NCBI GenBank assembly: GCA_029855935.1
Contig: JAGSHN010000023.1
Coordinates: 76,157 to 135,515 of the forward strand
Source of the DNA: Candidatus Thorarchaeota archaeon
GTDB taxonomy: Archaea; Asgardarchaeota; Thorarchaeia; Thorarchaeales; Thorarchaeaceae
DNA: 59,359 nt
Direction: 5' to 3'
Shown here: positions 1-59,359 of the stretch, piece by piece
Layout: each line of letters opens with the position of its first letter
How positions within the stretch are numbered: the stretch's first letter is position 1
Program-made: the position numbers and the translations under genes
The notes under the pieces: model-generated
Told to the model about the DNA's origin: nothing
The model's input: only the letters and a program-made list of their open reading frames with translations
The model's database searches: none

Positions 1-1116
1 AAGCATGAAGTATACAGCAAGAAACGTCAAGAGAATGCTAGTAGCGGTCAGTGTCGAAGACACTAGGAACAGAGCACGAAGATAGGTGCTTATGACATCA
101 ACTGAAAGAATCTCTTGACTCAATCTCCAGAGAATCTCAAAGCCAACTGCACCCGTGGAAACAACCACGCCTGCACTGAACAAGAATCCACTATTGAAAC
201 GATGCCGTCCAGTGAGTGAGAATAGTGAAAAGAGAGAGTCCCTGTAGCTCTTCGGCAGGTCCTCTTCCATCGAGAGAGTACCAAGCATGCGTGGCGAGAT
301 CTGACGCGGGAGCCCTAGGCTTGACCAGACACAGATGCATGCACACCAGTTGATTGTCAGCACAGCGGTTGCATCAAGAACCATCTTGGGATAATTGGTC
401 AGCTGCGTGATGCCCCATTCAAAGTTAGTGATGACCTGGAATATTGCAAGATAGGTCATCAAAGAGAATATGAAAACCACTCCGAGAAATATGTAAGGTA
501 GACCAGCACTAGTGAGTTCCTCTTCCATACGATACTTTCGCCAGAATATGGCAAGCAATAGTGTTGATACGAATACTGGCAATAAGTATATGAATCCGTT
601 CTGCGCTATGAAATAGGCCTGCTCGCCGAATAGTAGGGCGACTATGTCATCAAGGAACTTGCTTCTGAGGCTACATATCGTAGTGCCCATCAAGAGGACA
701 AAGAACACTCCGGTGACCAGTTGCCCACCGAATGAGCCTGATGTCGGTGTGAATGAATAGCTCCCATTGTCCTCCGGGATGGGAGCCTCATTGTGATCTT
801 TAGATGATGAAACACGTGAAACCCTTCGAACGAACTTGGCAAACTTGTTACGCAGGAATCGAACTGGTCCCGAGAATGAAATGCCGTACCTGAGAGACGA
901 AACTACCAGTACGATAACCGTTCCAGATGCAGCAGTTAGAACAATTCCCCATGTTATATCAAACCCCATCAAAGAGAATATGTCATCTGAAAAGGTGCGA
1001 TACAGTGGGTCCCCAATCGTACTAGCCCAGTACCATTTGAGCACAGCTCCTAGCGTGAAGAAAATGACTGGGAACGTCATAAATGCCGCACGGGTATTCC
1101 AATCGCCCAACTCCAC
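1..1116 (-). CDS. Multi-pass membrane protein, partial (runs off the left edge)
   Basis: The minus strand is open from about position 1266 to the window edge, and the translation is clearly protein-like. Several long hydrophobic segments (about 1020-1078, 910-960, 670-720, 545-600, 430-480 and 1-60) alternate with charged loops such as MEEELTSAG and LSMEEDLPKSY. I do not recognise the family. A TATA-like CATTTATTCC (1155-1164) predicts transcription from about 1132, so the GTG at 1116 or the ATG at 1078-1080 are the likeliest starts; a GTG at 1176 is also in frame. The C-terminus lies outside the window. It is co-directional with the oxidase fragments at 1387-3000, but a gap separates them and no functional link is evident. 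Confidence 0.6.
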   Translation of the reverse strand, partial: MELGDWNTRAAFMTFPVIFFTLGAVLKWYWASTIGDPLYRTFSDDIFSLMGFDITWGIVLTAASGTVIVLVVSSLRYGISFSGPVRFLRNKFAKFVRRVSRVSSSKDHNEAPIPEDNGSYSFTPTSGSFGGQLVTGVFFVLLMGTTICSLRSKFLDDIVALLFGEQAYFIAQNGFIYLLPVFVSTLLLAIFWRKYRMEEELTSAGLPYIFLGVVFIFSLMTYLAIFQVITNFEWGITQLTNYPKMVLDATAVLTINWCACICVWSSLGLPRQISPRMLGTLSMEEDLPKSYRDSLFSLFSLTGRHRFNSGFLFSAGVVVSTGAVGFEILWRLSQEILSVDVISTYLRALFLVSSTLTATSILLTFLAVYFML

Positions 1117-1386
1117 CAGCTCAAGAAGACCTGTGCAGATGAGATGTTCGGTGCGGAATAAATGTATTTTCTGCACCAATTGATGAATGCGAGAGGCACA
1201 TAACAGCGATTGCAACCCATTGAATGTTCGCGTGAGAATGTGGATTTGATCAAAGATGCGGAGCGATCAACCGCATGTCAATTGACAAAAGAGATGCATG
1301 AGTGAGGACTCAGATCAGAGATGTGAAGTGGTGTGTTGATTTGCGACAAACTAATGTTTCCTGTCCCGTGGTAGGGGCCACTCAAA

Positions 1387-1728
1387 CTACATGTCCGACT
1401 TCGTACGAAGATTCTCGGCAATCTTGTCGGAGACCGGGTCCCCGTAGCCGCGTTCCACCAACTCGGCCCGAGCCGCCTCGACGACGCCGGCTATGTCAAG
1501 CCCTGATAGGCAGGTGGTCTGGCAGTTGCGGCAGGTGGTACACTCGTACAGTCGTTCGGTCAACTCGCTCCAGTCAAGCCATCCCCGCAATAGAGCGAAC
1601 AAGATGGTCATCTTGTCCTTAGCACTATTTGACTCAAGTGTGGTCTGCTTGTAGATTGGACAGTTACTCTGACACAGTCCGCAGCTCACGCACTCCATGA
1701 TGATATGACGATAGTCTTCAAGGACCAT
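1387..1728 (-). CDS. 4Fe-4S protein, GlcF/LutA/HdrC-like, short C-terminus
   Basis: This 113-residue protein carries two classical ferredoxin-type cluster motifs: CVSCGLCQSNCP near residue 13 and CTTCRNCQTTC near residue 63. This is the N-terminal module of the iron-sulfur subunit that takes electrons from FAD-linked 2-hydroxyacid oxidases (GlcF, LutA, HdrC-like). The ATG at 1728 is preferred because GGAGGT lies about 9 nt upstream; an in-frame start at 1812 would add 28 uncharacteristic residues. Full GlcF/LutA proteins continue with two CCG domains (about 250 more residues), but here translation stops right after the second cluster. It lies directly downstream of the FAD oxidase remnant, as expected for a glcD-glcF operon. 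It may be a truncated survivor of that operon or a naturally short HdrC-like protein. Confidence 0.7.
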   Translation of the reverse strand: MVLEDYRHIIMECVSCGLCQSNCPIYKQTTLESNSAKDKMTILFALLRGWLDWSELTERLYECTTCRNCQTTCLSGLDIAGVVEAARAELVERGYGDPVSDKIAENLRTKSDM

Positions 1729-1819
1729 TTTCTTCTTACCTCCAAGCATCCTCGTCCGTGACGTATGCAGAGTGAATCGGTCGCGTGCCCTTGTCCCGCT
1801 CCTCCGTGTCAAGACCCAT

Positions 1820-3000
1820 CTACCTTGGGTTCAGGATTCCATGAGGGTCAAACAGTTCCTTTATCTTTCGATCAATCTCCAACTTTCTCGCGCCGATCGC
1901 TTGAGAGACGTACGGGTTCTTGACATAGCCAAACCCGTGTTCGGCGCTGACGACACCACCAATACTCAAGACATACTCGATGATCTCTTTCTCGGCAATC
2001 TTCACTGCACGCCAGTGTTCCTCGTTATCGGGGTCAATCAGCACCGCGGGATGGATGATACCAATGCCAGTGTGACAGAAGACGGCGGCTATGATATTGT
2101 GGGACCGAATGATTCGGCCCATCTCTCGAATTGCCTCACTCTGTTTTGAGAGCGGAACACAGGGGTCAGCAGCTGCAAAGCCCACCTCACGGTAGCCAGG
2201 ATAGATTCGTACGACTGCCACATCAATAGCCAGACGAGGAGCCCATAGCGTGTCGATCATCTTCGGGTCACGGGCAATGATGACATCCTTCCCGCCATGC
2301 TTTCGAAGAATATCGGCCATGAGATTCGCTCGACGCTCCAGATCAGACTCGTCGTAGGCGTGAAGGTCTCCCACAAAGTTTGCCTCACACTCGGGGAATC
2401 CGAGGTCCATCACATCATTGATTGTCTTGACCGTGTAGCCATCGGTTGCCTCCAGAGTGGCAGCCTCAACTCCTGCCATAGTTATCCCGTGAGAGGCCTT
2501 GATCAGTTCATCCAAATCATCGAAGAATGCACCAACACTCGCCTCGTACTTCGGGCGTGGTATCAGATTCAGCGTTGCCTCAGTGATGATGCCCAGAGTT
2601 CCTTCCGAGCCCGAGAAGAGCGATGCCAGATTGTAGCCCATGTTGTACCTCGGAGCCCTTGTGCCAACACGTAGAATGGACCCATCAGCCAAGACCACCT
2701 CAAGTTCACGGATCCAAGGGCTCACACGACCGTACTTGTATCCGTGGTGTCCGTTCGAGTCTGATGCGATGATGCCCCCGATGCTCGCCGCATCATGACT
2801 TCCCACATCATTGAGGAAACATCAGTCCGTGGTCGGCAAGAGCCTTATCGAGGGTCTCGTACCGCACACCCGGTTGCACTACTACGAGAAGATCTTCCAC
2901 GTTTATCTCCAGTATCTTGTTCATGTGGCTTGTGTCCAGGACAATGCCACCTGAGACTGGCAACGATGATCCCTGAAAGGAGGCACCACCGCCTCGGGGT
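1820..3000 (-). pseudogene. FAD-linked oxidase (GlcD/D-lactate dehydrogenase type), frameshifted and 5'-truncated
   Basis: The intact downstream frame (1820-2806, 328 residues) contains the end of the PCMH FAD-binding domain (GSHDAASIGGI, SGSEGTLGI) and the FAD-oxidase C-terminal domain (GIGIIHP, SAEHGFGYVK, LFDPHGILNP). The front of the PCMH domain is in another frame at about 2812-3000: PRGGGASFQG, SGGIVLD, then LVVVQPGVRY and HGLMFP. HGLMFP runs into a TGA, whereas removing one C near 2811 would join it directly to NDVGSHDAA. Upstream of PRGGG the frame meets a TGA and the usual first 50-60 residues are missing; a methyltransferase gene on the other strand occupies that space. The family oxidises 2-hydroxyacids such as glycolate or lactate. 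I read it as a decaying gene; a single sequencing error would repair the frameshift but not the missing 5' end. Confidence 0.8.
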
Positions 3001-3562
3001 GCAGAAAGTCAAGAAGAGTGGAGTCGGAGCGTTCCGCGAGTCGGATGAGACAACGCCTCCTCTCGCACTCGCAGTGATAGTCATAACAACCCTGCTGGCA
3101 TTCGTTCTGGTCTTCCTGATCTCGATTGCGTGGCTTGCTCCCGGTGTCTCGTCGGTATTGGTGCTGTTGATACCGCTCTTCGACCCGCCACTCTGGCTCT
3201 GGTCAGCGGGATTGGTAGTGCTTGAGATTGGAATCCTCCTTCATCTCTGGTCGCGCGCGACGCGCAGAACCGACCTAGCCCTGTGGAGAGAGGGAGATGC
3301 CCGCGCCCTCGTCAGAAATGGCCCGTACGGAGTGGTCAGGCATCCGTCGTATCTATCGTACTGGCTGTGCTTCATCGGCCTGTCACTCCTGATCCCATCC
3401 GTAGTGACGGGACTGATGCTGCTCGGAATCCCAGGCTATTATCAGATAGCCGTTGCCGAGGAACAAGACCTGATTGCACGTTTCGGCGACGAGTATCTAA
3501 CGTATGTGAATGGAACTGGCAGATTTCTTCCTCGCATCCGTACCAGAGGCCAAGTCATCTAG
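2966..3562 (+). CDS. Isoprenylcysteine carboxyl methyltransferase (ICMT/PEMT)-like membrane protein
   Basis: Three to four hydrophobic segments precede a typical ICMT/phospholipid methyltransferase C-terminus: LVRNGPYGVVRHPSYLSYWL (the NGPY..VRHP.Y signature), a further membrane span, and EEQDLIARFGDEYLTY, the EE..L...FG..Y motif that lines the SAM site. The family methylates membrane-embedded substrates such as prenylcysteine carboxylates or phospholipid amines; the substrate here cannot be told. The start is uncertain: ATG 2966 or GTG 2999, both about 100 nt before the first membrane span. The longer frame back to 2795 merely mirrors the opposite-strand oxidase. The 5' end overlaps the oxidase remnant antisense, so this gene probably arrived by a rearrangement that removed the oxidase N-terminus. 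Confidence 0.78.
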   Translation: MIPERRHHRLGVQKVKKSGVGAFRESDETTPPLALAVIVITTLLAFVLVFLISIAWLAPGVSSVLVLLIPLFDPPLWLWSAGLVVLEIGILLHLWSRATRRTDLALWREGDARALVRNGPYGVVRHPSYLSYWLCFIGLSLLIPSVVTGLMLLGIPGYYQIAVAEEQDLIARFGDEYLTYVNGTGRFLPRIRTRGQVI

Positions 3563-3777
3563 ACGGCTCTGATGGAGAGGCCACTCTGAGCGCGCGCAGG
3601 CAGTGGGTACCGGCCTCGCTATCAATGGCGCAGAATGGCCGATGTCGACTTGACATCAAGAGAGTCACAGTAAGGCTGTCGTCCAAGGAGAAGAGTCCGA
3701 ATCTTCGGCAAATCACATACGGTGTCTACAAGAAGGCTTTTCTCATGGTCGATACACCTAGACTGCAGGTCACCCAA

Positions 3778-4965
3778 ATGAGAGCTATCAAGAATGCGAC
3801 GATAGACTGCCCCGTGCTGGGACGAATTGGGAACGGGACGATTGTGTTTGACGAGTCGGGTATCCTTGATGTTGGGAGCGACGTTGAGATTCCCAAGGAT
3901 GCCGAGGTCATAGACGCTGAGGGAAGGTTTGTAGTGCCGGGGTTCATCGACGCCCACACGCATCAGGGCCTCTTCGATGGCAGTATCGGTTGGGCCGGAC
4001 AGGACGGGAACGAGTCAGTTAATCCGATCACTCCAGAACTGCGCGGGATAGACTCCTTCAATCCCTTCGAGCCATCGCTCAAGGAGGTTGTCAAGGGCGG
4101 TGTGACCTGTCTGAACACAGGTCCCGGCTCAGCAAATGTGATTGGCGGGCAGGCATTTGTGGTCAAACCCACTGGCTCGGGCATCATTGAGGACATGCTC
4201 GTGCTGGCACCGTCAGGACTGAAGGTCGCACTCGGCGAGAATCCCAAGAGGGTGCACGGAAACGAGAAGCGTTCTCCGGCCACACGGATGGCTGTGGCCG
4301 CACTGCTGAGAAAGACATTGACCGATGGGCAGAACTACCTGAACGAGTGGACGGCCTACGGACAGAAGGCACGCGAGGCAAAGGAGAAGGGTGAGGCACC
4401 GCCCGCTCCGCCAAAGAAGGACATCGGCATGGAGGTCATTGCCAAGGTGCTCAAGGGAGAGATCCCACTGCACGCTCACGCCCACAGAGCAGATGACATC
4501 GCCACCGTGATAAGAATCGCAAGGGAGTTCAATGTCCGACTTGTGCTGATCCACTGCACCGAGGGACACAAGATTGCCGACTTCATTGCAAGGGCGGGTG
4601 TTCCCGCGGTGGTAGGACCAACAATGTTCTGGGTGAGCAAGCCAGAGACCCGTGAGAGATCCTTCGAGACAGTTGTCAAGCTCGTACGGGCTGGCGTGAA
4701 GGTCGCCCTGCAGACTGACTCGCTGACTCCGATGCTGCACTTTCAGCTTCTGCCTATGTACGCGATGAAGTATGGTCTGACCCGCGAAGAGGCATTCCGA
4801 TGTGTCACAATCAACCCGGCTGAGATACTGGGTATCGAACACAGGGTCGGCTCCCTTGAGAGAGGGAAGGACGCGGACATCGTGGTATGGTCAGGCGACC
4901 CCTTCGACTTCTACAGCAGGCCCGAGATAGTGTTCATCAATGGAAAGCAGGTTGAGATTGAGTAG
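3778..4965 (+). CDS. Amidohydrolase-superfamily metal-dependent hydrolase (imidazolonepropionase-like)
   Basis: The beta-sandwich start (MRAIKNATI) leads to VVPGFIDAHTHQG, the HxH metal-binding motif of the TIM barrel. HAHAHR and LIHCTEGH follow and supply the further metal-binding histidines, and LQTDSL provides the catalytic aspartate region. The end, GSLERGKDADIVVWSGDPF, is the diagnostic C-terminal return to the beta-sandwich. The family hydrolyses cyclic amides, dipeptides and related C-N bonds; the substrate cannot be assigned. ATG 3778 is chosen because the family begins at this IKNATI strand; ATG 3745 is an alternative. The open frame continues back to 3283, but those codons overlap the methyltransferase and show no homology. 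The coding sequence looks intact, about 395 residues, normal for the family. Confidence 0.85.
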   Translation: MRAIKNATIDCPVLGRIGNGTIVFDESGILDVGSDVEIPKDAEVIDAEGRFVVPGFIDAHTHQGLFDGSIGWAGQDGNESVNPITPELRGIDSFNPFEPSLKEVVKGGVTCLNTGPGSANVIGGQAFVVKPTGSGIIEDMLVLAPSGLKVALGENPKRVHGNEKRSPATRMAVAALLRKTLTDGQNYLNEWTAYGQKAREAKEKGEAPPAPPKKDIGMEVIAKVLKGEIPLHAHAHRADDIATVIRIAREFNVRLVLIHCTEGHKIADFIARAGVPAVVGPTMFWVSKPETRERSFETVVKLVRAGVKVALQTDSLTPMLHFQLLPMYAMKYGLTREEAFRCVTINPAEILGIEHRVGSLERGKDADIVVWSGDPFDFYSRPEIVFINGKQVEIE

Positions 4966-5083
4966 AGGTGAAGTGTGTACGAACGTGGTGTCCCCGGTCA
5001 ATGCTCTATGCTGATTATCCAATATCAGGAACCTTCTCGCTGCAGGCCGGCAGCCACAATAGATGTATAGGACGGTGCGCACG

Positions 5084-6037
5084 TCACCGAACTCCAAACC
5101 AAGACCTAAGTAGGAGGCTCGAATAGATATCACACCTCTCAGCCTCTGCAGGCCCGAACGAGGGAACGTCCTTGGCGTGTACCCTATTTCGGAGCTTTAC
5201 GAGCTCCCCCGCAAGATAGTCTTCAAAGCTGTTCCGGTCCACAACGCCAAAGGCTCTCAACGCACCCAACAGCTGGCCAGCCGTGAGCCTGTCAATACCC
5301 TTGGAGCCGAATCTCTTCCGTATGGCCTCCCATTCATCGGGTCTCTCGGCGACCACTGACTCGAGAAGCCTCTTCATAGCAGCCTCGAAGGCCTTTGACG
5401 TCTCTACAACAACATTCGCCCACTGTTCTTGCCAGAGGCTGGTCTTTGCCTGAAAGACGTGATTCCACACAGTCTCAGGAAGGTTTGTGATGAAGAGAGC
5501 AGCTGGCGTATTCAGGGCATCCATTCCAGCAGACGTCAGGTACAACCTCACCTCGTCCCTTTCAGGCGCCAAGAGGCCGAGCAGAATCAACTTGCTGACC
5601 CTCCGGTAGAACTCGTTGCCAGGGGGGACGATACCACGCTTCCACAGTCGTTCCTCAAGATCAAGAACGTGGCCACCGATCTCACGTAGGGCTGAGAGGA
5701 CTTCGCGGTCCACGGAGTCCGCGAGAAGATACGGTGCCTGACGATGAGCGTCAACTTCGATTGCGGGCCTCTCCCTCTCCACTCTCTCCATGATCTCGCG
5801 CCACTTGGCTCGTCTCTCACGTACAATCCAGATGAAATGCGTGAGTCCGACCACGACTCCCAGCAGGCCAATCACCAGCAGGACAACCAGCTCAATGACT
5901 CCACCCGCAGCGGTCAACAGGCCCAGGCCCGGAAAGAGCAGGTGGAGCACAATGATGAGTGCTGCCGTAGCCAAAGCGATGACACCGATCTGAGTGAAGT
6001 ACGTGACAGCTAGGCGGTATAGGCGTCCGGACTCCAT
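5084..6037 (-). CDS. Membrane-anchored protein with a HEPN-like C-terminal region
   Basis: About 317 residues from the ATG at 6037 (MESGRLYRLAV). Two membrane spans come first (IGVIALATAALIIVLHLLF and VIELVVLLVIGLLGVVVGL). A basic, probably cytoplasmic helix rich in R, K and E follows, and then a soluble part with alternating helices. Near the C-terminus, ELVKLRNRVHAKD resembles the R...H motif of HEPN/DUF4145-type helical proteins, although the R-to-H spacing is only three residues and the assignment is weak. No family name can be given with confidence. The gene is single, with about 110 nt between it and the convergent amidohydrolase. The 36-codon longer frame to 6142 has no hydrophobic or conserved character and was left out. 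Confidence 0.65.
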   Translation of the reverse strand: MESGRLYRLAVTYFTQIGVIALATAALIIVLHLLFPGLGLLTAAGGVIELVVLLVIGLLGVVVGLTHFIWIVRERRAKWREIMERVERERPAIEVDAHRQAPYLLADSVDREVLSALREIGGHVLDLEERLWKRGIVPPGNEFYRRVSKLILLGLLAPERDEVRLYLTSAGMDALNTPAALFITNLPETVWNHVFQAKTSLWQEQWANVVVETSKAFEAAMKRLLESVVAERPDEWEAIRKRFGSKGIDRLTAGQLLGALRAFGVVDRNSFEDYLAGELVKLRNRVHAKDVPSFGPAEAERCDIYSSLLLRSWFGVR

Positions 6038-6142
6038 CTCCACAGCCCTCCGCGGCGTGGTGAAACATTCCCTGGAGACATTCCATCTAGACCTCACAGG
6101 TATGGCGAGAGAGCACCAGACAATGACCAAATCAATGTTCAC

Positions 6143-6487
6143 ACTGGTATATGTTCTACCAAGCGGGGGAAATCTCGCCTGATGTGCGTGCCACTGCTAC
6201 GACGCAGCGTTCTCCTCAACGGCAAGCAGAAATGCGGCCACAGCGCCGAACAGTCTTTCAAATCAAGAAATCACTCTCAGTGGGAAACGTGATGCGTCCG
6301 AATATCACACCGAAGTGAGTTTCAAACAGACCAGACCACGTGAGAGGGGCCCAGAAAAACGGTGAGGCAAGGCGGAACAGGATGTGTCTGTCGCCCTGCC
6401 TCTGAGTTGGCTGCCCCTCGGATACGTCGCCAATCGCCCAAAGTCCAGAACGGGACCCTCTTATGCAAGGGCCTATTGCTAAATCTT
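6143..6487. other. Intergenic stretch, nothing recognised
   Basis: The short open frames here (for example 6322-6687 on the minus strand) are Arg/Ser/Thr-rich and lack a plausible start signal. I see no tRNA cloverleaf, repeat or strong hairpin. Confidence 0.4.
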
Positions 6488-6742
6488 CTAGTCAGGTGAG
6501 TCCAGGTGCTCCTGCACGATGCGCTTGACCCACGAGATGGGATGCTCCGGCTTCTGTCCGCTCCCGTAGATCTCTTCCATCGCCTTCTTGAACCGGCTGT
6601 AGTTCGTCTCGAAGTCGATCTCCACATCCCAGTTCTCGTTGATCCATTCCTGTAACTCTTCGTAGTAAGGCACATACCTCCAGGCAAGTCCCATAGTGAG
6701 TTTCTTCCCGTCAGGCAGTCTGAATACGTACATCCTCGTCAC
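6488..6742 (-). CDS. Small soluble hypothetical protein (84 aa)
   Basis: The product is compact and protein-like: MYVFRLPDGKKLTMGLAWRY, then an acidic helical part (PYYEELQEWINENWDVEIDF) and a basic end (ISWVKRIVQEH). Aromatic content is high and there are no cysteines or membrane segments. GTG 6742 has GGGGGA about 9 nt upstream; ATG 6733 is an alternative start four codons in. It stands alone between two long non-coding stretches. I do not recognise a family and propose no function. Confidence 0.6.
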   Translation of the reverse strand: MTRMYVFRLPDGKKLTMGLAWRYVPYYEELQEWINENWDVEIDFETNYSRFKKAMEEIYGSGQKPEHPISWVKRIVQEHLDSPD

Positions 6743-7355
6743 TTGCGAAGTCCCCCATTACATGTATGGCGCGAAGACAGAAGAAATTTTCTCGTATAGA
6801 CTCCCGCGTTGCCGAAGCAAGTGTCGACAACAACCGGACTTGAACCTGCTCTCACACCTTAACCGACGTGGATCGCACGCACAAAGGGGGAGTCAATGGT
6901 GCGGCCCTTGAGCCCGCAGTCTGAGACAGGTCTCACACAGGAAGAGAGCGGTTGCGGACGGAGAAGGCCACTCAAGACTTGGCCCAGTTTCCGAAGCACC
7001 AAGAGATCAGTCAGAACTGGCACTGATACACCAGCCTCAATCCACACCTATGTCCATCTACGAGCAGGCTGACTCATCTGTCTCCAAGCCCGAAGACTGT
7101 GACTCCGTGTTCAACGAATGCCCTCCCGCACCGGGGTCTCGCATCAGGTGTCATTGCCGCTTCCTGGTAGTCCCTCGACCAGGACGCGGAATATCGCATC
7201 AAGCCCCCAATTTGACGCTCTGGAGCCCTCCCGCAGCATACGTTTCATCTACATCCCATGGTGGGTCGAGCAAGGGCCATGAAGAGTGAGAACTTCACCG
7301 ATGCTCCAGCCAATCTGAACAAGGTTTATTCCAGCGCGGATCAAGGAACAACGGT
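6743..7355. other. Long intergenic stretch before the WD40 gene
   Basis: No convincing coding frame on either strand; the short frames are compositionally like shadows. A TATA-like GGTTTATTCC lies at about 7322-7331, 25-30 nt before the ATG at 7356, and is a plausible promoter for a leaderless or near-leaderless WD40 transcript. The rest shows nothing I can name. Confidence 0.45.
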
Positions 7356-8957
7356 ATGCGGAGCGCGGGTGTGCGAGTCCCCATAGGAGAGTTTCGAGGT
7401 CATGCCGGCCCTGTGAGTTGCGTTACATTCTCCCCCGATGGACGCTGGATTGCCTCGGGTGGTACTGACCAAGTCACCCGACTCTGGGATGTCCAGACGG
7501 GTCATCCTCTCGTTGTCCTAGAGGGCCACTCATTCTGGGTCTTCTGGGTGGCATTCTCGCCTGACGGACGGCTACTCGCCACTGCGTCGGCGGACAAGAG
7601 CATCCGTTTCTGGGATACAGTGTCTGGCGAGTACGTGGACATCATCGTAGACCACTCAGACTGGGTGAGGACCGTCACATTCTCACCGGACGGGCAGCTC
7701 CTCGCATCCTGTTCGAGGGACGGGACAGTGCGGCTGTGGGATGCACGGACACGCGACTGTATCAGAGTCATCTCAGACAGACTAAGTGAGATCAACTCAG
7801 TGGCGTTTCAGCCCGGTGGCTCGATGATTGCAGCAGGACTATGCTATGGAGTCATACGACTCTGGGACCACAAGACAGGCGAATGCCTCAGAACACTCAG
7901 TGCCGGTACTGGGAGGGTCAATTCGGTGGCGTTCTCGCCTGACGGAGGGCTGCTGGCATCAGGCTCAGACTACGGCGCAGTACATCTGTGGGATGCGGAG
8001 AGCGGCGATTGCCTGTTCGTGCTCAAGGGTCATATATCCAATGTGAGATCAGTGTCATTCAGTCCTGACGGTCGGACACTTGCCTCCAGCTCCTCGGACG
8101 GGTCAATATGGCTCCACGATGTAAGGAGTGGAGAACGTCTCGCTCTATTTGAGGGCCACATAGGGCGTGTGGACTCAGTTGCATTCTCCCCGAATGGGCG
8201 ACTGCTGGCCTCCGGTTCGGATGACCTGACCATCCGGCTGTGGGACATCGAGAGCGGTACCTGTGAGAGGGTTCTCGGGAGAAGTCCACCGTATGCCTAT
8301 TCAGCTGTGCTGTCACCTGACCAATCCATTCTGGCCGTAGGTCATTCAGACGGGTCGATCAATCTGTGGGATGTACGAACACGTACAGTCCTCAGGACAT
8401 TGAGGGGTCACTCCTGTGGTGTATTCGAGTTGGCGTTCTCTCATAGCGGCCTGCTGCTGGCATCTGGCGCCAGTGAGAGCGGCGTAAGGCTCTGGGACGT
8501 GACCTCCGGAGAGTGCATCAGAGAGATGCACACTCCCCTCACAATGCCAAGTTCTCTCTCCTTCTCCTCTGATGACTCGATCCTGCGCGTGGGACTCTCA
8601 GGACTCGAAGACGGATACTATGATGTGGAAACTGGACAGCAGCTGTTGACTGTATCGAATCAGGTACAGGTCAAAGACGGGGACCACAAATGGGATGATT
8701 GTCTCCAGGACAACATCGACGCAATGACCAACGACACACGCGTCGAGATATTCGTTGAGATTGCCTACCTCGAAGTGAGTATGAACGGACTGGGAATCGA
8801 GGACCCGAGCAGTCCTCTTGTGAGCCTCTTGAGGTCATACGTAACAAATCCCCAGTGGGTCTGGATTGGAAATGGCGTCTGGATAAATTACGCCTTCACA
8901 GAGGAGGGGTTGCTGAAAGAACGTGCTCGACAGATAATTTCGCAGATCAAGACCTGA
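7356..8957 (+). CDS. WD40-repeat beta-propeller protein
   Basis: 533 residues with about ten WD40 repeats in tandem from residue 15 to about 440. Each shows the pattern G.V..V.FSPDGR.LASGS.D..IRLWD...G.C, for example VSCVTFSPDGRWIASGG and VNSVAFSPDGGLLASGS. Repeats 8 to 10 are more divergent. The last 85 residues (DCLQDNIDAMTNDTRVEIF onward) are not WD40 and form a separate helical/strand domain I cannot identify. WD40 propellers are scaffolds for protein-protein contacts; no kinase, caspase or NTPase domain is fused here, so the partner is unknown. There is no signal peptide, so it should be cytoplasmic. The gene is monocistronic with a TATA-like element about 25 nt upstream. Such large WD40 proteins are uncommon in archaea outside Asgard lineages and some methanogens. 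Confidence 0.9.
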   Translation: MRSAGVRVPIGEFRGHAGPVSCVTFSPDGRWIASGGTDQVTRLWDVQTGHPLVVLEGHSFWVFWVAFSPDGRLLATASADKSIRFWDTVSGEYVDIIVDHSDWVRTVTFSPDGQLLASCSRDGTVRLWDARTRDCIRVISDRLSEINSVAFQPGGSMIAAGLCYGVIRLWDHKTGECLRTLSAGTGRVNSVAFSPDGGLLASGSDYGAVHLWDAESGDCLFVLKGHISNVRSVSFSPDGRTLASSSSDGSIWLHDVRSGERLALFEGHIGRVDSVAFSPNGRLLASGSDDLTIRLWDIESGTCERVLGRSPPYAYSAVLSPDQSILAVGHSDGSINLWDVRTRTVLRTLRGHSCGVFELAFSHSGLLLASGASESGVRLWDVTSGECIREMHTPLTMPSSLSFSSDDSILRVGLSGLEDGYYDVETGQQLLTVSNQVQVKDGDHKWDDCLQDNIDAMTNDTRVEIFVEIAYLEVSMNGLGIEDPSSPLVSLLRSYVTNPQWVWIGNGVWINYAFTEEGLLKERARQIISQIKT

Positions 8958-9320
8958 CCAAGCCTGACGCAGACAGTGCTACGGTGACATGACTTCAAGA
9001 CAGAGGGAGACGATAAGGCGACGCGTGGAACGTATCTCTCGCATGACCGGGTGGGCAAAGGAAAACACGATGGACGTCAAATAGCCGCGTTTCTCAACAG
9101 TTCCAAGAACTGATTCGAGGGCGATACGACCGAACCCACATTCCAGATGACCTCTAGCAAAGCCGTCGCCCCACACACGAATTGTCCTCCGTGGCGTCGT
9201 TGCTGCTCTGGGCGTTTCACGCGATTCTCCACCAGTAGTCTGTGCACGCAGCAACTATGGTTTCTATAAGGGATGACCGACACAGGTATCAAAGGATGCA
9301 GGAACGTACGTTGCAGGCGG
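8958..9320. other. Intergenic stretch, no supported gene
   Basis: A minus-strand frame at 8979-9254 is open, but its product is Arg/Thr-rich with no recognisable fold and no ribosome site. I see no structured RNA. Confidence 0.35.
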
Positions 9321-9740
9321 ATGACCGTGGAGATTGATTCGAAAAGACTGGCCCGCTACAGACAGAAGACTCGCCGGATCTTGTCTGCACTCGAAGAACT
9401 ATTCAGCAGGCCCTCCAGACCACGGGGTCTGGTCCTGAGAGGGATATACTACAACATCATCACGGCAATCGAGAGTGCTATGGATATTGCAGCTATGCTG
9501 GTCCGAGACTTGAGAGACGTACCAGTGGGCGACACGGAGAATGTAGGTGTCCTCACTCAGCACGGGATGCTGACCCAAGATCTGGCCCAGCGCCTGCTGC
9601 GCTGCATCGCACTGAGGAATGTCCTGATTCATAGATACAACGGGATAGACGAACAACGCGTGATGGAATCGATATCAGAGGTCGACGGAATCCTGCGGGA
9701 GTATGTTGAGGTAGTGGAGGGACTCGTTGGTGGACCTTGA
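9321..9740 (+). CDS. hepT: HepT-like HEPN ribonuclease toxin (DUF86)
   Basis: 140 residues from ATG 9321 (MTVEIDSKRLARYRQKT); a longer frame from 9273 adds an unlikely Cys/Arg-rich lead. It is all-helical and carries the active-site motif R-N-V-L-I-H-R-Y (R-x4-H-x-Y), followed by the typical NGIDEQRV helix. HEPN proteins of this family are RNases; in characterised HepT-MntA pairs the Tyr of this motif is adenylylated by the nucleotidyltransferase partner, which silences the toxin. The partner starts inside the last codons of this gene, so the two are translationally coupled. All catalytic residues are present, so this copy should be active. Confidence 0.88.
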   Translation: MTVEIDSKRLARYRQKTRRILSALEELFSRPSRPRGLVLRGIYYNIITAIESAMDIAAMLVRDLRDVPVGDTENVGVLTQHGMLTQDLAQRLLRCIALRNVLIHRYNGIDEQRVMESISEVDGILREYVEVVEGLVGGP

Positions 9741-10359
9741 GGAGGTACGGCGAGAACTGGCATTTCTTTCGGGATGGGAGGTCATAGCGTTTGGCTCTGC
9801 GGTCAGAGGTCAGGCCGGGCCTCAATCAGACATCGATATTGCAATAATCACGCGGACTCAGGACGCAGACGCACACTGGAGGCTCAGGATGGATGCCCTT
9901 AGCAAAGCGCCGGAGCGGTATGACATCCAGATTCTCGAGGACCTGCCGATAGTCGTGATTGCTGACATCCTCGATAACTATGTGGTCGTCTTCGGAGACC
10001 CGCCAGCGATAGGAGAGTATCTGTACACGTACCGGAGGGAGTGGGAGAGATATCAGCGGCGATTCGAGCTGCCCTCTCTGGATGAGATCAAGAGGGGAGT
10101 AGGACACTCACACGGCCAAGTAGAGGATTCAGAGAGGGCGTCACCACCTAGAACAGGGAACCTCCGGCTGGCCCCAGACCCCGCCGGTCGTGTCCTGCGC
10201 CCCTGGGCCTCTTCCCGAGGGGGGCGCACGCCCTATTTCAAGACAGTGAAGTCCTTAGTGCAGGAAAGAATGGTATCAAAGTGGGTCAAGGCAGGACAGC
10301 ACCTCACGGCACTGTCGAACGATAACACTACTCGATACCAATTCGCGAGGCGACCTTGA
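9730..10359 (+). CDS. mntA: MntA-like nucleotidyltransferase antitoxin with an aberrant C-terminal extension
   Basis: The N-terminal 125 residues are a minimal nucleotidyltransferase: VIAFGSAVRG then SDIDIAI, the GS-x10-D-x-D active site, followed by the helical end (YLYTYRREWERYQRRFEL). In known systems it AMPylates the HepT tyrosine. Start is GTG 9730 or TTG 9727, overlapping hepT. Normal members stop soon after the YQRRFE helix. Here the frame runs another ~90 residues of low-complexity, Arg/Pro-rich sequence. Removing one G from the GGGG at 10094-10097 would give an immediate TAG at 10100-10102, so the extension looks like a homopolymer frameshift. The enzymatic core is untouched. Confidence 0.85.
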   Translation: MDLEEVRRELAFLSGWEVIAFGSAVRGQAGPQSDIDIAIITRTQDADAHWRLRMDALSKAPERYDIQILEDLPIVVIADILDNYVVVFGDPPAIGEYLYTYRREWERYQRRFELPSLDEIKRGVGHSHGQVEDSERASPPRTGNLRLAPDPAGRVLRPWASSRGGRTPYFKTVKSLVQERMVSKWVKAGQHLTALSNDNTTRYQFARRP

Positions 10360-10693
10360 CAAGCAGGAACACGACGAGTGCCACAATCAGGAACGTGATC
10401 AGCTCGCCGACAAAATGCCCCACTCTGAAGGTATAGACCGATATCTCCTCCCAGGGAATGTCCGGGATGAAGAAGTTGATCACAGGCATTATGAGGTCAT
10501 CGACAAGGGCCTGAACCAGCAGACCGAGATATATGCCGAGGATGAACGCGACAGCCAGCCCGAGCACCTTGTACTTGGACAGGAATGCCACAAACTCGTC
10601 CAAGAACCCCTCCGGCGGTGGAGGAGGCGGCGGCGGTTCAAGCAGCTTTCGTATTGCTCTCAGTTCCTCAAGTATCGCTTCCTCTCTCTCCAT
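10328..10693 (-). CDS. MscL-family mechanosensitive channel-like protein
   Basis: 121 residues from ATG 10693, supported by GGAGGT about 10 nt upstream; a longer start at 10744 is possible. An acidic amphipathic helix (EEAILEELRAIRKLLE) and a run of eight prolines precede the MscL core: FLSKYKVLGLAVAFILGIYLG (pore helix TM1), LVDDLIMPVINFF (the TM1 end, matching D...MP), and a second span LITFLIVALVVFLLVK. MscL channels open under membrane tension to release solutes on osmotic downshock. The oddity is the N-terminal coiled-coil helix plus polyproline linker, because bacterial MscL has only a short amphipathic N-terminus and usually carries its bundle at the C-terminus. Confidence 0.8.
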   Translation of the reverse strand: MEREEAILEELRAIRKLLEPPPPPPPPEGFLDEFVAFLSKYKVLGLAVAFILGIYLGLLVQALVDDLIMPVINFFIPDIPWEEISVYTFRVGHFVGELITFLIVALVVFLLVKVASRIGIE

Positions 10694-10922
10694 CTTGTGC
10701 AACACCTCCAGCTCAACTGCGACAGTCAGATGAACAGTGGTCAACAGAGATGGACTGCTCCTATTTTACAGTTGTCACCCGTCGACTTTCGCGGCTTCAG
10801 TCAAGACAAGAAGGAATAGAGTGAGCCAACGAACATTCCGCTCGCGCGACCGAGTGGGCGTGGGACGACAGGGCAAACGAGTACCCGAATCGACGATCCC
10901 AGAGAACAGGGCTCATCGTTCA

Positions 10923-11426
10923 CTAGACCCATTTCACCCGCTCGCAGCCCCACTCGCGCAACATCCTCGCCAGCTCACCAGTGTGATGCATCGAATGTCG
11001 CAGCAGGTAGACAAGCTTCTCAAAGATACTCGAGAACCAGTGAAAGCCATCCTGAGGTCGAAGGTCTGCGTCAACAACAGACGAGAGGTAGGTGGTCAGA
11101 CGCTCCGAGACATCATCAAGGTAGCTGATCACAATCTCCTTTGTGATCTTGGGCAAAACCTCACGCTCGACATCAGTATCCTCGGACCACTCGAATCCCG
11201 CATGTCCGCCCCATCTCATCCCCTCGGGCGTGTCCCTTGAGTAGAAGTCCATAGTCTCGACCACGTGGTAGGCAGTCAGTGAGAAGTACCACTCTCTGGA
11301 GCCCCTATGCCACAACCCGTCCGGAACCTTGTCGACAGCCTGTCGGAGCATATCCCAACTGGCGCGAAACTGACTGAGCAGTGCAGGACCTAGCATTCTC
11401 TCGTCTGGCACTTGGACAGTCACCAC
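10923..11426 (-). CDS. DinB/YfiT-superfamily putative metalloenzyme
   Basis: 167 residues forming a predicted four-helix bundle: LLSQFRASWDMLRQAVD, then SLTAYHVVETMDFYSRD containing the first conserved His, and near the end LLRHSMHHTGELARMLREWG containing the H-x3-H pair. These three histidines form the metal site of DinB-like proteins, several of which are thiol-dependent transferases. The specific reaction cannot be deduced. The start may be the ORF start at 11426 or ATG 11396. It is co-directional with the MscL-like gene and separated by about 230 nt. Confidence 0.8.
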   Translation of the reverse strand: MVTVQVPDERMLGPALLSQFRASWDMLRQAVDKVPDGLWHRGSREWYFSLTAYHVVETMDFYSRDTPEGMRWGGHAGFEWSEDTDVEREVLPKITKEIVISYLDDVSERLTTYLSSVVDADLRPQDGFHWFSSIFEKLVYLLRHSMHHTGELARMLREWGCERVKWV

Positions 11427-11851
11427 AACGGAACAGGAACAGAAGAACCACTTGAGTTTTATGACGGTTCACGACGAACAACCCCGTACTGGTATTCCGC
11501 TGTTCTCCGTCCCGATGTGAAGATCAGTACGCGACGTTCATTCCCTTTGCAGCCTCTGGAATCTGACCTGAAGGCTACCCTGAACCCCTGCAGAAAACGC
11601 CCATTCGGCCCCCGGCTTGGCCGGAGCACGCCACCTCATTGGAATACGCTGTCTCCCCGCGGCAGATCCGTCATCTGTCGAACTGTAGCCAGACCCGAGC
11701 CGGTGACATGCACGCAATGTTTTTCTTGGCCGCAACGGCCCCCCGCCGGGGTTCGGACCCCGGATGTCAAATGGCACCCGTGAACCAACATCGGCTCGGG
11801 AAACCGAGGCCATTCCCAATAGAGAAGAAAAGCGGATAGGTGTTGAACGCA
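11427..11851. other. Intergenic stretch with a GC-rich hairpin
   Basis: No credible gene. Around 11743-11763 a six-base stem (CCGGGG/CCCCGG) closes a TTCGGA loop that resembles a tRNA T-arm, but the rest of a cloverleaf is absent. Confidence 0.4.
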
Positions 11852-11980
11852 ATGCCGACGTGTAGGGACTGCAAGTTCTACAAGCCAATCGACGACACGA
11901 AGGGGGACTGCCTTGGCCACGAGGTCCCTGGGGACAGGGACGCAAAGCTCTGTCCTGCGAAGGCATTCACGCCCAAATGA
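11852..11980 (+). CDS. 42-residue Cys-rich protein, glycyl-radical-enzyme small-subunit-like
   Basis: Begins MPTCRDCKFYKPIDDTKGDC and continues LGHEVPGDRDAKLCPAKAF. The order CxxCxFY...KGDC...CPAKAF resembles small Cys-rich subunits or accessory proteins of glycyl radical enzymes (4-hydroxyphenylacetate decarboxylase small subunit, benzylsuccinate synthase beta/gamma), which bind a [4Fe-4S] cluster through four cysteines in a HiPIP-like fold. Cysteines here are at residues 4, 7, 20 and 34. No glycyl radical enzyme or activase lies in the window, so the protein is an orphan. It is short but complete, with ATG and TGA. I assign the resemblance from motif spacing only. Confidence 0.6.
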   Translation: MPTCRDCKFYKPIDDTKGDCLGHEVPGDRDAKLCPAKAFTPK

Positions 11981-12354
11981 CTAGCGACACATAGCTGGGA
12001 CTTCGATTCTGCTCTCTGAAGCTCAGCTGAGAGAGAAAAAGCAGGTCCAAGCCGAGTGCTGGTTAGTCGAGTTTCACCATATCGCTTGCAGCAGGGTCCA
12101 CTCCGCAATCACAACTGCGCAGAGTCCCGAGAGGGCAAATGCTTCCTGCGACATGCTGCACGCTTGAAGTCAGCACAGAACAGACTCATCCAGGAAACCG
12201 AAGAAACCCCCATGCGTGGACGGACTTTGTTCCTGTACGTGAGAAACCAGTACCTCCACAAAAGAACCGACCTACCGTGTGAGTCTGACTAGGGCTTAGT
12301 TCCGTCGCTATGTTAATGACCACCCGTTGACCACCATGCCCGAAGCGAAGCCGA
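11981..12354. other. Intergenic stretch before the second HEPN/MNT pair
   Basis: Only short frames without family resemblance. Nothing structured is obvious. Confidence 0.35.
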
Positions 12355-12777
12355 ATGACCGAGATTGACAAGGATCTTGTCACACGCCGACTGGCCGAGA
12401 TCAAGAGGTGGGTCTACGATATCAGGGCAATTGTGGAACAGGGCCTCGACAAGTTCCTGTCTGACCCCTACGTCGTAGATGCGGTAAAGTACAGATTGAT
12501 TGTGATTATGGAGGCATGCATCTCAGTCTGCAGTCACATCATCACAAGGACGACGCGGACAGTCCCCAGGACCTGCGCCGACTGCTTTGCGCTGTTGAGC
12601 CAACAGGGCATCCTGTCAAAAGAGTTGGCCGAGAGGTTGGGGGAGATGGCAAAGTTCACGAGTACACTTGCCCACATCAATCGGAAGGTAGATGACAAGA
12701 AGGTCTACCAGATAATGAGGGATGACATAGGCGACATCGAGATGTTTGTGCAAAGGGTGAGTGAGTACATTGGCTAG
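12355..12777 (+). CDS. HEPN (DUF86/HepT-like) protein with a degenerate active site
   Basis: The 140-residue helical protein matches the HepT fold along its length: an N-terminal helix RLAEIKRWVYDIRAIVEQ, a middle helix YRLIVIMEACISVCSHII, and the C-terminal VDDKKVYQIM. At the motif position the sequence is F-T-S-T-L-A-H-I-N where active members have F-R-N-x-L-V-H-x-Y. The catalytic Arg, the Asn and the AMP-accepting Tyr are therefore all lost and only the His remains. It should not cleave RNA or be AMPylated in the usual way, yet the frame is intact and the nucleotidyltransferase partner is kept. It may be a binding-only antitoxin-type partner. Confidence 0.82.
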   Translation: MTEIDKDLVTRRLAEIKRWVYDIRAIVEQGLDKFLSDPYVVDAVKYRLIVIMEACISVCSHIITRTTRTVPRTCADCFALLSQQGILSKELAERLGEMAKFTSTLAHINRKVDDKKVYQIMRDDIGDIEMFVQRVSEYIG

Positions 12778-13159
12778 CAGAGAAGAGATTCTCAACAGGG
12801 TCAGGCAGCTCCTGCTCCAACAGGATGAGGTCGTGTTTGCCTACGTGTTTGGTAGCTTTCTCAGGGGGCCATTCAGAGATATCGACATAGCCGTATTTGT
12901 CGACGAAAACCGCGTATCAGACTACCTCAAGTTTGGTCTGAGGCTCGCAGCGAGAATGGAGAGGGAGATCCACTTGCCCGTTGACCTCAGGGTCCTGAAC
13001 GACGCCCCGCTGTGTTTCCAGTACGCCGTTATCAAGGGAGAAGTGTTGATCTCCAGGGACGAAGAGACAAGGTGCAGCTTTGTCGAGAGAGTGATTGTTG
13101 AGTATCTTGACTTCAGAGAGTTCGAGAGACGGGCCATCCGCGATATCATCTCGGCATAG
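12761..13159 (+). CDS. MNT-type minimal nucleotidyltransferase
   Basis: 132 residues. YVFGSFLRGPFRDIDIAVF gives the Pol-beta-like active site GS-x8-D-x-D, with the third acidic residue in LPVDLRVL. It overlaps the end of the HEPN gene by 17 nt (GTG 12761; TTG 12770 is an alternative), so the two are coupled. Function by family: nucleotidyl transfer to a partner HEPN protein. The partner here lacks the acceptor tyrosine, so the target may be another residue or another protein. C-terminal helix EYLDFREFERRAIRDI is typical and ends normally. Confidence 0.85.
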   Translation: MSTLASREEILNRVRQLLLQQDEVVFAYVFGSFLRGPFRDIDIAVFVDENRVSDYLKFGLRLAARMEREIHLPVDLRVLNDAPLCFQYAVIKGEVLISRDEETRCSFVERVIVEYLDFREFERRAIRDIISA

Positions 13160-13286
13160 TGGTTCAGTCGTTGTTGCTCGTGAAGCGAGTACTCGCAGGG
13201 ATGTTTCCAGTGCTACTGAATTCCTTGGGCCTTCTGCAAGGCGCTCTGTCGACACTGATATTCCTCCGCACGGGGACTGATTATCC

Positions 13287-14786
13287 CTACCACACCCATA
13301 GACCAAACAGCTGAAGCAAGACGGCCTGACCGAATACGAAACCGAGCAGCATAGCCCGCTCCTTGGTGCTCATCCCCGTCCCCGTGATGTAGGTGAGAAC
13401 GGGAATCAGCAGGAACGGCAGAATGAACATGCAGATTCTTGCTGTCTCGCCCTTCTTAGGCGTTCCAGCCAGGAACAGAATGGCCAGGGAAATAAGAGCC
13501 GCGACGACAAGAGCATATCTCTTGAGCCCCCTCCCATCGCGCCCTGCCTCATCCCTCATCATCAGGAGGCCTCTGTAGGCGAGGACGGACAGAATCGGGC
13601 CAAAGAAGATCATGATGTCCATGACATCCTCTACTCTCGTCACAACGTACTCAATCGGATTGGCAAGCAGCGTGAGGCCGTTCGGATTCTCCAGCGAGCT
13701 GGCATAGAGAAACGCGTTGATGTAGTTGAAGCCAGTTGCGAGAGACAGCAACGCGTATGCCGCAGCAATGCAGGCACTCAACAACAGAGGAAGCCGTATC
13801 GACCTCAGGACCTCAACCACACGAGAGACTATGGCACCATCTCTTGTTCCTGCCAGGGCCTTCAGCGTCTCGAAGGCAAAGAGGAAGAGCACCGCGAACG
13901 CGGACAGGAACGTGATGAAGGTGAGCAGGAACAGACAGACAAGAGATCCTGCAAACGCCACCCTCCGGTCCGGATGAAGATAGAAGTAGGTGAGGCCCAG
14001 CACAAGTGTTGCGACAATCGCATAGATGTTCGCAAGATAGTAGGCCTGAACAGCAGGAAGAAAGAGGTAGAGAAGGGCAGCATAGCCTGCGATGTCCTCG
14101 TCGAACAGCTGACGAACCAACCCCTTGAGGAAGACGGCCGAGCCAGCAGAGGATATGACGCAGATACCGAGAGCAATCATCCCCGGGGAGCCGAACGCAA
14201 GGCAGAGAACATAGATCACCAGTACTGCCCCGGGCGGATGAGTCTGGGCGTGCACCGTTAGCGTGGGTTGGAGTGTCTCGTAGTTGCTGATGAAGTCGAT
14301 GACGCTGCGGACTCGGACCGCGTCGTTGAAGATCTCGATGGGACCGCCTATCGGCTGCACAATACCAATCTCCCAGCCGTGAATCAGACTCGTGGCGATG
14401 ATGGATATCATTCCGACAGCAGCCGCCAGCCAGGGACTCAGGGATATCCGCCCTCGCCTGTGCAGATACACAAGACCAATCACCGCCACAGCCGACACGA
14501 CAAGAGCGACTACAATCTCCGGAGGGGAGGGAATCACCAGTTGACCCCACAGCGGCCAGCTGTTGAATGCCCTGCTACTGTCGCCAGCAGGAGGCGGTCT
14601 TGGAGAACCCGAGGGGGGTCGGCGACCGTCAGGCGGCCCTGCGCGGGCTGGACCCAATAGGATGTGGTAGAAGGCGACAATCAACACGATGCCGAGTGTG
14701 ACCTTCACGTACGCCCAGATGTTCTCCCTGCTCAGCAGTACACCGGATTGCGAGTCGCGATGGGCAGGTGCTTCCTCGGCCGTCAT
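13287..14786 (-). CDS. Multi-pass membrane protein, GT-C/ArnT-like glycosyltransferase candidate
   Basis: 499 residues with about eleven hydrophobic segments. After the first span (KVTLGIVLIVAFYHILL) comes a Pro/Gly/Arg-rich stretch, then the main bundle. HAQTHPPGAVLVIYVL near residue 190 matches the THPPG loop found in several archaeal GT-C-type (PMT/ArnT-like) integral membrane glycosyltransferases, which use polyprenyl-phosphate sugars. The expected DD/DE motif in the first external loop is not clear, so the enzymatic call is tentative. It could instead be a flippase-type membrane protein. Start ATG 14786. It is co-directional with, but about 85 nt from, the membrane protein at 14870. Confidence 0.6.
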   Translation of the reverse strand: MTAEEAPAHRDSQSGVLLSRENIWAYVKVTLGIVLIVAFYHILLGPARAGPPDGRRPPSGSPRPPPAGDSSRAFNSWPLWGQLVIPSPPEIVVALVVSAVAVIGLVYLHRRGRISLSPWLAAAVGMISIIATSLIHGWEIGIVQPIGGPIEIFNDAVRVRSVIDFISNYETLQPTLTVHAQTHPPGAVLVIYVLCLAFGSPGMIALGICVISSAGSAVFLKGLVRQLFDEDIAGYAALLYLFLPAVQAYYLANIYAIVATLVLGLTYFYLHPDRRVAFAGSLVCLFLLTFITFLSAFAVLFLFAFETLKALAGTRDGAIVSRVVEVLRSIRLPLLLSACIAAAYALLSLATGFNYINAFLYASSLENPNGLTLLANPIEYVVTRVEDVMDIMIFFGPILSVLAYRGLLMMRDEAGRDGRGLKRYALVVAALISLAILFLAGTPKKGETARICMFILPFLLIPVLTYITGTGMSTKERAMLLGFVFGQAVLLQLFGLWVW

Positions 14787-14869
14787 AGCACGACAGGAAT
14801 CTCGTGATCACATATACCAGTTTGCCGAAGTCTCTACAGCTCTCACCCAAATCTCTCCCAAATCACAGT

Positions 14870-15322
14870 TCAGTCCAGACTTATGTATAGAAACACAGCA
14901 AGCGCAACACTGGTGAAGAAGTCCGGAATCAGGACAAACGGCCCGAGTCCCTGCGCCCGAAATCCGAACACCAAATGCACCAGCGGATTCGAGGCCAGAG
15001 CGTACAGAAGGAGAGACACCATCACGAGTATCAGGCCGAGAGTGAACCGAGTCTTGATCTCCCTATATATGCCCGCGTAGATTGCGGTCAGCGCCAGGAC
15101 CACAACGATATTGAAGAACGAGAGCAGGGCCTTGAGATTCAGCAGAACGTTCATCGTGGCCGGATCAGCCAGCGGCGGCGGTCGAGGCTCCTCCTGAGGC
15201 GGCGGCAGAACGACACTTGCCAGTACCATACCCAACACTCCCACCAGCAGAGCGACCGCAATGATGGCAACAAACCTCATTCGTTTCGAAGACATAGTCC
15301 CGCTATCAATCTCCACTGTCAT
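14870..15322 (-). CDS. Four-span membrane protein paired with a winged-helix regulator
   Basis: About 150 residues. Hydrophobic spans include FVAIIAVALLVGVLGMVLA, FFNIVVVLALTAIYAGI, FTLGLILVMVSLLLYAL and FFTSVALAVFLYISL, with a Pro-rich loop after the first. I do not recognise an enzyme motif. The start (ATG 15322) lies inside the end of the winged-helix gene, with AGGTG immediately before it; ATG 15295 is an alternative 10 nt past that stop. Pairs of an ArsR-like winged-helix protein with such a small membrane protein recur in archaea, where the membrane partner may sense a signal or be the regulated product. Confidence 0.7.
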   Translation of the reverse strand: MTVEIDSGTMSSKRMRFVAIIAVALLVGVLGMVLASVVLPPPQEEPRPPPLADPATMNVLLNLKALLSFFNIVVVLALTAIYAGIYREIKTRFTLGLILVMVSLLLYALASNPLVHLVFGFRAQGLGPFVLIPDFFTSVALAVFLYISLD

Positions 15323-15617
15323 CACCTATACCCCTTTGCCCAATTCTCTCCCAAATCTCGGTCAACTTGTCAAAGGAGGCCTCGACCTCCTCAGAGAGGA
15401 AATAGAGGGATCCGTAACCGCTCCCCTCCCGAACAACGACCTCGTGGCGTTCAAGAAACGCCAGATGATGTCGGACTGTCTTGTAGTCCAGACCGAGCAG
15501 CTCCGCAAGCTGGTTGGCATTGTAGGGTCGACTGTGAAGAAGGAACATAATTCTCGCGCGATTCACACCGCCACGGGTGCCAGCGACAAGCCACCAGAGA
15601 AGCTGCTCTATCTTCAT
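15306..15617 (-). CDS. ArsR-like winged-helix transcriptional regulator
   Basis: 103 residues from ATG 15617 (MKIEQLLWWLVAG). The winged helix is clear: RARIMFLLHSRPYNANQLAELLGLDYKTVRHHLAFLERHEVV, with TVRHHLAFLE as recognition helix and REGSGYGSLYFLS as wing. No metal-binding cysteines are seen, so this is a generic ArsR-fold archaeal regulator rather than a metal sensor. A TATA box (15641-15650) sits about 25-30 nt upstream of ATG 15617, favouring this start and leaderless translation over the ORF start at 15659. It overlaps the downstream membrane protein gene, so both are co-transcribed. Confidence 0.85.
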   Translation of the reverse strand: MKIEQLLWWLVAGTRGGVNRARIMFLLHSRPYNANQLAELLGLDYKTVRHHLAFLERHEVVVREGSGYGSLYFLSEEVEASFDKLTEIWERIGQRGIGDDSGD

Positions 15618-15640
15618 CAAGTTCTCTCTCTTCGGGCGGG

Positions 15641-15650
15641 TATTATAGAT
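15641..15650 (-). promoter_or_regulatory. TATA box for the winged-helix/membrane-protein operon
   Basis: Read on the minus strand the sequence is ATCTATAATA, a near-consensus archaeal box A, placed so that transcription would start at or a few bases before ATG 15617. Confidence 0.65.
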
Positions 15651-15659
15651 TCCCACCAA

Positions 15660-16195
15660 AGTGAGTTCAGACTGGATATCCGGTATCAGCGGTGTTCCTC
15701 AGGCCGACAAGCACGACCCAAGAACATAGCTCGTTGACAGTCTACGAGAAAGCCCACAATGATAGCCGAGGGCGTCGGTACTCTCATCAATGTCATCTGG
15801 GAGCGGGTCAGGCAGGTGTCCCGTAGTTGGAACTGGTGTAGTCTGGGGTAACCAAGAAAACTCAACGCATACACGCTCAACCACCGGGTGGCAACCAGCG
15901 TGCCCTCGGTCTTCGCTTCGAGCGGCTTGTTTCCCCGCTTGCCAGTTGTCAGTGGCCAGCAGCCTCTCGATAGCCACGAGAAACGTGCGCACATCGGCTA
16001 TCAGAAGGGGCACGGCTCCCTCAAGAATGTGAGAACGGACGTCACAATGCGGGGTGGGAACATACTCGAGCACCTGGTCGGGTGCGACTCGTGCGTACAG
16101 TATTTGTTCAGTACGTGACTAGTCGCCATCGCACATTAGGACGAAGAGATGGTGTTGCGTTCTGTATGATGAGGCGATGCTATCTTTCTTCGAAG
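15660..16195. other. Intergenic stretch, coding status unclear
   Basis: A minus-strand frame 15699-16073 (124 residues) is open but has no recognisable motif and no ribosome site, and competing plus-strand frames overlap it. I treat the stretch as non-coding. Confidence 0.35.
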
Positions 16196-16205
16196 GAAGC
16201 ACAAA

Positions 16206-16214
16206 TCTTATATC
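16206..16214 (+). promoter_or_regulatory. TATA box for the RHH gene
   Basis: CTTATATCC at the expected distance for a transcript beginning about 10 nt before ATG 16245; purine-rich AA precedes it as in a BRE. Confidence 0.6.
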
Positions 16215-16244
16215 CAAAGGTATCCATAGATATCCCGATGTATA

Positions 16245-16535
16245 ATGCGCATACAAAGATCGCGAAAAGAGAAGATCCTCATCACGGTCCCGGAAGACCA
16301 CTTGCGGATAATAGACGGTCTAGTGGCGCGGGGGGCGGCTCCGAGCCGAAGCGCACTCATTCAGCAGATCATAGGGGCATTTGTTACAGAGGTCAACAGG
16401 ATGAAAAACTCCTCATCTCAACTATATGCTCAGCCTCAGACGATAGGAAACGCCGTGGAAGCTCTGATTGCGTATTTCTTGTATGTGCTTGGGAAGGCAG
16501 CAATTGACGCACTGTTTGGGAGTGACAATCAATGA
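16245..16535 (+). CDS. Ribbon-helix-helix protein with a C-terminal hydrophobic helix
   Basis: 96 residues. KILITVPEDHLRIIDGLVARG, then SRSALIQQIIGAFV, is a CopG/Arc-type ribbon-helix-helix: a short beta strand (ILITV), helix 1, a turn, and helix 2 with SRS at its cap. RHH dimers bind operator DNA through the strand. After residue 65 a hydrophobic helix (NAVEALIAYFLYVLGKAAI) suggests membrane association or packing against a partner, which is unusual for RHH regulators. It overlaps the next gene by 4 nt (ATGA), so the two products are probably made together. Reminiscent of an antitoxin or plasmid-type regulator but not provably so. Confidence 0.75.
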   Translation: MRIQRSRKEKILITVPEDHLRIIDGLVARGAAPSRSALIQQIIGAFVTEVNRMKNSSSQLYAQPQTIGNAVEALIAYFLYVLGKAAIDALFGSDNQ

Positions 16536-16999
16536 GAATGAGAAACATTCCGATGCACAGAGACATTGTGATTCCGAAGACAATGATGCCAACGGTTCCA
16601 CCTGGCTTTGAAAAGACGATACTGGGGGAACCAAAAGGAGCAATCGCACAATACAGGGGCCCCGGGAACCTTCACCTACGCGAATACGATGACAGATGGA
16701 CACTCCATAGAGACTATGGCGACCCACGAACTCTTGGCGGCCTAATCATCCATATATTCTTGGATGCGCCCGAGATTGGGATATCTTTGCTCATTGCCGC
16801 AGGAACCTTCAAGGAAACATACGAGGCCACAGGGTCAACAACAAAGGCGCTGACAGAAGCGCTGAAGGTTCTGCCAGTTTCGTATATCGCTCTGCGGACA
16901 ATCAAGGCACTATTTGAGTATCTGGTTCAGTTGTTTTCATCCGGCAGTGTTGAATATTCACGACTCAGCCAGAATCCGGCGGTCCGATACGAGTGGTAG
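16532..16999 (+). CDS. Hypothetical protein coupled to the RHH gene
   Basis: 155 residues starting in the ATGA overlap with the RHH gene. An N-terminal polar part includes YRGPGNLHLREYDDRWTLHRD, a short pattern (RGP..LH..EYDD....H.D) I associate with small archaeal conserved hypothetical proteins. A hydrophobic stretch GLLIHIFLD-like (IIHIFLDAPEIGISLLIAAG) and an amphipathic helix ALRTIKALFEYLVQLF follow. No catalytic motif is evident. The partnership with an RHH DNA-binding protein suggests an operon with its own regulator, possibly a toxin-antitoxin or mobile-element module. I cannot assign a function. Confidence 0.65.
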   Translation: MRMRNIPMHRDIVIPKTMMPTVPPGFEKTILGEPKGAIAQYRGPGNLHLREYDDRWTLHRDYGDPRTLGGLIIHIFLDAPEIGISLLIAAGTFKETYEATGSTTKALTEALKVLPVSYIALRTIKALFEYLVQLFSSGSVEYSRLSQNPAVRYEW

Positions 17000-17149
17000 C
17001 TTTTCAGGATGCACTTGAATTCGCTAAGTGATAGTACAATTCCCTATCCTCCGGAGAGTCGATGGTGTTCCATAACCATACAAACTCCGACATCTAGTTC
17101 CAGTGTGCACTGGCTCTCGCCGACTGCAATGTACTTCTCCTGCGAGAAC

Positions 17150-17447
17150 GTGAGGGATGCAGAACAGGATTCAGAGAGAGCGGCAAATGACACAGGTGAG
17201 GCGTGATGTCGAGGGAGCCAATGGGCAAATCTCTTTCCCATCATTCTCTAGAACCGTTCATCGTGCCTTCCTTCCAGTGACTCATCTCCCGATAGACAAT
17301 ACACTCGATTAGATCTTGGGATAGGTAGCTCAGTAGTGAATTGATTGTCAGTTTACCACGTGTGCCACGGCTTGCCCACCTTGCCCACATCTTCTGGTAG
17401 GAAACCTTGTTGAGGCTGACGTCAAGTTCTTGTCTGTATCTTCCCAC
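17150..17447 (-). pseudogene. YgjP/SprT-like (DUF45) metallopeptidase remnant
   Basis: The minus-strand frame 17241-17447 reads KVSYQKMWARWASRGTRGKL then TINSLLSYLSQDLIECIVYREMSHWKE. This matches the end of DUF45/YgjP peptidases (RWGSCS..G.L..N..L...P...I.YVV.HE..H). The catalytic HExxH is RExSH here, so the first zinc ligand is lost. The match then jumps frame: GRHDERF, a TAG where Trp is expected, then RMMGKRF, equivalent to the usual H..RFW..... continuation. The N-terminal two thirds are absent. It is therefore a decayed fragment with a point mutation, a frameshift and a stop. It lies where a HEPN partner of the adjacent nucleotidyltransferase would be expected. Confidence 0.72.
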
Positions 17448-17474
17448 AGCGGTCTTTGCTGTACAAACCGTCGA

Positions 17475-17909
17475 TCAATTGCCATCTCTAATCGACCTCA
17501 TCACTTGGTCTAGAAACCGGCGCTCGAAGATTGCATAGTCGGGGTAGTGAATCATCACATCGGCGAGAAACCTCTCCCACGCCCCCTCTCTCGCAAAAAG
17601 GACCAGGCCATCCCGTGCAATCTTGTATCTCAGTGACCAGTTTACGTCCTCGACAAGAATGACATCGACCCGTTTTTCTGGGCCGTTCAATGCGGACACC
17701 AGCTCCATCAACAGCCTCCATCTGTCATCCACCTCGGGCAGGGTCGTCTTGATGGCAATGTCGGTGTCGCTCAGAGAGTGAGCAGTGCCACGTGCACGGG
17801 AGCCGAAGACTGCGATGAACTCTATGCGGTCGCCGCCAATCCGGAGGATGACATCCCGTATGTTCTTCAAGTCCGGTGGAATTGAACTGGCTGTCTGCGG
17901 CTTTGTCAA
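17475..17909 (-). CDS. Orphan MNT-type nucleotidyltransferase
   Basis: 144 residues with FIAVFGSRARGTAHSLSDTD giving the complete GS-x10-D-x-D active site, and RVDVILVEDV supplying the third acidic residue. C-terminal helices (DVMIHYPDYAIFERRFLDQV) end normally. The start codon is TTG 17909, as no ATG or GTG lies in frame upstream before a stop. In this family the gene normally pairs with a HEPN gene; none is found on either side, only the DUF45 remnant. It may act on a partner elsewhere or be left over from a lost pair. A T-rich TATA-like element (TTTTTTATGC) lies about 35 nt upstream. Confidence 0.82.
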   Translation of the reverse strand: MTKPQTASSIPPDLKNIRDVILRIGGDRIEFIAVFGSRARGTAHSLSDTDIAIKTTLPEVDDRWRLLMELVSALNGPEKRVDVILVEDVNWSLRYKIARDGLVLFAREGAWERFLADVMIHYPDYAIFERRFLDQVMRSIRDGN

Positions 17910-18328
17910 CGAACCTACCCATCTACTGTTTTGACCTCAAGCATAAAAAACTGGCTAGGCTAGAATAGGAACGAGAACACCCCAGCAACCCTCGGACCAG
18001 AATTGTCAGACAATTACATCCGGGTGCTCCGACAGAGATGTCTGAATGGAACCCGACACTCCGGAGTGCAAGATCAGCTGTAGATGTTCTGATCGTTCGA
18101 TGAAGCGTTCTAGATGCAACCTCGTCCCACTTACGATACTTGCCAGACTGGGATTCCCGATGCCTTTGAAACGTAGGCAGACTCCGAGGATTGAACCGGC
18201 CTAACTGGGATTGATGGGGGGCAGGACAGCGTCAACGAGAGCACGTCTTGTCCGAGGGCCAACACACCGACAAGCGTGAACCAAGCCACTCTGGTAGCAA
18301 CAGCGTGCAACTCGCGCAGGAAATACGT
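17910..18328. other. Intergenic stretch between divergent MNT and convergent TSUP genes
   Basis: No supported gene; the minus-strand frame at 18201-18491 overlaps the TSUP gene out of frame and looks like its shadow. Confidence 0.4.
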
Positions 18329-19084
18329 CTATCCAGCAAGTGCCTGTATCAGCAAGATTGCTGCAACTGTGAGGAGGACACCGCCGAACACCGCACGCAC
18401 GTGCCTCGGCCTTGCGTGATGCGCCATTACTCGCGACCCGATCTGACTCCCCGCAAACACGGCCACTGCACAGGCAATCCAGATGTCCCACTGCGGCTCG
18501 GCGGCAAAGACCATATGCGAGATGAAGCTCGACGTCCCCGAGCAGCTGACGATGAACGCCGATGTCGCTGCTGCAATCTTGGGATCCAGTCCGACGATGT
18601 ACAGCAGTGGCACCACAAAGCTGCCGCCGCCCCTGCCAATCAGCCCAGCGATGAGTCCAAGCCCAGCACCACCCATCAGACCAATGGCCATTCTCTCGCG
18701 GGACTTGAACTCATCACGCGACGGTCTCCACCCGCTCAGCATCAGTAGTGCCGCCGCAGCCGTGAACAGCGCGAACACAACCAGCAGGACATCGGTGGGA
18801 GCAGCGATATTGAGCAACGTTCCGATGGGTGCAAAGATGACCATCGTCAGTCCAAACGGCAGCGCGATTCTCCAGTCGATGAGCCCCCTCCGATGGTATG
18901 TCACGGCGGCCGACGAGCTGTTGATCACGTTCAGCAGCATCCCGAGGGGAATTGCCTGGGTCTTGAAGTCCATCCCGAACCAGAAGAGAATGGGAATGTA
19001 GAGCTGGGACCCGCCCATCCCCAACATCGAGAATACAAATGCAATCAGAAAGAAGACAATTGGTATCAGGATGGCGTAGTCCAT
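18329..19084 (-). CDS. TSUP (TauE/SafE) family membrane transporter
   Basis: 251 residues and eight predicted spans in two repeated halves. Each half has the family signature: FSMLGMGGSQLYIPIL in the first and AGLIGRGGGSFVVPLL in the second (G-x-G-G-x(6)P). The short central hydrophilic stretch SGWRPSRDEFKSRERM separates the halves. The family exports or imports sulfite, sulfonates, sulfoacetate or related anions; the direct substrate cannot be told. Length and topology are normal. It is monocistronic, and no sulfur-metabolism neighbour gives a hint. Confidence 0.88.
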   Translation of the reverse strand: MDYAILIPIVFFLIAFVFSMLGMGGSQLYIPILFWFGMDFKTQAIPLGMLLNVINSSSAAVTYHRRGLIDWRIALPFGLTMVIFAPIGTLLNIAAPTDVLLVVFALFTAAAALLMLSGWRPSRDEFKSRERMAIGLMGGAGLGLIAGLIGRGGGSFVVPLLYIVGLDPKIAAATSAFIVSCSGTSSFISHMVFAAEPQWDIWIACAVAVFAGSQIGSRVMAHHARPRHVRAVFGGVLLTVAAILLIQALAG

Positions 19085-19433
19085 GCAATCACTGGCTCCT
19101 ACAATAGCGACTCAGGTTGTCGAGCCCCGGACCGACTAGCGACCGCTGAGGCCCTGCAGTCGCATTCCGTGCACTGTTCTATTTACATATGCCGCAACTG
19201 GCACACTGCCAGATACTTCAGAATACGCGCTGCTGATCCCTGACCCAGCAGGCCTATTCGCAAATGGTTTCGCGCTGGCAACGCCCGAGACATTGGCACA
19301 GCAGAGTGGTCAGGCCCACAGAGAGTCTACCATCGCAGGGTTCGCAGTGATACCGCTCATTCTCCATTCTCAGCCAGTCGTACGACGAATCCTTTTAGAT
19401 GTGACAGACATAGTATGAGGGGAGGGAAGCACG
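19085..19433. other. Intergenic stretch between divergent TSUP and membrane protein genes
   Basis: Contains a TATA-like CCTTTTAGAT (19391-19400) serving the gene at 19434, with GGGAGG (19420-19425) as ribosome site. Nothing else recognised. Confidence 0.4.
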
Positions 19434-20252
19434 TTGGCATCAAGTCGGACGGCCTTTGGTCTGATCGTGGTGTACGGCATCAGTGTGGTCCTCAGCGCGG
19501 CCTTCTCATTGACAAACCCAGAATGGAGTACGGTCGTTCCACTGCTGGGACTGGAGACGAGATACCACTTCCTTCTCGTGGTCTACGTCATCCCGCTGGT
19601 CGTGGGCATTGTCGTCACATATCTCGCGCTCCGTGGAGTGACTCCTCTCTATCTGAGACTGAGAACGGCAATGGCTGAGGGAGACAGCCGCATCGTCTAT
19701 GCGCCCCCCACCTCTGACCCAAACGACTCGGATGTCTATCTCAGGAGGAGCCTTCTCGTGGCGTTCCTTGTTCTTGGGATTCTGTCAATCATCATCCACT
19801 ACGTCGACCCGCATCTCTTCATGACCGACGCGGACTACGAGATGTTCGTCCGAGACGTGGGCGACCCAAGGTACGCGCCGCCTGTATCCATCACCCTGGC
19901 TGGCCTGTTGATTCCGCTTGCGGTCGCCGTGTGGTCGATAGTCTGGATCCTGCAGGACTGCAATCTCTACGAGGAGCAGAGAGTCGGAACTGGCGTCGTT
20001 GCTGGCGCGACGTATGAGCCTCTGTGGCTTAGACCGGCCAAGTTCCTGCAGGGATACTCGGGAATCTCGTCGCTGCTCTTCGTGATCTCTATCGCGGCTC
20101 TCTTCATCGCGACTGGCGAGTCACTGATGTCCGCAGTATTCACCATACTGATACCAATCTTCGCGGTCGTTCAGTGCATTCCTGTCTACCTCTTCTACAC
20201 CCGCATCGACAGAGGGTTCCTGTTGCAGAGGGCCGAGAGACTCAGCTCATAG
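19434..20252 (+). CDS. Five-span membrane protein of unknown function
   Basis: 272 residues with spans near 7-29, 41-65, 108-125, 153-172 and 215-258 (for example FLLVVYVIPLVVGIVVTYLAL and SLLVAFLVLGILSIIIHYV). A loop of about 40 residues (RLRTAMAEGDSRIVYAPPTS) lies on one side. No family signature is recognised. TTG 19434 is chosen as start: GGGAGG lies 8 nt upstream and no ATG or GTG is better placed. The product is not obviously related to its neighbour at 20554 except that both are multi-span. Confidence 0.65.
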   Translation: MASSRTAFGLIVVYGISVVLSAAFSLTNPEWSTVVPLLGLETRYHFLLVVYVIPLVVGIVVTYLALRGVTPLYLRLRTAMAEGDSRIVYAPPTSDPNDSDVYLRRSLLVAFLVLGILSIIIHYVDPHLFMTDADYEMFVRDVGDPRYAPPVSITLAGLLIPLAVAVWSIVWILQDCNLYEEQRVGTGVVAGATYEPLWLRPAKFLQGYSGISSLLFVISIAALFIATGESLMSAVFTILIPIFAVVQCIPVYLFYTRIDRGFLLQRAERLSS

Positions 20253-20553
20253 ACCAACAGTCGTCTTGCCGGCGAGACAGTGTCCCGATGTTCCCGCAAC
20301 CAGATTCCGTGTGTTGTACGGCTCTATCCGCTCATCGACGAGGACCACGGACAAGTACAGCAGGAACTCACGGATCACGACCGGGTCCGAATCACCATCG
20401 CGCTCCGTCGCCGCCAATGCCTCGCAAGAACGAGGTCCTCTGTTCATACTCAGGTCTCCAGCAAGAACCAACTCCGATGCCTGCGTGAAGTCCCAGACTA
20501 CACAGGTCTGGTTGAAACGGGAAGCGGAACTCACCCAATCATAGCCGTCCGAG
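20253..20553. other. Intergenic stretch, ambiguous open frames on both strands
   Basis: Overlapping frames of 90-100 residues exist on both strands. None has a motif, and their composition (Arg/Ser-rich) resembles shadow translation, so I annotate no gene. Confidence 0.35.
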
Positions 20554-21498
20554 ATGAGTCCTCACAGTCGCAGGCACGACCTCATTGACGTGCCAATATT
20601 GAAATTGCCAGAAGACAATACGCTGCTGACTGGCGCGGGAGGATCAGTATTGCAAGACTCGGAGAAGCGCGAGGCCATAGGGCTCATAGTCATAGTTGTC
20701 TTCACGATGTTGGGCGGAGTCGCTACAGTATTTCTGGTAGTGCCGCACCTTGCCGACCTCCCGATGTGGGCTGCTGTTGCCATTCTGACAAGTATCGCCT
20801 TGGCAATTGTGGGTCTCGGTGCTGGAGCCCTGATTGTCCTGACACGCGGGAGCACCGAGTCGAGACGTCCGACAGGAGAGGACGTTGCAAGAGCCATCGC
20901 TCTACTCGATAGACTCTGTAACGGGCTGTCACCGCCACTGATCTCTGACAGCGAGAGAGAGACCTCCATGGAACTGGACCCCTTCTCTGGCGCGGCTGCA
21001 GAGGCGACTGTGCGCGTTCTTCTTGCCGCAGACGCCCCTTTATCGAAATGGTGGGCAGAGGCTGTGCAACGCGAGGTCCCTCACTGGAGGGATGTCATAC
21101 AGGTACCTGCTGTGGTGACCGATTCGGCGCTTGACGTAAACGAGGGGTGTGTGATGCTCGTGCTGATTGTTCTCTACGCTGTCTACTCTGCCGTGCAGTT
21201 CTTGGTCGGTCCCGCTCTTGCACCAGTCGTTTCTGTAGTCATAATTGTTCTCCCTGTCGTTGTCATAGCCGTGGCATGGAGAAGACGGTCTCGGAGGCAA
21301 TCCGAGATGGGTCTTGATGAACTGAGTTGCATAGGGATTCGCAAGGTGATTCGTTACGCAGAGAAGCGGATGGAAGAGGAACTGACTGTGTACGTGATTG
21401 GAAGATACGACGGCCTGCAGTACACGGAAGAGTTCATCGAGACCGAGGACAATATGCGACTCACAAGGGCGCTGCTGATCCCGCGGGCGAGGCGGTGA
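20554..21498 (+). CDS. Four-span membrane protein with cytoplasmic domains, unknown
   Basis: 314 residues. Two spans at about 43-97 (AIGLIVIVVFTMLGGVATVF and VAILTSIALAIVGLGAGALI) and two at about 200-243 (MLVLIVLYAVYSAVQFLVG and VVSVVIIVLPVVVIAVAW) enclose a soluble part of about 100 residues. A basic stretch RRRSRRQSE is followed by a C-terminal domain with EKRMEEELTVYVIGRY. The M1 start could be later. No family is recognised and no neighbour points to a role. Confidence 0.62.
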   Translation: MSPHSRRHDLIDVPILKLPEDNTLLTGAGGSVLQDSEKREAIGLIVIVVFTMLGGVATVFLVVPHLADLPMWAAVAILTSIALAIVGLGAGALIVLTRGSTESRRPTGEDVARAIALLDRLCNGLSPPLISDSERETSMELDPFSGAAAEATVRVLLAADAPLSKWWAEAVQREVPHWRDVIQVPAVVTDSALDVNEGCVMLVLIVLYAVYSAVQFLVGPALAPVVSVVIIVLPVVVIAVAWRRRSRRQSEMGLDELSCIGIRKVIRYAEKRMEEELTVYVIGRYDGLQYTEEFIETEDNMRLTRALLIPRARR

Positions 21499-21759
21499 CT
21501 ATCCGTATTCACCGGGGTCTCAGGACATCTCGATTGCGACCCCCATAGGGCATTCTCATAGTGTCTCCCAACCCGGAGGAGAGTCATTCAGAGATGGGCG
21601 TACGCCATCCGTCAGTCTTGCAAACGAATGAGTGCTCAGACGCTTGTGCAAGAGTTATCTTGCCGTTCACATAGACTGCCAGATGTGTTCAGCCGTGAGC
21701 TGCGCTTCGCTATCGACAACAGCAGCTGCTCAACACGCCGCGCACTGGAGTGAGAAGAG

Positions 21760-22899
21760 ATGAGGCTTGCATTTGTTTCCACGTTCCTGCCACAGCAATG
21801 CGGAATAGCGACGTACACGGACTACCTTGTCAGGGGACTGAGGAAGGCCGACCCAGATCTTGAGATCACGGTTCTCGCAGAGGACGGTGCCGAGGCCCTG
21901 CGCGATGGCAACCTCACGGTAGTACCGTGCTGGAACAGGAGGGAGGACTACGTGAAGCAGATTCTCAGCAGGACCGACGACATCGACATCCTCCATATCC
22001 AGCACGAATACGGCATCTACTCCTTCGACGAGAGGCTGCCGACCCTCCTCGACAGCCTGCCGGACACCATCGGCAAGGTCGTCACAATCCATTGTGTCAG
22101 GCCGGCACAGGTGAGCGAGAGAGGCCCCGTGGACGAGGAGTACGCAAGGGAGATAGCCGAGCGCGCTGATCACGTCATTCTTCATCTCCCCTCTCAGAGG
22201 GCAATCCTTGAGCGGCTCGGCATTCCGCGAGAGAAGATATCTGTGATAGCCCACGGTACTGAGCTGAGCGATGAGGACCCTATCGAGTCGAGAAGACGAC
22301 TTGACATCCCCGAGGATGCGAGGATAATGCTGATGTTCGGCTTCGTCAAGCCCCACAAGTGTCTGCACGTGGCTGTGGAGGCGCTGCGCAAGATCATCGA
22401 TGAGGGTGTTGACGCGCGACTGTTCGTGGCGGGTGGACTCGCCTCAAACGCAAACGAGGAGGCAAGACGATATGTGGACACCGTCAGGGAGAGGATAGCC
22501 GAGCTCCGACTACAGGAGAGTGTCATCTTCCCGAACCGATTCTATCCCAACGAGGATGTCCCGTACCTCTTCAGGGCCTGCGATGTCGTCCTGTTTCCGT
22601 ACTACGAGGGCGACCGCTCGGCGTCGGGCTCGCTTCATCTCGCCATCGGCGCGGCACGGCCCGTCATCGCCTCGCGCATCCCCAAGTTCGTGGAGCTTGC
22701 GAACATCAGCGACGAACTGCTGATCCTCCCTCACAACTCCGACGAGCTCGCCCAGCTTGCACTGCGCCTGTTCACTGACAGTGAGTTCAACAAGTACATC
22801 ACGCGTAGGACTGAAGAGTACCGCGAACAGACTTCATGGAAGAAGACTGCACAGAGGCACCTCGAGGTATACGAAAAAGTGAAGGAGGAGAGTCACTGA
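21760..22899 (+). CDS. Glycosyltransferase family 4
   Basis: 379 residues with GT-B architecture. The N-terminal Rossmann half begins MRLAFVSTFLPQQCGIATYT with the G-x-x-x-x-T acceptor loop; DILHIQHEYGIY follows. The C-terminal half has LMFGFVKPHK, NRFYPNEDVPYLFRACDVV and the E-x7-type donor motif PYYEGDRSASGSLHLAIGAA. GT4 enzymes transfer a sugar from a nucleotide or lipid donor with retention. The GH130-type enzyme 41 nt downstream suggests a shared pathway for a beta-mannoside or similar oligosaccharide. Start ATG 21760 follows GTGAGAAGAG, a modest purine-rich ribosome site. The frame is complete. Confidence 0.9.
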   Translation: MRLAFVSTFLPQQCGIATYTDYLVRGLRKADPDLEITVLAEDGAEALRDGNLTVVPCWNRREDYVKQILSRTDDIDILHIQHEYGIYSFDERLPTLLDSLPDTIGKVVTIHCVRPAQVSERGPVDEEYAREIAERADHVILHLPSQRAILERLGIPREKISVIAHGTELSDEDPIESRRRLDIPEDARIMLMFGFVKPHKCLHVAVEALRKIIDEGVDARLFVAGGLASNANEEARRYVDTVRERIAELRLQESVIFPNRFYPNEDVPYLFRACDVVLFPYYEGDRSASGSLHLAIGAARPVIASRIPKFVELANISDELLILPHNSDELAQLALRLFTDSEFNKYITRRTEEYREQTSWKKTAQRHLEVYEKVKEESH

Positions 22900-22940
22900 A
22901 CGGAATCGGAGCGCACTCATAGACAGAGGTGATTCACAGA

Positions 22941-24122
22941 ATGAAAGGAGGATTCGACGAGACGATCAGGAGAACGGGTCCCGGAGAGACCGTCACTCTC
23001 GATAATGGGGAGAATGTCTTCCGGCTCTCTTCTTTCGAGGGGAACCCAGTAGTTCATCCGCGCGACATAGGTCTGACCTCAACAGAGGAGGACGGAAACG
23101 AGCAGCTTGGCGCCGTCTTCAATGGCGGTGCCGTTCTGCACGGGAATCAAGCCATCCTGACCCCACGCTGTCACAGAGACTACCGAAGAATCACGTTCTA
23201 TGACGAGAGGTTGGGCAGGGAGAGAACCGGTTTTGACAACTATGTTTCCGAAGTGTGGGTACTGTCCAGTGACGACGGGGTCGACTTCGCGCCGACGGGA
23301 ACGATCATCCGTGGCGACGGGACCGAACACAGCGACTTCACCTATGGCATCGAGGACATCCGCATCGTGCCGTTTGAGGACAGGTACCTGCTGATAGGGT
23401 GCGGCAAGGTCAAGCCGCCATTCAAGGGCTCAAATGCAGACCGTGTGGCCATCTACTCGACAGAGGACTTTGAGAGCATCACCTATCACGGAATGATCAG
23501 GGCGTTCGACAGCAGAAACGCCGTGCCCATCTTTGATGACAACGGAGGGGCTCACATCCTCCTCCGGTTTCATCCGAACATCTACATCGCCCGACTTGAG
23601 AACGGTGGTCAGGAACTCCTGCAGCCAAAGAAGTACGAGGACTGGTGGGAGCGCGTCTACACGCACAGGGAGGACCATCTCCTGCTGAGGGCGGGAGCGC
23701 ACGCGCACGAGACTGAGAAGATCGGTCCCGGGCCTCCGCCCATCAAGACGGACGAGGGATGGCTTCTCATATACCACGCAGTTGGCGAGATTGATGGCCA
23801 TATCTGTCGGGTCTACGGACTGGACAGGCCGATTGAGCGAGGATACTCTGTCTGCGCGGCGCTGCTCGACCCAGACGAACCCCGGAGGGTACTCTATCGG
23901 ACGAACAGACCGCTCTACATCCCGCATAGGCCGTACGAGCTGTATGGAGATGACCAGTATCCCGTCGACATTCCTGCTGTGGTCTTTCCGACAGGAGCCA
24001 TAGAGCACAGAGGCAGACTGTTGCTCTACTGCGGTGCCGGTGACAAGTATATGGTCCTCTTGAGCTGCGAGACGAAGCGTCTACTTGAGTACCTAGAGGA
24101 CCATCCTGCTCAACGAGAATGA
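22941..24122 (+). CDS. GH130-family beta-mannoside phosphorylase/hydrolase
   Basis: 393 residues forming a five-bladed propeller enzyme of the GH130 type. Landmarks are the first-blade sequence EGNPVVHPRDIG, GAVFNGGAVLHGNQ, the catalytic region FTYGIEDIRIVPF with the general-acid Asp/Glu, and GPGPPPIKTDEGWLLIYHAV, the P.KT..GWL..YH signature. GH130 enzymes phosphorolyse or hydrolyse beta-1,4- or beta-1,2-mannosides; which one cannot be read from the sequence. ATG 22941 is preferred over the ORF start at 22929 because AGGTGA lies about 10 nt upstream. It probably shares an operon with the GT4 gene. Confidence 0.87.
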   Translation: MKGGFDETIRRTGPGETVTLDNGENVFRLSSFEGNPVVHPRDIGLTSTEEDGNEQLGAVFNGGAVLHGNQAILTPRCHRDYRRITFYDERLGRERTGFDNYVSEVWVLSSDDGVDFAPTGTIIRGDGTEHSDFTYGIEDIRIVPFEDRYLLIGCGKVKPPFKGSNADRVAIYSTEDFESITYHGMIRAFDSRNAVPIFDDNGGAHILLRFHPNIYIARLENGGQELLQPKKYEDWWERVYTHREDHLLLRAGAHAHETEKIGPGPPPIKTDEGWLLIYHAVGEIDGHICRVYGLDRPIERGYSVCAALLDPDEPRRVLYRTNRPLYIPHRPYELYGDDQYPVDIPAVVFPTGAIEHRGRLLLYCGAGDKYMVLLSCETKRLLEYLEDHPAQRE

Positions 24123-24176
24123 CTACGCGCGAGGGCGAACAGCATCGTGAGGTGGACTGTTGGAGGGCGGGGCTGT

Positions 24177-26399
24177 CTACGTGCCGGATTGTCCAGCATC
24201 CCTGCCCAGCAGCCGCCCGCCGAAGGAGTTGAACAGAATTGTCGTCACACTTGCCGCCATTGCGACCATCGCCCAGACAGGATGCACAAGGCCCAGCACG
24301 GCCGCCGGCACACCGATTCCGTTGAACAGGAAGGCGAGCGTCAGGTTCTGGACGGTCTTGGAATAGCTGGACCTCCCAATCTCCAGCGTGTCTATCACAC
24401 CGCCAATCCTGTCACCCACAAGGACCACGTCCGCCGACTCAATTGATACATCAGTACCAGAGCTCACGGCCACACCGACATCAGCCTGCATCAACGCAGG
24501 GGCGTCATTTATGCCATCTCCGACCATCATCACCCTGTGGCCCTCGGACTGGATCTCTCGGACCTTCTGAGCCTTGTCGCCCGGGAGTACCTCGGCATAC
24601 ACACAGTGAATCCGAACTTCCTCCGCCACACCCCTTGCTGTCCTTGCGTTGTCTCCGGTGATCATCACCGACGTGATACCCATCTCGTGCAATCTCTGGA
24701 CGGTCTCTGCACCGTCCTCCTTCAGCAGGTCCCCGATTGCTATCAGACCCGAGATCGACCTCTCCACAGCAACGATGACTACGGTCAGACCACGTTCCTG
24801 TAGCTCGACAAGCCGCTGATGCACGGGCGCGATGTCAATCCCCATCTGCTCTATGAACCGTGAGTTACCCACACATACGGAACGACCGCCGACAGACGCG
24901 CTCACGCCAGCACCTCTTGTGGAGACAAAGTCGGTAGCGTCATGAAAGGAGAGTCCGTTGTCGATGGCGTAGTCGACTATGGCCCTCGCCAGAGGATGCT
25001 CTGACAGTCGCTCGACACTGGCTGCCAGTGACACAAGATCTTCGCCGCTGAACGAGCCTGTTGTCACCACCCCGACCACATACGGCCTGCCACGTGTCAG
25101 AGTCCCCGTCTTGTCAAAGACAACCGTATCGATGTCCTTCAGCACCTCGAACGCCTGCCCTGATCTTATGAGGACGCCTCTTCGTGCGGCTCGGCCGCCG
25201 CCACGCACGATTGCCAAGGGCGTCGCCATTCCGAGGGCACAGGGGTAGCCCATCACAAGCACAGCGAGCGTCGAATAGATCGCCCTCAGTAGGTCGTAGG
25301 TGCCGGAGACCATCCGCAGACCAACAGTCCACAGCAGAAAGGCGAGGAGGGCCGCCCCGAGAACCACTCTGACGTAGTGCTTCAGGACTCTATCCACAAG
25401 AAGCAGGATGTTCGGCTTCAGGGCACGTGCCTCACGGATGTGCGTCGCCACCTGTTGGAGGAACGACTCCGAGGCCTCCTTCGAGACATTGATCACAAGC
25501 GAGCCGTCCTGATTCAGCGCGCCACCTATGACCTCATCCCCGACCTCAACGTGAACCGGGATGAACTCGCCCGTGACAAGGCTGTTGTCAACAGTGGAGT
25601 GCCCCTCCTCGACCACGCCGTCAGTCGGTATACGTTCACCCGGCCGGACACGCACTCTGTCGCCCACGGTCAGATGCTCCACAGGCACCTCGTCCTCAGA
25701 ACCGTCATCTCTCAGGACACGTGCCGTCGCAGGCTGAAGGTCCATCAGTCTCTTGATGGCCTGAGAAGAGCGTGTCCGGACCACGAGCGCGACATACCCC
25801 GACAGGATGTGGTAGGACGTGACAAATACCGCGACGCCGAAGAAGTCGGCAGCGGGCCACGGGGTGATGACATAGCCGACAGCACCTCCCAGCAGACCAC
25901 CAAACGCCGCGCACTCAAGGAGAACATGCTGGTTCAGAATCCCCCTCCTCAGCGAGGACGCAGCCATTTGGAGGATATACCAGCCGGGGCCAAAGATGTT
26001 GAGCGCGGCCAGAATGAACATCAGGACAGGCCCGCCAGGCACTGGCCGTCCCAGCCACATAGCGACCATCAGACCAAGCGCGACCAACGTCAGCGACCCT
26101 GACACAGCCATCCGGGCCCTCTCCCTTCTGAGTTCGGCCTCCTCCTCCTCGAAAGTCCTCAGCCGATCGGGGTCGTAGAGAGTGAACCCGACACTCCTGA
26201 TGGCATCCCTCACGTCCAGCGGCCTGACCCGGCCTGGATCATACTCGACAAGGACCTCCTCGTGACCCAGGTTCACTGCAACGCGTGTCACTCCGTTCAG
26301 ACGCTTGAGGGAGGCCTCAATTGTGCTGGTGCAGAAGGAGCACTGCATACCACCAATCTTCAGGAACAACCTCTCGCGGCTCGGCTCGGTTTCGCTCAT
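24177..26399 (-). CDS. P1B-type heavy-metal (copper-like) transporting ATPase
   Basis: 740 residues. An N-terminal HMA domain has GGMQCSFC (Cys20, Cys23). Eight spans follow, together with DKTGTLTRG (phosphorylated Asp), SEHPLARAIV (the HP motif of P1B pumps), MITGDNARTA and GDGINDAPAL. The membrane metal-binding motif reads GYPCALGMATP, so the first Cys of the canonical CPC is Tyr. YPC pumps form a distinct P1B group whose ion preference may differ from Cu(I). The pump moves metal out of the cytoplasm at the expense of ATP. A CopZ-like chaperone gene lies 30 nt upstream, forming an operon. The start ATG is preceded by GGAGACGGTG. Confidence 0.92.
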   Translation of the reverse strand: MSETEPSRERLFLKIGGMQCSFCTSTIEASLKRLNGVTRVAVNLGHEEVLVEYDPGRVRPLDVRDAIRSVGFTLYDPDRLRTFEEEEAELRRERARMAVSGSLTLVALGLMVAMWLGRPVPGGPVLMFILAALNIFGPGWYILQMAASSLRRGILNQHVLLECAAFGGLLGGAVGYVITPWPAADFFGVAVFVTSYHILSGYVALVVRTRSSQAIKRLMDLQPATARVLRDDGSEDEVPVEHLTVGDRVRVRPGERIPTDGVVEEGHSTVDNSLVTGEFIPVHVEVGDEVIGGALNQDGSLVINVSKEASESFLQQVATHIREARALKPNILLLVDRVLKHYVRVVLGAALLAFLLWTVGLRMVSGTYDLLRAIYSTLAVLVMGYPCALGMATPLAIVRGGGRAARRGVLIRSGQAFEVLKDIDTVVFDKTGTLTRGRPYVVGVVTTGSFSGEDLVSLAASVERLSEHPLARAIVDYAIDNGLSFHDATDFVSTRGAGVSASVGGRSVCVGNSRFIEQMGIDIAPVHQRLVELQERGLTVVIVAVERSISGLIAIGDLLKEDGAETVQRLHEMGITSVMITGDNARTARGVAEEVRIHCVYAEVLPGDKAQKVREIQSEGHRVMMVGDGINDAPALMQADVGVAVSSGTDVSIESADVVLVGDRIGGVIDTLEIGRSSYSKTVQNLTLAFLFNGIGVPAAVLGLVHPVWAMVAMAASVTTILFNSFGGRLLGRDAGQSGT

Positions 26400-26429
26400 C
26401 GACTGACACCGTCTCCTGACTCAGCGCTC

Positions 26430-26666
26430 TCACTCATCGCTCATCGAGACGACAGGAAAGCCCATCTGGTCGAGAATCCGTGCAATCTCATCCCGGCTGA
26501 CTCTCTCTGGCTCGAAGACCACCCGGACAGTGCTGTTCTCGATGTCGGCAGCGACACGCAGTACACCCGACGTGGCTGACAGCACCCTCTCAATTCGTGC
26601 AACACAGCCGCCGCAATGAATCGAACCGCTCTTGACGGTGATGGACAACCGGGCAGGGACAGTCAC
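26430..26666 (-). CDS. HMA-domain metallochaperone (CopZ-like)
   Basis: 78 residues folding as a single HMA domain: SITVKSGSIHCGGCVARIER holds the metal-binding CxxC (as HCGGC), and VLRVAADIENSTVRVVFEPE plus ILDQMGFPVV complete the beta-alpha-beta-beta-alpha-beta order. It should deliver or sequester the metal for the downstream ATPase. Start GTG 26666 with GGAGAGGTG about 10 nt upstream; a TATA-like CACATAATGA lies at about 26700-26710 on the minus strand. The His in place of the usual Met or Thr before CxxC is a minor deviation. No CopY/CsoR/ArsR repressor is visible next to it. Confidence 0.87.
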   Translation of the reverse strand: MTVPARLSITVKSGSIHCGGCVARIERVLSATSGVLRVAADIENSTVRVVFEPERVSRDEIARILDQMGFPVVSMSDE

Positions 26667-26710
26667 TGTGCGGACACCTCTCCAGAGACTCTTCCGATTG
26701 TCATTATGTG

Positions 26711-27078
26711 GCTTCCCGTTGTGGCACCACCAACGTGTGAACGCGGGTCATGCAGCGCAACTCAGCCACCCTTGGGGCCGGGCGAGATCCGACAGTGGTG
26801 TCGTTGAACGGCGACAGGGCAAATGAGCCGCGGCTATCTCATCACGCCGTAGTCGAAGGCACCAACGTGTGGGGGGTCGAAGTGCGCTCGTCAAGCGGAT
26901 GAGTTGCCTAGATGCAGTGCTATTGTAACTGCCGCAATGTCAATGCTTGCAGCGGCAAAGGCGGCAACGGACGCGCCCCACCACGTGCCCTGAGCAAGCC
27001 TGCGAGGGAAGGACAGAACAGGGTCTTCGTCAGCGGCAGAACTCCGGCCCAGAGATGTGGACAGATCACTGAACACAT
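26711..27078. other. Intergenic stretch, nothing recognised
   Basis: Short frames only. It leads into the first copy of the duplicated unit. Confidence 0.35.
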
Positions 27079-27276
27079 TGCAGAAATGAGGCACGGAACG
27101 AACTACGAGCCGTGAGCAGGGGCAGCTGGGAGTGAGGATGCTGATGCGACAACGAGATGCTCTGTCCGGTTCCACAGGCTGTACAGATCCGTCTCCCAGT
27201 GGGAGATTCACTCGGATTCGCATCCGGCAGGAGTCTCAGCCCGGGAGGCAAGACCGGCCGGCTGGTGCCAAGAAAC

Positions 27277-27285
27277 CCTTATATC
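27277..27285 (+). promoter_or_regulatory. TATA box, unit A gene
   Basis: CCTTATATC, about 62 nt upstream of GTG 27346; identical core in unit B at 28263-28271. The transcript would carry a leader of about 35-40 nt. Confidence 0.6.
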
Positions 27286-27345
27286 ACAGGCGCGCGAATC
27301 AGTATCAAGCTCTTCTTTTGAATGAGCGAGAGGAGACTATGAAGA

Positions 27346-28047
27346 GTGAGTGACACAGCTGGTTTTCTCGACAAGTGGCTGTTCCGCATTGTGGCAGTCG
27401 CATATCTGGCCGTTGGAGCAGTCGGTACCACCTTTGTCAATCCTGAGACTCATGTCGGCTCAGCAGTGATTGTGGGAGGACTCGGGCTCATCATAGGCGG
27501 TCTCATGTTGTTGTCTTTGGCGATAGCTCCACTTGCCACTCAGTCCAGACTGGCACGCGCCTACGCCCTGTTCGCAGTCATCGGACTGGTTGTCCTGTTC
27601 CTAGTCATATTGGTGGTCAATGGAGTGTTTGGCATCTACTGGGATGAGTACTGGGGTGCCTACTATCCCGACGCCACTGGCATCTTGGTTGCAAACGCAG
27701 CCATCACACTTCTACCGCTGACCCTCATTCTCTGGCCCTGCATATGCCTGACGGCCAGGAGCCAGACAAAGAAGAAAATCATCGGACTCGCCATGTCCCG
27801 CCATGAGATATCGATGAAGGAGATTGCAGAGGAGACGGGCATACCCTCGCAGGCCGCCAAGGACGTGGTCATTGATGCGATCGCTGCGGGACGGCTGTCT
27901 GGAAACATCCGCGGGGACAAGTTTGTGAGAGCCACTGGAGCAGCTGCAGCCGCTGGCAGCGCCGTTGTGCTGGTCGTCTGTCCGTACTGTGGAGCAAAGA
28001 CAGAACAGGGTCTCACCCACTGCCAGAACTGTGGTGCAAAGCTGTAG
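27346..28047 (+). CDS. Membrane protein with winged-helix and C-terminal zinc ribbon (paralog A)
   Basis: 233 residues. Four spans occupy residues 8-135 (FRIVAVAYLAVGAVGTTFV, VGGLGLIIGGLMLLSLAIA, YALFAVIGLVVLFLVILVV, NAAITLLPLTLILWPCICL). Then comes a small winged-helix/PCI-like unit (EISMKEIAEETGIPSQAAKD, AAGRLSGNIRGDKFVRA). The zinc ribbon CPYCGAKTEQGLTHCQNCGA ends the protein with four cysteines in two CxxC knuckles. The fold combination suggests a membrane-tethered regulator or a scaffold; no enzyme motif is present. GTG 27346 is the start; an ATG at 27339 opens only a 4-codon frame. It is a close paralog of the gene at 28332. Confidence 0.78.
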   Translation: MSDTAGFLDKWLFRIVAVAYLAVGAVGTTFVNPETHVGSAVIVGGLGLIIGGLMLLSLAIAPLATQSRLARAYALFAVIGLVVLFLVILVVNGVFGIYWDEYWGAYYPDATGILVANAAITLLPLTLILWPCICLTARSQTKKKIIGLAMSRHEISMKEIAEETGIPSQAAKDVVIDAIAAGRLSGNIRGDKFVRATGAAAAAGSAVVLVVCPYCGAKTEQGLTHCQNCGAKL

Positions 28048-28060
28048 ACTAGACCTGTAT

Positions 28061-29033
28061 GTCGTGCAGTAGTGAGGCACGAGACGACCTTCAGGTCGTG
28101 AGCAGGGGCAGGTCGGAGTGAGAATGGCGATACGACAACGGGATGCTCTGTCCGGTTCCTCAGGCTGTATGAAGCCGTCAGTCGGTGGGAGATCCGCTCG
28201 GATTCGCATTCGGCGGGAGTCTCGGTCATGCAGGCTGAACGACCCAGCGTATGCCAACAAACCCTTATATCGCGAACGCGCCAACCGCTGCCTAGCTCTT
28301 GTCTTGAGTGAGTGAGAGGAGATTCTGAAGAGTGAGTAGTACGTCAGGTTCTCTTGGCAGGTGGCCCTTCCGCATTGTGGCGATCGCATATCTGGTCCTT
28401 GGAGCAGTCGGGATTACGGTCTACAATCCTGAGGTCGTTGAGGCCATAGGGATAGTTGCGGGAGTGCTCGGAATCATCATAGGTGGTCTCATGTTGCTGT
28501 CCGCGGCGATAGCTCCACTTGGCACTCAGTCCAGACTTGGACGCGCTTATGCCTTGTTCGCAGTCGTCGGACTCATTACGTTGTTCTTGGCGATTCTGGT
28601 GGGTAATGGAGTCTTTGGCGTGCGCTGGGCCAACTTCCCGGGCGTCTATCGTCTTGACGAGAGCGGCATGGTGGTGGCAAACGCCTCCACCGAACTCTTG
28701 CTGCTGACCCTCATTCTCTGGCCCTACCTGTGCGTGAGAGCCACGAACCAGACAGAGAAGAAGATCATCGGACTTGCCCTCTCCCGCTATGAGATATCGA
28801 TGAAGGAGATTGCAGAGGAGACAGGCATACCCCCGCAGGCCGCGAAAGATGTGGTCATTGATGCGATTGGTGCGGGACGACTCTCCGGAAACATCCGTGG
28901 CGATACATTCGTGAGGGCCACCGGAACGGCAACGGCTGGTCGCGATGCCGTCGTGTTGGTTGTCTGTCCCTACTGCGGAGCGAAGAACGAGCAGGGTCTC
29001 ACTCACTGCCAGAACTGCGGTGCAGAGCTGTAA
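28061..29033 (+). repeat. Tandem duplication, unit B
   Basis: Second copy of the unit at 27079-28060, with the same order of upstream blocks, TATA box and gene. The copies differ by scattered substitutions, so the duplication is not recent; the winged-helix and zinc-ribbon ends are the best conserved parts. Confidence 0.8.
28332..29033 (+). CDS. Membrane protein with winged-helix and C-terminal zinc ribbon (paralog B)
   Basis: 233 residues, the same length and layout as paralog A: four spans, then YEISMKEIAEETGIPPQAAK and GNIRGDTFVRA, then CPYCGAKNEQGLTHCQNCGA. The extracellular loop between spans 3 and 4 (VRWANFPGVYRLDESGM-like) differs most from paralog A, so the two may sense different things while keeping the same cytoplasmic part. 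Start GTG 28332 corresponds exactly to that of A. It has its own TATA box (28263-28271) and is probably transcribed separately. Confidence 0.78.
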   Translation: MSSTSGSLGRWPFRIVAIAYLVLGAVGITVYNPEVVEAIGIVAGVLGIIIGGLMLLSAAIAPLGTQSRLGRAYALFAVVGLITLFLAILVGNGVFGVRWANFPGVYRLDESGMVVANASTELLLLTLILWPYLCVRATNQTEKKIIGLALSRYEISMKEIAEETGIPPQAAKDVVIDAIGAGRLSGNIRGDTFVRATGTATAGRDAVVLVVCPYCGAKNEQGLTHCQNCGAEL

Positions 29034-29177
29034 GACCACAGGAAACAGAGGAGTGGAATGACTCAAGAACCCCTCCCGTATGAGGGGTATTCTCAGCCTG
29101 GAGTGGGAGTCCTGATTGGCAGGGCCGCGAGACAATATCCGCAGTCTGGTGGCACAGACCCGCAGAGTCGGTGGAGC

Positions 29178-29885
29178 CTATCGACGTCTCTTCTCTCGTA
29201 GTCGTTTCTGAACAGCGTCGCTTGTCAACTCTCCCAGAACGTCTGACGCGATCCACTTCGCGCTCTTCGTTCCGGTCTCTCGAATGCCCTCGGCAACCTC
29301 AATCGCACGTGCGTTCGGGTGGAGATTTCTCTTCCCAATCTGCCTGAGAGCCCAGCTGACCGCCTTCTTCACGTTCGGCCTGTCATCCTGCGCGCCCCTC
29401 TCAATCAGCGGAAAGAACTGCTCGAAGAACTCGTCGCTCGCAGACTTGTCCTTGAAGGCCCGCCATGCAATCATCGCGAACGCCGCTCTCTTGACAAACT
29501 CCTCCTCCCGCTCACTCCACTCATGGATCTTCTTCAGCGCCAGCTCGCTCGGCGCGAACAGGTTCTGACACACCTGATCACAGATCTCCCAGTAGTCAAA
29601 GTCCCGCACCCACGCCTCCATCTGCTCCTCAGTCAGCAACGCGGGGTCGTCAATCATACTCGCAAGAATCATTGTCTCCCGGGAGCCGGCGTTCCACAAC
29701 CTCTGGGCAAGATCGTGGTCCCGTCCAATCTCCTTCGCCAGACGGCGTAGATCTGGGATTCGCACACCGTAGGTCTTCTTGGGAGTGATGCCAAAACGGG
29801 CCATTCCAGCCGTTGCCTCAGGATTGGCAAGTTCCTCAAGCCGCCGTATCACGTCTTCGAACTGCATGGTCCTCAGACTCTCCAT
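29178..29885 (-). CDS. AlkD-like DNA alkylation repair / HEAT-repeat protein
   Basis: 235 residues made of HEAT-like helical pairs. Family landmarks are ITPKKTYGVRIPDLRRLAKE, SRETMILASMID, DFDYWEICDQVCQNL, FVKRAAFAMIAW and RPNVKKAVSWALRQIGKRN. This order is that of AlkC/AlkD-type DNA glycosylases, which excise 3- and 7-alkylpurines without base flipping. The W-D-x-x-D element used by AlkD for DNA is seen here as WEICDQ, so activity is likely but not certain. Start ATG 29885 or 29867; the upstream region shows no clear promoter. It is a stand-alone gene just outside the CRISPR island. Confidence 0.82.
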   Translation of the reverse strand: MESLRTMQFEDVIRRLEELANPEATAGMARFGITPKKTYGVRIPDLRRLAKEIGRDHDLAQRLWNAGSRETMILASMIDDPALLTEEQMEAWVRDFDYWEICDQVCQNLFAPSELALKKIHEWSEREEEFVKRAAFAMIAWRAFKDKSASDEFFEQFFPLIERGAQDDRPNVKKAVSWALRQIGKRNLHPNARAIEVAEGIRETGTKSAKWIASDVLGELTSDAVQKRLREKRRR

Positions 29886-30389
29886 GGTGTGACTTCAGCC
29901 TCATAAGGGTTCGTTCTCGGTCTGGCCGGGGGTCCCTTTGGTAGCGAATACTGAGCGATATCTTTCGTTCGAACACGTTGAAGACTACTCCAAACAGTGG
30001 ATGTGTCAGTGAATGAGCAGAGTACCTAGTCGGTGAAATGGCCACAGTTGTCTATAGAGATAGCACGACGGTCTGCTCTTCAGAGAGGGTCTCTTGCAGC
30101 GCGTAGTTCTGGTACGAGAGTGCCAACCAAGAAAGAGGTGGCCTCGGGTCAGGCTGGTGTTCAATGTGATCCCCAGCCCGTGCTTGTGCCTAGTCGCTAG
30201 ACGGTGTTGTAGAATTGTCTTGCTTGTAGCAAATTGGCCAGGAACCCGTGAACCCGTGGACACCTCCCGTGCGCAATGGTACATCACTGTAGGACCTGGT
30301 GGTCTGATTGAGGTGCCTGGGCTCCGGACCAGAGCAGGATCCGATAAGGCAGGTACCAGTGCGCATGGCCTGATGTCATCATTCGGTTT
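29886..30389. other. Intergenic stretch between the AlkD-like gene and CRISPR leader 1
   Basis: Open frames exist on both strands, but the longest (30094-30588) runs into the CRISPR repeats and cannot be a real gene. No further feature seen. Confidence 0.4.
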
Positions 30390-30499
30390 CTATGTGTACG
30401 CCGTCACACCACCGTGCACAACTGGAGGTTTCCAGGACGGGGTGCACACAGCGACCACCATAACGCTTATTTTGGCGAAAATGGGTGAAAATACCTGCG
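30390..30499 (+). promoter_or_regulatory. CRISPR leader 1
   Basis: This 110-nt block recurs almost base for base before arrays 2 and 3, with equal length in all three. It contains two direct GTGCACA elements (30414-30420 and 30442-30448), a CTTATTTT TATA-like box at 30466-30473 about 27 nt before the first repeat, and an A-rich end. The spacing predicts transcription of pre-crRNA starting at about the first repeat; the conserved upstream half is a candidate Cas1-Cas2 integration signal. Confidence 0.85.
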
Positions 30500-31481
30500 G
30501 TTTGAATCGGACTACAACTAGGGTTGAAACCTCACTCTCCTCTCGGGTCCACGTCTGCCTCTCTGAGTTTGAATCGGACTACAACTAGGGTTGAAACCAG
30601 TCTCTCGGTCGGGCCGCCAACGCTGAAATATATGTTTGAATCGGACTACAACTAGGGTTGAAACCTGCTTGAGATAGCGGGGGGCCTCATCGATTTCTGC
30701 TGTTTGAATCGGACTACAACTAGGGTTGAAACATTGCATATTATATCTGCGTGAAATTGGCCGAGAATGTTTGAATCGGACTACAACTAGGGTTGAAACC
30801 AGAAAAGGAGAGTCATAGATGGGGTGGCCGCACTCGTGTTTGAATCGGACTACAACTAGGGTTGAAACACGATGCGCGTGTGGCGGTCGAACTGTGCCAG
30901 AATCCGTTTGAATCGGACTACAACTAGGGTTGAAACGAAGAAATCAGATGCACCTGTGACCTCACCGCGTTTGTTTGAATCGGACTACAACTAGGGTTGA
31001 AACCAAAGACGCGGAATGCGTCAAGTGTCTTACCGCCATTGTTTGAATCGGACTACAACTAGGGTTGAAACCTTGAGGCGGACGTCCTCTGGGTTCCCCC
31101 AGTAGGGGAGTTTGAATCGGACTACAACTAGGGTTGAAACACAGAATCATTGTGTTGGTGTTGTATATCCACGAGCAGGGTTTGAATCGGACTACAACTA
31201 GGGTTGAAACTCTGGAGGATGGCGTGTTCCATGTGTTCTTGGGCTGGTTTGAATCGGACTACAACTAGGGTTGAAACCCAAGAGAGGCCTGAAAGACCTC
31301 GCCATCGAGGACCGTTTGAATCGGACTACAACTAGGGTTGAAACGTCGCTCGGCTCCTCCTCCCTCAAGAACCTCGTCACGGTTTGAATCGGACTACAAC
31401 TAGGGTTGAAACTGTTCACGTGGCCAGACAGTTGCGCGGTCTGTTCGGTCGTTTGAATCGGACTACAACTAGGGTTCAAAC
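30500..31481 (+). CRISPR. CRISPR array 1 (15 repeats, 14 spacers, 31-nt repeat, ACAAC-type loop)
   Basis: Repeats start at 30500, 30567, 30634, 30702, 30769, 30838, 30906, 30973, 31041, 31110, 31180, 31247, 31314, 31382 and 31451. Each is 31 nt, beginning GTTTGAATCGGACTACAAC and ending AGGGTTGAAAC. Spacers are 36-39 nt. The last repeat carries one change (TTGAAAC to TTCAAAC), which with the leader at the other end fixes the direction as plus. The 8-nt end GTTGAAAC is the expected crRNA 5' handle after Cas6 cleavage. Two further decayed repeats follow downstream. The nearest cas genes are the signalling genes and type III-D set, whose Cas10 complex may prefer this repeat version. Confidence 0.97.
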
Positions 31482-31519
31482 CTGCTTCGGGATTGGGAAG
31501 GGGGTGTGGAGCAGGCGAG

Positions 31520-31616
31520 GCCAGGATCGGACCACAGTAGGACTTAGCCCAGAGCTAGCTTTGCCTGCATCTCCGGACGGTCAGGGTCTGAGTGGGACTA
31601 GCAATTGAGATGGAAC
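31520..31616 (+). repeat. Two decayed CRISPR repeats beyond array 1
   Basis: 31520-31549 contains GGATCGGACCACAGTAGGAC and 31586-31616 contains TCTGAGTGGGACTAG then GATGGAAC. Both align to the repeat (about 21 of 31 bases for the second), and they lie 69 and 66 nt after the preceding repeat start, the array period. They read as fossil repeats at the old, leader-distal end. Confidence 0.65.
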
Positions 31617-31765
31617 ATTCCATCGCAACCTTGTTCTTGTCGCTGCACATCTCGTCGAACCGTGATTCTTTCGCGTGGATGTATGAGGACGGGACGGAAT
31701 GGCAGACTAGTACAGCCAACGGAATGCGGGTCCTCGATACACCAGCACCGGAACGGATGTCGTGA

Positions 31766-32812
31766 TCATCGATTCTCTATGCGGCCGAGCAGATCGTCTC
31801 TCTGGACCTCGCGTTTGAACCGGTCAACACTGAGGCGGCGTAGTCTCTCGTATCTCTCTCCATTCCAGTGCAGGAGATCGAATGAGCGGGTATGAGACAG
31901 CAGGCTACCAACAAGGAACGCCACGACGACAGGGCTTGCGAAGACGAGATACGGCCTCTGTCTCGCGGGGAGTATCTCAAGGATGTGTTCAATCACGATA
32001 GCAATGTACTCGGAGGCGTGCGTGATGTTCGGCGGGTCGATATGAACCCCTTCGTCAATCTCCACGACCACGTCATATCCTTCTCTGACGAGAACCGCCC
32101 TTGTCGGACGCGATACGGCAATGGAGATGGCCACTTTCCTCCCACGCAGATGCTCAGCGACCTCTCTGACATCCACCTGTCCGAGTAACGCTGAGAGCAG
32201 TACGTCGTCACCAGCGACTGGCAGGCCCCAGAACGTGAGACGTGTCTCGTCGCTCTCATCGCGCTCAAATGTCTTGTCAGACTGCATTGATCTGAAGCGG
32301 TCCCAGTTGATGTGCTCCATCTGTTCGTATCTCTGGCCATCCCAGTGTAGCAGGGTGTACTGGTCACTGTGGCCCAGAAGGTTTCCGATTATGAACGCAA
32401 CGACCGTCGGGCAGGCCAGTGCCAGAGCAATAGGCACTCTTGGTGCCGAAGACAGAGACGGTGCAACGCTTCTCTCAAGTTCCGTCAATCTACGAATGGC
32501 AGCGGCAGCGGATTCGGCCCACCAAGTCATCTTGGACGTGGGAATCTGACGGTCGGGCCTCCCAATCTCTCCTATGACATTGTAGCCAATCTTTGCTACT
32601 GCCGGAGTCGCATTCCTGCTGAAGTTGACAACGATGGCGGATGGTCGAGCGTCTGGATAGTACGCACGGACAGGGACTCGCCTTCGTCCCCTCAGCCAGT
32701 TGATCCCATCTCTCAGGCGCCACAGAACGTCTGAGATTTCAGCGGCTATTCCGACTACTGCGACCGGGTCGGGCAAGTTGACAAACCTCACATCCGAATG
32801 AGTTTCAGCCAT
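31766..32812 (-). CDS. Tandem SAVED-domain protein (putative cyclic-nucleotide sensor)
   Basis: 348 residues built from two similar halves of about 160. Each half ends with the same block: ALACPTVVAFIIGNLLGHSD then LLHWDGQRYEQM (residues 131-165), and VFASPVVVAFLVGSLLSHTR then LLHWNGERYERL (290-324). Each half also has a preceding strand (VVNFSRNATPAV; ISIAVSRPTRAV) and a long helix. The P..vAF..G..L.......W.G..Y pattern is that of SAVED domains, the CARF-derived sensors that bind cyclic oligonucleotides in CBASS Cap4 and in type III CalpL. No protease, nuclease, TIR or membrane domain is attached. It lies 41 nt after a CARF protein gene, probably in one operon. Possible roles are a ring nuclease, a sponge, or a sensing subunit for a partner. 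Confidence 0.7.
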   Translation of the reverse strand: MAETHSDVRFVNLPDPVAVVGIAAEISDVLWRLRDGINWLRGRRRVPVRAYYPDARPSAIVVNFSRNATPAVAKIGYNVIGEIGRPDRQIPTSKMTWWAESAAAAIRRLTELERSVAPSLSSAPRVPIALALACPTVVAFIIGNLLGHSDQYTLLHWDGQRYEQMEHINWDRFRSMQSDKTFERDESDETRLTFWGLPVAGDDVLLSALLGQVDVREVAEHLRGRKVAISIAVSRPTRAVLVREGYDVVVEIDEGVHIDPPNITHASEYIAIVIEHILEILPARQRPYLVFASPVVVAFLVGSLLSHTRSFDLLHWNGERYERLRRLSVDRFKREVQRDDLLGRIENR

Positions 32813-32853
32813 AGATGTCCTGTCTATAAGTGATTGGTATACGAGTGGTGATC

Positions 32854-33825
32854 CTATCCCCCTGAGGAGCGATGGAGGCTGGCTCTGGTCTCCCCTTCCG
32901 ACCTATCATCATCCGTGCCAGTGCCATAGTCTCTCCGAGCAGCGTCATTCAAAGCCAACCCTGTCGCACCAGTGAGAAACTCCTTGATTCGCGAGACGAT
33001 GTGATTCAGCGGCGGGTCGAATGCCCCCGCGATCTCCGCGTCGGACACCTGGCTCAGGAGATCCGTGAGAAGCTCGGTGGCCGCTTCTGAGAGCGTTCTC
33101 CACTCCATTCTGTTCAGCCGCTCCAGATGGTCGCTGATGCCTCCGACTGAGAGACTCGTCGGTTCGGAGTATGATAGGGCCGTGCCGAGATCTCGAAACA
33201 GACGCGCGAGCCGACGGGTCGGCTGAGCATCGGCAAAGGCTGCTACAGCCACGGTCCACTCGATGAATGTGACGAAGGGCGTGAGATCAATGAGAGCGAA
33301 GTCCCCTCTTGCGGACGACTGCTCTGCGCTCAGGACTCTCTCAATTGACATGTCCTCTTGAGTCACGATGTAGGAGAGTGCGGCGAATGTTGCCCACTGC
33401 TCGGTCTTGTCTGCTCCTGTCACATCCACAACAAGTCGACAGCGAGTCCCTCCGAGAGCTGTCTCCTTCAGGACGGTAATTACGGTATCAACAACGTCTA
33501 GTACCCCTGCTCCGCAGGCCTCCCAGCCCTTCTCCACCATCGACCACGTACCCACGTGTCCGTCCCGTCTGAGTCCCTCCAGCTCGTCTTGAAGCGCTCC
33601 ATATGTAGTAGGAACTACCAGCAAAGCTACATCAAACGGCCCAAACAATTCCGCTATGGCTGCACTCGAGTAGCGAGTCCTGCAGACAGTGTCCGGACTG
33701 GCAGGCCACACATAGTCGACCGGTCGGCGCGCGACATCATCCTCAAAGCTTAAGAGAATACGAATCGTGCCATTCGGAGGGTCCACCCTCCTACCGAAAC
33801 CAGTCTTCCGCTTCACCTCAATCAT
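32854..33825 (-). CDS. Csx1-type CARF protein lacking the HEPN nuclease domain
   Basis: 323 residues. A Csx1/TM1812-type CARF domain is visible: IRILLSFEDDV (first strand), ELFGPFDVALLVVPTTYG, then LVVDVTGADKTEQWATFAAL in the position of the DITHGFRS ligand motif, and DLTPFVTFIEWTVAVAAFAD, the family's V.DLTPF...IEWA.A motif. A helical part follows (LEEL-type helices to about residue 290). The R-x4-6-H catalytic motif of Csx1 is absent, and the end (TGTDDDRSEGETRASLHRSS) is low-complexity, so the protein is about 100 residues shorter than nuclease Csx1. The ligand loop (THG to TGA) is also altered. It may bind cyclic oligoadenylate without cutting RNA. The gene is divergent from csa3 and co-directional with the SAVED gene. 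Confidence 0.75.
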   Translation of the reverse strand: MIEVKRKTGFGRRVDPPNGTIRILLSFEDDVARRPVDYVWPASPDTVCRTRYSSAAIAELFGPFDVALLVVPTTYGALQDELEGLRRDGHVGTWSMVEKGWEACGAGVLDVVDTVITVLKETALGGTRCRLVVDVTGADKTEQWATFAALSYIVTQEDMSIERVLSAEQSSARGDFALIDLTPFVTFIEWTVAVAAFADAQPTRRLARLFRDLGTALSYSEPTSLSVGGISDHLERLNRMEWRTLSEAATELLTDLLSQVSDAEIAGAFDPPLNHIVSRIKEFLTGATGLALNDAARRDYGTGTDDDRSEGETRASLHRSSGG

Positions 33826-34352
33826 AGACTACCACGTCCCGCGTTAGATTAACCTGCCCTCTGGTGCAGGCATAATGCACCGTCCCTGTTCCGCCCCTCG
33901 GCCACAAATTCCTGCTCTCTGCGTCGAACATCTACGTGACCTGCGTCCCAGCCCTGTTACGGGAAACGCAGCCCGACATTCGCCCGTGTTGTGGGTCTTC
34001 GTAGTTTCCACGGAGGGCCGATGCGTATGAGAGACGCAGGTGGGCCGACGATTGGGTCCCTATCACGGGCAAGTAGTGTCGTGAACCGCATCGCTGTATC
34101 ATTGTGCGATTTCTTGAGATTGAGAGAGTCAGACCGTCCAGGCAAGAAACAGCCGAAAATGACAATAGTAGGTTAGAAAAAAAGGGGTGTAGGACCAGCA
34201 ACGCTGGTCCGCTACAGGCAATAGCCAGAGATGTCCGGACGAGCCTACTCAGACCACGGTGGGTCGACGGGCTCGTCCGGCCAGTAGTGACCGATTGCAC
34301 CCAACATTGTTATCGGGCATAATATGACTCAAAGGAAGAAGAAACAGAACGA
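33826..34352. other. Divergent intergenic region with a perfect hairpin
   Basis: No gene is supported. GGACCAGC (34192-34199) and GCTGGTCC (34203-34210) form a perfect 8-bp stem with a 3-nt loop and could be a factor-independent pause or a structured leader element. CATAATATG (34318-34326) is a TATA-like candidate for the csa3 transcript about 100 nt ahead of its start. Confidence 0.45.
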
Positions 34353-34401
34353 CCGAAATTCGGCATACGGGACGATGTTCGGACTGTATTCCGAAATACG
34401 G
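34353..34401. promoter_or_regulatory. Candidate operator upstream of csa3
   Basis: Two near-palindromes, CCGAAATTCGG (34353-34363) and CCGAAATACGG (34391-34401), lie 38 nt apart, roughly four helical turns. TTCGGA(6)TCCGAA (34378-34395) adds a perfect inverted repeat that overlaps the second. Placed between the promoter and the start of a CARF-winged-helix regulator, they are plausible binding sites for Csa3 autoregulation. Confidence 0.5.
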
Positions 34402-34424
34402 ACATAGGTAGTAGGTGGTAAGCG

Positions 34425-35111
34425 CTGGCAAAGGAAACAATTCTGATTGCGACACTCGGTCGCAATGAACAGGGGCGAATTGACTTCGTCCTGAGAAAGC
34501 GGGCGGCTGATAGGCTCGTCATACTGTACACTGACGAGATAGAGCAAGACGCTCGTCGGATCAAAGAGGAGATTCAGAGGTCCGGTTCACTCCCGGTCGA
34601 CCTAAGACGCGTCGAGCCGTGGAGCTTTCACAACGTCCTGTGTGAGGCTGTCAAAATTGTCAATCAGTACCCGAAGGCAACGTTCACGTACAATCCCTCG
34701 CTGGGAACCCGCATTATGAGCGCGGCCCTGTACGCAGCTGCGGCCTTCACAAAGTCTGTTCTCTTCCTCGTCAAGGAGGACGGTAGAGGCCGCGCCGTCG
34801 AAGTCGTGAACGTCTTCCCTATCACTAGGCAATCGCTGAGTGCTCCTAAGAAGAGAATACTTGCCGTTCTGGCCGAGCGCCGGCGCGCGGCGAAGAGCGA
34901 AGAAGAGCAATGGTTTCCCTCTATGGGGGCGCTGGCGAAAGCCGTGAATCTGTCCCGGTCATCCACATCTGACCACATCAAGGTTCTGAGCGATTGGGGC
35001 TACGTGGAGGTCGATGAGGGCCGTCCGACCAGAGTCCGTTCGAAAGAGCTGGGCGAGGCCGTCCTTGAGATGGCTCGCAAATGGAAACGGGACAGGGATG
35101 CAGACAGGTGA
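34425..35111 (+). CDS. csa3: Csa3-like CARF-winged-helix regulator, CTG start
   Basis: The frame is open from 34422 and gives about 228 residues. The CARF part begins KETILIATLGRNEQGRIDFV; YNPSLGTRIMSAALYAAAAF is the ligand-binding loop and following helix. From about residue 160 a winged helix follows: FPSMGALAKAVNLSRSSTSD, HIKVLSDWGYVEVDEG. This is the layout of Csa3, which regulates cas genes and adaptation in archaea and binds cA4. No ATG, GTG or TTG occurs in frame before the CARF loop; CTG 34425 has AGGTG seven nt upstream and starts exactly where homologous CARF domains begin. An ATG at 34716 would delete half of the CARF domain. The 3' end overlaps the next gene by 14 nt. Confidence 0.78.
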   Translation: MAKETILIATLGRNEQGRIDFVLRKRAADRLVILYTDEIEQDARRIKEEIQRSGSLPVDLRRVEPWSFHNVLCEAVKIVNQYPKATFTYNPSLGTRIMSAALYAAAAFTKSVLFLVKEDGRGRAVEVVNVFPITRQSLSAPKKRILAVLAERRRAAKSEEEQWFPSMGALAKAVNLSRSSTSDHIKVLSDWGYVEVDEGRPTRVRSKELGEAVLEMARKWKRDRDADR

Positions 35112-36774
35112 AGCTGCCCTGACCGACCCCAGCATAGCCCGAACCGAGACGGCTCTGAGGGACCTGTGGAGAGAGACCCTGCGAAGGTGTTCGGAGCGCT
35201 TCAGTCTGGAAGAGAGTCTCGCATCACTTGAGATCGTGATCGACGATGCAACGGGATCTCTGGCCTGGCCTCAATCGTGGAATATTGAGGTGCAGCTCCG
35301 AGAGGACACTGTGATGATTCCGGATCTCACGTCGACAGCGGCCCCCCTGATACGCGGTCTTCTCGCAAGAGAGGCCCTTCGACTGATGCTCCCAGCTGGC
35401 GTCGTTGATGACAACGTTGTCTTCGACGTTGCCTGCGAATTCGGAAGGCAAAACCTGCGCGGACAGCTGGAGCAGGAGTGGACCGAGCGCTGGCGGGCCT
35501 CCAGCGAGTCAATCCGCCTGCCCACAGGGGCCGTCTATGACGCCATTCGCATATTTGATCAGCTTGAACGAATGGAGGGGTCGCGTGCACTGGACAACCT
35601 CGTGAACGCGATTGCCAAGTTCGCACGTGCTGGTGTGACACTCTCTCTGGACGACTGGGTGCGGTACCTGATGGGCTATGTGATAGAGTTCACCATTCCT
35701 CTGAACAGAATCGAGATTGCCGTTGCAGATGCCCTTCTACGTGATGCGAGTACCACACGAGAGGAGATTGCTGCCCGTCTTGGGATGACTCCAGACTGGA
35801 TTGGCAAAGTGGTACAGAGGATGACCGCCCGCGGACAGTTGAGGCTGTTCGAGCGGCTCTCGCTCCGTGCCCTCAACATTCGCGTACAGCATATTCTCAT
35901 AGAGCCAGCAGTTGTGAGTCAGGCCGAGGGTCTGGACTTCTTCAGGAGCTGTCCCTTTCTGTATTCGTCGTGGAGGGTCATAGGCGGTCGAGGCGGGATT
36001 CTCATCACTCTTGCAGTTCCTGACAATGACCACAATCTGCGCGCGGTCAGAACAGCTGTCAGACGTGTCGCACGGTCAGGATTCACTCTACAGACCTTCG
36101 ACCGCGTCCGCGCTGCGCGACAGTACTGTTTTGACTACTACGACACAGAGACGGCTCGGTGGAGAATCGACTGGTTCTCGCTGTGGCTCGCGGCCAGACA
36201 TATCAGCAGCGGCGGCAATCAGCGCCTACCCACACTGGAACTGCCAGCCCCTCCCGAGCCGCTACGCTACATCGACAACACCGACGCGCTCCTGCTCTCA
36301 GAGTTCCAAGCAGGCACCACGACCATCCGCGGCCTCAGAGACAAGATACGCTGCCGGACATCTGCCGTCGTCGAGAAGATGACAAAGTTTCGAGATACAC
36401 GAGTCCTCGTCCAGATGTACGAGCTCAGGCACGCCGGGCTCACCGCTGACTCACTCGTCATAGTCGAGGCTGACCGCGGTAAGGAGATAATGGGCCATCT
36501 GGCACTTCGCCTCCCGCAGACATACGTCGAGTCCACCGAGAAGGGGCCAATGCTGTTCAGGGTCACCCTCCCGGCTGACGGCGTGACCAGACTTGCCAAG
36601 ATAGTCGGAGACATTGTCCCCGAACCGCAGCAGATCCACCTACTCGACAGTCCGTTGTACGGGGGATGGAAGCTCGGGGCCTTCATCGAGGACTGGAATT
36701 TCTACCACGGCACGTGGGCGCCCCACCCCAACATTGACACGTGGCTCGAGGACATCGAGAGAAGACTGTTCTGA
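35098..36774 (+). CDS. Large double winged-helix protein, unknown, coupled to csa3
   Basis: 558 residues from ATG 35098, which overlaps the end of csa3. An N-terminal domain of about 190 residues (TSTAAPLIRGLLAREALRL, DNVVFDVACEFGRQNLRGQL) precedes a first winged helix (ADALLRDASTTREEIAARLG, then TPDWIGKVVQRMTARGQLRL). An Lrp/RAM-like beta-alpha-beta domain follows (ILIEPAVVSQAEGL, RGGILITLAVPD). A second winged helix (DNTDALLLSEFQAGTTTIRG, then RTSAVVEKMTKFRDTR) leads to a second RAM-like domain (DSLVIVEADRGKEIMGHLAL). It is not a Cas protein I recognise. The layout suggests a duplicated Lrp-like regulator. Its coupling to Csa3 suggests both are made in equal amounts or act together on CRISPR genes. 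Confidence 0.65.
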   Translation: MQTGEAALTDPSIARTETALRDLWRETLRRCSERFSLEESLASLEIVIDDATGSLAWPQSWNIEVQLREDTVMIPDLTSTAAPLIRGLLAREALRLMLPAGVVDDNVVFDVACEFGRQNLRGQLEQEWTERWRASSESIRLPTGAVYDAIRIFDQLERMEGSRALDNLVNAIAKFARAGVTLSLDDWVRYLMGYVIEFTIPLNRIEIAVADALLRDASTTREEIAARLGMTPDWIGKVVQRMTARGQLRLFERLSLRALNIRVQHILIEPAVVSQAEGLDFFRSCPFLYSSWRVIGGRGGILITLAVPDNDHNLRAVRTAVRRVARSGFTLQTFDRVRAARQYCFDYYDTETARWRIDWFSLWLAARHISSGGNQRLPTLELPAPPEPLRYIDNTDALLLSEFQAGTTTIRGLRDKIRCRTSAVVEKMTKFRDTRVLVQMYELRHAGLTADSLVIVEADRGKEIMGHLALRLPQTYVESTEKGPMLFRVTLPADGVTRLAKIVGDIVPEPQQIHLLDSPLYGGWKLGAFIEDWNFYHGTWAPHPNIDTWLEDIERRLF

Positions 36775-37080
36775 GAACTATGGCGCGGTTCGTGGCTCTT
36801 CACAACAAGGCCTGCTAGGCGGGCCTGCGTATGCGAAACCCGCGCCCGTGGCGATTCTCCTAGTCAAGGAATCTCTTCACGTACAGCGGCCGAGCCGCGC
36901 GTGAGTACCAGCGGTAACGGAAGCTTCGTGCAGCAACCCTGAAGTTCGAGCGTGTTTCCCATTCCGATGGACGAGTGGCATCCCCGCAAGCAACTCCCCA
37001 GTCTGAACCGTTCGCGATGGGATTACGTACCTCATACGAACACCTAACCTTTATACTGTACCGTGTAGCCATTTCGTGAT
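36775..37080. other. Intergenic region with csx1 promoter
   Basis: Contains CCTTTATACT (37048-37057), a good TATA box placing transcription start at about 37080. Otherwise no feature recognised. Confidence 0.5.
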
Positions 37081-37155
37081 ATGCGAAGGGGAGCGGAGAA
37101 GGCAGCCGTTTGTCACAGCGTGAACATACCACGGCCTAGGGTGTCCGTATTATGA
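37081..37155 (+). CDS. 24-codon leaderless upstream ORF overlapping csx1
   Basis: ATG 37081 lies about 25 nt downstream of the TATA box at 37048-37057, the position for a leaderless start. The frame codes for 24 residues (MRRGAEKAAVCHSVNIPRPR and four more) and its TGA overlaps the ATG of the nuclease gene (ATGA at 37152-37155). It is too short for a fold. Its geometry suggests that ribosomes entering at the transcript end terminate on, and re-initiate at, the nuclease start. Chance is possible: no homolog or codon bias can be tested here. Confidence 0.4.
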   Translation: MRRGAEKAAVCHSVNIPRPRVSVL

Positions 37156-38852
37156 CTAGGGTATTGGTTACTTCACTCGGCGCGCCGTCACGCGGCTACT
37201 CGTTGAGCACCTACCGCCTTCACAACTCGGACACTGCTCCTTGGCAAGGTAAGTTCGCGGGACTGGCTGTTCGGGACCTATTGGGACCCTTCGACAACTT
37301 GATTGTCCTTGTCACCGAGAGATCAGAGAAACACCTTGCTGAGTTCAAGAAAGCAGCGGGAGTCAGACAAGCAAGGCGTGTTCCGGTTCCCGAGCCCCTG
37401 ACAGAGGGTGATCAGTACAGTGCCATTGACAAGATTGTCGGTGCTGTGGAAGAGATTGCAACTTCTGATCTCCCGGATATTCGCATAACCCTCGACATAA
37501 CCTTCGGGTTCAGATCTCAGCCGCTCCTATACTTTGCCGCGCTCGCCTTCTTGAAGGAACTTCAAGGGGCTGAAGTGGAACACGTTGTTTATGCTCACCG
37601 GAAAGACCCCGCCAGGGACGAGTACGAGATTGTCGAGCTCACGCCGGCCTACGAGATGATTGACTGGGCATATGCCGTCAGAACCTTTGTAGATTCCGGT
37701 GATACGGGGTACTTGGCAAGAATCTTGGACCGGAGGGTGCAGATGCTACGTGCTAGAGGAGAACCTTTCAAGACGGTAGATGACATTCGCAAGTGTCTGA
37801 GCGGCTTCTCGAACCTCGTTGGTGCGGCATTGCCGATAGAGCTTGGTAACGCAGCCAAGTCACTTCTGGACAAACTCGATCGGCGCAGGGAAGAACTGCG
37901 AGAGGCCAAGATCTTCTGGCGACTCATTGACTCGTTGACTGAGGTGGGAGAGCAACTCTCGTGCTCCCTGCTTGCTAGGAACAAGGCCACGATTCCTCTG
38001 ACACGTGAGGTGATTGAACACCAGATTCGCGTCACCGAGTGGGCGCTCTCGCACAACCAGATTGCGAACGTCGTGGCCATACTCCGAGAGGCGGCAATCA
38101 ATCTGATACTGCTCAGGCGCTCGTCTGAGAGATGGCTTGACAGGAGCGAGAGAGAAGAGGCCGCCTATCTTCTATCGTCAATGGAGCGAATGATGAAGAG
38201 AGGGGACCTCAGAGACAGGCTGACCGACTTTCAACAGGAGTTCCTGGCTGCATTCGTAAGAATCAGAGATCACAGAAACAGGATGGCCCACTGTGGCTTC
38301 ACTGAGAACAGGGTCAGTCTTACAGGTCTGGACGATGACATCAGGAACTTTGTTGAAGTGCTGCGCAGGGGCCTTGACGAGCTACAGCTGCCGCAGCAGG
38401 GGACTGCACACATACTGGTGAGCCCGCTGGGGCTCTCGATTGGCAGCCTCTACACCGCTCTGTTGGCAACCCAGCCCGACCATCTCATCGCCCTTGTGAC
38501 AAAGAAGTCGCGGGGTTCATTGAAGTCGGTCCTAGAGGCCGCCAGTTTCCCTGAGTCCGAAACCACAGTCCTTGACGTCAAAGACCCTCACGCAGGCTTC
38601 GAGGAGATACCGTCGCTCGTCAGCAGGGCGGAGGACACGATCATCTCCGCGCGGGTGGTCATCGGGAACATCACGGGCGGGACCACAATGATGAGTGAGG
38701 CTGTCCGCGCGATTCTCGAGATGGCCAGATCGTACGCGGTACAGACCAAGACCTATGCTATGGTCGACAGAAGACCGTTGGAGGAACAGAAACGTAATCC
38801 CTTCGTCAAGGGCGAGGCGTTTCAGATCAATGGATGTGTGAATGATGACTGA
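37152..38852 (+). CDS. csx1: CARF-HEPN-CARF fusion ribonuclease (Csx1-type with a second CARF domain)
   Basis: 566 residues. The N-terminal CARF (1-190) is of Csx1/TM1812 type: MTRVLVTSLG, DLLGPFDNLIVLVTE, LDITFGFRSQPLLYFAALAF (ligand loop), and VELTPAYEMIDWAYAVRTFV. A helical HEPN domain (about 240-410) carries R375-N-R-M-A-H380, the R-x4-H active site. A second CARF domain follows from 418 to 566: AHILVSPLGLSIGSLYTALL, HLIALVTKKSRG and VVIGNITGGTTMMSEAVRAI, with the NITGGT ligand loop typical of Csm6/Can1-type CARF. Csx1 is an RNase switched on by cyclic oligoadenylate. The extra CARF may be a ring-nuclease module that turns the enzyme off, or a second sensor. It overlaps the can2-like gene by 11 nt. 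Confidence 0.87.
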   Translation: MTRVLVTSLGAPSRGYSLSTYRLHNSDTAPWQGKFAGLAVRDLLGPFDNLIVLVTERSEKHLAEFKKAAGVRQARRVPVPEPLTEGDQYSAIDKIVGAVEEIATSDLPDIRITLDITFGFRSQPLLYFAALAFLKELQGAEVEHVVYAHRKDPARDEYEIVELTPAYEMIDWAYAVRTFVDSGDTGYLARILDRRVQMLRARGEPFKTVDDIRKCLSGFSNLVGAALPIELGNAAKSLLDKLDRRREELREAKIFWRLIDSLTEVGEQLSCSLLARNKATIPLTREVIEHQIRVTEWALSHNQIANVVAILREAAINLILLRRSSERWLDRSEREEAAYLLSSMERMMKRGDLRDRLTDFQQEFLAAFVRIRDHRNRMAHCGFTENRVSLTGLDDDIRNFVEVLRRGLDELQLPQQGTAHILVSPLGLSIGSLYTALLATQPDHLIALVTKKSRGSLKSVLEAASFPESETTVLDVKDPHAGFEEIPSLVSRAEDTIISARVVIGNITGGTTMMSEAVRAILEMARSYAVQTKTYAMVDRRPLEEQKRNPFVKGEAFQINGCVNDD

Positions 38853-39882
38853 GAATGAAACTAATGTTTCCGAACTGATCCAGCTCGTGGGTTCCAACCC
38901 CCTCCCGCTGTACATAAGCGCTTCCACGCTCCGGCCGAATATCGTCTATCTCCTGTGTACTGACGAAACAAGGCCTGTGGCGGAACGGCTTCAACGAGAG
39001 TACAAGAAGTATAACATCGGCGCGGAACTACTGTTCATCAGAGATGCGACCAGCCCTCTGAGCTGCGAAACGGTGGTCACCGACAGACTGTCGAATGCCT
39101 TTCTCGACTACACTGGTGGCACCAAGGTCATGGCCGTCAACGTCTACCGTGCCTGGTCTCAGCACAGAGGCACTCTCAGCCGAGCGTGCTATGTGGACTC
39201 TGAGAAGGACGTACTCCGATTCGGTGATGGCAAGAATGTCCCGATCACTACGGAGCTGTCACTCGACCTGCTTGTCAGACTGCACGGTTTCCGGCTGTTG
39301 GAAACGAGGTCTTCCCTACCAGATGCCGATAGAATGCGTGAACTTGACAAAGAGGTCGAGAAGTATCTCGAAGCGATTGAACGCGGGGAGAAGACAGATC
39401 GAACTGCTGATGGGTTTTGGTTCGAGGAATGGGTCGCAGGCCTTTTGAAGCACAGACTTGATACACCTCTGAAGGTATATTGGGGAGCAAGAATTGCGCC
39501 ACCTCACGCGCCCGGGATGGAACTCGATGTTGTGGCCATAAGGGGCCACAAGACCTTCGTGCTATCCTGCACAATCGGACCCAAATATGATCCCGCAAAG
39601 AGAAAAGCCTTCGAGGTCATTCTGCGATCTCATCAGATTGGGGGCAATCACGCAAGGGCGGCTCTCGTTAGTCCCATAGACATAGTTATGAACCCAAGTC
39701 CGAGTCGGTGGAGCTCTGACGAACTCATTGACCAAGCCTACAATCTTGAGAGTAGTGTCAAGTCACACTGGAATGATCCTATCGCCTTCAAGGTGTTCTC
39801 CCGGTCAGACATTGAGGAGTGGGTGGGTTTCGCTGGGGCCAAGAAGAAGGTCGATTCTCTGAGGAGATGGATTGAGTCATAG
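38842..39882 (+). CDS. CARF-PD-(D/E)XK nuclease (Can2/Card1-like, DUF1887)
   Basis: 346 residues. The CARF domain (about 15-150) has NIVYLLCTDETRPVAERLQ and FLDYTGGTKVMAVNVYRAW, with DYTGGTK as ligand loop. A restriction-like domain (about 185-346) has GFWFEEWVAGLL (motif Glu), MELDVVAIRG (catalytic Asp) and KTFVLSCTIGPKYDPAKRKA, followed by FEVILRSHQIGGNHARAALV. In Can2/Card1 the third motif is E-x-K or S-C-K; here it is S-C-T, so the usual Lys is absent at that exact position, although Lys248 and Lys253 are near. The enzyme class nicks or degrades DNA and RNA after binding cA4 or cA6. It is in one operon with csx1 and sits just ahead of cas10. Confidence 0.85.
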   Translation: MMTENETNVSELIQLVGSNPLPLYISASTLRPNIVYLLCTDETRPVAERLQREYKKYNIGAELLFIRDATSPLSCETVVTDRLSNAFLDYTGGTKVMAVNVYRAWSQHRGTLSRACYVDSEKDVLRFGDGKNVPITTELSLDLLVRLHGFRLLETRSSLPDADRMRELDKEVEKYLEAIERGEKTDRTADGFWFEEWVAGLLKHRLDTPLKVYWGARIAPPHAPGMELDVVAIRGHKTFVLSCTIGPKYDPAKRKAFEVILRSHQIGGNHARAALVSPIDIVMNPSPSRWSSDELIDQAYNLESSVKSHWNDPIAFKVFSRSDIEEWVGFAGAKKKVDSLRRWIES

Positions 39883-39897
39883 GAGTGATGATGGTAA

Positions 39898-41520
39898 ATG
39901 GGTATTCTAACGCTTGTGGACCTGCTTGGAATTCAGAGGTTCATCTTTGAGTCAAACCGGCTGAGGGATATTCTTGCCGGGTCTATGCTCGTACGCAAAG
40001 CGAGTACTGAAATTCTCTCTGACTTTGCGCAACGTTCAGGCCAGGTTGTCTACAGTGCAGGAGGCACGGGACTGATCCGATTCGAGGCAATGGAGGACGC
40101 ACGGGAGTTTGCGGGAAGATATACTCGCTGGCTATTCGACAAAGCACCGGGTCTGGATGCTGCTATTCTCCACAAGAACTATGACGGCAATGGCGACTTC
40201 ATCGGAACCATAGAGGACCTGGGCGAGCAGATGAGTCTGCTAAAGCTTCGCCGCAGGCGACAACTCCCTCTCGGCGGTCTTGGCGTGACCGAGTCCTGCT
40301 ATGAGACCGGCCAGCCAGCTGTCGCCTTCGACCGGGAGAGTACCAACTCCGTGCCCGTCGAGCCTCCACTTCCAGACGATTCTCACCAGACAAGACCCAT
40401 CTCTGCATCTGTCAAGGCTCGACGCGCTGCTGACCTTGAGCGCCAGTCTGATGAGAGGTGGGTGAGGTTCCTTCCTAGCACTGAGGTTGAGATACGTGGT
40501 GAGGAGGTTCAACTTGAATTCCCGAAGGACCTAGACCACCTTGGGCGAAGCCGCACCGAGAAGAGCCTGATGGCAGTTGTCCACATAGATATGAACGATA
40601 CAGGTGAGAAACTGCGAAAGATGCAGGAAACCCTCAGGGGGGAGAAAGAGGAAACAGCAAGGGCGCGCATCAAAAGCACATCTGAGCAGATCAAGAACAT
40701 AGCTGCAAAAGCATTCAGGGTATGCGTCCAGAGAGTTGTGAAGTCAATAGTCGCTGAGAAGAAGGACGACGGTCGCCACTACTACATCCAGCACGCAAAG
40801 GCGACAAGCAAATTCGAGCTACTCTATCACGACGGCACTCTCTCATTGCCTCTACGCCCAATAGTCCTTGGAGGCGATGACCTGACCATAGTCTGTGATG
40901 CTCGTATAGCATTTGATCTTGCGGCAGCAGCTCTGGAGGAGTTTGAGAGAGGAAACATAGAGGGCGTCGGTCAGATCACTGGTTGCGCGGGCATAGCGAT
41001 AGGACGGACTCATACGCCTTTCTTCAGACTCTATCAGCGTTCCGAGGAGCTCTGCAGAAACGCCAAGCGGTGGCGCCACGCCGCAGACTATGCTGGTTCA
41101 GCCCTTGATTGGCATATCGAATATGGGCAGTCAATCGGACCAATCGAGGAGCTGCGTGCGCGGTACCTGAAACCCATTTCATCGGCATCACAGGAGTTCA
41201 CAACATACCGGTTCACATGTCGTCCATATCCGCTTGACTATGATGACGAGTATCTGTCTTGGAGATGGCTATCGGACACATTCCTGTGTGGTCCCAACGG
41301 CCTTCAGACCGGGTCCTGGGCCGAGCGTCGCAACAAGGTCTACAGGCTGAGAGAGGCAGCACTTGAGGGCGAGGATGTTGTCAAAGGACTGCTCGAACGA
41401 TGGAAGCGACTCGGCGACAATCTGAGGCTGCCAGCCGAGATAGGCAATGGGTACTTCAAGAATCAGACTCCGGTCCTTGACGCGGTGGAGCTGGTGAGTC
41501 TGTACTTCAAGTTGAGGTGA
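39898..41520 (+). CDS. cas10: Cas10, type III-D, without HD domain
   Basis: 540 residues. LTLVDLLGIQRFIFESNRLR opens the first palm; VVYSAGGTGLIRF (50-62) is its degenerate site. The second palm has SLMAVVHIDMNDTGEKLRKM with Asp231, and LGGDDLTIVC with GGDD at 325-328, the cyclase site that makes cyclic oligoadenylate from ATP. A remnant of the zinc-finger region is LGVTESCYETGQPA. The N-terminal HD nuclease present in most Cas10 proteins is absent and the protein is correspondingly short, so this complex should signal but not cut DNA itself. It heads the III-D effector operon 15 nt after the can2-like gene. Confidence 0.88.
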   Translation: MGILTLVDLLGIQRFIFESNRLRDILAGSMLVRKASTEILSDFAQRSGQVVYSAGGTGLIRFEAMEDAREFAGRYTRWLFDKAPGLDAAILHKNYDGNGDFIGTIEDLGEQMSLLKLRRRRQLPLGGLGVTESCYETGQPAVAFDRESTNSVPVEPPLPDDSHQTRPISASVKARRAADLERQSDERWVRFLPSTEVEIRGEEVQLEFPKDLDHLGRSRTEKSLMAVVHIDMNDTGEKLRKMQETLRGEKEETARARIKSTSEQIKNIAAKAFRVCVQRVVKSIVAEKKDDGRHYYIQHAKATSKFELLYHDGTLSLPLRPIVLGGDDLTIVCDARIAFDLAAAALEEFERGNIEGVGQITGCAGIAIGRTHTPFFRLYQRSEELCRNAKRWRHAADYAGSALDWHIEYGQSIGPIEELRARYLKPISSASQEFTTYRFTCRPYPLDYDDEYLSWRWLSDTFLCGPNGLQTGSWAERRNKVYRLREAALEGEDVVKGLLERWKRLGDNLRLPAEIGNGYFKNQTPVLDAVELVSLYFKLR

Positions 41521-41527
41521 TGATGAC

Positions 41528-42154
41528 TTGATTCCCCGTGAGTTGACGATTGAGCTCCTTTCTGACAGTGCATTCGGCGGCGACACTGGTGTCACTGTCG
41601 ATAGAGAGGTCACACACGATGAAACTGGTCTACCGTTCATTCCCGGCAAGAGTATTCGCGGGCTACTGAGAGATACCTGGCTATCAATGCATCACTGCTT
41701 CCCCTCATTGTGGGAGGCTGCTGCACGGGTGCTCGGACGACCCAAACGCCTTGACGAGCACTGTATCCTCCGCATAGGTGACGCTCTGCTCGAACCTGCT
41801 GTGAGGGAGTGGGTCCTATACGGCCTATCGAAGGGCACACGCCTCACATCCGACCTCGTTCTTGAGGCTCTCACCGACATTCGGACTCAGACGGCTGTTG
41901 ACCGTGTCAGAGGGGCACCGAAGAAGGGGACACTCCGTAGCACTCGTGTCATATTGAGAGGTGTGAAGCTGCGAAGCCATCTGGAATGGCTCGGAGAACC
42001 GACAAAGGACGACCTGCGCGTTCTTGCCCTCTGCGCTCTGGGTACCCGACAGGCCGGGTTGTCTTCCAACCGGGGACTGGGCCACATCAGAATGCTTCTC
42101 GACAACAGTTTGCACCAGACAAGGAAACTGGCCAGACTGGAGGGGGGACAATGA
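41528..42154 (+). CDS. csm3: Csm3-like Cas7 backbone subunit (RAMP)
   Basis: 208 residues, one RAMP fold. TGLPFIPGKSIRGLLRD is the first RAMP glycine/IPGxSIRG motif. IRTQTAVDRVRGAPKKGTLR carries the conserved D-x-x-x-G-x(n)L that in Csm3/Cmr4 provides the target-RNA cleaving Asp (here Asp126). GLSSNRGLGHIRM is the C-terminal glycine-rich loop. Start is TTG 41528, since the only ATG just upstream (41520) stops within three codons. Its stop overlaps the csx10 ATG. Confidence 0.85.
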   Translation: MIPRELTIELLSDSAFGGDTGVTVDREVTHDETGLPFIPGKSIRGLLRDTWLSMHHCFPSLWEAAARVLGRPKRLDEHCILRIGDALLEPAVREWVLYGLSKGTRLTSDLVLEALTDIRTQTAVDRVRGAPKKGTLRSTRVILRGVKLRSHLEWLGEPTKDDLRVLALCALGTRQAGLSSNRGLGHIRMLLDNSLHQTRKLARLEGGQ

Positions 42155-43773
42155 GTAACTACTATCCGTTTGTTCTGCATCTTACCGCCCCAGCAATCAT
42201 TCGTGATATTGGTCAGGACCCGTCCTGCGCGACGTCTATGGCATACATTCCGGGCTCAACGATACGCGGTGCCCTTGCCTTCCGGGTGAAGAAGACCGCT
42301 CCGGACCTATTCGATAGGATTGTGTTGTCAGATGAGGTTAGGTTCCTCAATGCGTACCCGTATGTCGATCAGAAGAGGTTCCTACCAACGCCAGTTTCCT
42401 ACGCACGAGAGAAATACAGTCACCCGGAGGTCATCTGGGACCGCGCAGCCCTCAATACACAGATCGCTGGTCTTGTTCCGATCAGTAGACCTTTCTGCTC
42501 CTTGGTAGAACCGTCGGTACTGCTGTACACGCCAGCGATGGGACGACGGCTACATCACTTGCGCGACCGAAAGGCGGGTCTTGCCCACGGCAAGAACGAG
42601 AATCAGGTAGGCACAGTCTACTGGAACGAATATCTGGAGAGCGACCAAGACTTCTGCGGGGCAATCTATGTTCGCGATGGAGCGGAGACCGAGAGAATTG
42701 TGGACACCCTCAGGGAGTGTACATCGCAGCCTCTGTTGCTCGGACGCGCGAAGCGCAGCGGCTACGGAGGCCTGGCCACTGTAGAGTGGCAGCAGCCTGT
42801 GCGGCGCGAAGTCCTTCTGACCGGGAGACGGGATGTTGCAAGGAGCATTGATACCGGAGCGTACTTCAGAGTCGTACTGCTATCTGACTGTGTTTCAGTC
42901 AATCACGAGACCGGCGAGATCGACCCGTACAGTTCCATCACCGAACTCCTAAGGCAACTCAAAGGACGTGCCGATCTGCAGGCGATATTCTCAGGTACAC
43001 GGCTCATCGGAGGATTCAACAGGACGTGGAGGCTTCAGACACCTCAGGAATGGGCTCTTGCTGCAGGCTCGGTTCTTGTTCTCCGGGCGACTGATACAAT
43101 TGATGAGCAGACAATCCTCGACATAGAAGATCGTGGTCTAGGACTGCGCAGAAATGAGGGGTTTGGCCGGATAGTGTTCCTAGCCCACGCCCGAAATCGA
43201 TTGTCACTCCAGACCGCCCCGACCGAGAAACCAGTAGCACCCGAAGGCAGCCCGCCAAAACTGGTACTTCAAATTGAGAAAAGAATCATCTGGAATCAGC
43301 TCGTCCGCCAGTGCCAGATTCGCGCGTCGATGATTGCCGACGGAGTGCAGAGGCTTCCCAGTCCGAGCCTGCTCTCAAGGCTCTTGAGCGCTCTCTATAG
43401 CAAGGACAATGCGCTTGCGACGCTCAGCGAATGGCTGGGAGATAACGAGGAAAAGCAGTTGAAGAGTGACGCGATGAAGCAGCTGAAGGTAGCAAAGTTC
43501 AGACCTCCCGCGTGCTCAAGCGGCACAAGGACGAATCTGCGAGAATTCATTCGAAAGATCATCAGGGCTGCCGAAGGGCGCAGAGAGAGGCCGAAACATC
43601 CTGAGGACCGCGAGTACTTCGAAACTATCATTGAAACCGAGAGAATCTCAAGGGAGTTCGGCATAAGGGACGAAGCAAGGACTCCAGAGACACGCGACCT
43701 TGTCCTGAAGTTCTTGGAGGCCTTTCTCGGAGCACTGGTGTACAAGGCCAACATCAGGAGGCGTGACAAGTAA
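42151..43773 (+). CDS. csx10: Csx10 (type III-D RAMP)
   Basis: 540 residues from ATG 42151 in an ATGA overlap. MSNYYPFVLHLTAPAIIRDI, then AYIPGSTIRGALAFRV, is the N-terminal RAMP typical of Csx10. VGTVYWNEYLESDQDFCGAI and LLLGRAKRSGYGGLATVEW follow. GLGLRRNEGFGRIVFLAH is the second glycine-rich loop and completes the family pattern. The last 150 residues are helical and charged (SDAMKQLKVAKFRPPACSSG onward), perhaps substituting for a small subunit (Csm2-like), which is not encoded separately. In III-D complexes Csx10 replaces Csm4/Csm5-like subunits and binds the crRNA handle. Confidence 0.87.
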   Translation: MSNYYPFVLHLTAPAIIRDIGQDPSCATSMAYIPGSTIRGALAFRVKKTAPDLFDRIVLSDEVRFLNAYPYVDQKRFLPTPVSYAREKYSHPEVIWDRAALNTQIAGLVPISRPFCSLVEPSVLLYTPAMGRRLHHLRDRKAGLAHGKNENQVGTVYWNEYLESDQDFCGAIYVRDGAETERIVDTLRECTSQPLLLGRAKRSGYGGLATVEWQQPVRREVLLTGRRDVARSIDTGAYFRVVLLSDCVSVNHETGEIDPYSSITELLRQLKGRADLQAIFSGTRLIGGFNRTWRLQTPQEWALAAGSVLVLRATDTIDEQTILDIEDRGLGLRRNEGFGRIVFLAHARNRLSLQTAPTEKPVAPEGSPPKLVLQIEKRIIWNQLVRQCQIRASMIADGVQRLPSPSLLSRLLSALYSKDNALATLSEWLGDNEEKQLKSDAMKQLKVAKFRPPACSSGTRTNLREFIRKIIRAAEGRRERPKHPEDREYFETIIETERISREFGIRDEARTPETRDLVLKFLEAFLGALVYKANIRRRDK

Positions 43774-43774
43774 G

Positions 43775-45232
43775 ATGAATCCAGCTGGGCAACTAGAGAT
43801 CGACAAGACTATGACAGATGATGGCGGCGTTCGTTCCATTGTGGCACGTTGGGTGATCACCGGAACACTAACGACGAGATCCCCTGTCCTGATTGGCGGT
43901 GCACTAGAGTCCGAGATTCTCGACAATGAGATTCTGCGGAGAAAGTACTCAGGCGAACCATTCATTCCCGGTGCTACGCTGGCTGGTGCTCTCAGAAACT
44001 ATCTTATGGATGTTCTTGCAGGATATGGCCAGTCGGACTCGGACATCGATATCTCGGACCTGTTTGGTTCCCCTCACGAGAGCGAGGACCCGTGGCAGAG
44101 TTCGCTCATAGCATTTGACGCAGTGGCCGAGAAATGCCATCTCACAGAGATTCGGCACGGTGTCGCGATTGACAGCCGAACTGGTACCGCAGAGGAACAC
44201 AAGAAGTTCACATACGAGGTTCTTCCGGCGGGGGTTGAATTCCCAATCCGATTTGACCTCGTCGTTGAAGCGTCCGATGACGAGATTGTTCTGTTGGAGA
44301 AGCTGGTCAAGGCACTGGAGGGCTTGGAGAATGGCGACATCCGATTCGGGATGAAAAAGAGTAGAGGTCTTGGTGAATGCGTCTGCAGCGACTGGCGGGT
44401 GAAGAGATTTGACCTCAGGTCAAAACAAGGGTGGCTTGACTGGGTTTCAACAGACCATCGAAGACCACTGGACGGTGATGCAAGGAAAAGCATTCGAGAT
44501 GCGGTTTCCAGCGAGCTGGACAAAACAGTAGAGGACCTCCCAGACAGGCGGCAACGAGCAGTCTTTCGTCTGGAGCTGGACGCTAGAGGTCCACTGATAA
44601 TTCGTTCACCGGGAACCAGCGCCGACGACCCCGACGCCTCACACCTACTCTCAGGGACTCAGCCCGTGGTCAGTGGAACGGCTCTGGCCGGGGTGTTGAG
44701 GACAAGAGCACTCCAGATTGCCCAGACAGTGAAGGGAGAGGATGGTCGCAGGCTCGTAGACAGTCTGTTCGGGCCGCAACTTGGTAGTGACACAGAGAAG
44801 GCACGCAGATCTCGTGTTCAGGTGACAGAGGCCAGCATAGAATCAGCAAAGAGCCTTCAGCCCACCCGTGTACGGATAGATAGGTTCACTGGTGGATCGA
44901 TGCACGGACTCCTGTTCACCGAGAGACTGGTCTATGGCGGAGAATTCTCTCTCACTATCGAGGTGAGGAATCCCACTGCGGCCGATATCGGACTGCTTCT
45001 GCTTGTGTTCAGAGACCTTGTGACAGGTCAATTGCAGATTGGGGGTGAGAGTTCCGTGGGACGGGGCATCACAACTGGGAGACTCACAATAGAAGAGATT
45101 CGACTCGATGATGAAACTTTGACCGGTATCACCGTGGCTCCGGGGGAAGTCTGCAAGGAGGCAGCACGGCTTGAAGAGTTCGTGGCAGAATTCCTCGGTG
45201 GGGCTGGCAAGAACGTTGGGGGTGAACGCTAG
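43775..45232 (+). CDS. Fused Cas7-Cas7 (double Csm3-like RAMP)
   Basis: About 485 residues with two RAMP domains. The first has VLIGGALESEIL, PFIPGATLAGALRNYLM, HGVAIDSRTGTAEEHKKFTY (catalytic Asp loop) and FGMKKSRGLGECV. The second has GPLIIRSPGTSADDP, PVVSGTALAGVLRTRALQIA, TRVRIDRFTGGSMHGLLFTE (second Asp loop) and IGGESSVGRGITTGRL. Fused backbone subunits are a known tendency of III-D and III-E lineages; here both active-site Asp loops are kept, so each half may cleave target RNA. ATG 43775 lies downstream of AGGAGG (43757-43762); the frame also has a GTG at 43763 overlapping csx10. It ends directly at the csx19 start. Confidence 0.85.
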   Translation: MNPAGQLEIDKTMTDDGGVRSIVARWVITGTLTTRSPVLIGGALESEILDNEILRRKYSGEPFIPGATLAGALRNYLMDVLAGYGQSDSDIDISDLFGSPHESEDPWQSSLIAFDAVAEKCHLTEIRHGVAIDSRTGTAEEHKKFTYEVLPAGVEFPIRFDLVVEASDDEIVLLEKLVKALEGLENGDIRFGMKKSRGLGECVCSDWRVKRFDLRSKQGWLDWVSTDHRRPLDGDARKSIRDAVSSELDKTVEDLPDRRQRAVFRLELDARGPLIIRSPGTSADDPDASHLLSGTQPVVSGTALAGVLRTRALQIAQTVKGEDGRRLVDSLFGPQLGSDTEKARRSRVQVTEASIESAKSLQPTRVRIDRFTGGSMHGLLFTERLVYGGEFSLTIEVRNPTAADIGLLLLVFRDLVTGQLQIGGESSVGRGITTGRLTIEEIRLDDETLTGITVAPGEVCKEAARLEEFVAEFLGGAGKNVGGER

Positions 45233-45838
45233 ATGATAGCAAATGTGGACTGTATGGGACTCGAGATTCGGGAACTTGAGAATCCAGACGACCTTCTCGA
45301 CTGGTTGCTAGGTGGGGATGAACCTGCAGATCAGTCACACCACGACCTTGTCAATGGACTGAGATGGGCACTGGTCTACACAACGGAGAGCATCGTGTGG
45401 GGAAAGATTCAGGATGGGAGATGGACGCTCGCGTCAAGCGTGTTCCCCGACACGCTCGTTTCACCGACCCACGACAATTTCCTTCGCGTCAGAATGTTTG
45501 GACCCCGTCTCGAGGTCAGAATATGGCGCCACGAGGAACAACTAATTGGTCGTGTCCTGGCTGATCAGCCCTCATTCCAAGGACCGGAGTGGCTTGAGCC
45601 GTGCGAACAGGAGTTCCTCCTTGTAGGCGACACCCTCGAAAGGTCCTCTGACAGGTTCTCGCTGGTCATCGGGAGGTCGGGCAGTCAGCAGGTTCTTCCC
45701 GTCAGTGTTGAGCCTGATACGTCCGGTAGACTCTCTCGTAGGCCACGCCTTGTCGTCAAACACTATTTTGGGTCCGACCCTGAAACAGGAGAAACAAAAC
45801 GGGTGGTTTCCCGGCTTGTTGATCTAATAGGAGGTTGA
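45233..45838 (+). CDS. csx19: Csx19 (type III-D subunit, TIGR03984-like)
   Basis: 201 residues. The family pattern is unmistakable: ALVYTTESIVWGKIQDGRWT (VIWG..), FLRVRMFGPRLEVRIWRHEE (RlFG...E...W), FLLVGDTLERSSDRFSLVIG, SQQVLPVSV, and RPRLVVKHYFGSDPETGETK followed by SRLVDL. Csx19 occurs almost only in type III-D loci and is thought to be a structural subunit; no catalytic motif is known. ATG 45233 follows the previous stop without a gap. Its presence is the main support for subtype III-D. Confidence 0.88.
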   Translation: MIANVDCMGLEIRELENPDDLLDWLLGGDEPADQSHHDLVNGLRWALVYTTESIVWGKIQDGRWTLASSVFPDTLVSPTHDNFLRVRMFGPRLEVRIWRHEEQLIGRVLADQPSFQGPEWLEPCEQEFLLVGDTLERSSDRFSLVIGRSGSQQVLPVSVEPDTSGRLSRRPRLVVKHYFGSDPETGETKRVVSRLVDLIGG

Positions 45839-48018
45839 TGATAGTGCCAGTGAAACATGGATGGCCTAGTGATTCGATGCGCCACAGGAAGCAAGCCAGC
45901 TCGCGCGGCGACAGAAGAGGCGGAAAGGAAAGACCCCCAAGGGGGAAGAAGAGTCAGGCCAAGCAAGGGCGTGGTCCGAATGGACACTCCAAGAGCAAGG
46001 ACCAACTCAAATCATCCACGGCGCCGTATAATTTCGTTCCGTTGCCGAATGAACCTATACTGGTGGACAATGACGAAAAGTTCTATGTCGACCTCAATGG
46101 CGAGAGACGCCCAGTGTGGCAAATTGGAGACCACTTTCACGCGGACCTGTGCCACGGCTGGATAGACGTTGAGATAGAGGCCGAAACTCCCATCTACATT
46201 CGCTGTGCACCGCCCCCTGACAAGACATTGCCGTCGGACGTTCTCAGGAATCCGGAACTTCAGCATTTCTATCATCACGGTGATCCGGACAGACCCGTGA
46301 TTCCCGGTAGCAGCATTAGAGGACCGATTCGCACGCTGTTTGAGATAGTGTCCTTCAGCAAGTTCATGCCGGGACAGCAGTTCCACGACAAGCAGTTCGT
46401 CTTCAGGGCAGTCGCCGACAGGTTCCCACTTGGGGACCATTATAGGGAGCTGATGACCAAGGGAGAGGTCCATGGGGGGTTCCTTGAGCGGAAGGGCAAG
46501 GACTGGTACATCCGTCCCGCAAAGGAGCCTCACGGGATAGCCATTGTGAAGATACCTGTGGATTGTGTTGCGCAGACGATGCCCAAAGGTGAGCACTGTG
46601 AGGTGCCAAGAGAGAAGTTGAAGAGTAAAGGCGCAGAGAATCTGAGGAGCATAGTGAGATACATTGATCTTGATTCGTACTTGGATGAGGACAAGAACAG
46701 CAACGAGATAGAGTTACCTGCGTCAACTAAACTGTTCGAATCGCCAGAAGAGGGTCTTGAAGAGATTCACATCCTGCAGTGTGGCGAGGCTCCGAAACGA
46801 GAATTCTGCTACGCTATCTTCGGGCCTGAGGAGAACGATGACAGGCTCATTCCGATACCGGATGACCTGTGGATGCTGTATGATGAAGACGCAAAGATGA
46901 AGCGTGGCCTTCCCACCCGAGTGCTCCGCGAGAAGCACGCGCTACTCTATCTGACACGCAAGGACTACCGTTCTGAAGAGAATCCGCATAGTCTGGTATT
47001 CTTCGGCCCCTGCCGGATGTTTCGGATACCCTATGACTCAAGGGTGTCAGACCACGTACCGGAGGCACTGAAGAAGCCCGGGGGGCTTGATCTGACCGAG
47101 GTGGTATTTGGTACCGCACGAAGGATCAATGACACAGACGGATCTGAGAGCAGCATTGCAATACGAAGTCGGCTGGTCTTTGAGGATGCATACTGGGTGG
47201 AGGGTGAAGACGGAAAGTCACCCTTCTATAAGAACAATGACGGAAGACGGGTCCCGCTAGTCCTGTCCGGTCCGAAGGCAACGGCATTTCAGCACTATCT
47301 CAAGCAGACACCGGAGGCAAAGGATGATCCGGAGGAGCATCTACTTGATTGGTCCGATGACGAGGCGGAGATACGAGGCTACAAGCTATACTGGCACAAG
47401 AAGGGAGTGACGGACCGCGAGATCTTCCTGCACGACAAGGCAGGAAGGCCTCTCCGAAGACCCCTGAAGAAACCCAAGCAACACACGGTGATTCGTCCTG
47501 TCAGGAGAGGGACGCGGTTCAGAGGAAGAATTCGTTTCAACAACCTGACGGATATCGAACTGGGAGCGCTGCTCACCGTTCTTGACCTCGGACCCACAAA
47601 ACGGCACAAGATTGGAATGGTCAAGCCCTACGGTATGGGGAGCGTGAGGATCACTCCCACGGTCTATCGCATCGACCCGGTTGAGTGCTACTCGTGCCTG
47701 TTTGACGAGGCGGGTCGTCTTGCGCGACCAGCAGCACGACTTGAGGACGGAGAGGTCACGAGGCTGAAGAGAGTGTTTGAGTCGTGGGTCACCCGCCGCG
47801 TGAAGACCGGGGGTCACAAGCTCTGGGAGATCCCGCGCTTGAAGAAGTTGTCAGTGATGCTGGAGTGGGACAACGCACCCGAGAGAACTTGCACGCGCTA
47901 CCTGGGACACAATCCAGTGACAAACCGGATGAACCTGCGACTCTGGCGTGACAGGCCTATCCTCCCCGACCCTGAGGAAGTGTCTAAGTGTAGAGCAAGA
48001 GCGCCTCAACGGGGCTGA
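45838..48018 (+). CDS. TIGR03986-type RAMP, large III-D Cas7-like subunit
   Basis: About 726 residues. A basic, disordered lead (RHRKQASSRGDRRGGKERPP) precedes the family start APYNFVPLPNEPILVD. RPVIPGSSIRGPIRTLFEIV is the RAMP motif, and HKIGMVKPYGMGSVRIT near residue 600 is the C-terminal glycine loop. Between them is a long insertion with HGIAIVKIPVDC and VVFGTARRINDTDGSESSIA, the latter resembling the catalytic-loop region of RAMPs. It is the last gene of the III-D operon. ATG 45838 overlaps the csx19 stop; GTG 45844 fits the GGAGG at 45830 slightly better. The Arg/Lys-rich N-terminus probably binds RNA. Confidence 0.82.
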   Translation: MIVPVKHGWPSDSMRHRKQASSRGDRRGGKERPPRGKKSQAKQGRGPNGHSKSKDQLKSSTAPYNFVPLPNEPILVDNDEKFYVDLNGERRPVWQIGDHFHADLCHGWIDVEIEAETPIYIRCAPPPDKTLPSDVLRNPELQHFYHHGDPDRPVIPGSSIRGPIRTLFEIVSFSKFMPGQQFHDKQFVFRAVADRFPLGDHYRELMTKGEVHGGFLERKGKDWYIRPAKEPHGIAIVKIPVDCVAQTMPKGEHCEVPREKLKSKGAENLRSIVRYIDLDSYLDEDKNSNEIELPASTKLFESPEEGLEEIHILQCGEAPKREFCYAIFGPEENDDRLIPIPDDLWMLYDEDAKMKRGLPTRVLREKHALLYLTRKDYRSEENPHSLVFFGPCRMFRIPYDSRVSDHVPEALKKPGGLDLTEVVFGTARRINDTDGSESSIAIRSRLVFEDAYWVEGEDGKSPFYKNNDGRRVPLVLSGPKATAFQHYLKQTPEAKDDPEEHLLDWSDDEAEIRGYKLYWHKKGVTDREIFLHDKAGRPLRRPLKKPKQHTVIRPVRRGTRFRGRIRFNNLTDIELGALLTVLDLGPTKRHKIGMVKPYGMGSVRITPTVYRIDPVECYSCLFDEAGRLARPAARLEDGEVTRLKRVFESWVTRRVKTGGHKLWEIPRLKKLSVMLEWDNAPERTCTRYLGHNPVTNRMNLRLWRDRPILPDPEEVSKCRARAPQRG

Positions 48019-48397
48019 GTCGGCAATAATGCAGACCTCACGGGGGAAATGGTAACCCCTCGTCGGTGAGACCCAGATAGAGGACTGCAACCACTCCGTG
48101 ACGACAGCCCGTGGTACACCTACGACGGTCTTTCGGCCGGTGATTTAGTCGCCATCACCGAGCCGCTACAGCATTTGAGACGGTAGTCGCTGTTCACTGG
48201 CTACCAGCACCCGCAGGCCAAACACGGGCGCACGGCAATCCGGTACACTTGAGCCCTGTTGACTCGCAGGCGCCTCTGTGGACGGTCGTTCTACGAAGAC
48301 CCGCTGACCTGACCGAGGTGGACAGACGGAGGGCCACACCGGGTCAAGATCTCTGAGCTGGCGCTTGCACGCAGAGTCCTATGCGGTCATTGAACCT
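48019..48397. other. Intergenic stretch between the III-D operon and leader 2
   Basis: No supported gene. No terminator is obvious beyond weak GC-rich inverted segments. Confidence 0.4.
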
Positions 48398-48507
48398 CTA
48401 TGTGTATCTTGTCACACCACCGTGCACAACTAGAGGTTTCCAGGACGGGGTGCACACAGCGACCACCATAACGCTTATTTTGGCGAAAATAGGTAAAAAT
48501 ACCTGCG
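48398..48507 (+). promoter_or_regulatory. CRISPR leader 2
   Basis: 110 nt, colinear with leaders 1 and 3, with the same paired GTGCACA elements and CTTATTTT box 27 nt before the first repeat. Confidence 0.85.
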
Positions 48508-49550
48508 GTTTGAATCGGACTAGAAGTAGGGTTGAAACCGTAGTCCAGCGACAGGTCCCAGTCCAGCCCGTTGCAGGTTTGAATCGGACTAGAAGTAGGG
48601 TTGAAACGCGGACTTCGAGAAGATCGCTGCGGAGTGCTATCTGGCGTTTGAATCGGACTAGAAGTAGGGTTGAAACGCGCTCCAGTTCGTGTCTAGCACG
48701 CTGATTATAGCATGTTTGAATCGGACTAGAAGTAGGGTTGAAACCTCTTTATTCAATGGAATCTTATCTATTAGAAAATAGTTTGAATCGGACTAGAAGT
48801 AGGGTTGAAACGACGCAACATACGCGGAGAAAGTGCTGAAGATCATGCGTTTGAATCGGACTAGAAGTAGGGTTGAAACCTGATGGATGCCCGCGACAGA
48901 TAGTTCCGTTCCTTGAGTTTGAATCGGACTAGAAGTAGGGTTGAAACACTCTGGCCCTGACATTCGCATACTCCTCGTATGCACTGTTTGAATCGGACTA
49001 GAAGTAGGGTTGAAACTCAACCCTGTCACTGCTGTCACACTGTCTACCCCCTGTTTGAATCGGACTAGAAGTAGGGTTGAAACCTTGATGTTGCGCTCGA
49101 TGTCTGGAAGGGCCGTGCTGGTTTGAATCGGACTAGAAGTAGGGTTGAAACGCATGACGAGAAGCGGGCTCACCCGTTCACCGCTCTTGTTTGAATCGGA
49201 CTAGAAGTAGGGTTGAAACACTCCTCCTCCTTCATCAGAGCCTTCATCATCTCGTGTTTGAATCGGACTAGAAGTAGGGTTGAAACATGATACGGGTGGC
49301 TTATAAGTCAAATCTCCGTAAAAGTTTGAATCGGACTAGAAGTAGGGTTGAAACCGTTCTGCGAGGATGTTGCCCGAAGGGCGGTCGAGAGGTTTGAATC
49401 GGACTAGAAGTAGGGTTGAAACGGCAGAAGGCCAGAGGTGACATTCTCGATGCGCTGCGGAGTTTGAATCGGACTAGAAGTAGGGTTGAAACAGCTCATC
49501 CAAAATATCATCTGCTAAGACAAATATTGTTTGAATGGGACTAGAAGTAG
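48508..49550 (+). CRISPR. CRISPR array 2 (16 repeats incl. a truncated last one, AGAAG-type loop)
   Basis: Repeats begin at 48508, 48577, 48646, 48714, 48781, 48849, 48917, 48986, 49053, 49121, 49189, 49256, 49324, 49392, 49462 and 49529. The 31-nt repeat starts GTTTGAATCGGACTAGAAG and ends TAGGGTTGAAAC. It differs from array 1 at positions 16 and 19 only (C to G). The last copy is truncated after 22 nt and mutated (GAATGGGAC), marking the leader-distal end. A further very weak repeat-like segment is at 49582-49612. Spacers are 36-39 nt. The array ends about 210 nt from the 3' end of cas2. Confidence 0.97.
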
Positions 49551-49757
49551 CGCCGGTAGGAGAGGGATGGCATAAGGTCGTACGTGAGTCGGACGGAGGA
49601 TGAATCTGGAACGGCTGTTCACCTGTGGGAGGACTGGTATCGCGAGGGAGTGAACTGGAGGGGTAGTGCCACCGTGGAATAGAGATTGCGAGGGCAGATG
49701 AACAATCGGCCGCACGGCTCAGCCGGGCACGGGGTCAGATTGCAGGAGAGATGATCG

Positions 49758-50075
49758 TCACACTATGAAGTCGCGGACGGTCGCGTCAATCCCCATCACG
49801 TCGCGTCTGATGACGGACTCTGATTTCGCGATGTAGAAGATTATGGAGTCGTAATCGTCCTTGATGACGCCCTTGAGCTCGACCTTGAGCGCCTTGAGTG
49901 CAGCCTCGGATATCTCGCCCTCGAAGACCGAGTTCTGTACTCTGAAGAGGTGGCGCCTGAGGATGGCGCGGACCTTGTCTATCCGTTCGACCTCGATGTC
50001 ATAGACGACGATGGCGTACGTGTCACCACCCCCTCCTGGCCAGATAGGGGGAGTACTCGCTGCCCTCGCAGACAT
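49758..50075 (-). CDS. cas2: Cas2
   Basis: YAIVVYDIEVERIDKVRAIL is the Cas2 ferredoxin-fold start with the catalytic-site Asp; HLFRVQNSVFEGEISEAAL and DDYDSIIFYIAKSESVIRRD complete the family pattern. Cas2 dimers bridge two Cas1 dimers during spacer integration. The family core begins about 18 codons into the frame, and no ATG, GTG or TTG lies between. The only canonical start is ATG 50075, which overlaps the end of cas1 by 53 nt and adds a Gly/Pro-rich lead; a non-AUG start near GGTGACACG is the alternative. Confidence 0.9.
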   Translation of the reverse strand: MSARAASTPPIWPGGGGDTYAIVVYDIEVERIDKVRAILRRHLFRVQNSVFEGEISEAALKALKVELKGVIKDDYDSIIFYIAKSESVIRRDVMGIDATVRDFIV

Positions 50076-51015
50076 GCTTGAGGAGCTTGTACGCGTCCAG
50101 TCTGAGCAGGTACTCTCTGGAGACCTTTCTCTTCAGTCTTGGATGTCTCGCTGTCTCGCGTAGCCGGTCCTCGAACTTGCGGATGAAGGTCCTCCGGCCA
50201 GTGTCCGCGAGCAGGCAGGAGTTGAGTTCCTGGTTGAAGTCCTCCGCAGTGATCAGCTTCAGGTTCAGGACATAGAAGATGACAGAGTCGACGAGGACGG
50301 GTTTGAAGACCTCAGCGAGGTCGAGGGCGAGCGAGTACCGTCGCTCCAGCGGCTCGTGCAGATAGCTTATCGACGGGTCCAGTTGCGTGTGGTACAGCTG
50401 CGTCAGGACTGCTGAGTAGAGGAGCGAGTTACCGAAGCTGATGAGGGCATTCACAGGATTGTTTGGTGGGCGCCGCACGCGTGGCCCCATCTCAAAGTCC
50501 TTGATGATGTGGTCGAATGTCTCATAGTAGATACCCCAGGCGCGGCCCTCGACGCTCATCAGCTCCGGGACGGATCTGCAGTCATCTATCTCCTCAGCAC
50601 ACTCCTCCAGGCTGTCCACAGCGGGGCTGAGCGGCTCGCCTTTCGTCTTGTGTTGACGGCACGTGTGGACCATGTTCTGGATAGACGCGTGCACGATCTC
50701 TCCAGCAATGAGAAGCCGTCTGTCAGCATCGAGATATGCCTCTGCCTGATTGACAACGGCATATCCAGAGATCAGTCTCCTGCGCGGATAGAACGACCCC
50801 TCGAAGTTCCCGTAGTGGCCGAAGAAGTGAATGGGAATGCCGAGCGACGAGAGAAATGAGATGACCCCCGATGTGAGCGTGATGTGACCGACAGCATATA
50901 TCGCCTTCACCTGCTCAACAGGGATGATTGTACGACCCTCACGATTGACAAAGTGCAGTGTCGACTCTTTCCTCAGGAGCCTACCGTTGGCGGTCAGATA
51001 CAGGTTTCTCTTCAT
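50023..51015 (-). CDS. cas1: Cas1 integrase, type I-B
   Basis: 330 residues from ATG 51015, which follows the cas4 stop by four bases with an AGGGTGTGA ribosome site. MKRNLYLTANGRLLRKESTL starts the beta-rich N-domain. VEGRAWGIYYETFDHIIKDF holds the first catalytic Glu, ISYLHEPLERRYSLALDLAE the His and the last acidic residue. Cas1 with Cas2 integrates new spacers at the leader-proximal repeat. The length and motifs are normal for I-B Cas1. It probably serves all three arrays, since no other cas1 is in the window. Confidence 0.95.
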   Translation of the reverse strand: MKRNLYLTANGRLLRKESTLHFVNREGRTIIPVEQVKAIYAVGHITLTSGVISFLSSLGIPIHFFGHYGNFEGSFYPRRRLISGYAVVNQAEAYLDADRRLLIAGEIVHASIQNMVHTCRQHKTKGEPLSPAVDSLEECAEEIDDCRSVPELMSVEGRAWGIYYETFDHIIKDFEMGPRVRRPPNNPVNALISFGNSLLYSAVLTQLYHTQLDPSISYLHEPLERRYSLALDLAEVFKPVLVDSVIFYVLNLKLITAEDFNQELNSCLLADTGRRTFIRKFEDRLRETARHPRLKRKVSREYLLRLDAYKLLKHVCEGSEYSPYLARRGW

Positions 51016-51019
51016 CTCA

Positions 51020-51586
51020 TCACACCCTGCAATAGTCCCGATATGCACAGTGACGACAGGGAGCGTTCTCCGGGACTGGTGGTGGGGTGCGGGCCTGCAT
51101 CATCTCCCTTATCCTCCCAACCGCCTCACGTACCTCTCTGCGCCCGTCGTCATCTAGGGCCACCTCCTGTGTGCGCCGGTTCGAGTAGATGTGGATGACT
51201 CCCGAACAGCGCACGCCGAGGGCCTCGAGATAAGACATATAGAATAGGAGCTGGAGGCGGGCAGCCCTTAGATACGCACCGGACTTCTTCACCTCGTGAA
51301 CCAGAACGAGCTCTCCCATTGCCGTATGGTCGAGTCGGATCTGACCGAAGATGAGTTGTTCCTTCTCGGCCCGCGAGAAGGATGACTGATGTATCAGGTT
51401 CCCGATACGTACCAGCTCGGAGTCCTGCTCCCGACCGAGCCTGTGAAGGAAGAGCCACAGCTTTCGCTCGCAGACGACCAAGTAGTTTATCATCGTGCCG
51501 TTGATGCCTGACCACCCGCGCACAACAGGGTTTCCCGCCATCGTAAGTTCGTCAAAGAATGAACTCATCGGACGGTCTGTACTCAT
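51020..51586 (-). CDS. cas4: Cas4 nuclease
   Basis: 188 residues. INGTMINYLVVCERKLWLFL gives the first cluster Cys; the end CRHCAYRDYC supplies the other three for a [4Fe-4S] cluster. Between them, GELVLVHEVKKSGAYLRAAR contains E-V-K of the RecB-like nuclease site and RLQLLFYMSYLEALGV the following Q/Y motif. Cas4 trims prespacers and selects the PAM side. The ATG at 51586 has AAGGAG about 10 nt upstream and overlaps the end of cas3 by 35 nt; ATG 51541 is an alternative. Confidence 0.92.
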   Translation of the reverse strand: MSTDRPMSSFFDELTMAGNPVVRGWSGINGTMINYLVVCERKLWLFLHRLGREQDSELVRIGNLIHQSSFSRAEKEQLIFGQIRLDHTAMGELVLVHEVKKSGAYLRAARLQLLFYMSYLEALGVRCSGVIHIYSNRRTQEVALDDDGRREVREAVGRIREMMQARTPPPVPENAPCRHCAYRDYCRV

Positions 51587-53804
51587 CACGCATCAACTCC
51601 TTCACAAGGAGACCCCTCCTCGGGTCATATGGCACGTCGCACACCGGCATGCCCCTGAGCGTATAACGCACGAGATTCTCGGACACAATTGTGCCAAACA
51701 CGTACCTCCTGACGCTCAGGATGTATTGCGGGAGGTCGAACCATCTCTGTCCGCTGACCTCCTGTGCCTCCTCCTCGTAGTAGGACGGGATTATCTCGAC
51801 AGAGTCGAATAGACGCATATACTCGTCACGGCGGGGCTTTGCCATTGGCACAACGGTCTCCCAGGTACTCCTGAGGGCGTCGTATGCGCCCTCAAAGCGG
51901 CTCTGCTCCTCCTCTGTATAGCCCTCGCGATAGACGGCCTCCACTATGGCCCGTGAACCAGCCTCTGAGAGGAGCAGGCCATCACCGGCATCACGTTCTC
52001 TCAGTTCTCTCAGAGTTGCACTGACCCTCTCTGTTGCTGTGTACACCCTGTCGTCGTAGGGACCTCCCTCAGAGAAGACGAACACGTCAGCAGCAGGTCT
52101 GATCCGGCCCTGACGGTTCACTCTCCCGAACCTCTGAAGCAGGGCATCGACTGGCGCTGGCTCAGTGAATAGCACGTCAAAGTCAAGATCGAGAGACACC
52201 TCGACGGCCTGGGTTGCAACGAGGACCCCTGAGCTTTCAATCTCGCCCTCTCGCTCTATCCTGTCCCTGAGGGCAAACCTGCCATGTAGGAGCGTCACGT
52301 CGGCCGAGTGAAGTCTCTCGACGAGATCATCGTAGACCTGGAGCGCCCGGTTGACCGTGTTGCACACGATGAGGACTCGATTCTCATGAACACGTTCAGT
52401 GATGTCGTCGACGTGCTGCATCACATCGCCGTTCATCAGACGGACCCTGTGTCTGACCCTCTCATCGAGAGAAGAGTCAATGAGTACCTTGTCGGCCGGA
52501 ATCCGCAGATGACGTGCGAACTCACGTCGGAGGAATGATGGAAACGTCGCAGACATCAGCAGTATGTCAGACCCTTGTTCCCGGGCCACCTCAAGGAGAA
52601 ACAGGATCAGTGCTATCGTGTGCGGATCATATGTGTGGACCTCGTCTACCACAATGAGAGCGCCGGTGACCTCAGCAAGGCCCATCTCAAACCCACGCAC
52701 TCCGAAGAGCGTCTTGAGGGGTTGGTACGGTGTCGTCACCTTGACGGCAGAGTAGATCTTCCGGGCGACAGATGCCAAGTAGGCCGGGTCGACACCAGCC
52801 CGCTGGTAGTCCTCCTCAGCATAGTAAGAATAGAGGAACTGTGCCGAACGATGGTGGAGCATGGAGACAACGTCGAACCGGTTCGTGTCGCCCTGAGAGA
52901 GCATATCACGGAGCCGCTCATACATCTTGTTGATGCTCGCCGTGGTGGGCAGCAGGTACAGGACTCTTCGCTTTGCAGCACCGTTGTTCGCAGACCAGAG
53001 AAGCGCAGCCTCGGTCTTGCCTACACCCGTTGGCGCGACTATGATGCCCGGGCCGGTGAGTCCTGCTGCCAGACGCTGTATCGGCCGTGGGTTGAACCCA
53101 CTGAAGACTTCGGTCCAGCTGACGCGGGGTAGTGACGAAGCGTGTGCTGAGGCAAGGTGGTCGCACGTGAGCATCAGGCCCCGTAGGCCCATGAGCCGTG
53201 TCCGTTCTGGCCCTGTGATCTGCGGTCGGCGCTGGCGGTAGTCGCCGACGTATCTCACAAACGGGTCGGGCTCGCTCATCTCTGCCAGAGCGGACTCCCA
53301 GTCTCTCGGTATGGTCCTCAGCGCGTCCGCAGCAGTCCGACTGACGCGGCTGCACTTGTCGGCGAGCTCTGGGATAAGACCCACGAGTTCGTTCCACGTG
53401 GAATGAAGTTCTCCAAGGTACCTGAGATATCTCTCGTAGCCTCCCGCTCCACGGGGCAACGTGGAGTAGCCGTTCCACAGTGTGTCAAGATCCTTGTGAT
53501 GGGAGAGGACGGTGAGGGCGACCTCGCGGCCGAAGTCCTCTGACGGCCACTTCAGCAGGGAGAGTATAGCGGCGGAGAGGATCTCATGACGGTAGCCCCA
53601 GTGTCCGCCGCCCTTCAGAGTCTTCTGAAAGCCCGCAGCAGCCTTTCCTAGGTCGTGTGTGACGACCGCCGAGGTGAGTACGTCGTATAGGCCCTGGCCG
53701 AAGATTCGCTCGTGACATCCGATATCCACGAGATTCTCGGCAATGCCCAGTGCTCTCACTGTGTGGTCCCTGAGGGTCTCGTCAGGCTTTGCAAGGAGCA
53801 CCAT
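51552..53804 (-). CDS. cas3: Cas3 HD nuclease-helicase
   Basis: 750 residues. The HD nuclease comes first: His14 in LRDHTVRAL, VVTHDLGKAAAGF (His50-Asp51), YRHEILSAAI and LSHHKDLD supply the metal ligands. The superfamily 2 helicase follows with APTGVGKTEAALLW (Walker A, about 257-264), VVDEVHTYDP (DEVH box), LMSATFPSFL (motif III) and VLVATQAVEVSLDLDF (motif V), then QRFGRVNRQG (motif VI). Cas3 is recruited by the I-B Cascade to unwind and degrade target DNA. All catalytic motifs are present, so the system should be interference-competent. Confidence 0.95.
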   Translation of the reverse strand: MVLLAKPDETLRDHTVRALGIAENLVDIGCHERIFGQGLYDVLTSAVVTHDLGKAAAGFQKTLKGGGHWGYRHEILSAAILSLLKWPSEDFGREVALTVLSHHKDLDTLWNGYSTLPRGAGGYERYLRYLGELHSTWNELVGLIPELADKCSRVSRTAADALRTIPRDWESALAEMSEPDPFVRYVGDYRQRRPQITGPERTRLMGLRGLMLTCDHLASAHASSLPRVSWTEVFSGFNPRPIQRLAAGLTGPGIIVAPTGVGKTEAALLWSANNGAAKRRVLYLLPTTASINKMYERLRDMLSQGDTNRFDVVSMLHHRSAQFLYSYYAEEDYQRAGVDPAYLASVARKIYSAVKVTTPYQPLKTLFGVRGFEMGLAEVTGALIVVDEVHTYDPHTIALILFLLEVAREQGSDILLMSATFPSFLRREFARHLRIPADKVLIDSSLDERVRHRVRLMNGDVMQHVDDITERVHENRVLIVCNTVNRALQVYDDLVERLHSADVTLLHGRFALRDRIEREGEIESSGVLVATQAVEVSLDLDFDVLFTEPAPVDALLQRFGRVNRQGRIRPAADVFVFSEGGPYDDRVYTATERVSATLRELRERDAGDGLLLSEAGSRAIVEAVYREGYTEEEQSRFEGAYDALRSTWETVVPMAKPRRDEYMRLFDSVEIIPSYYEEEAQEVSGQRWFDLPQYILSVRRYVFGTIVSENLVRYTLRGMPVCDVPYDPRRGLLVKELMRDEYRPSDEFIL

Positions 53805-53808
53805 CGGT

Positions 53809-54477
53809 CTATGTCAGCCCCATTGTCTGTGGGTCAAACATCTGCATCACAATGCCCCTATCGGGGTCTACTACTCCCTCTCCTCGTGCCCGATAAGTGT
53901 CCGTGATCAGATAGAACGGCCTAGTACCTACTGCCCTCCGCGGGATCTCCTCCGTGAAGTAGAGTGGGAGAGCGTACATAAACGCCCAGCGGTATCCTGT
54001 CGGAGGACTCACGTACAGTCCTCGCCCGAAGAGGTTCTCCTCCTTGTCAGTCACCTGCTCAAGGTCCACCCTCTCCACCGAGTCCACAGTCGCAAGGTCA
54101 GTAGAGCGGCCCAACAGCAGCGGGAAGTGCGGCCTCCTCAGATGCTGCTCCATCTCCGTGTCCACGTAGAGTGTCAGGTGACAGTCGAACAGCATCTCCC
54201 TCCTGATGACGTTCCACTTTCCACCCTTTCCCGGCTCCACCTCCAGTATCCTCTCAAGGTCGGTCGCGCGTCCGCGAGAGGTGAAGGTGTAGGCCAGAAA
54301 GGTGTCGTGTGGAGTGATGATGCGGCCGGCCGTTGCTGAGAGCAGGCCGTACACGGTCGACGGCGGCGGGAGAGGAAGGGTGGGCTGTCTGCCGATCATA
54401 AAACCGGCATATCTGAACGAGGCGGTCCACGAGCTTATCTCTGCACGTACAGCCTCCACCGTGACCACCCTCTTCAC
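53809..54477 (-). CDS. cas5: Cas5 (Cascade subunit, I-B/Cas5t-like)
   Basis: 222 residues from GTG 54477, four bases after the cas7 stop; the longer frame to 54534 lies inside cas7. VEAVRAEISSWTASFRYAGF and QPTLPLPPPSTVYGLLSATA are the Cas5 RAMP start (F......P..tP.PPPSTV.G). FGRGLYVSPPTGYRWAFMYA lies in the second half. Cas5 binds the 8-nt crRNA 5' handle and caps the Cas7 filament. It stops 4 nt before cas3 begins. Confidence 0.9.
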   Translation of the reverse strand: MKRVVTVEAVRAEISSWTASFRYAGFMIGRQPTLPLPPPSTVYGLLSATAGRIITPHDTFLAYTFTSRGRATDLERILEVEPGKGGKWNVIRREMLFDCHLTLYVDTEMEQHLRRPHFPLLLGRSTDLATVDSVERVDLEQVTDKEENLFGRGLYVSPPTGYRWAFMYALPLYFTEEIPRRAVGTRPFYLITDTYRARGEGVVDPDRGIVMQMFDPQTMGLT

Positions 54478-54481
54478 AGCC

Positions 54482-55486
54482 CTAGTCGATGAGGTCAGGT
54501 ATGCGTTCCGACAGTGCCTTGACAACGCTGACAACCGAGCCCAAGACTACCTTCTCGCCAAACTCGGCCTGGAGCTTCTCCAGTGGCTCGGCCTGACTGT
54601 CCAGAAAGCCCGCCTCTCGGCCTATGAACAGCGGAGAGAGGACCTCATCGCCGTAGTCCTGCAGCACCTGACGCAGAGAGGCGATGTTTATCTCGGGAGC
54701 ACCGTCTCTGGTAGTGACCGCGTGTGAGAGCAGATGGCTCCCCGTCCTGAATGCCCCAAGGATGACAAGACTGGGCGCGACCCGAGTCAGGTGTCGGGCC
54801 TGCATTGCGCCGCCCTCCAGGAACGGCAGGACCTCTATGACGTCCCGCACACGTTTCACACGAATCTCCTTGACCAGCTCGAAGTAGCCGTCGCTGCGCT
54901 TTGTGCAGACCTTGGCGTACTCAGACGGGACCTCGTAGTCGCTGGGCAGGTTCTGACTCCCCGCCGTCTGGACTGCCTTGAACACTCCCGCTGACTCAAG
55001 GTCTATCGAGAAGATGCCCTTCAGGACCGTGGAGTAGAACTCGTGCTCGTATGGCACAGGGTCGCCCTCCAGGCGAGAGAAAGTCCCGAAGTCTGCGGTA
55101 GGACGATGGGGCACTACCGAAACGAGCACCGACGTCTTGAGCACCGATTGCCTCGTCAGCGCGGAGCCCGTCTTGCCAGTCTTCTTCGGAGCCCGCATGT
55201 AACCAAAGATGTCATCATCCGGGTACTTGATGGGGTCTGCTGCGGTGTACGCTATCTTCTTCTCCCGATTGATGGGGGAGAGCTCCCATCCCTTCCTTCG
55301 TGCCAGGGTGTCCCGCCACCAGTATCTCCAGGCCTGTCCCGACACGTAGGGACGGGGGCCGTCATTGGTCCAGAACACCTTCGTCCTCACGATGTTGTCT
55401 GTCCGTTCTGACACGTCGGTGCCCGCATTGTTGAGCGCAGACGCCCACGTGTCGACAAGGACAAGACCCTGTATTGTCTTTGGCAT
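54482..55486 (-). CDS. cas7: Cas7 (Cst2/DevR-type) Cascade backbone
   Basis: 334 residues. TIQGLVLVDTWASALNNAGT, then RTKVFWTNDGPRPYVSGQAW and RYWWRDTL, is the Cst2/DevR signature (N....K.......YVSGQAWR.WWR). LVSVVPHRPTADFGTFSRLE and EHEFYSTVLKGIFSIDLESA follow, as in I-B Cas7. It forms the helical backbone that holds the crRNA guide. ATG 55486 lies 3 nt after the cas8 stop. Intact and of normal length. Confidence 0.92.
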   Translation of the reverse strand: MPKTIQGLVLVDTWASALNNAGTDVSERTDNIVRTKVFWTNDGPRPYVSGQAWRYWWRDTLARRKGWELSPINREKKIAYTAADPIKYPDDDIFGYMRAPKKTGKTGSALTRQSVLKTSVLVSVVPHRPTADFGTFSRLEGDPVPYEHEFYSTVLKGIFSIDLESAGVFKAVQTAGSQNLPSDYEVPSEYAKVCTKRSDGYFELVKEIRVKRVRDVIEVLPFLEGGAMQARHLTRVAPSLVILGAFRTGSHLLSHAVTTRDGAPEINIASLRQVLQDYGDEVLSPLFIGREAGFLDSQAEPLEKLQAEFGEKVVLGSVVSVVKALSERIPDLID

Positions 55487-55488
55487 CT

Positions 55489-56943
55489 CTATTCCACCTC
55501 CATTGTTTCAACCAGTTCCTCTATATCGCCCTCGACGTCCTCCTCTTTCTTGAGGAAATCCGAGAGCCAACTCGCCCCAGCCTCATAGATTCTGAAGAGG
55601 AGAAGATCCCTCACCTCGCTCCACTGTCTCTCATCGGGGAGTATGGCGTCCACAAGCTCGTCAAAGGTCAGGAGCGGTTGCCCCTTCTTCGCAACAGTGA
55701 GCTTGTGCATCCTGAGCAGGACCGTACGGAACTGTCCCAGATACTTTGCACGGTCCAGTATCTGAATCAGCTTCAGGGAGTTTTCAGCCTTGCATATCTC
55801 TAGGATTCTGTCTGCCACATCCTTGATGGTCTGAATGCGTTCCTCGTCCATATTTCTCAACCTCCTCAGATAGAGTGATACCAGTTCCCAACTACCTATC
55901 ACGGTCATTCTTTGTCGATCCTCGAAGAAGTACCGAAGAATCGACCTATCTTCTACAATCCGGCGATACACCTGATTCTCACGGATGTACGGGGCCTCAT
56001 TGGGGTCCTCCTCCTTCCTCACGACGAATCCCTTTGCGACAACGCGATCCCACTGACTGGCCAGTCCACTGCGCTGAACGGCTATGAGATAGTCTACCAC
56101 AGCCGACGGGATATCGTAGAACTCAAGAATGGGGTTTCGACCATCAGAGGAGAACGTGTAGAACCTCAATGGCACTATGAGCCTATCGAGGGGCATCACT
56201 TGTACATCGGGGTCCTGAACAATCTCCGTGAGAGCCGAAAATATCGCATTCAGTGTCGCGCCAGCCTTGTACCCCATATCAACAATGCCAGGTTCCTTTG
56301 CAGCGGCGATCCTCAGGGCCTCTGTGGTATTTCGTTTCGCGTATGCTAGGAGTATCTCCCAGCTCACTGTGTGCATTAGCAGCGCCCTGCGGTGCATCGG
56401 GCGCGACCTGCGGTATCCCAACTGCATCCTGCCGATCTTCTCTATCGCCAGTGGCATAAACTGCACTGCCAAGAGACAGTTCGCGCAGAATGGCTCTCCC
56501 GTGCTCCACGCCGCAAAGAAATTGGCCATCGGCTGTGAGCCGAGAAGGGGAACCATCGTCTTGTCAACGCGCTGCCCATCTCTCCGGCCACATGCAACAC
56601 AACTACCACTACTATGCGGCGGGCTGAGCGAATCGAGCAGCCCGTCAAGGAGCTTCCTGTACTCTGCCTTGCGATTCCTGATTGAGGGATTGCCCAGTTT
56701 CGAGTTCGGAAATATCATCCCTTGAAAGACCCTTGTCCAGTTCTCGTGGCAATATACGTCCACGAGCCATGGAATCTTCTTCTCAATGGCCGCTCGTGTC
56801 ACCTTCCCCGGATGGTCAACATTCAGCAGACTGCACATTGCTGCGAGGCCCGAGTCGACAAAGGGGTTTCCAGTCACCGAGAAGAGCGGGCCTGCGCCTG
56901 CCTTACCCCCAGCCTCCGACTTCTTCTCACCCCGCATCGTCAT
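55489..56943 (-). CDS. cas8b: Cas8 (Cst1/Cas8b1-type, CXXC-CXXC)
   Basis: 484 residues. FSVTGNPFVDSGLAAMCSLL opens as in Cst1. A zinc finger follows: SGSCVACGRRDG (Cys115, Cys118) and EPFCANCLLAVQFMPL (Cys153, Cys156), the CXXC-CXXC pattern that defines the family. The helical C-terminal third (ADRILEICKAENSLKLIQIL) likely replaces a separate Cas11, since none is encoded; in I-B systems Cas11 is often made from an internal start in cas8. Cas8 recognises the PAM and recruits Cas3. It follows cas6 by 9 nt. Confidence 0.9.
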   Translation of the reverse strand: MTMRGEKKSEAGGKAGAGPLFSVTGNPFVDSGLAAMCSLLNVDHPGKVTRAAIEKKIPWLVDVYCHENWTRVFQGMIFPNSKLGNPSIRNRKAEYRKLLDGLLDSLSPPHSSGSCVACGRRDGQRVDKTMVPLLGSQPMANFFAAWSTGEPFCANCLLAVQFMPLAIEKIGRMQLGYRRSRPMHRRALLMHTVSWEILLAYAKRNTTEALRIAAAKEPGIVDMGYKAGATLNAIFSALTEIVQDPDVQVMPLDRLIVPLRFYTFSSDGRNPILEFYDIPSAVVDYLIAVQRSGLASQWDRVVAKGFVVRKEEDPNEAPYIRENQVYRRIVEDRSILRYFFEDRQRMTVIGSWELVSLYLRRLRNMDEERIQTIKDVADRILEICKAENSLKLIQILDRAKYLGQFRTVLLRMHKLTVAKKGQPLLTFDELVDAILPDERQWSEVRDLLLFRIYEAGASWLSDFLKKEEDVEGDIEELVETMEVE

Positions 56944-56952
56944 AGCCGTGAC

Positions 56953-57708
56953 CTACCTCGTCCTCCCTCTCCTGCAGGCAATCATCCCGCAGCCCATGGC
57001 ATTCTTCTCGCCGAGGCCGCAGTCGTAGGCGAACCCGAGTACGTCAGGCGAGCCCTCAAGCGTGATGTCCATCAGGTGGGCCTTGTGGAACGTGCCCTTG
57101 ATCTCAATCCGTACGTTCTTGCTCCTCGGGATGTCCACCACCGAGGGTGTCCTCTTCGGGGGGTGCCCGTAGAACGCAGTGTACTTCTTCACGAGATTGA
57201 GCATCAGGCGCTCGGCGTACTCGGGGTCATCAGGCCCCATATCGATGACCCTGGGACCAGCCGGCGTCTCCTCGTGCCGCCGCAGGACAATTGGCGACAG
57301 CGTGGTGAATGTGACCTCTTCGTCCGTAAAGGTAATCCTCCCCGGTGACGACAGACCAAGCACCGAGAACCGGACACCGCCGAACTCCACGGACTCCGAC
57401 ATCGTGATCCCGTGGGCAAGGATGCGTGCCAGGTGGGCGTCGGGACTGCTGAACCAGAGGTACGCATCGTTGCTCAAAATCACGAGGCCCTCCGGTGTGG
57501 CCCGCCTTCGGGGTGCCTCAAGTCTTGAGAACGTGAAGAACTTGTACCCGCGCCTCGCGTGCAGCGCGTCGTACTCGGGGCCCCCGGACCTTAGCAGGTC
57601 GTAGAGCATCGCGGCTATCCCGTATTGGTACGAGTAGCTCAGCCTCGGCGGCCGCCCGTTCCTCCTCCACGGTGCAAGTGTCACTCGGAACCTCAACCGT
57701 CGCACCAC
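56953..57708 (-). CDS. cas6: Cas6 crRNA-processing endoribonuclease
   Basis: 251 residues. Two ferredoxin-like halves are recognisable: MVRRLRFRVTLAPWRRNGRP with YSYQYGIAAMLYDLL, and VRIEIKGTFHKAHLMDITLE with LGFAYDCGLGEKNAMGCGMI, the C-terminal glycine-rich loop of Cas6. TFSRLEAPRRRATPEG lies between. Cas6 cuts within repeats to leave the 8-nt handle GTTGAAAC. It is the only cas6 in the window, so it must also supply crRNAs to the type III-D complex if that uses these arrays. Start GTG 57708 with GGAAGG about 10 nt upstream; first gene of the I-B operon. Confidence 0.9.
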   Translation of the reverse strand: MVRRLRFRVTLAPWRRNGRPPRLSYSYQYGIAAMLYDLLRSGGPEYDALHARRGYKFFTFSRLEAPRRRATPEGLVILSNDAYLWFSSPDAHLARILAHGITMSESVEFGGVRFSVLGLSSPGRITFTDEEVTFTTLSPIVLRRHEETPAGPRVIDMGPDDPEYAERLMLNLVKKYTAFYGHPPKRTPSVVDIPRSKNVRIEIKGTFHKAHLMDITLEGSPDVLGFAYDCGLGEKNAMGCGMIACRRGRTR

Positions 57709-57783
57709 TCAGCAGTGCCTTCCGATATTGGACACACCAATTCGGTGGGACATTTGCCCGAGTAGGAAAGGGTGGCGTTCTCA

Positions 57784-57793
57784 GGTATAAGGG
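57784..57793 (-). promoter_or_regulatory. TATA box of the type I-B cas operon
   Basis: Minus-strand CCCTTATACC, about 75 nt upstream of the cas6 start. It resembles the CCTTATATC boxes at 27277 and 28263 and the CCTTTATACT box before csx1. Confidence 0.6.
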
Positions 57794-58239
57794 TTCGTTG
57801 TACGCCCTTCGAGGGATTCTTCCGCACTGAAACAACCCTGGCACAGGTTATCGCCGCGCACGGGTAACCGACTCCGTCTGAGTAGGGCCGCTGGAGTCCA
57901 CCCCGTTGCCGTGGGCCGATGACACAGGACACGGTTTGACAGGCTGGCACTCACAACTACACGTCTCCGGAACTATGTGCACTGAGCAACCATCAACGCC
58001 TATTCTTGCGGAAAGGGGGAGGTGCGTGGGATCCGGACCGGCCTTGAGGCTGAGCCGAGGCCTGGAGCGCAGAATAACCTCTGGCAACACTGTGAGCGGG
58101 ATGCCACCGGAACATTCCTGGGACCTTGCAGGTGGAGACAAAAAACCCCAGCACGGAGAAACGGTCCTTGCCAGTTGCACTGGGGTCACTCCCGAGAGCA
58201 GCTCCCCCTGTGACGCCCCCACGGCCGTCGAGATAGCAC
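57794..58239. other. Intergenic stretch between the cas operon and the NosD remnant
   Basis: No intact gene. The plus-strand frame from 57906 runs into the pseudogene and its first part has no recognisable repeats. Confidence 0.35.
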
Positions 58240-58714
58240 TCTCCTCGGTCAGCTACTTGACAGACAACTCCCCCCCAGTGACTACGCTGCGCATCTGTAT
58301 CCGCCGCCCAACAACACCTATCACGGACAACTCAACTATGCTGGACCGGTAATGTGCTCTGTATCGCGGCCACCCGTCCTACAGCACGGTGGTCAACGAT
58401 ACGTTTGTGGCCGATAGAGAGTGCAGCTATGGACTGGCGGATCCTACGCTTCGGACAATCTCATCAACTCCAACCATTTCGGCCTGAGTGGCCTCTCAAA
58501 GAAAGACGGAACAGAGAACTACTGGAACACGATAGGTCACGGCATCTGCTGGTCTGACTGTAGTGGCATCGGCACACACCAAATCCCGAGGGACGCAGGT
58601 TCGGTTGACTGTCACTCCACGGGCTGGGCGGCACTATGTCTCATCTTGCCAACAATCGATCATCCTGGGGGCATCAGGTGCGAGTTGGGAGCGACCGTGG
58701 ACTGGCAAGCGTAA
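58240..58714 (+). pseudogene. NosD-like parallel beta-helix (PbH1) surface protein remnant
   Basis: Beta-helix repeat pieces occur in two frames. One gives TPITDNSTMLDR, a TAA, then YRGHPSYSTVVNDTFVADR and ECSYGLADP. The other gives SYASDNLINSNHFGLSG, DGTENYWNTIGHGICWSDCS and GIGTHQIPRDAGSVDCH. Together they match the end of NosD/PbH1 repeat proteins (..N.I..N.F..........DN.W.....GN.WSDYSG....IPG.AGSVD.), which archaea export as surface beta-helices. The frame changes near 58440, and there is an in-frame stop at 58351, so the gene is dead. It is an isolated 3' fragment beside CRISPR leader 3. Confidence 0.65.
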
Positions 58715-58801
58715 GGCCCACCAATATGATCGAGAAGCCGGGTTAGGGACTAGAACAACTCAAGGCTAACGTCTGTGCGAGATCCGATGCCATTGGCCTA
58801 T

Positions 58802-58911
58802 CTATGTGTATCGCGTCACACCACCGTGCACAACTAGAGGTTTCCAGGACAGGGTGCACACAGCGACCACCATAACGCTTATTTTGGCAAAAATGGGTGA
58901 AAATACCTGCG
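58802..58911 (+). promoter_or_regulatory. CRISPR leader 3
   Basis: 110 nt, again with paired GTGCACA elements and the CTTATTTT box; closest in sequence to leader 2 (both CTAGAGG where leader 1 has CTGGAGG). Confidence 0.85.
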
Positions 58912-59359
58912 GTTTGAATCGGACTAGAAGTAGGGTTGAAACGCGCCCCACAGAACGGACAGTACGACACGTTCGGAGTGTTTGAATCGGACTAGAAGTA
59001 GGGTTGAAACGTAGGTCGTCACCACGGGGGGGCCTATGACCTTTCTCAGTTTGAATCGGACTAGAAGTAGGGTTGAAACCAGGACAAAGGTGCTACTACG
59101 CGAGGCGCTGGACCTGTTTGAATCGGACTAGAAGTAGGGTTGAAACCAGCTCGCGCTCAATCACGAGCACGGGCTCTTGAGCACGTTTGAATCGGACTAG
59201 AAGTAGGGTTGAAACGACAGTAGGGCAGATGTTCGAGAGAGCAGTGTCTGCAGTTTGAATCGGACTAGAAGTAGGGTTGAAACGAATCAAGGAGCCAAGC
59301 ATAGAAGCAGAGAAGCAGAGTTTGAATCGGACTAGAAGTAGGGTTGAAACGTGATAGTC
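58912..59359 (+). CRISPR. CRISPR array 3 (7 repeats visible, runs off the right edge)
   Basis: Repeats begin at 58912, 58980, 59049, 59116, 59185, 59253 and 59320, identical in type to array 2 (AGAAG loop version). Six complete spacers of 36-38 nt plus the start of a seventh are in the window. No repeat shows decay, in line with this being the leader-proximal part. Reading the spacer-repeat boundaries on the minus strand gives open frames of repeated Phe-Asn-Pro words, which are artefacts. Confidence 0.97.

Follow-up and report, generated by a model that had tools for sequence, protein, structure and literature searches.

A protein of 348 amino acids (P0001), encoded near a type III-D CRISPR locus in the window analysed here (the whole stretch of 59,359 nucleotides, from an Asgard archaeon), is a single SAVED-type domain made up of two CARF-like halves. 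It appears to be the fused form of a gene pair, since the two halves are encoded by separate genes in three related genomes. P0001 is proposed, with a probability of about 50%, to be one cOA-binding SAVED-type domain formed from two joined CARF-like paralogues that damps signalling by sequestration or slow cleavage, the adjacent P0002 being a separate, in-place derivative of Csx1.

The open reading frames of P0001 and P0002, reported by the sequence-only reading that preceded this analysis, are both present on the minus strand and are separated by 41 nt, with a CRISPR array on one side of the two genes and a Csa3-type regulator on the other (Table 1). The type III-D locus with a GGDD Cas10 and two nuclease effectors, also described in that reading, was likewise recovered: Cas10d with GGDD occurs together with Csx10/Cas5, three Cas7 proteins and Csx19, and the two effectors correspond to P0003 and P0004. 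A type I-B operon is located further right of the III-D genes.

Table 1. Features of P0001, P0002 and the neighbouring type III-D genes in the window
Feature	Coordinates	Strand	Basis
P0001, 348 aa, effectorless SAVED-type protein with two similar CARF-like halves	31766..32812	-	Pfam, NCBIfam, PADLOC, Foldseek
P0001, low-confidence N-terminal helix, residues 1-45	32678..32812	-	Model and hydropathy
P0001 half 1, CARF-like, residues ~46-182; orthologues are separate genes in G009, G014 and G015	32267..32677	-	
P0001 half 2, CARF-like, residues ~187-340; orthologues are a second separate gene in G009, G014 and G015	31793..32254	-	
First P..VAF..G..L...LHW.G..Y block, P0001 residues 135-162	32327..32410	-	Motif scan
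Second P..VAF..G..L...LHW.G..Y block, P0001 residues 294-321	31850..31933	-	Motif scan
P0002, 323 aa, Csx1-type CARF protein without HEPN active site and without second CARF	32854..33825	-	PADLOC, alignment, G015 orthologue
Csa3-type CARF-wHTH regulator, divergent from P0002	34425..35111	+	NCBIfam cas_HTH 3.8e-12; PADLOC CARF3/CasR/Csa3
P0006, HTH-containing partner gene of Csa3	35014..36774	+	Csa3 adjacency in relatives
P0003, Csx1, CARF-HEPN-CARF with RNRMAH	37152..38852	+	PADLOC 2.7e-84; motif
P0004, CARF-PDDEXK nuclease (Can2/Card1-like)	38842..39882	+	PADLOC Csx1 2.6e-45, CARF4--CARF_PDDEXK 3.1e-35
Cas10d, GGDD at residue 325	39898..41520	+	PADLOC Cas10d 1.7e-99; motif
III-D effector genes in the order Cas7, Cas5/Csx10, Cas7, Csx19, Cas7	41528..48018	+	
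CRISPR array, last repeat ~283 bp from the P0001 stop codon	30500..31483	not assigned	

Some further features of the locus were observed. The CRISPR arrays of the window (30500-31483, 48508-49494 and beyond, and 58986-59359) carry two repeat variants with a two-base difference, ACTACAACTAGGG and ACTAGAAGTAGGG, one of which is found beside the SAVED and CARF genes and the other beside the I-B genes. No ATG, GTG or TTG is present at the expected start of the Csa3 frame. The start given in Table 1 is inferred, and the earliest one listed, at 34716, is an internal ATG; the gene may have an unusual start codon or an altered 5' end. P0006 could be given no family name; it is an HTH protein whose gene immediately follows Csa3 in G009, G015, G020 and the window, and its true start is probably near 35098. 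A candidate structured small RNA lies between Csa3 and Csx1 or P0002 in three genomes (window 34168-34295, minus strand; L030 10560-10660, plus strand; L032 2619-2735, plus strand), reads toward Csx1 or P0002, has a hairpin and a T-run at its 3' end and shows fold z-scores of -4.1, -3.1 and -2.7 in the three genomes. The window copy has no Rfam match above the gathering score, and no tRNA was found at the loci of the relatives.

The P..VAF..G..L block occurs in P0001 at residues 135 and 294, a spacing of 159 residues that agrees with the separation of about 160 noticed earlier, and the two halves are 33% identical over 120 residues (BLAST E-value 2e-17). The local score of half against half is 158, compared with 30 +/- 4.7 for the shuffled sequence (z about 27), and the internal repeat is therefore far above chance. 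Matches to the SAVED models of Pfam (E-value 2.3e-5, score 24.6 against a curated cut-off of 26.2) and NCBIfam (3e-7, score 30.2 against 33) fall slightly under the curated cut-offs, and the best PADLOC match by E-value is SAVED4--SAVED_TM (1.9e-12). No domain other than SAVED was found in the Pfam, PADLOC and NCBIfam scans, in keeping with the earlier description of a SAVED-family protein without an effector. A direct sequence search with P0001 against the PDB gave no match, and detection required a profile built from the halves; this profile matches AcrIII-2 (PDB 9r8s) twice, one match per half, with an E-value of 2.5e-12.

Structure prediction of the 348-residue protein, which had been suggested as a check, yielded CARF-like halves and SAVED matches. 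The AlphaFold2 model, based on a three-sequence alignment, has a pLDDT of 60.5, a pTM of 0.46 and an unreliable half-to-half placement, and contains two copies of a single alternating strand-helix layout. The best 50 Foldseek matches of the whole model are all SAVED proteins, headed by AcrIII-2 (5.2e-7, 295 columns), with almost all of P0001 superposed on a 235-residue SAVED domain; the TM-scores are low (0.27), which is attributed to the relative placement of the halves in the model. With an rmsd of about 3 Å over about 110 residues, a model of a single half (155 aa; pLDDT 68.4 overall and near 85 in the core) superposes on one half of the Cap5 SAVED domain. A canonical SAVED domain is itself built from two CARF-like halves (PMC12751052), and since each half of P0001 matches one half of AcrIII-2, P0001 represents one SAVED domain and not two. 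The tandem SAVED protein of the sequence-only reading (two full domains, four CARF-like units) was rejected, as the whole of P0001 aligns to one 235-residue SAVED with one block per half, and both the profile and Foldseek assign the two blocks to the halves of one domain. The N-terminal helix is present in all half-1 proteins and is moderately hydrophobic in P0001 at residues 17-31; 15-residue stretches in the half-1 N-termini have a mean hydropathy of 1.7-2.2.

In G009, G014 and G015, genomes that each represent a different other genus of the family, half 1 and half 2 are encoded separately, by genes of about 155 amino acids arranged head to head about 150-440 bp apart with intact frames (starts inferred in G014 and G015), and no conserved operator was seen in the region between these divergent genes. 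Identity within half 1 is 35-45%; the nearest relatives of half 1 of the window protein are the half-1 genes, and those of its half 2 are for the most part half-2 genes. The genes flanking the split pairs are not common to the relatives, and include in G009 what we take, by reading of the sequences, to be a DNA methyltransferase and a type IIG restriction enzyme, and in G014, on the same basis, presumably an MgtE-like transporter and a subtilase. Since the neighbours differ between the genomes, no conserved effector gene accompanies the split SAVED. The split genes of G009 and G014 are found outside a type III operon, the pair in G014 being about 8 kb from a III-B operon, and the pair in G015 is on a short contig. 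No description of a split SAVED was found in the literature searched, the key 2020 census being outside that search.

A single-half SAVED protein of 202 amino acids with a hydrophobic N-terminus was observed in a genome that has Cas10 and belongs to another family (L031, G075:C9, 1945-2553, minus strand); it matches PADLOC SAVED4--SAVED at 2.7e-15, and its gene adjoins two that, by reading of the sequences, are presumably PIN-domain-like and PLD-like. A viral origin or anti-CRISPR nature of P0001 was considered and rejected, no relative being found in viral contigs, phages, plasmids or PHROGs; this is a weak absence, as the queries were a few patterns and single sequences.

Split and fused SAVED genes are found only in Cas10 genomes. 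The half-SAVED profile matches five of the 228 Asgard genomes surveyed, and the Cas10 palm is present in 51 of the 228, including all five carriers (hypergeometric p 5e-4; 0.018 at genus level); the genomes are incomplete and related, and the co-occurrence is to be read as an association, not proof. Classical SAVED domains are thought to be derived from paired CARF domains. Half 1 and half 2 of the present proteins match each other with E-values of 1e-15 to 1e-27, as against 0.009 between the halves of AcrIII-2, and group apart from the classical SAVED halves with moderate support in a 76-column tree. This tree places independent duplication 13 log units ahead of fission of a classical SAVED, and on these 76 columns fission is not rejected by the AU test (p 0.10 and 0.14). 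Tentatively, a half-SAVED gene may have been duplicated into heterodimer partners that became fused in the window lineage, so that SAVED would have evolved anew, repeating the presumed classical step.

P0001 and P0002 are adjacent in the window only, among the genomes surveyed. A conserved two-gene module of SAVED and CARF proteins, as put forward earlier, was rejected: the search of other genomes revealed no second adjacent pair, the split SAVED genes of the three relatives are away from any such CARF gene, and the short CARF gene of G015 adjoins Csa3 and a CRISPR array with no SAVED gene beside it. P0002 resembles Csx1 (CARF-HEPN) in its N-terminal CARF, which matches the PADLOC models CARF_HEPN (4.5e-12) and Csx1/Csm6 (7.7e-11) and is thus of the CARF2/Csx1 type, and in its position by Csa3. 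It differs from Csx1 in the absence of the HEPN R-x4-6-H (motif scan), which corroborates the sequence-only reading on this point, and of the C-terminal (second) CARF of the relatives (alignment); the CARF_HEPN match stops at profile position 248 of 376, before the active site. The DxTHGFR ligand motif (DxTHG) is replaced by DVTGADK in P0002 and by DLTGTDG in its G015 orthologue, P0003 having DITFGFR.

In G009 and G020, the gene that diverges from Csa3 and its P0006-homologous neighbour is a full Csx1; in the window and in G015 a short CARF protein is found there, the G015 orthologue having an intact frame of about 300 codons and 28-29% identity; no further close relative of P0002 was found within the phylum. 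Since relatives hold a full Csx1 at the same Csa3-divergent position, P0002 is best read as a Csx1 derivative in the ancestral place in which the CARF fold has been kept and HEPN lost. The occupation of the full-Csx1 position, together with the loss of HEPN, the second CARF and DxTHGFR, would also suit a functionless, decaying Csx1 remnant that lies beside P0001 by chance, an explanation that is possible but not favoured, as neutral decay would not preserve the intact short frame at the same position in G015. Csx1 CARF domains dimerise, and P0002, in which the CARF fold is largely kept along with part of the linker, might act as a dominant partner, its CARF pairing with that of P0003 and holding the HEPN pair inactive; the two proteins are only about 21% identical, and such a role is considered quite improbable.

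For the comparison of active sites, the AcrIII-2 sequence was taken from viral contig L035, on which the published residues R96, K99, H128, Q178 and S194 fit one offset. The loop after strand 1 in P0001 is SRN in half 1 and SRP in half 2 and contains no histidine; the H128 match was placed by eye, as the automatic alignment misplaces that AcrIII-2 strand. The SCP of AcrIII-2 corresponds to ASP in half 2 of P0001 (S194 to A), R174 of P0001, invariant in half 1, takes the place of K99, and R96 has no clear counterpart. Catalytic residues of the AcrIII-2 type are thus absent from P0001 at H128 and S194 in this distant alignment, and the protein may still bind cOA. In the proposed mechanism, two paralogous CARF-like proteins would have been joined into P0001, whose halves would form a SAVED pseudo-dimer and stack head to tail around cOA made by the III-D Cas10, probably cA4. 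With no effector attached, P0001 would damp the Csx1 and CARF-PDDEXK effectors through sequestration, as a Csx15-like sponge, or through slow cleavage like that of Crn5/AcrIII-2. The window locus has a Cas10 with GGDD and carries CARF effectors that such damping could switch off, and effectorless damping has precedents within the superfamily in AcrIII-2/Crn5 (PMC12751052) and Csx15 (PMC13148439). By analogy, P0001 most likely limits signalling as a cOA-binding protein with no effector, and a buffering or degrading role, for the SAVED protein alone, is the best functional guess.

Because P0001 has not kept the catalytic His and Ser of AcrIII-2, it is more likely to be a sponge than a ring nuclease. 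Ring nuclease activity from a rearranged active site, in which arginine replaces histidine, would accord with the kinship to AcrIII-2 and CalpL, both ring nucleases, with the SHD in the strand-1 loop of half 1 of G009 and G015, and with the absence of a DUF1874-type (Crn2/AcrIII-1) ring nuclease from the genome, Crn1, Csx15, Csx16 and Csx20 being outside this genome-wide search; lacking equivalents of H128 and S194, P0001 is distinctly unlikely to be such an enzyme. P0001 may instead be a sensor subunit: filaments formed by split or fused SAVED in response to cOA would recruit or activate an effector in trans, for example via the half-1 N-terminal helix. To our knowledge, all SAVED effectors act through ligand-driven oligomers; moreover, the half-1 proteins retain an N-terminal helix absent from AcrIII-2, and S-R/H in the strand-1 loop is conserved in nearly all members. 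However, no partner gene is conserved beside the split genes of G009 and G014, and a sensor acting in trans is considered rather unlikely. It is very improbable that P0001 is a membrane effector of the SAVED_TM type, its N-terminal helix inserting upon ligand binding: the top PADLOC match and the hydrophobic half-1 N-termini would be consistent with it, but the SAVED_TM match is limited to the SAVED part (profile positions 228-275 of 278), the hydrophobic stretches are short, that of P0001 contains E and D, and there is no full-length TM helix.

Among known families, the PADLOC model SAVED4--SAVED (104 positions), reportedly going back to an original description by Makarova in 2020, represents short single-half SAVED proteins and is matched by each half of P0001; it includes neither paired head-to-head half genes nor their fusion. 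AcrIII-2/Crn5 (PDB 9r8s, PMC12751052), also a stand-alone single SAVED of two CARF-like halves, is the best match to P0001 in both sequence and fold. It is virus-encoded, whereas P0001 is host-encoded near a III-D locus; its halves match each other at an E-value of 0.009 against 2e-17 in P0001, its H128 and S194 are not kept in P0001, and the relatives of P0001 are split into two genes. CalpL (Lon-SAVED; 7qda, 8b0r, 9eyi) has a SAVED4-type domain, binds cA4 and stacks head to tail (PMC11417357); P0001, in contrast, has no Lon protease, CRISPR-Lon profiles match it in the SAVED part only, and no CalpT/CalpS-like gene was noticed beside it. Csx15, likened to P0001 here by description, belongs to the CARF superfamily, lacks an effector and forms a dimer; its two subunits together resemble a single SAVED, and it can serve as a sponge (PMC13148439). 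It is a homodimer, whereas P0001 consists of two paralogous halves.

The occurrence of the same SAVED as split genes and as a fused chain makes the history of the fusion directly testable and its benefit measurable. A host-encoded, effectorless SAVED protein linked to type III CRISPR in Asgard archaea is, in addition, a candidate for a missing off-switch or sponge.
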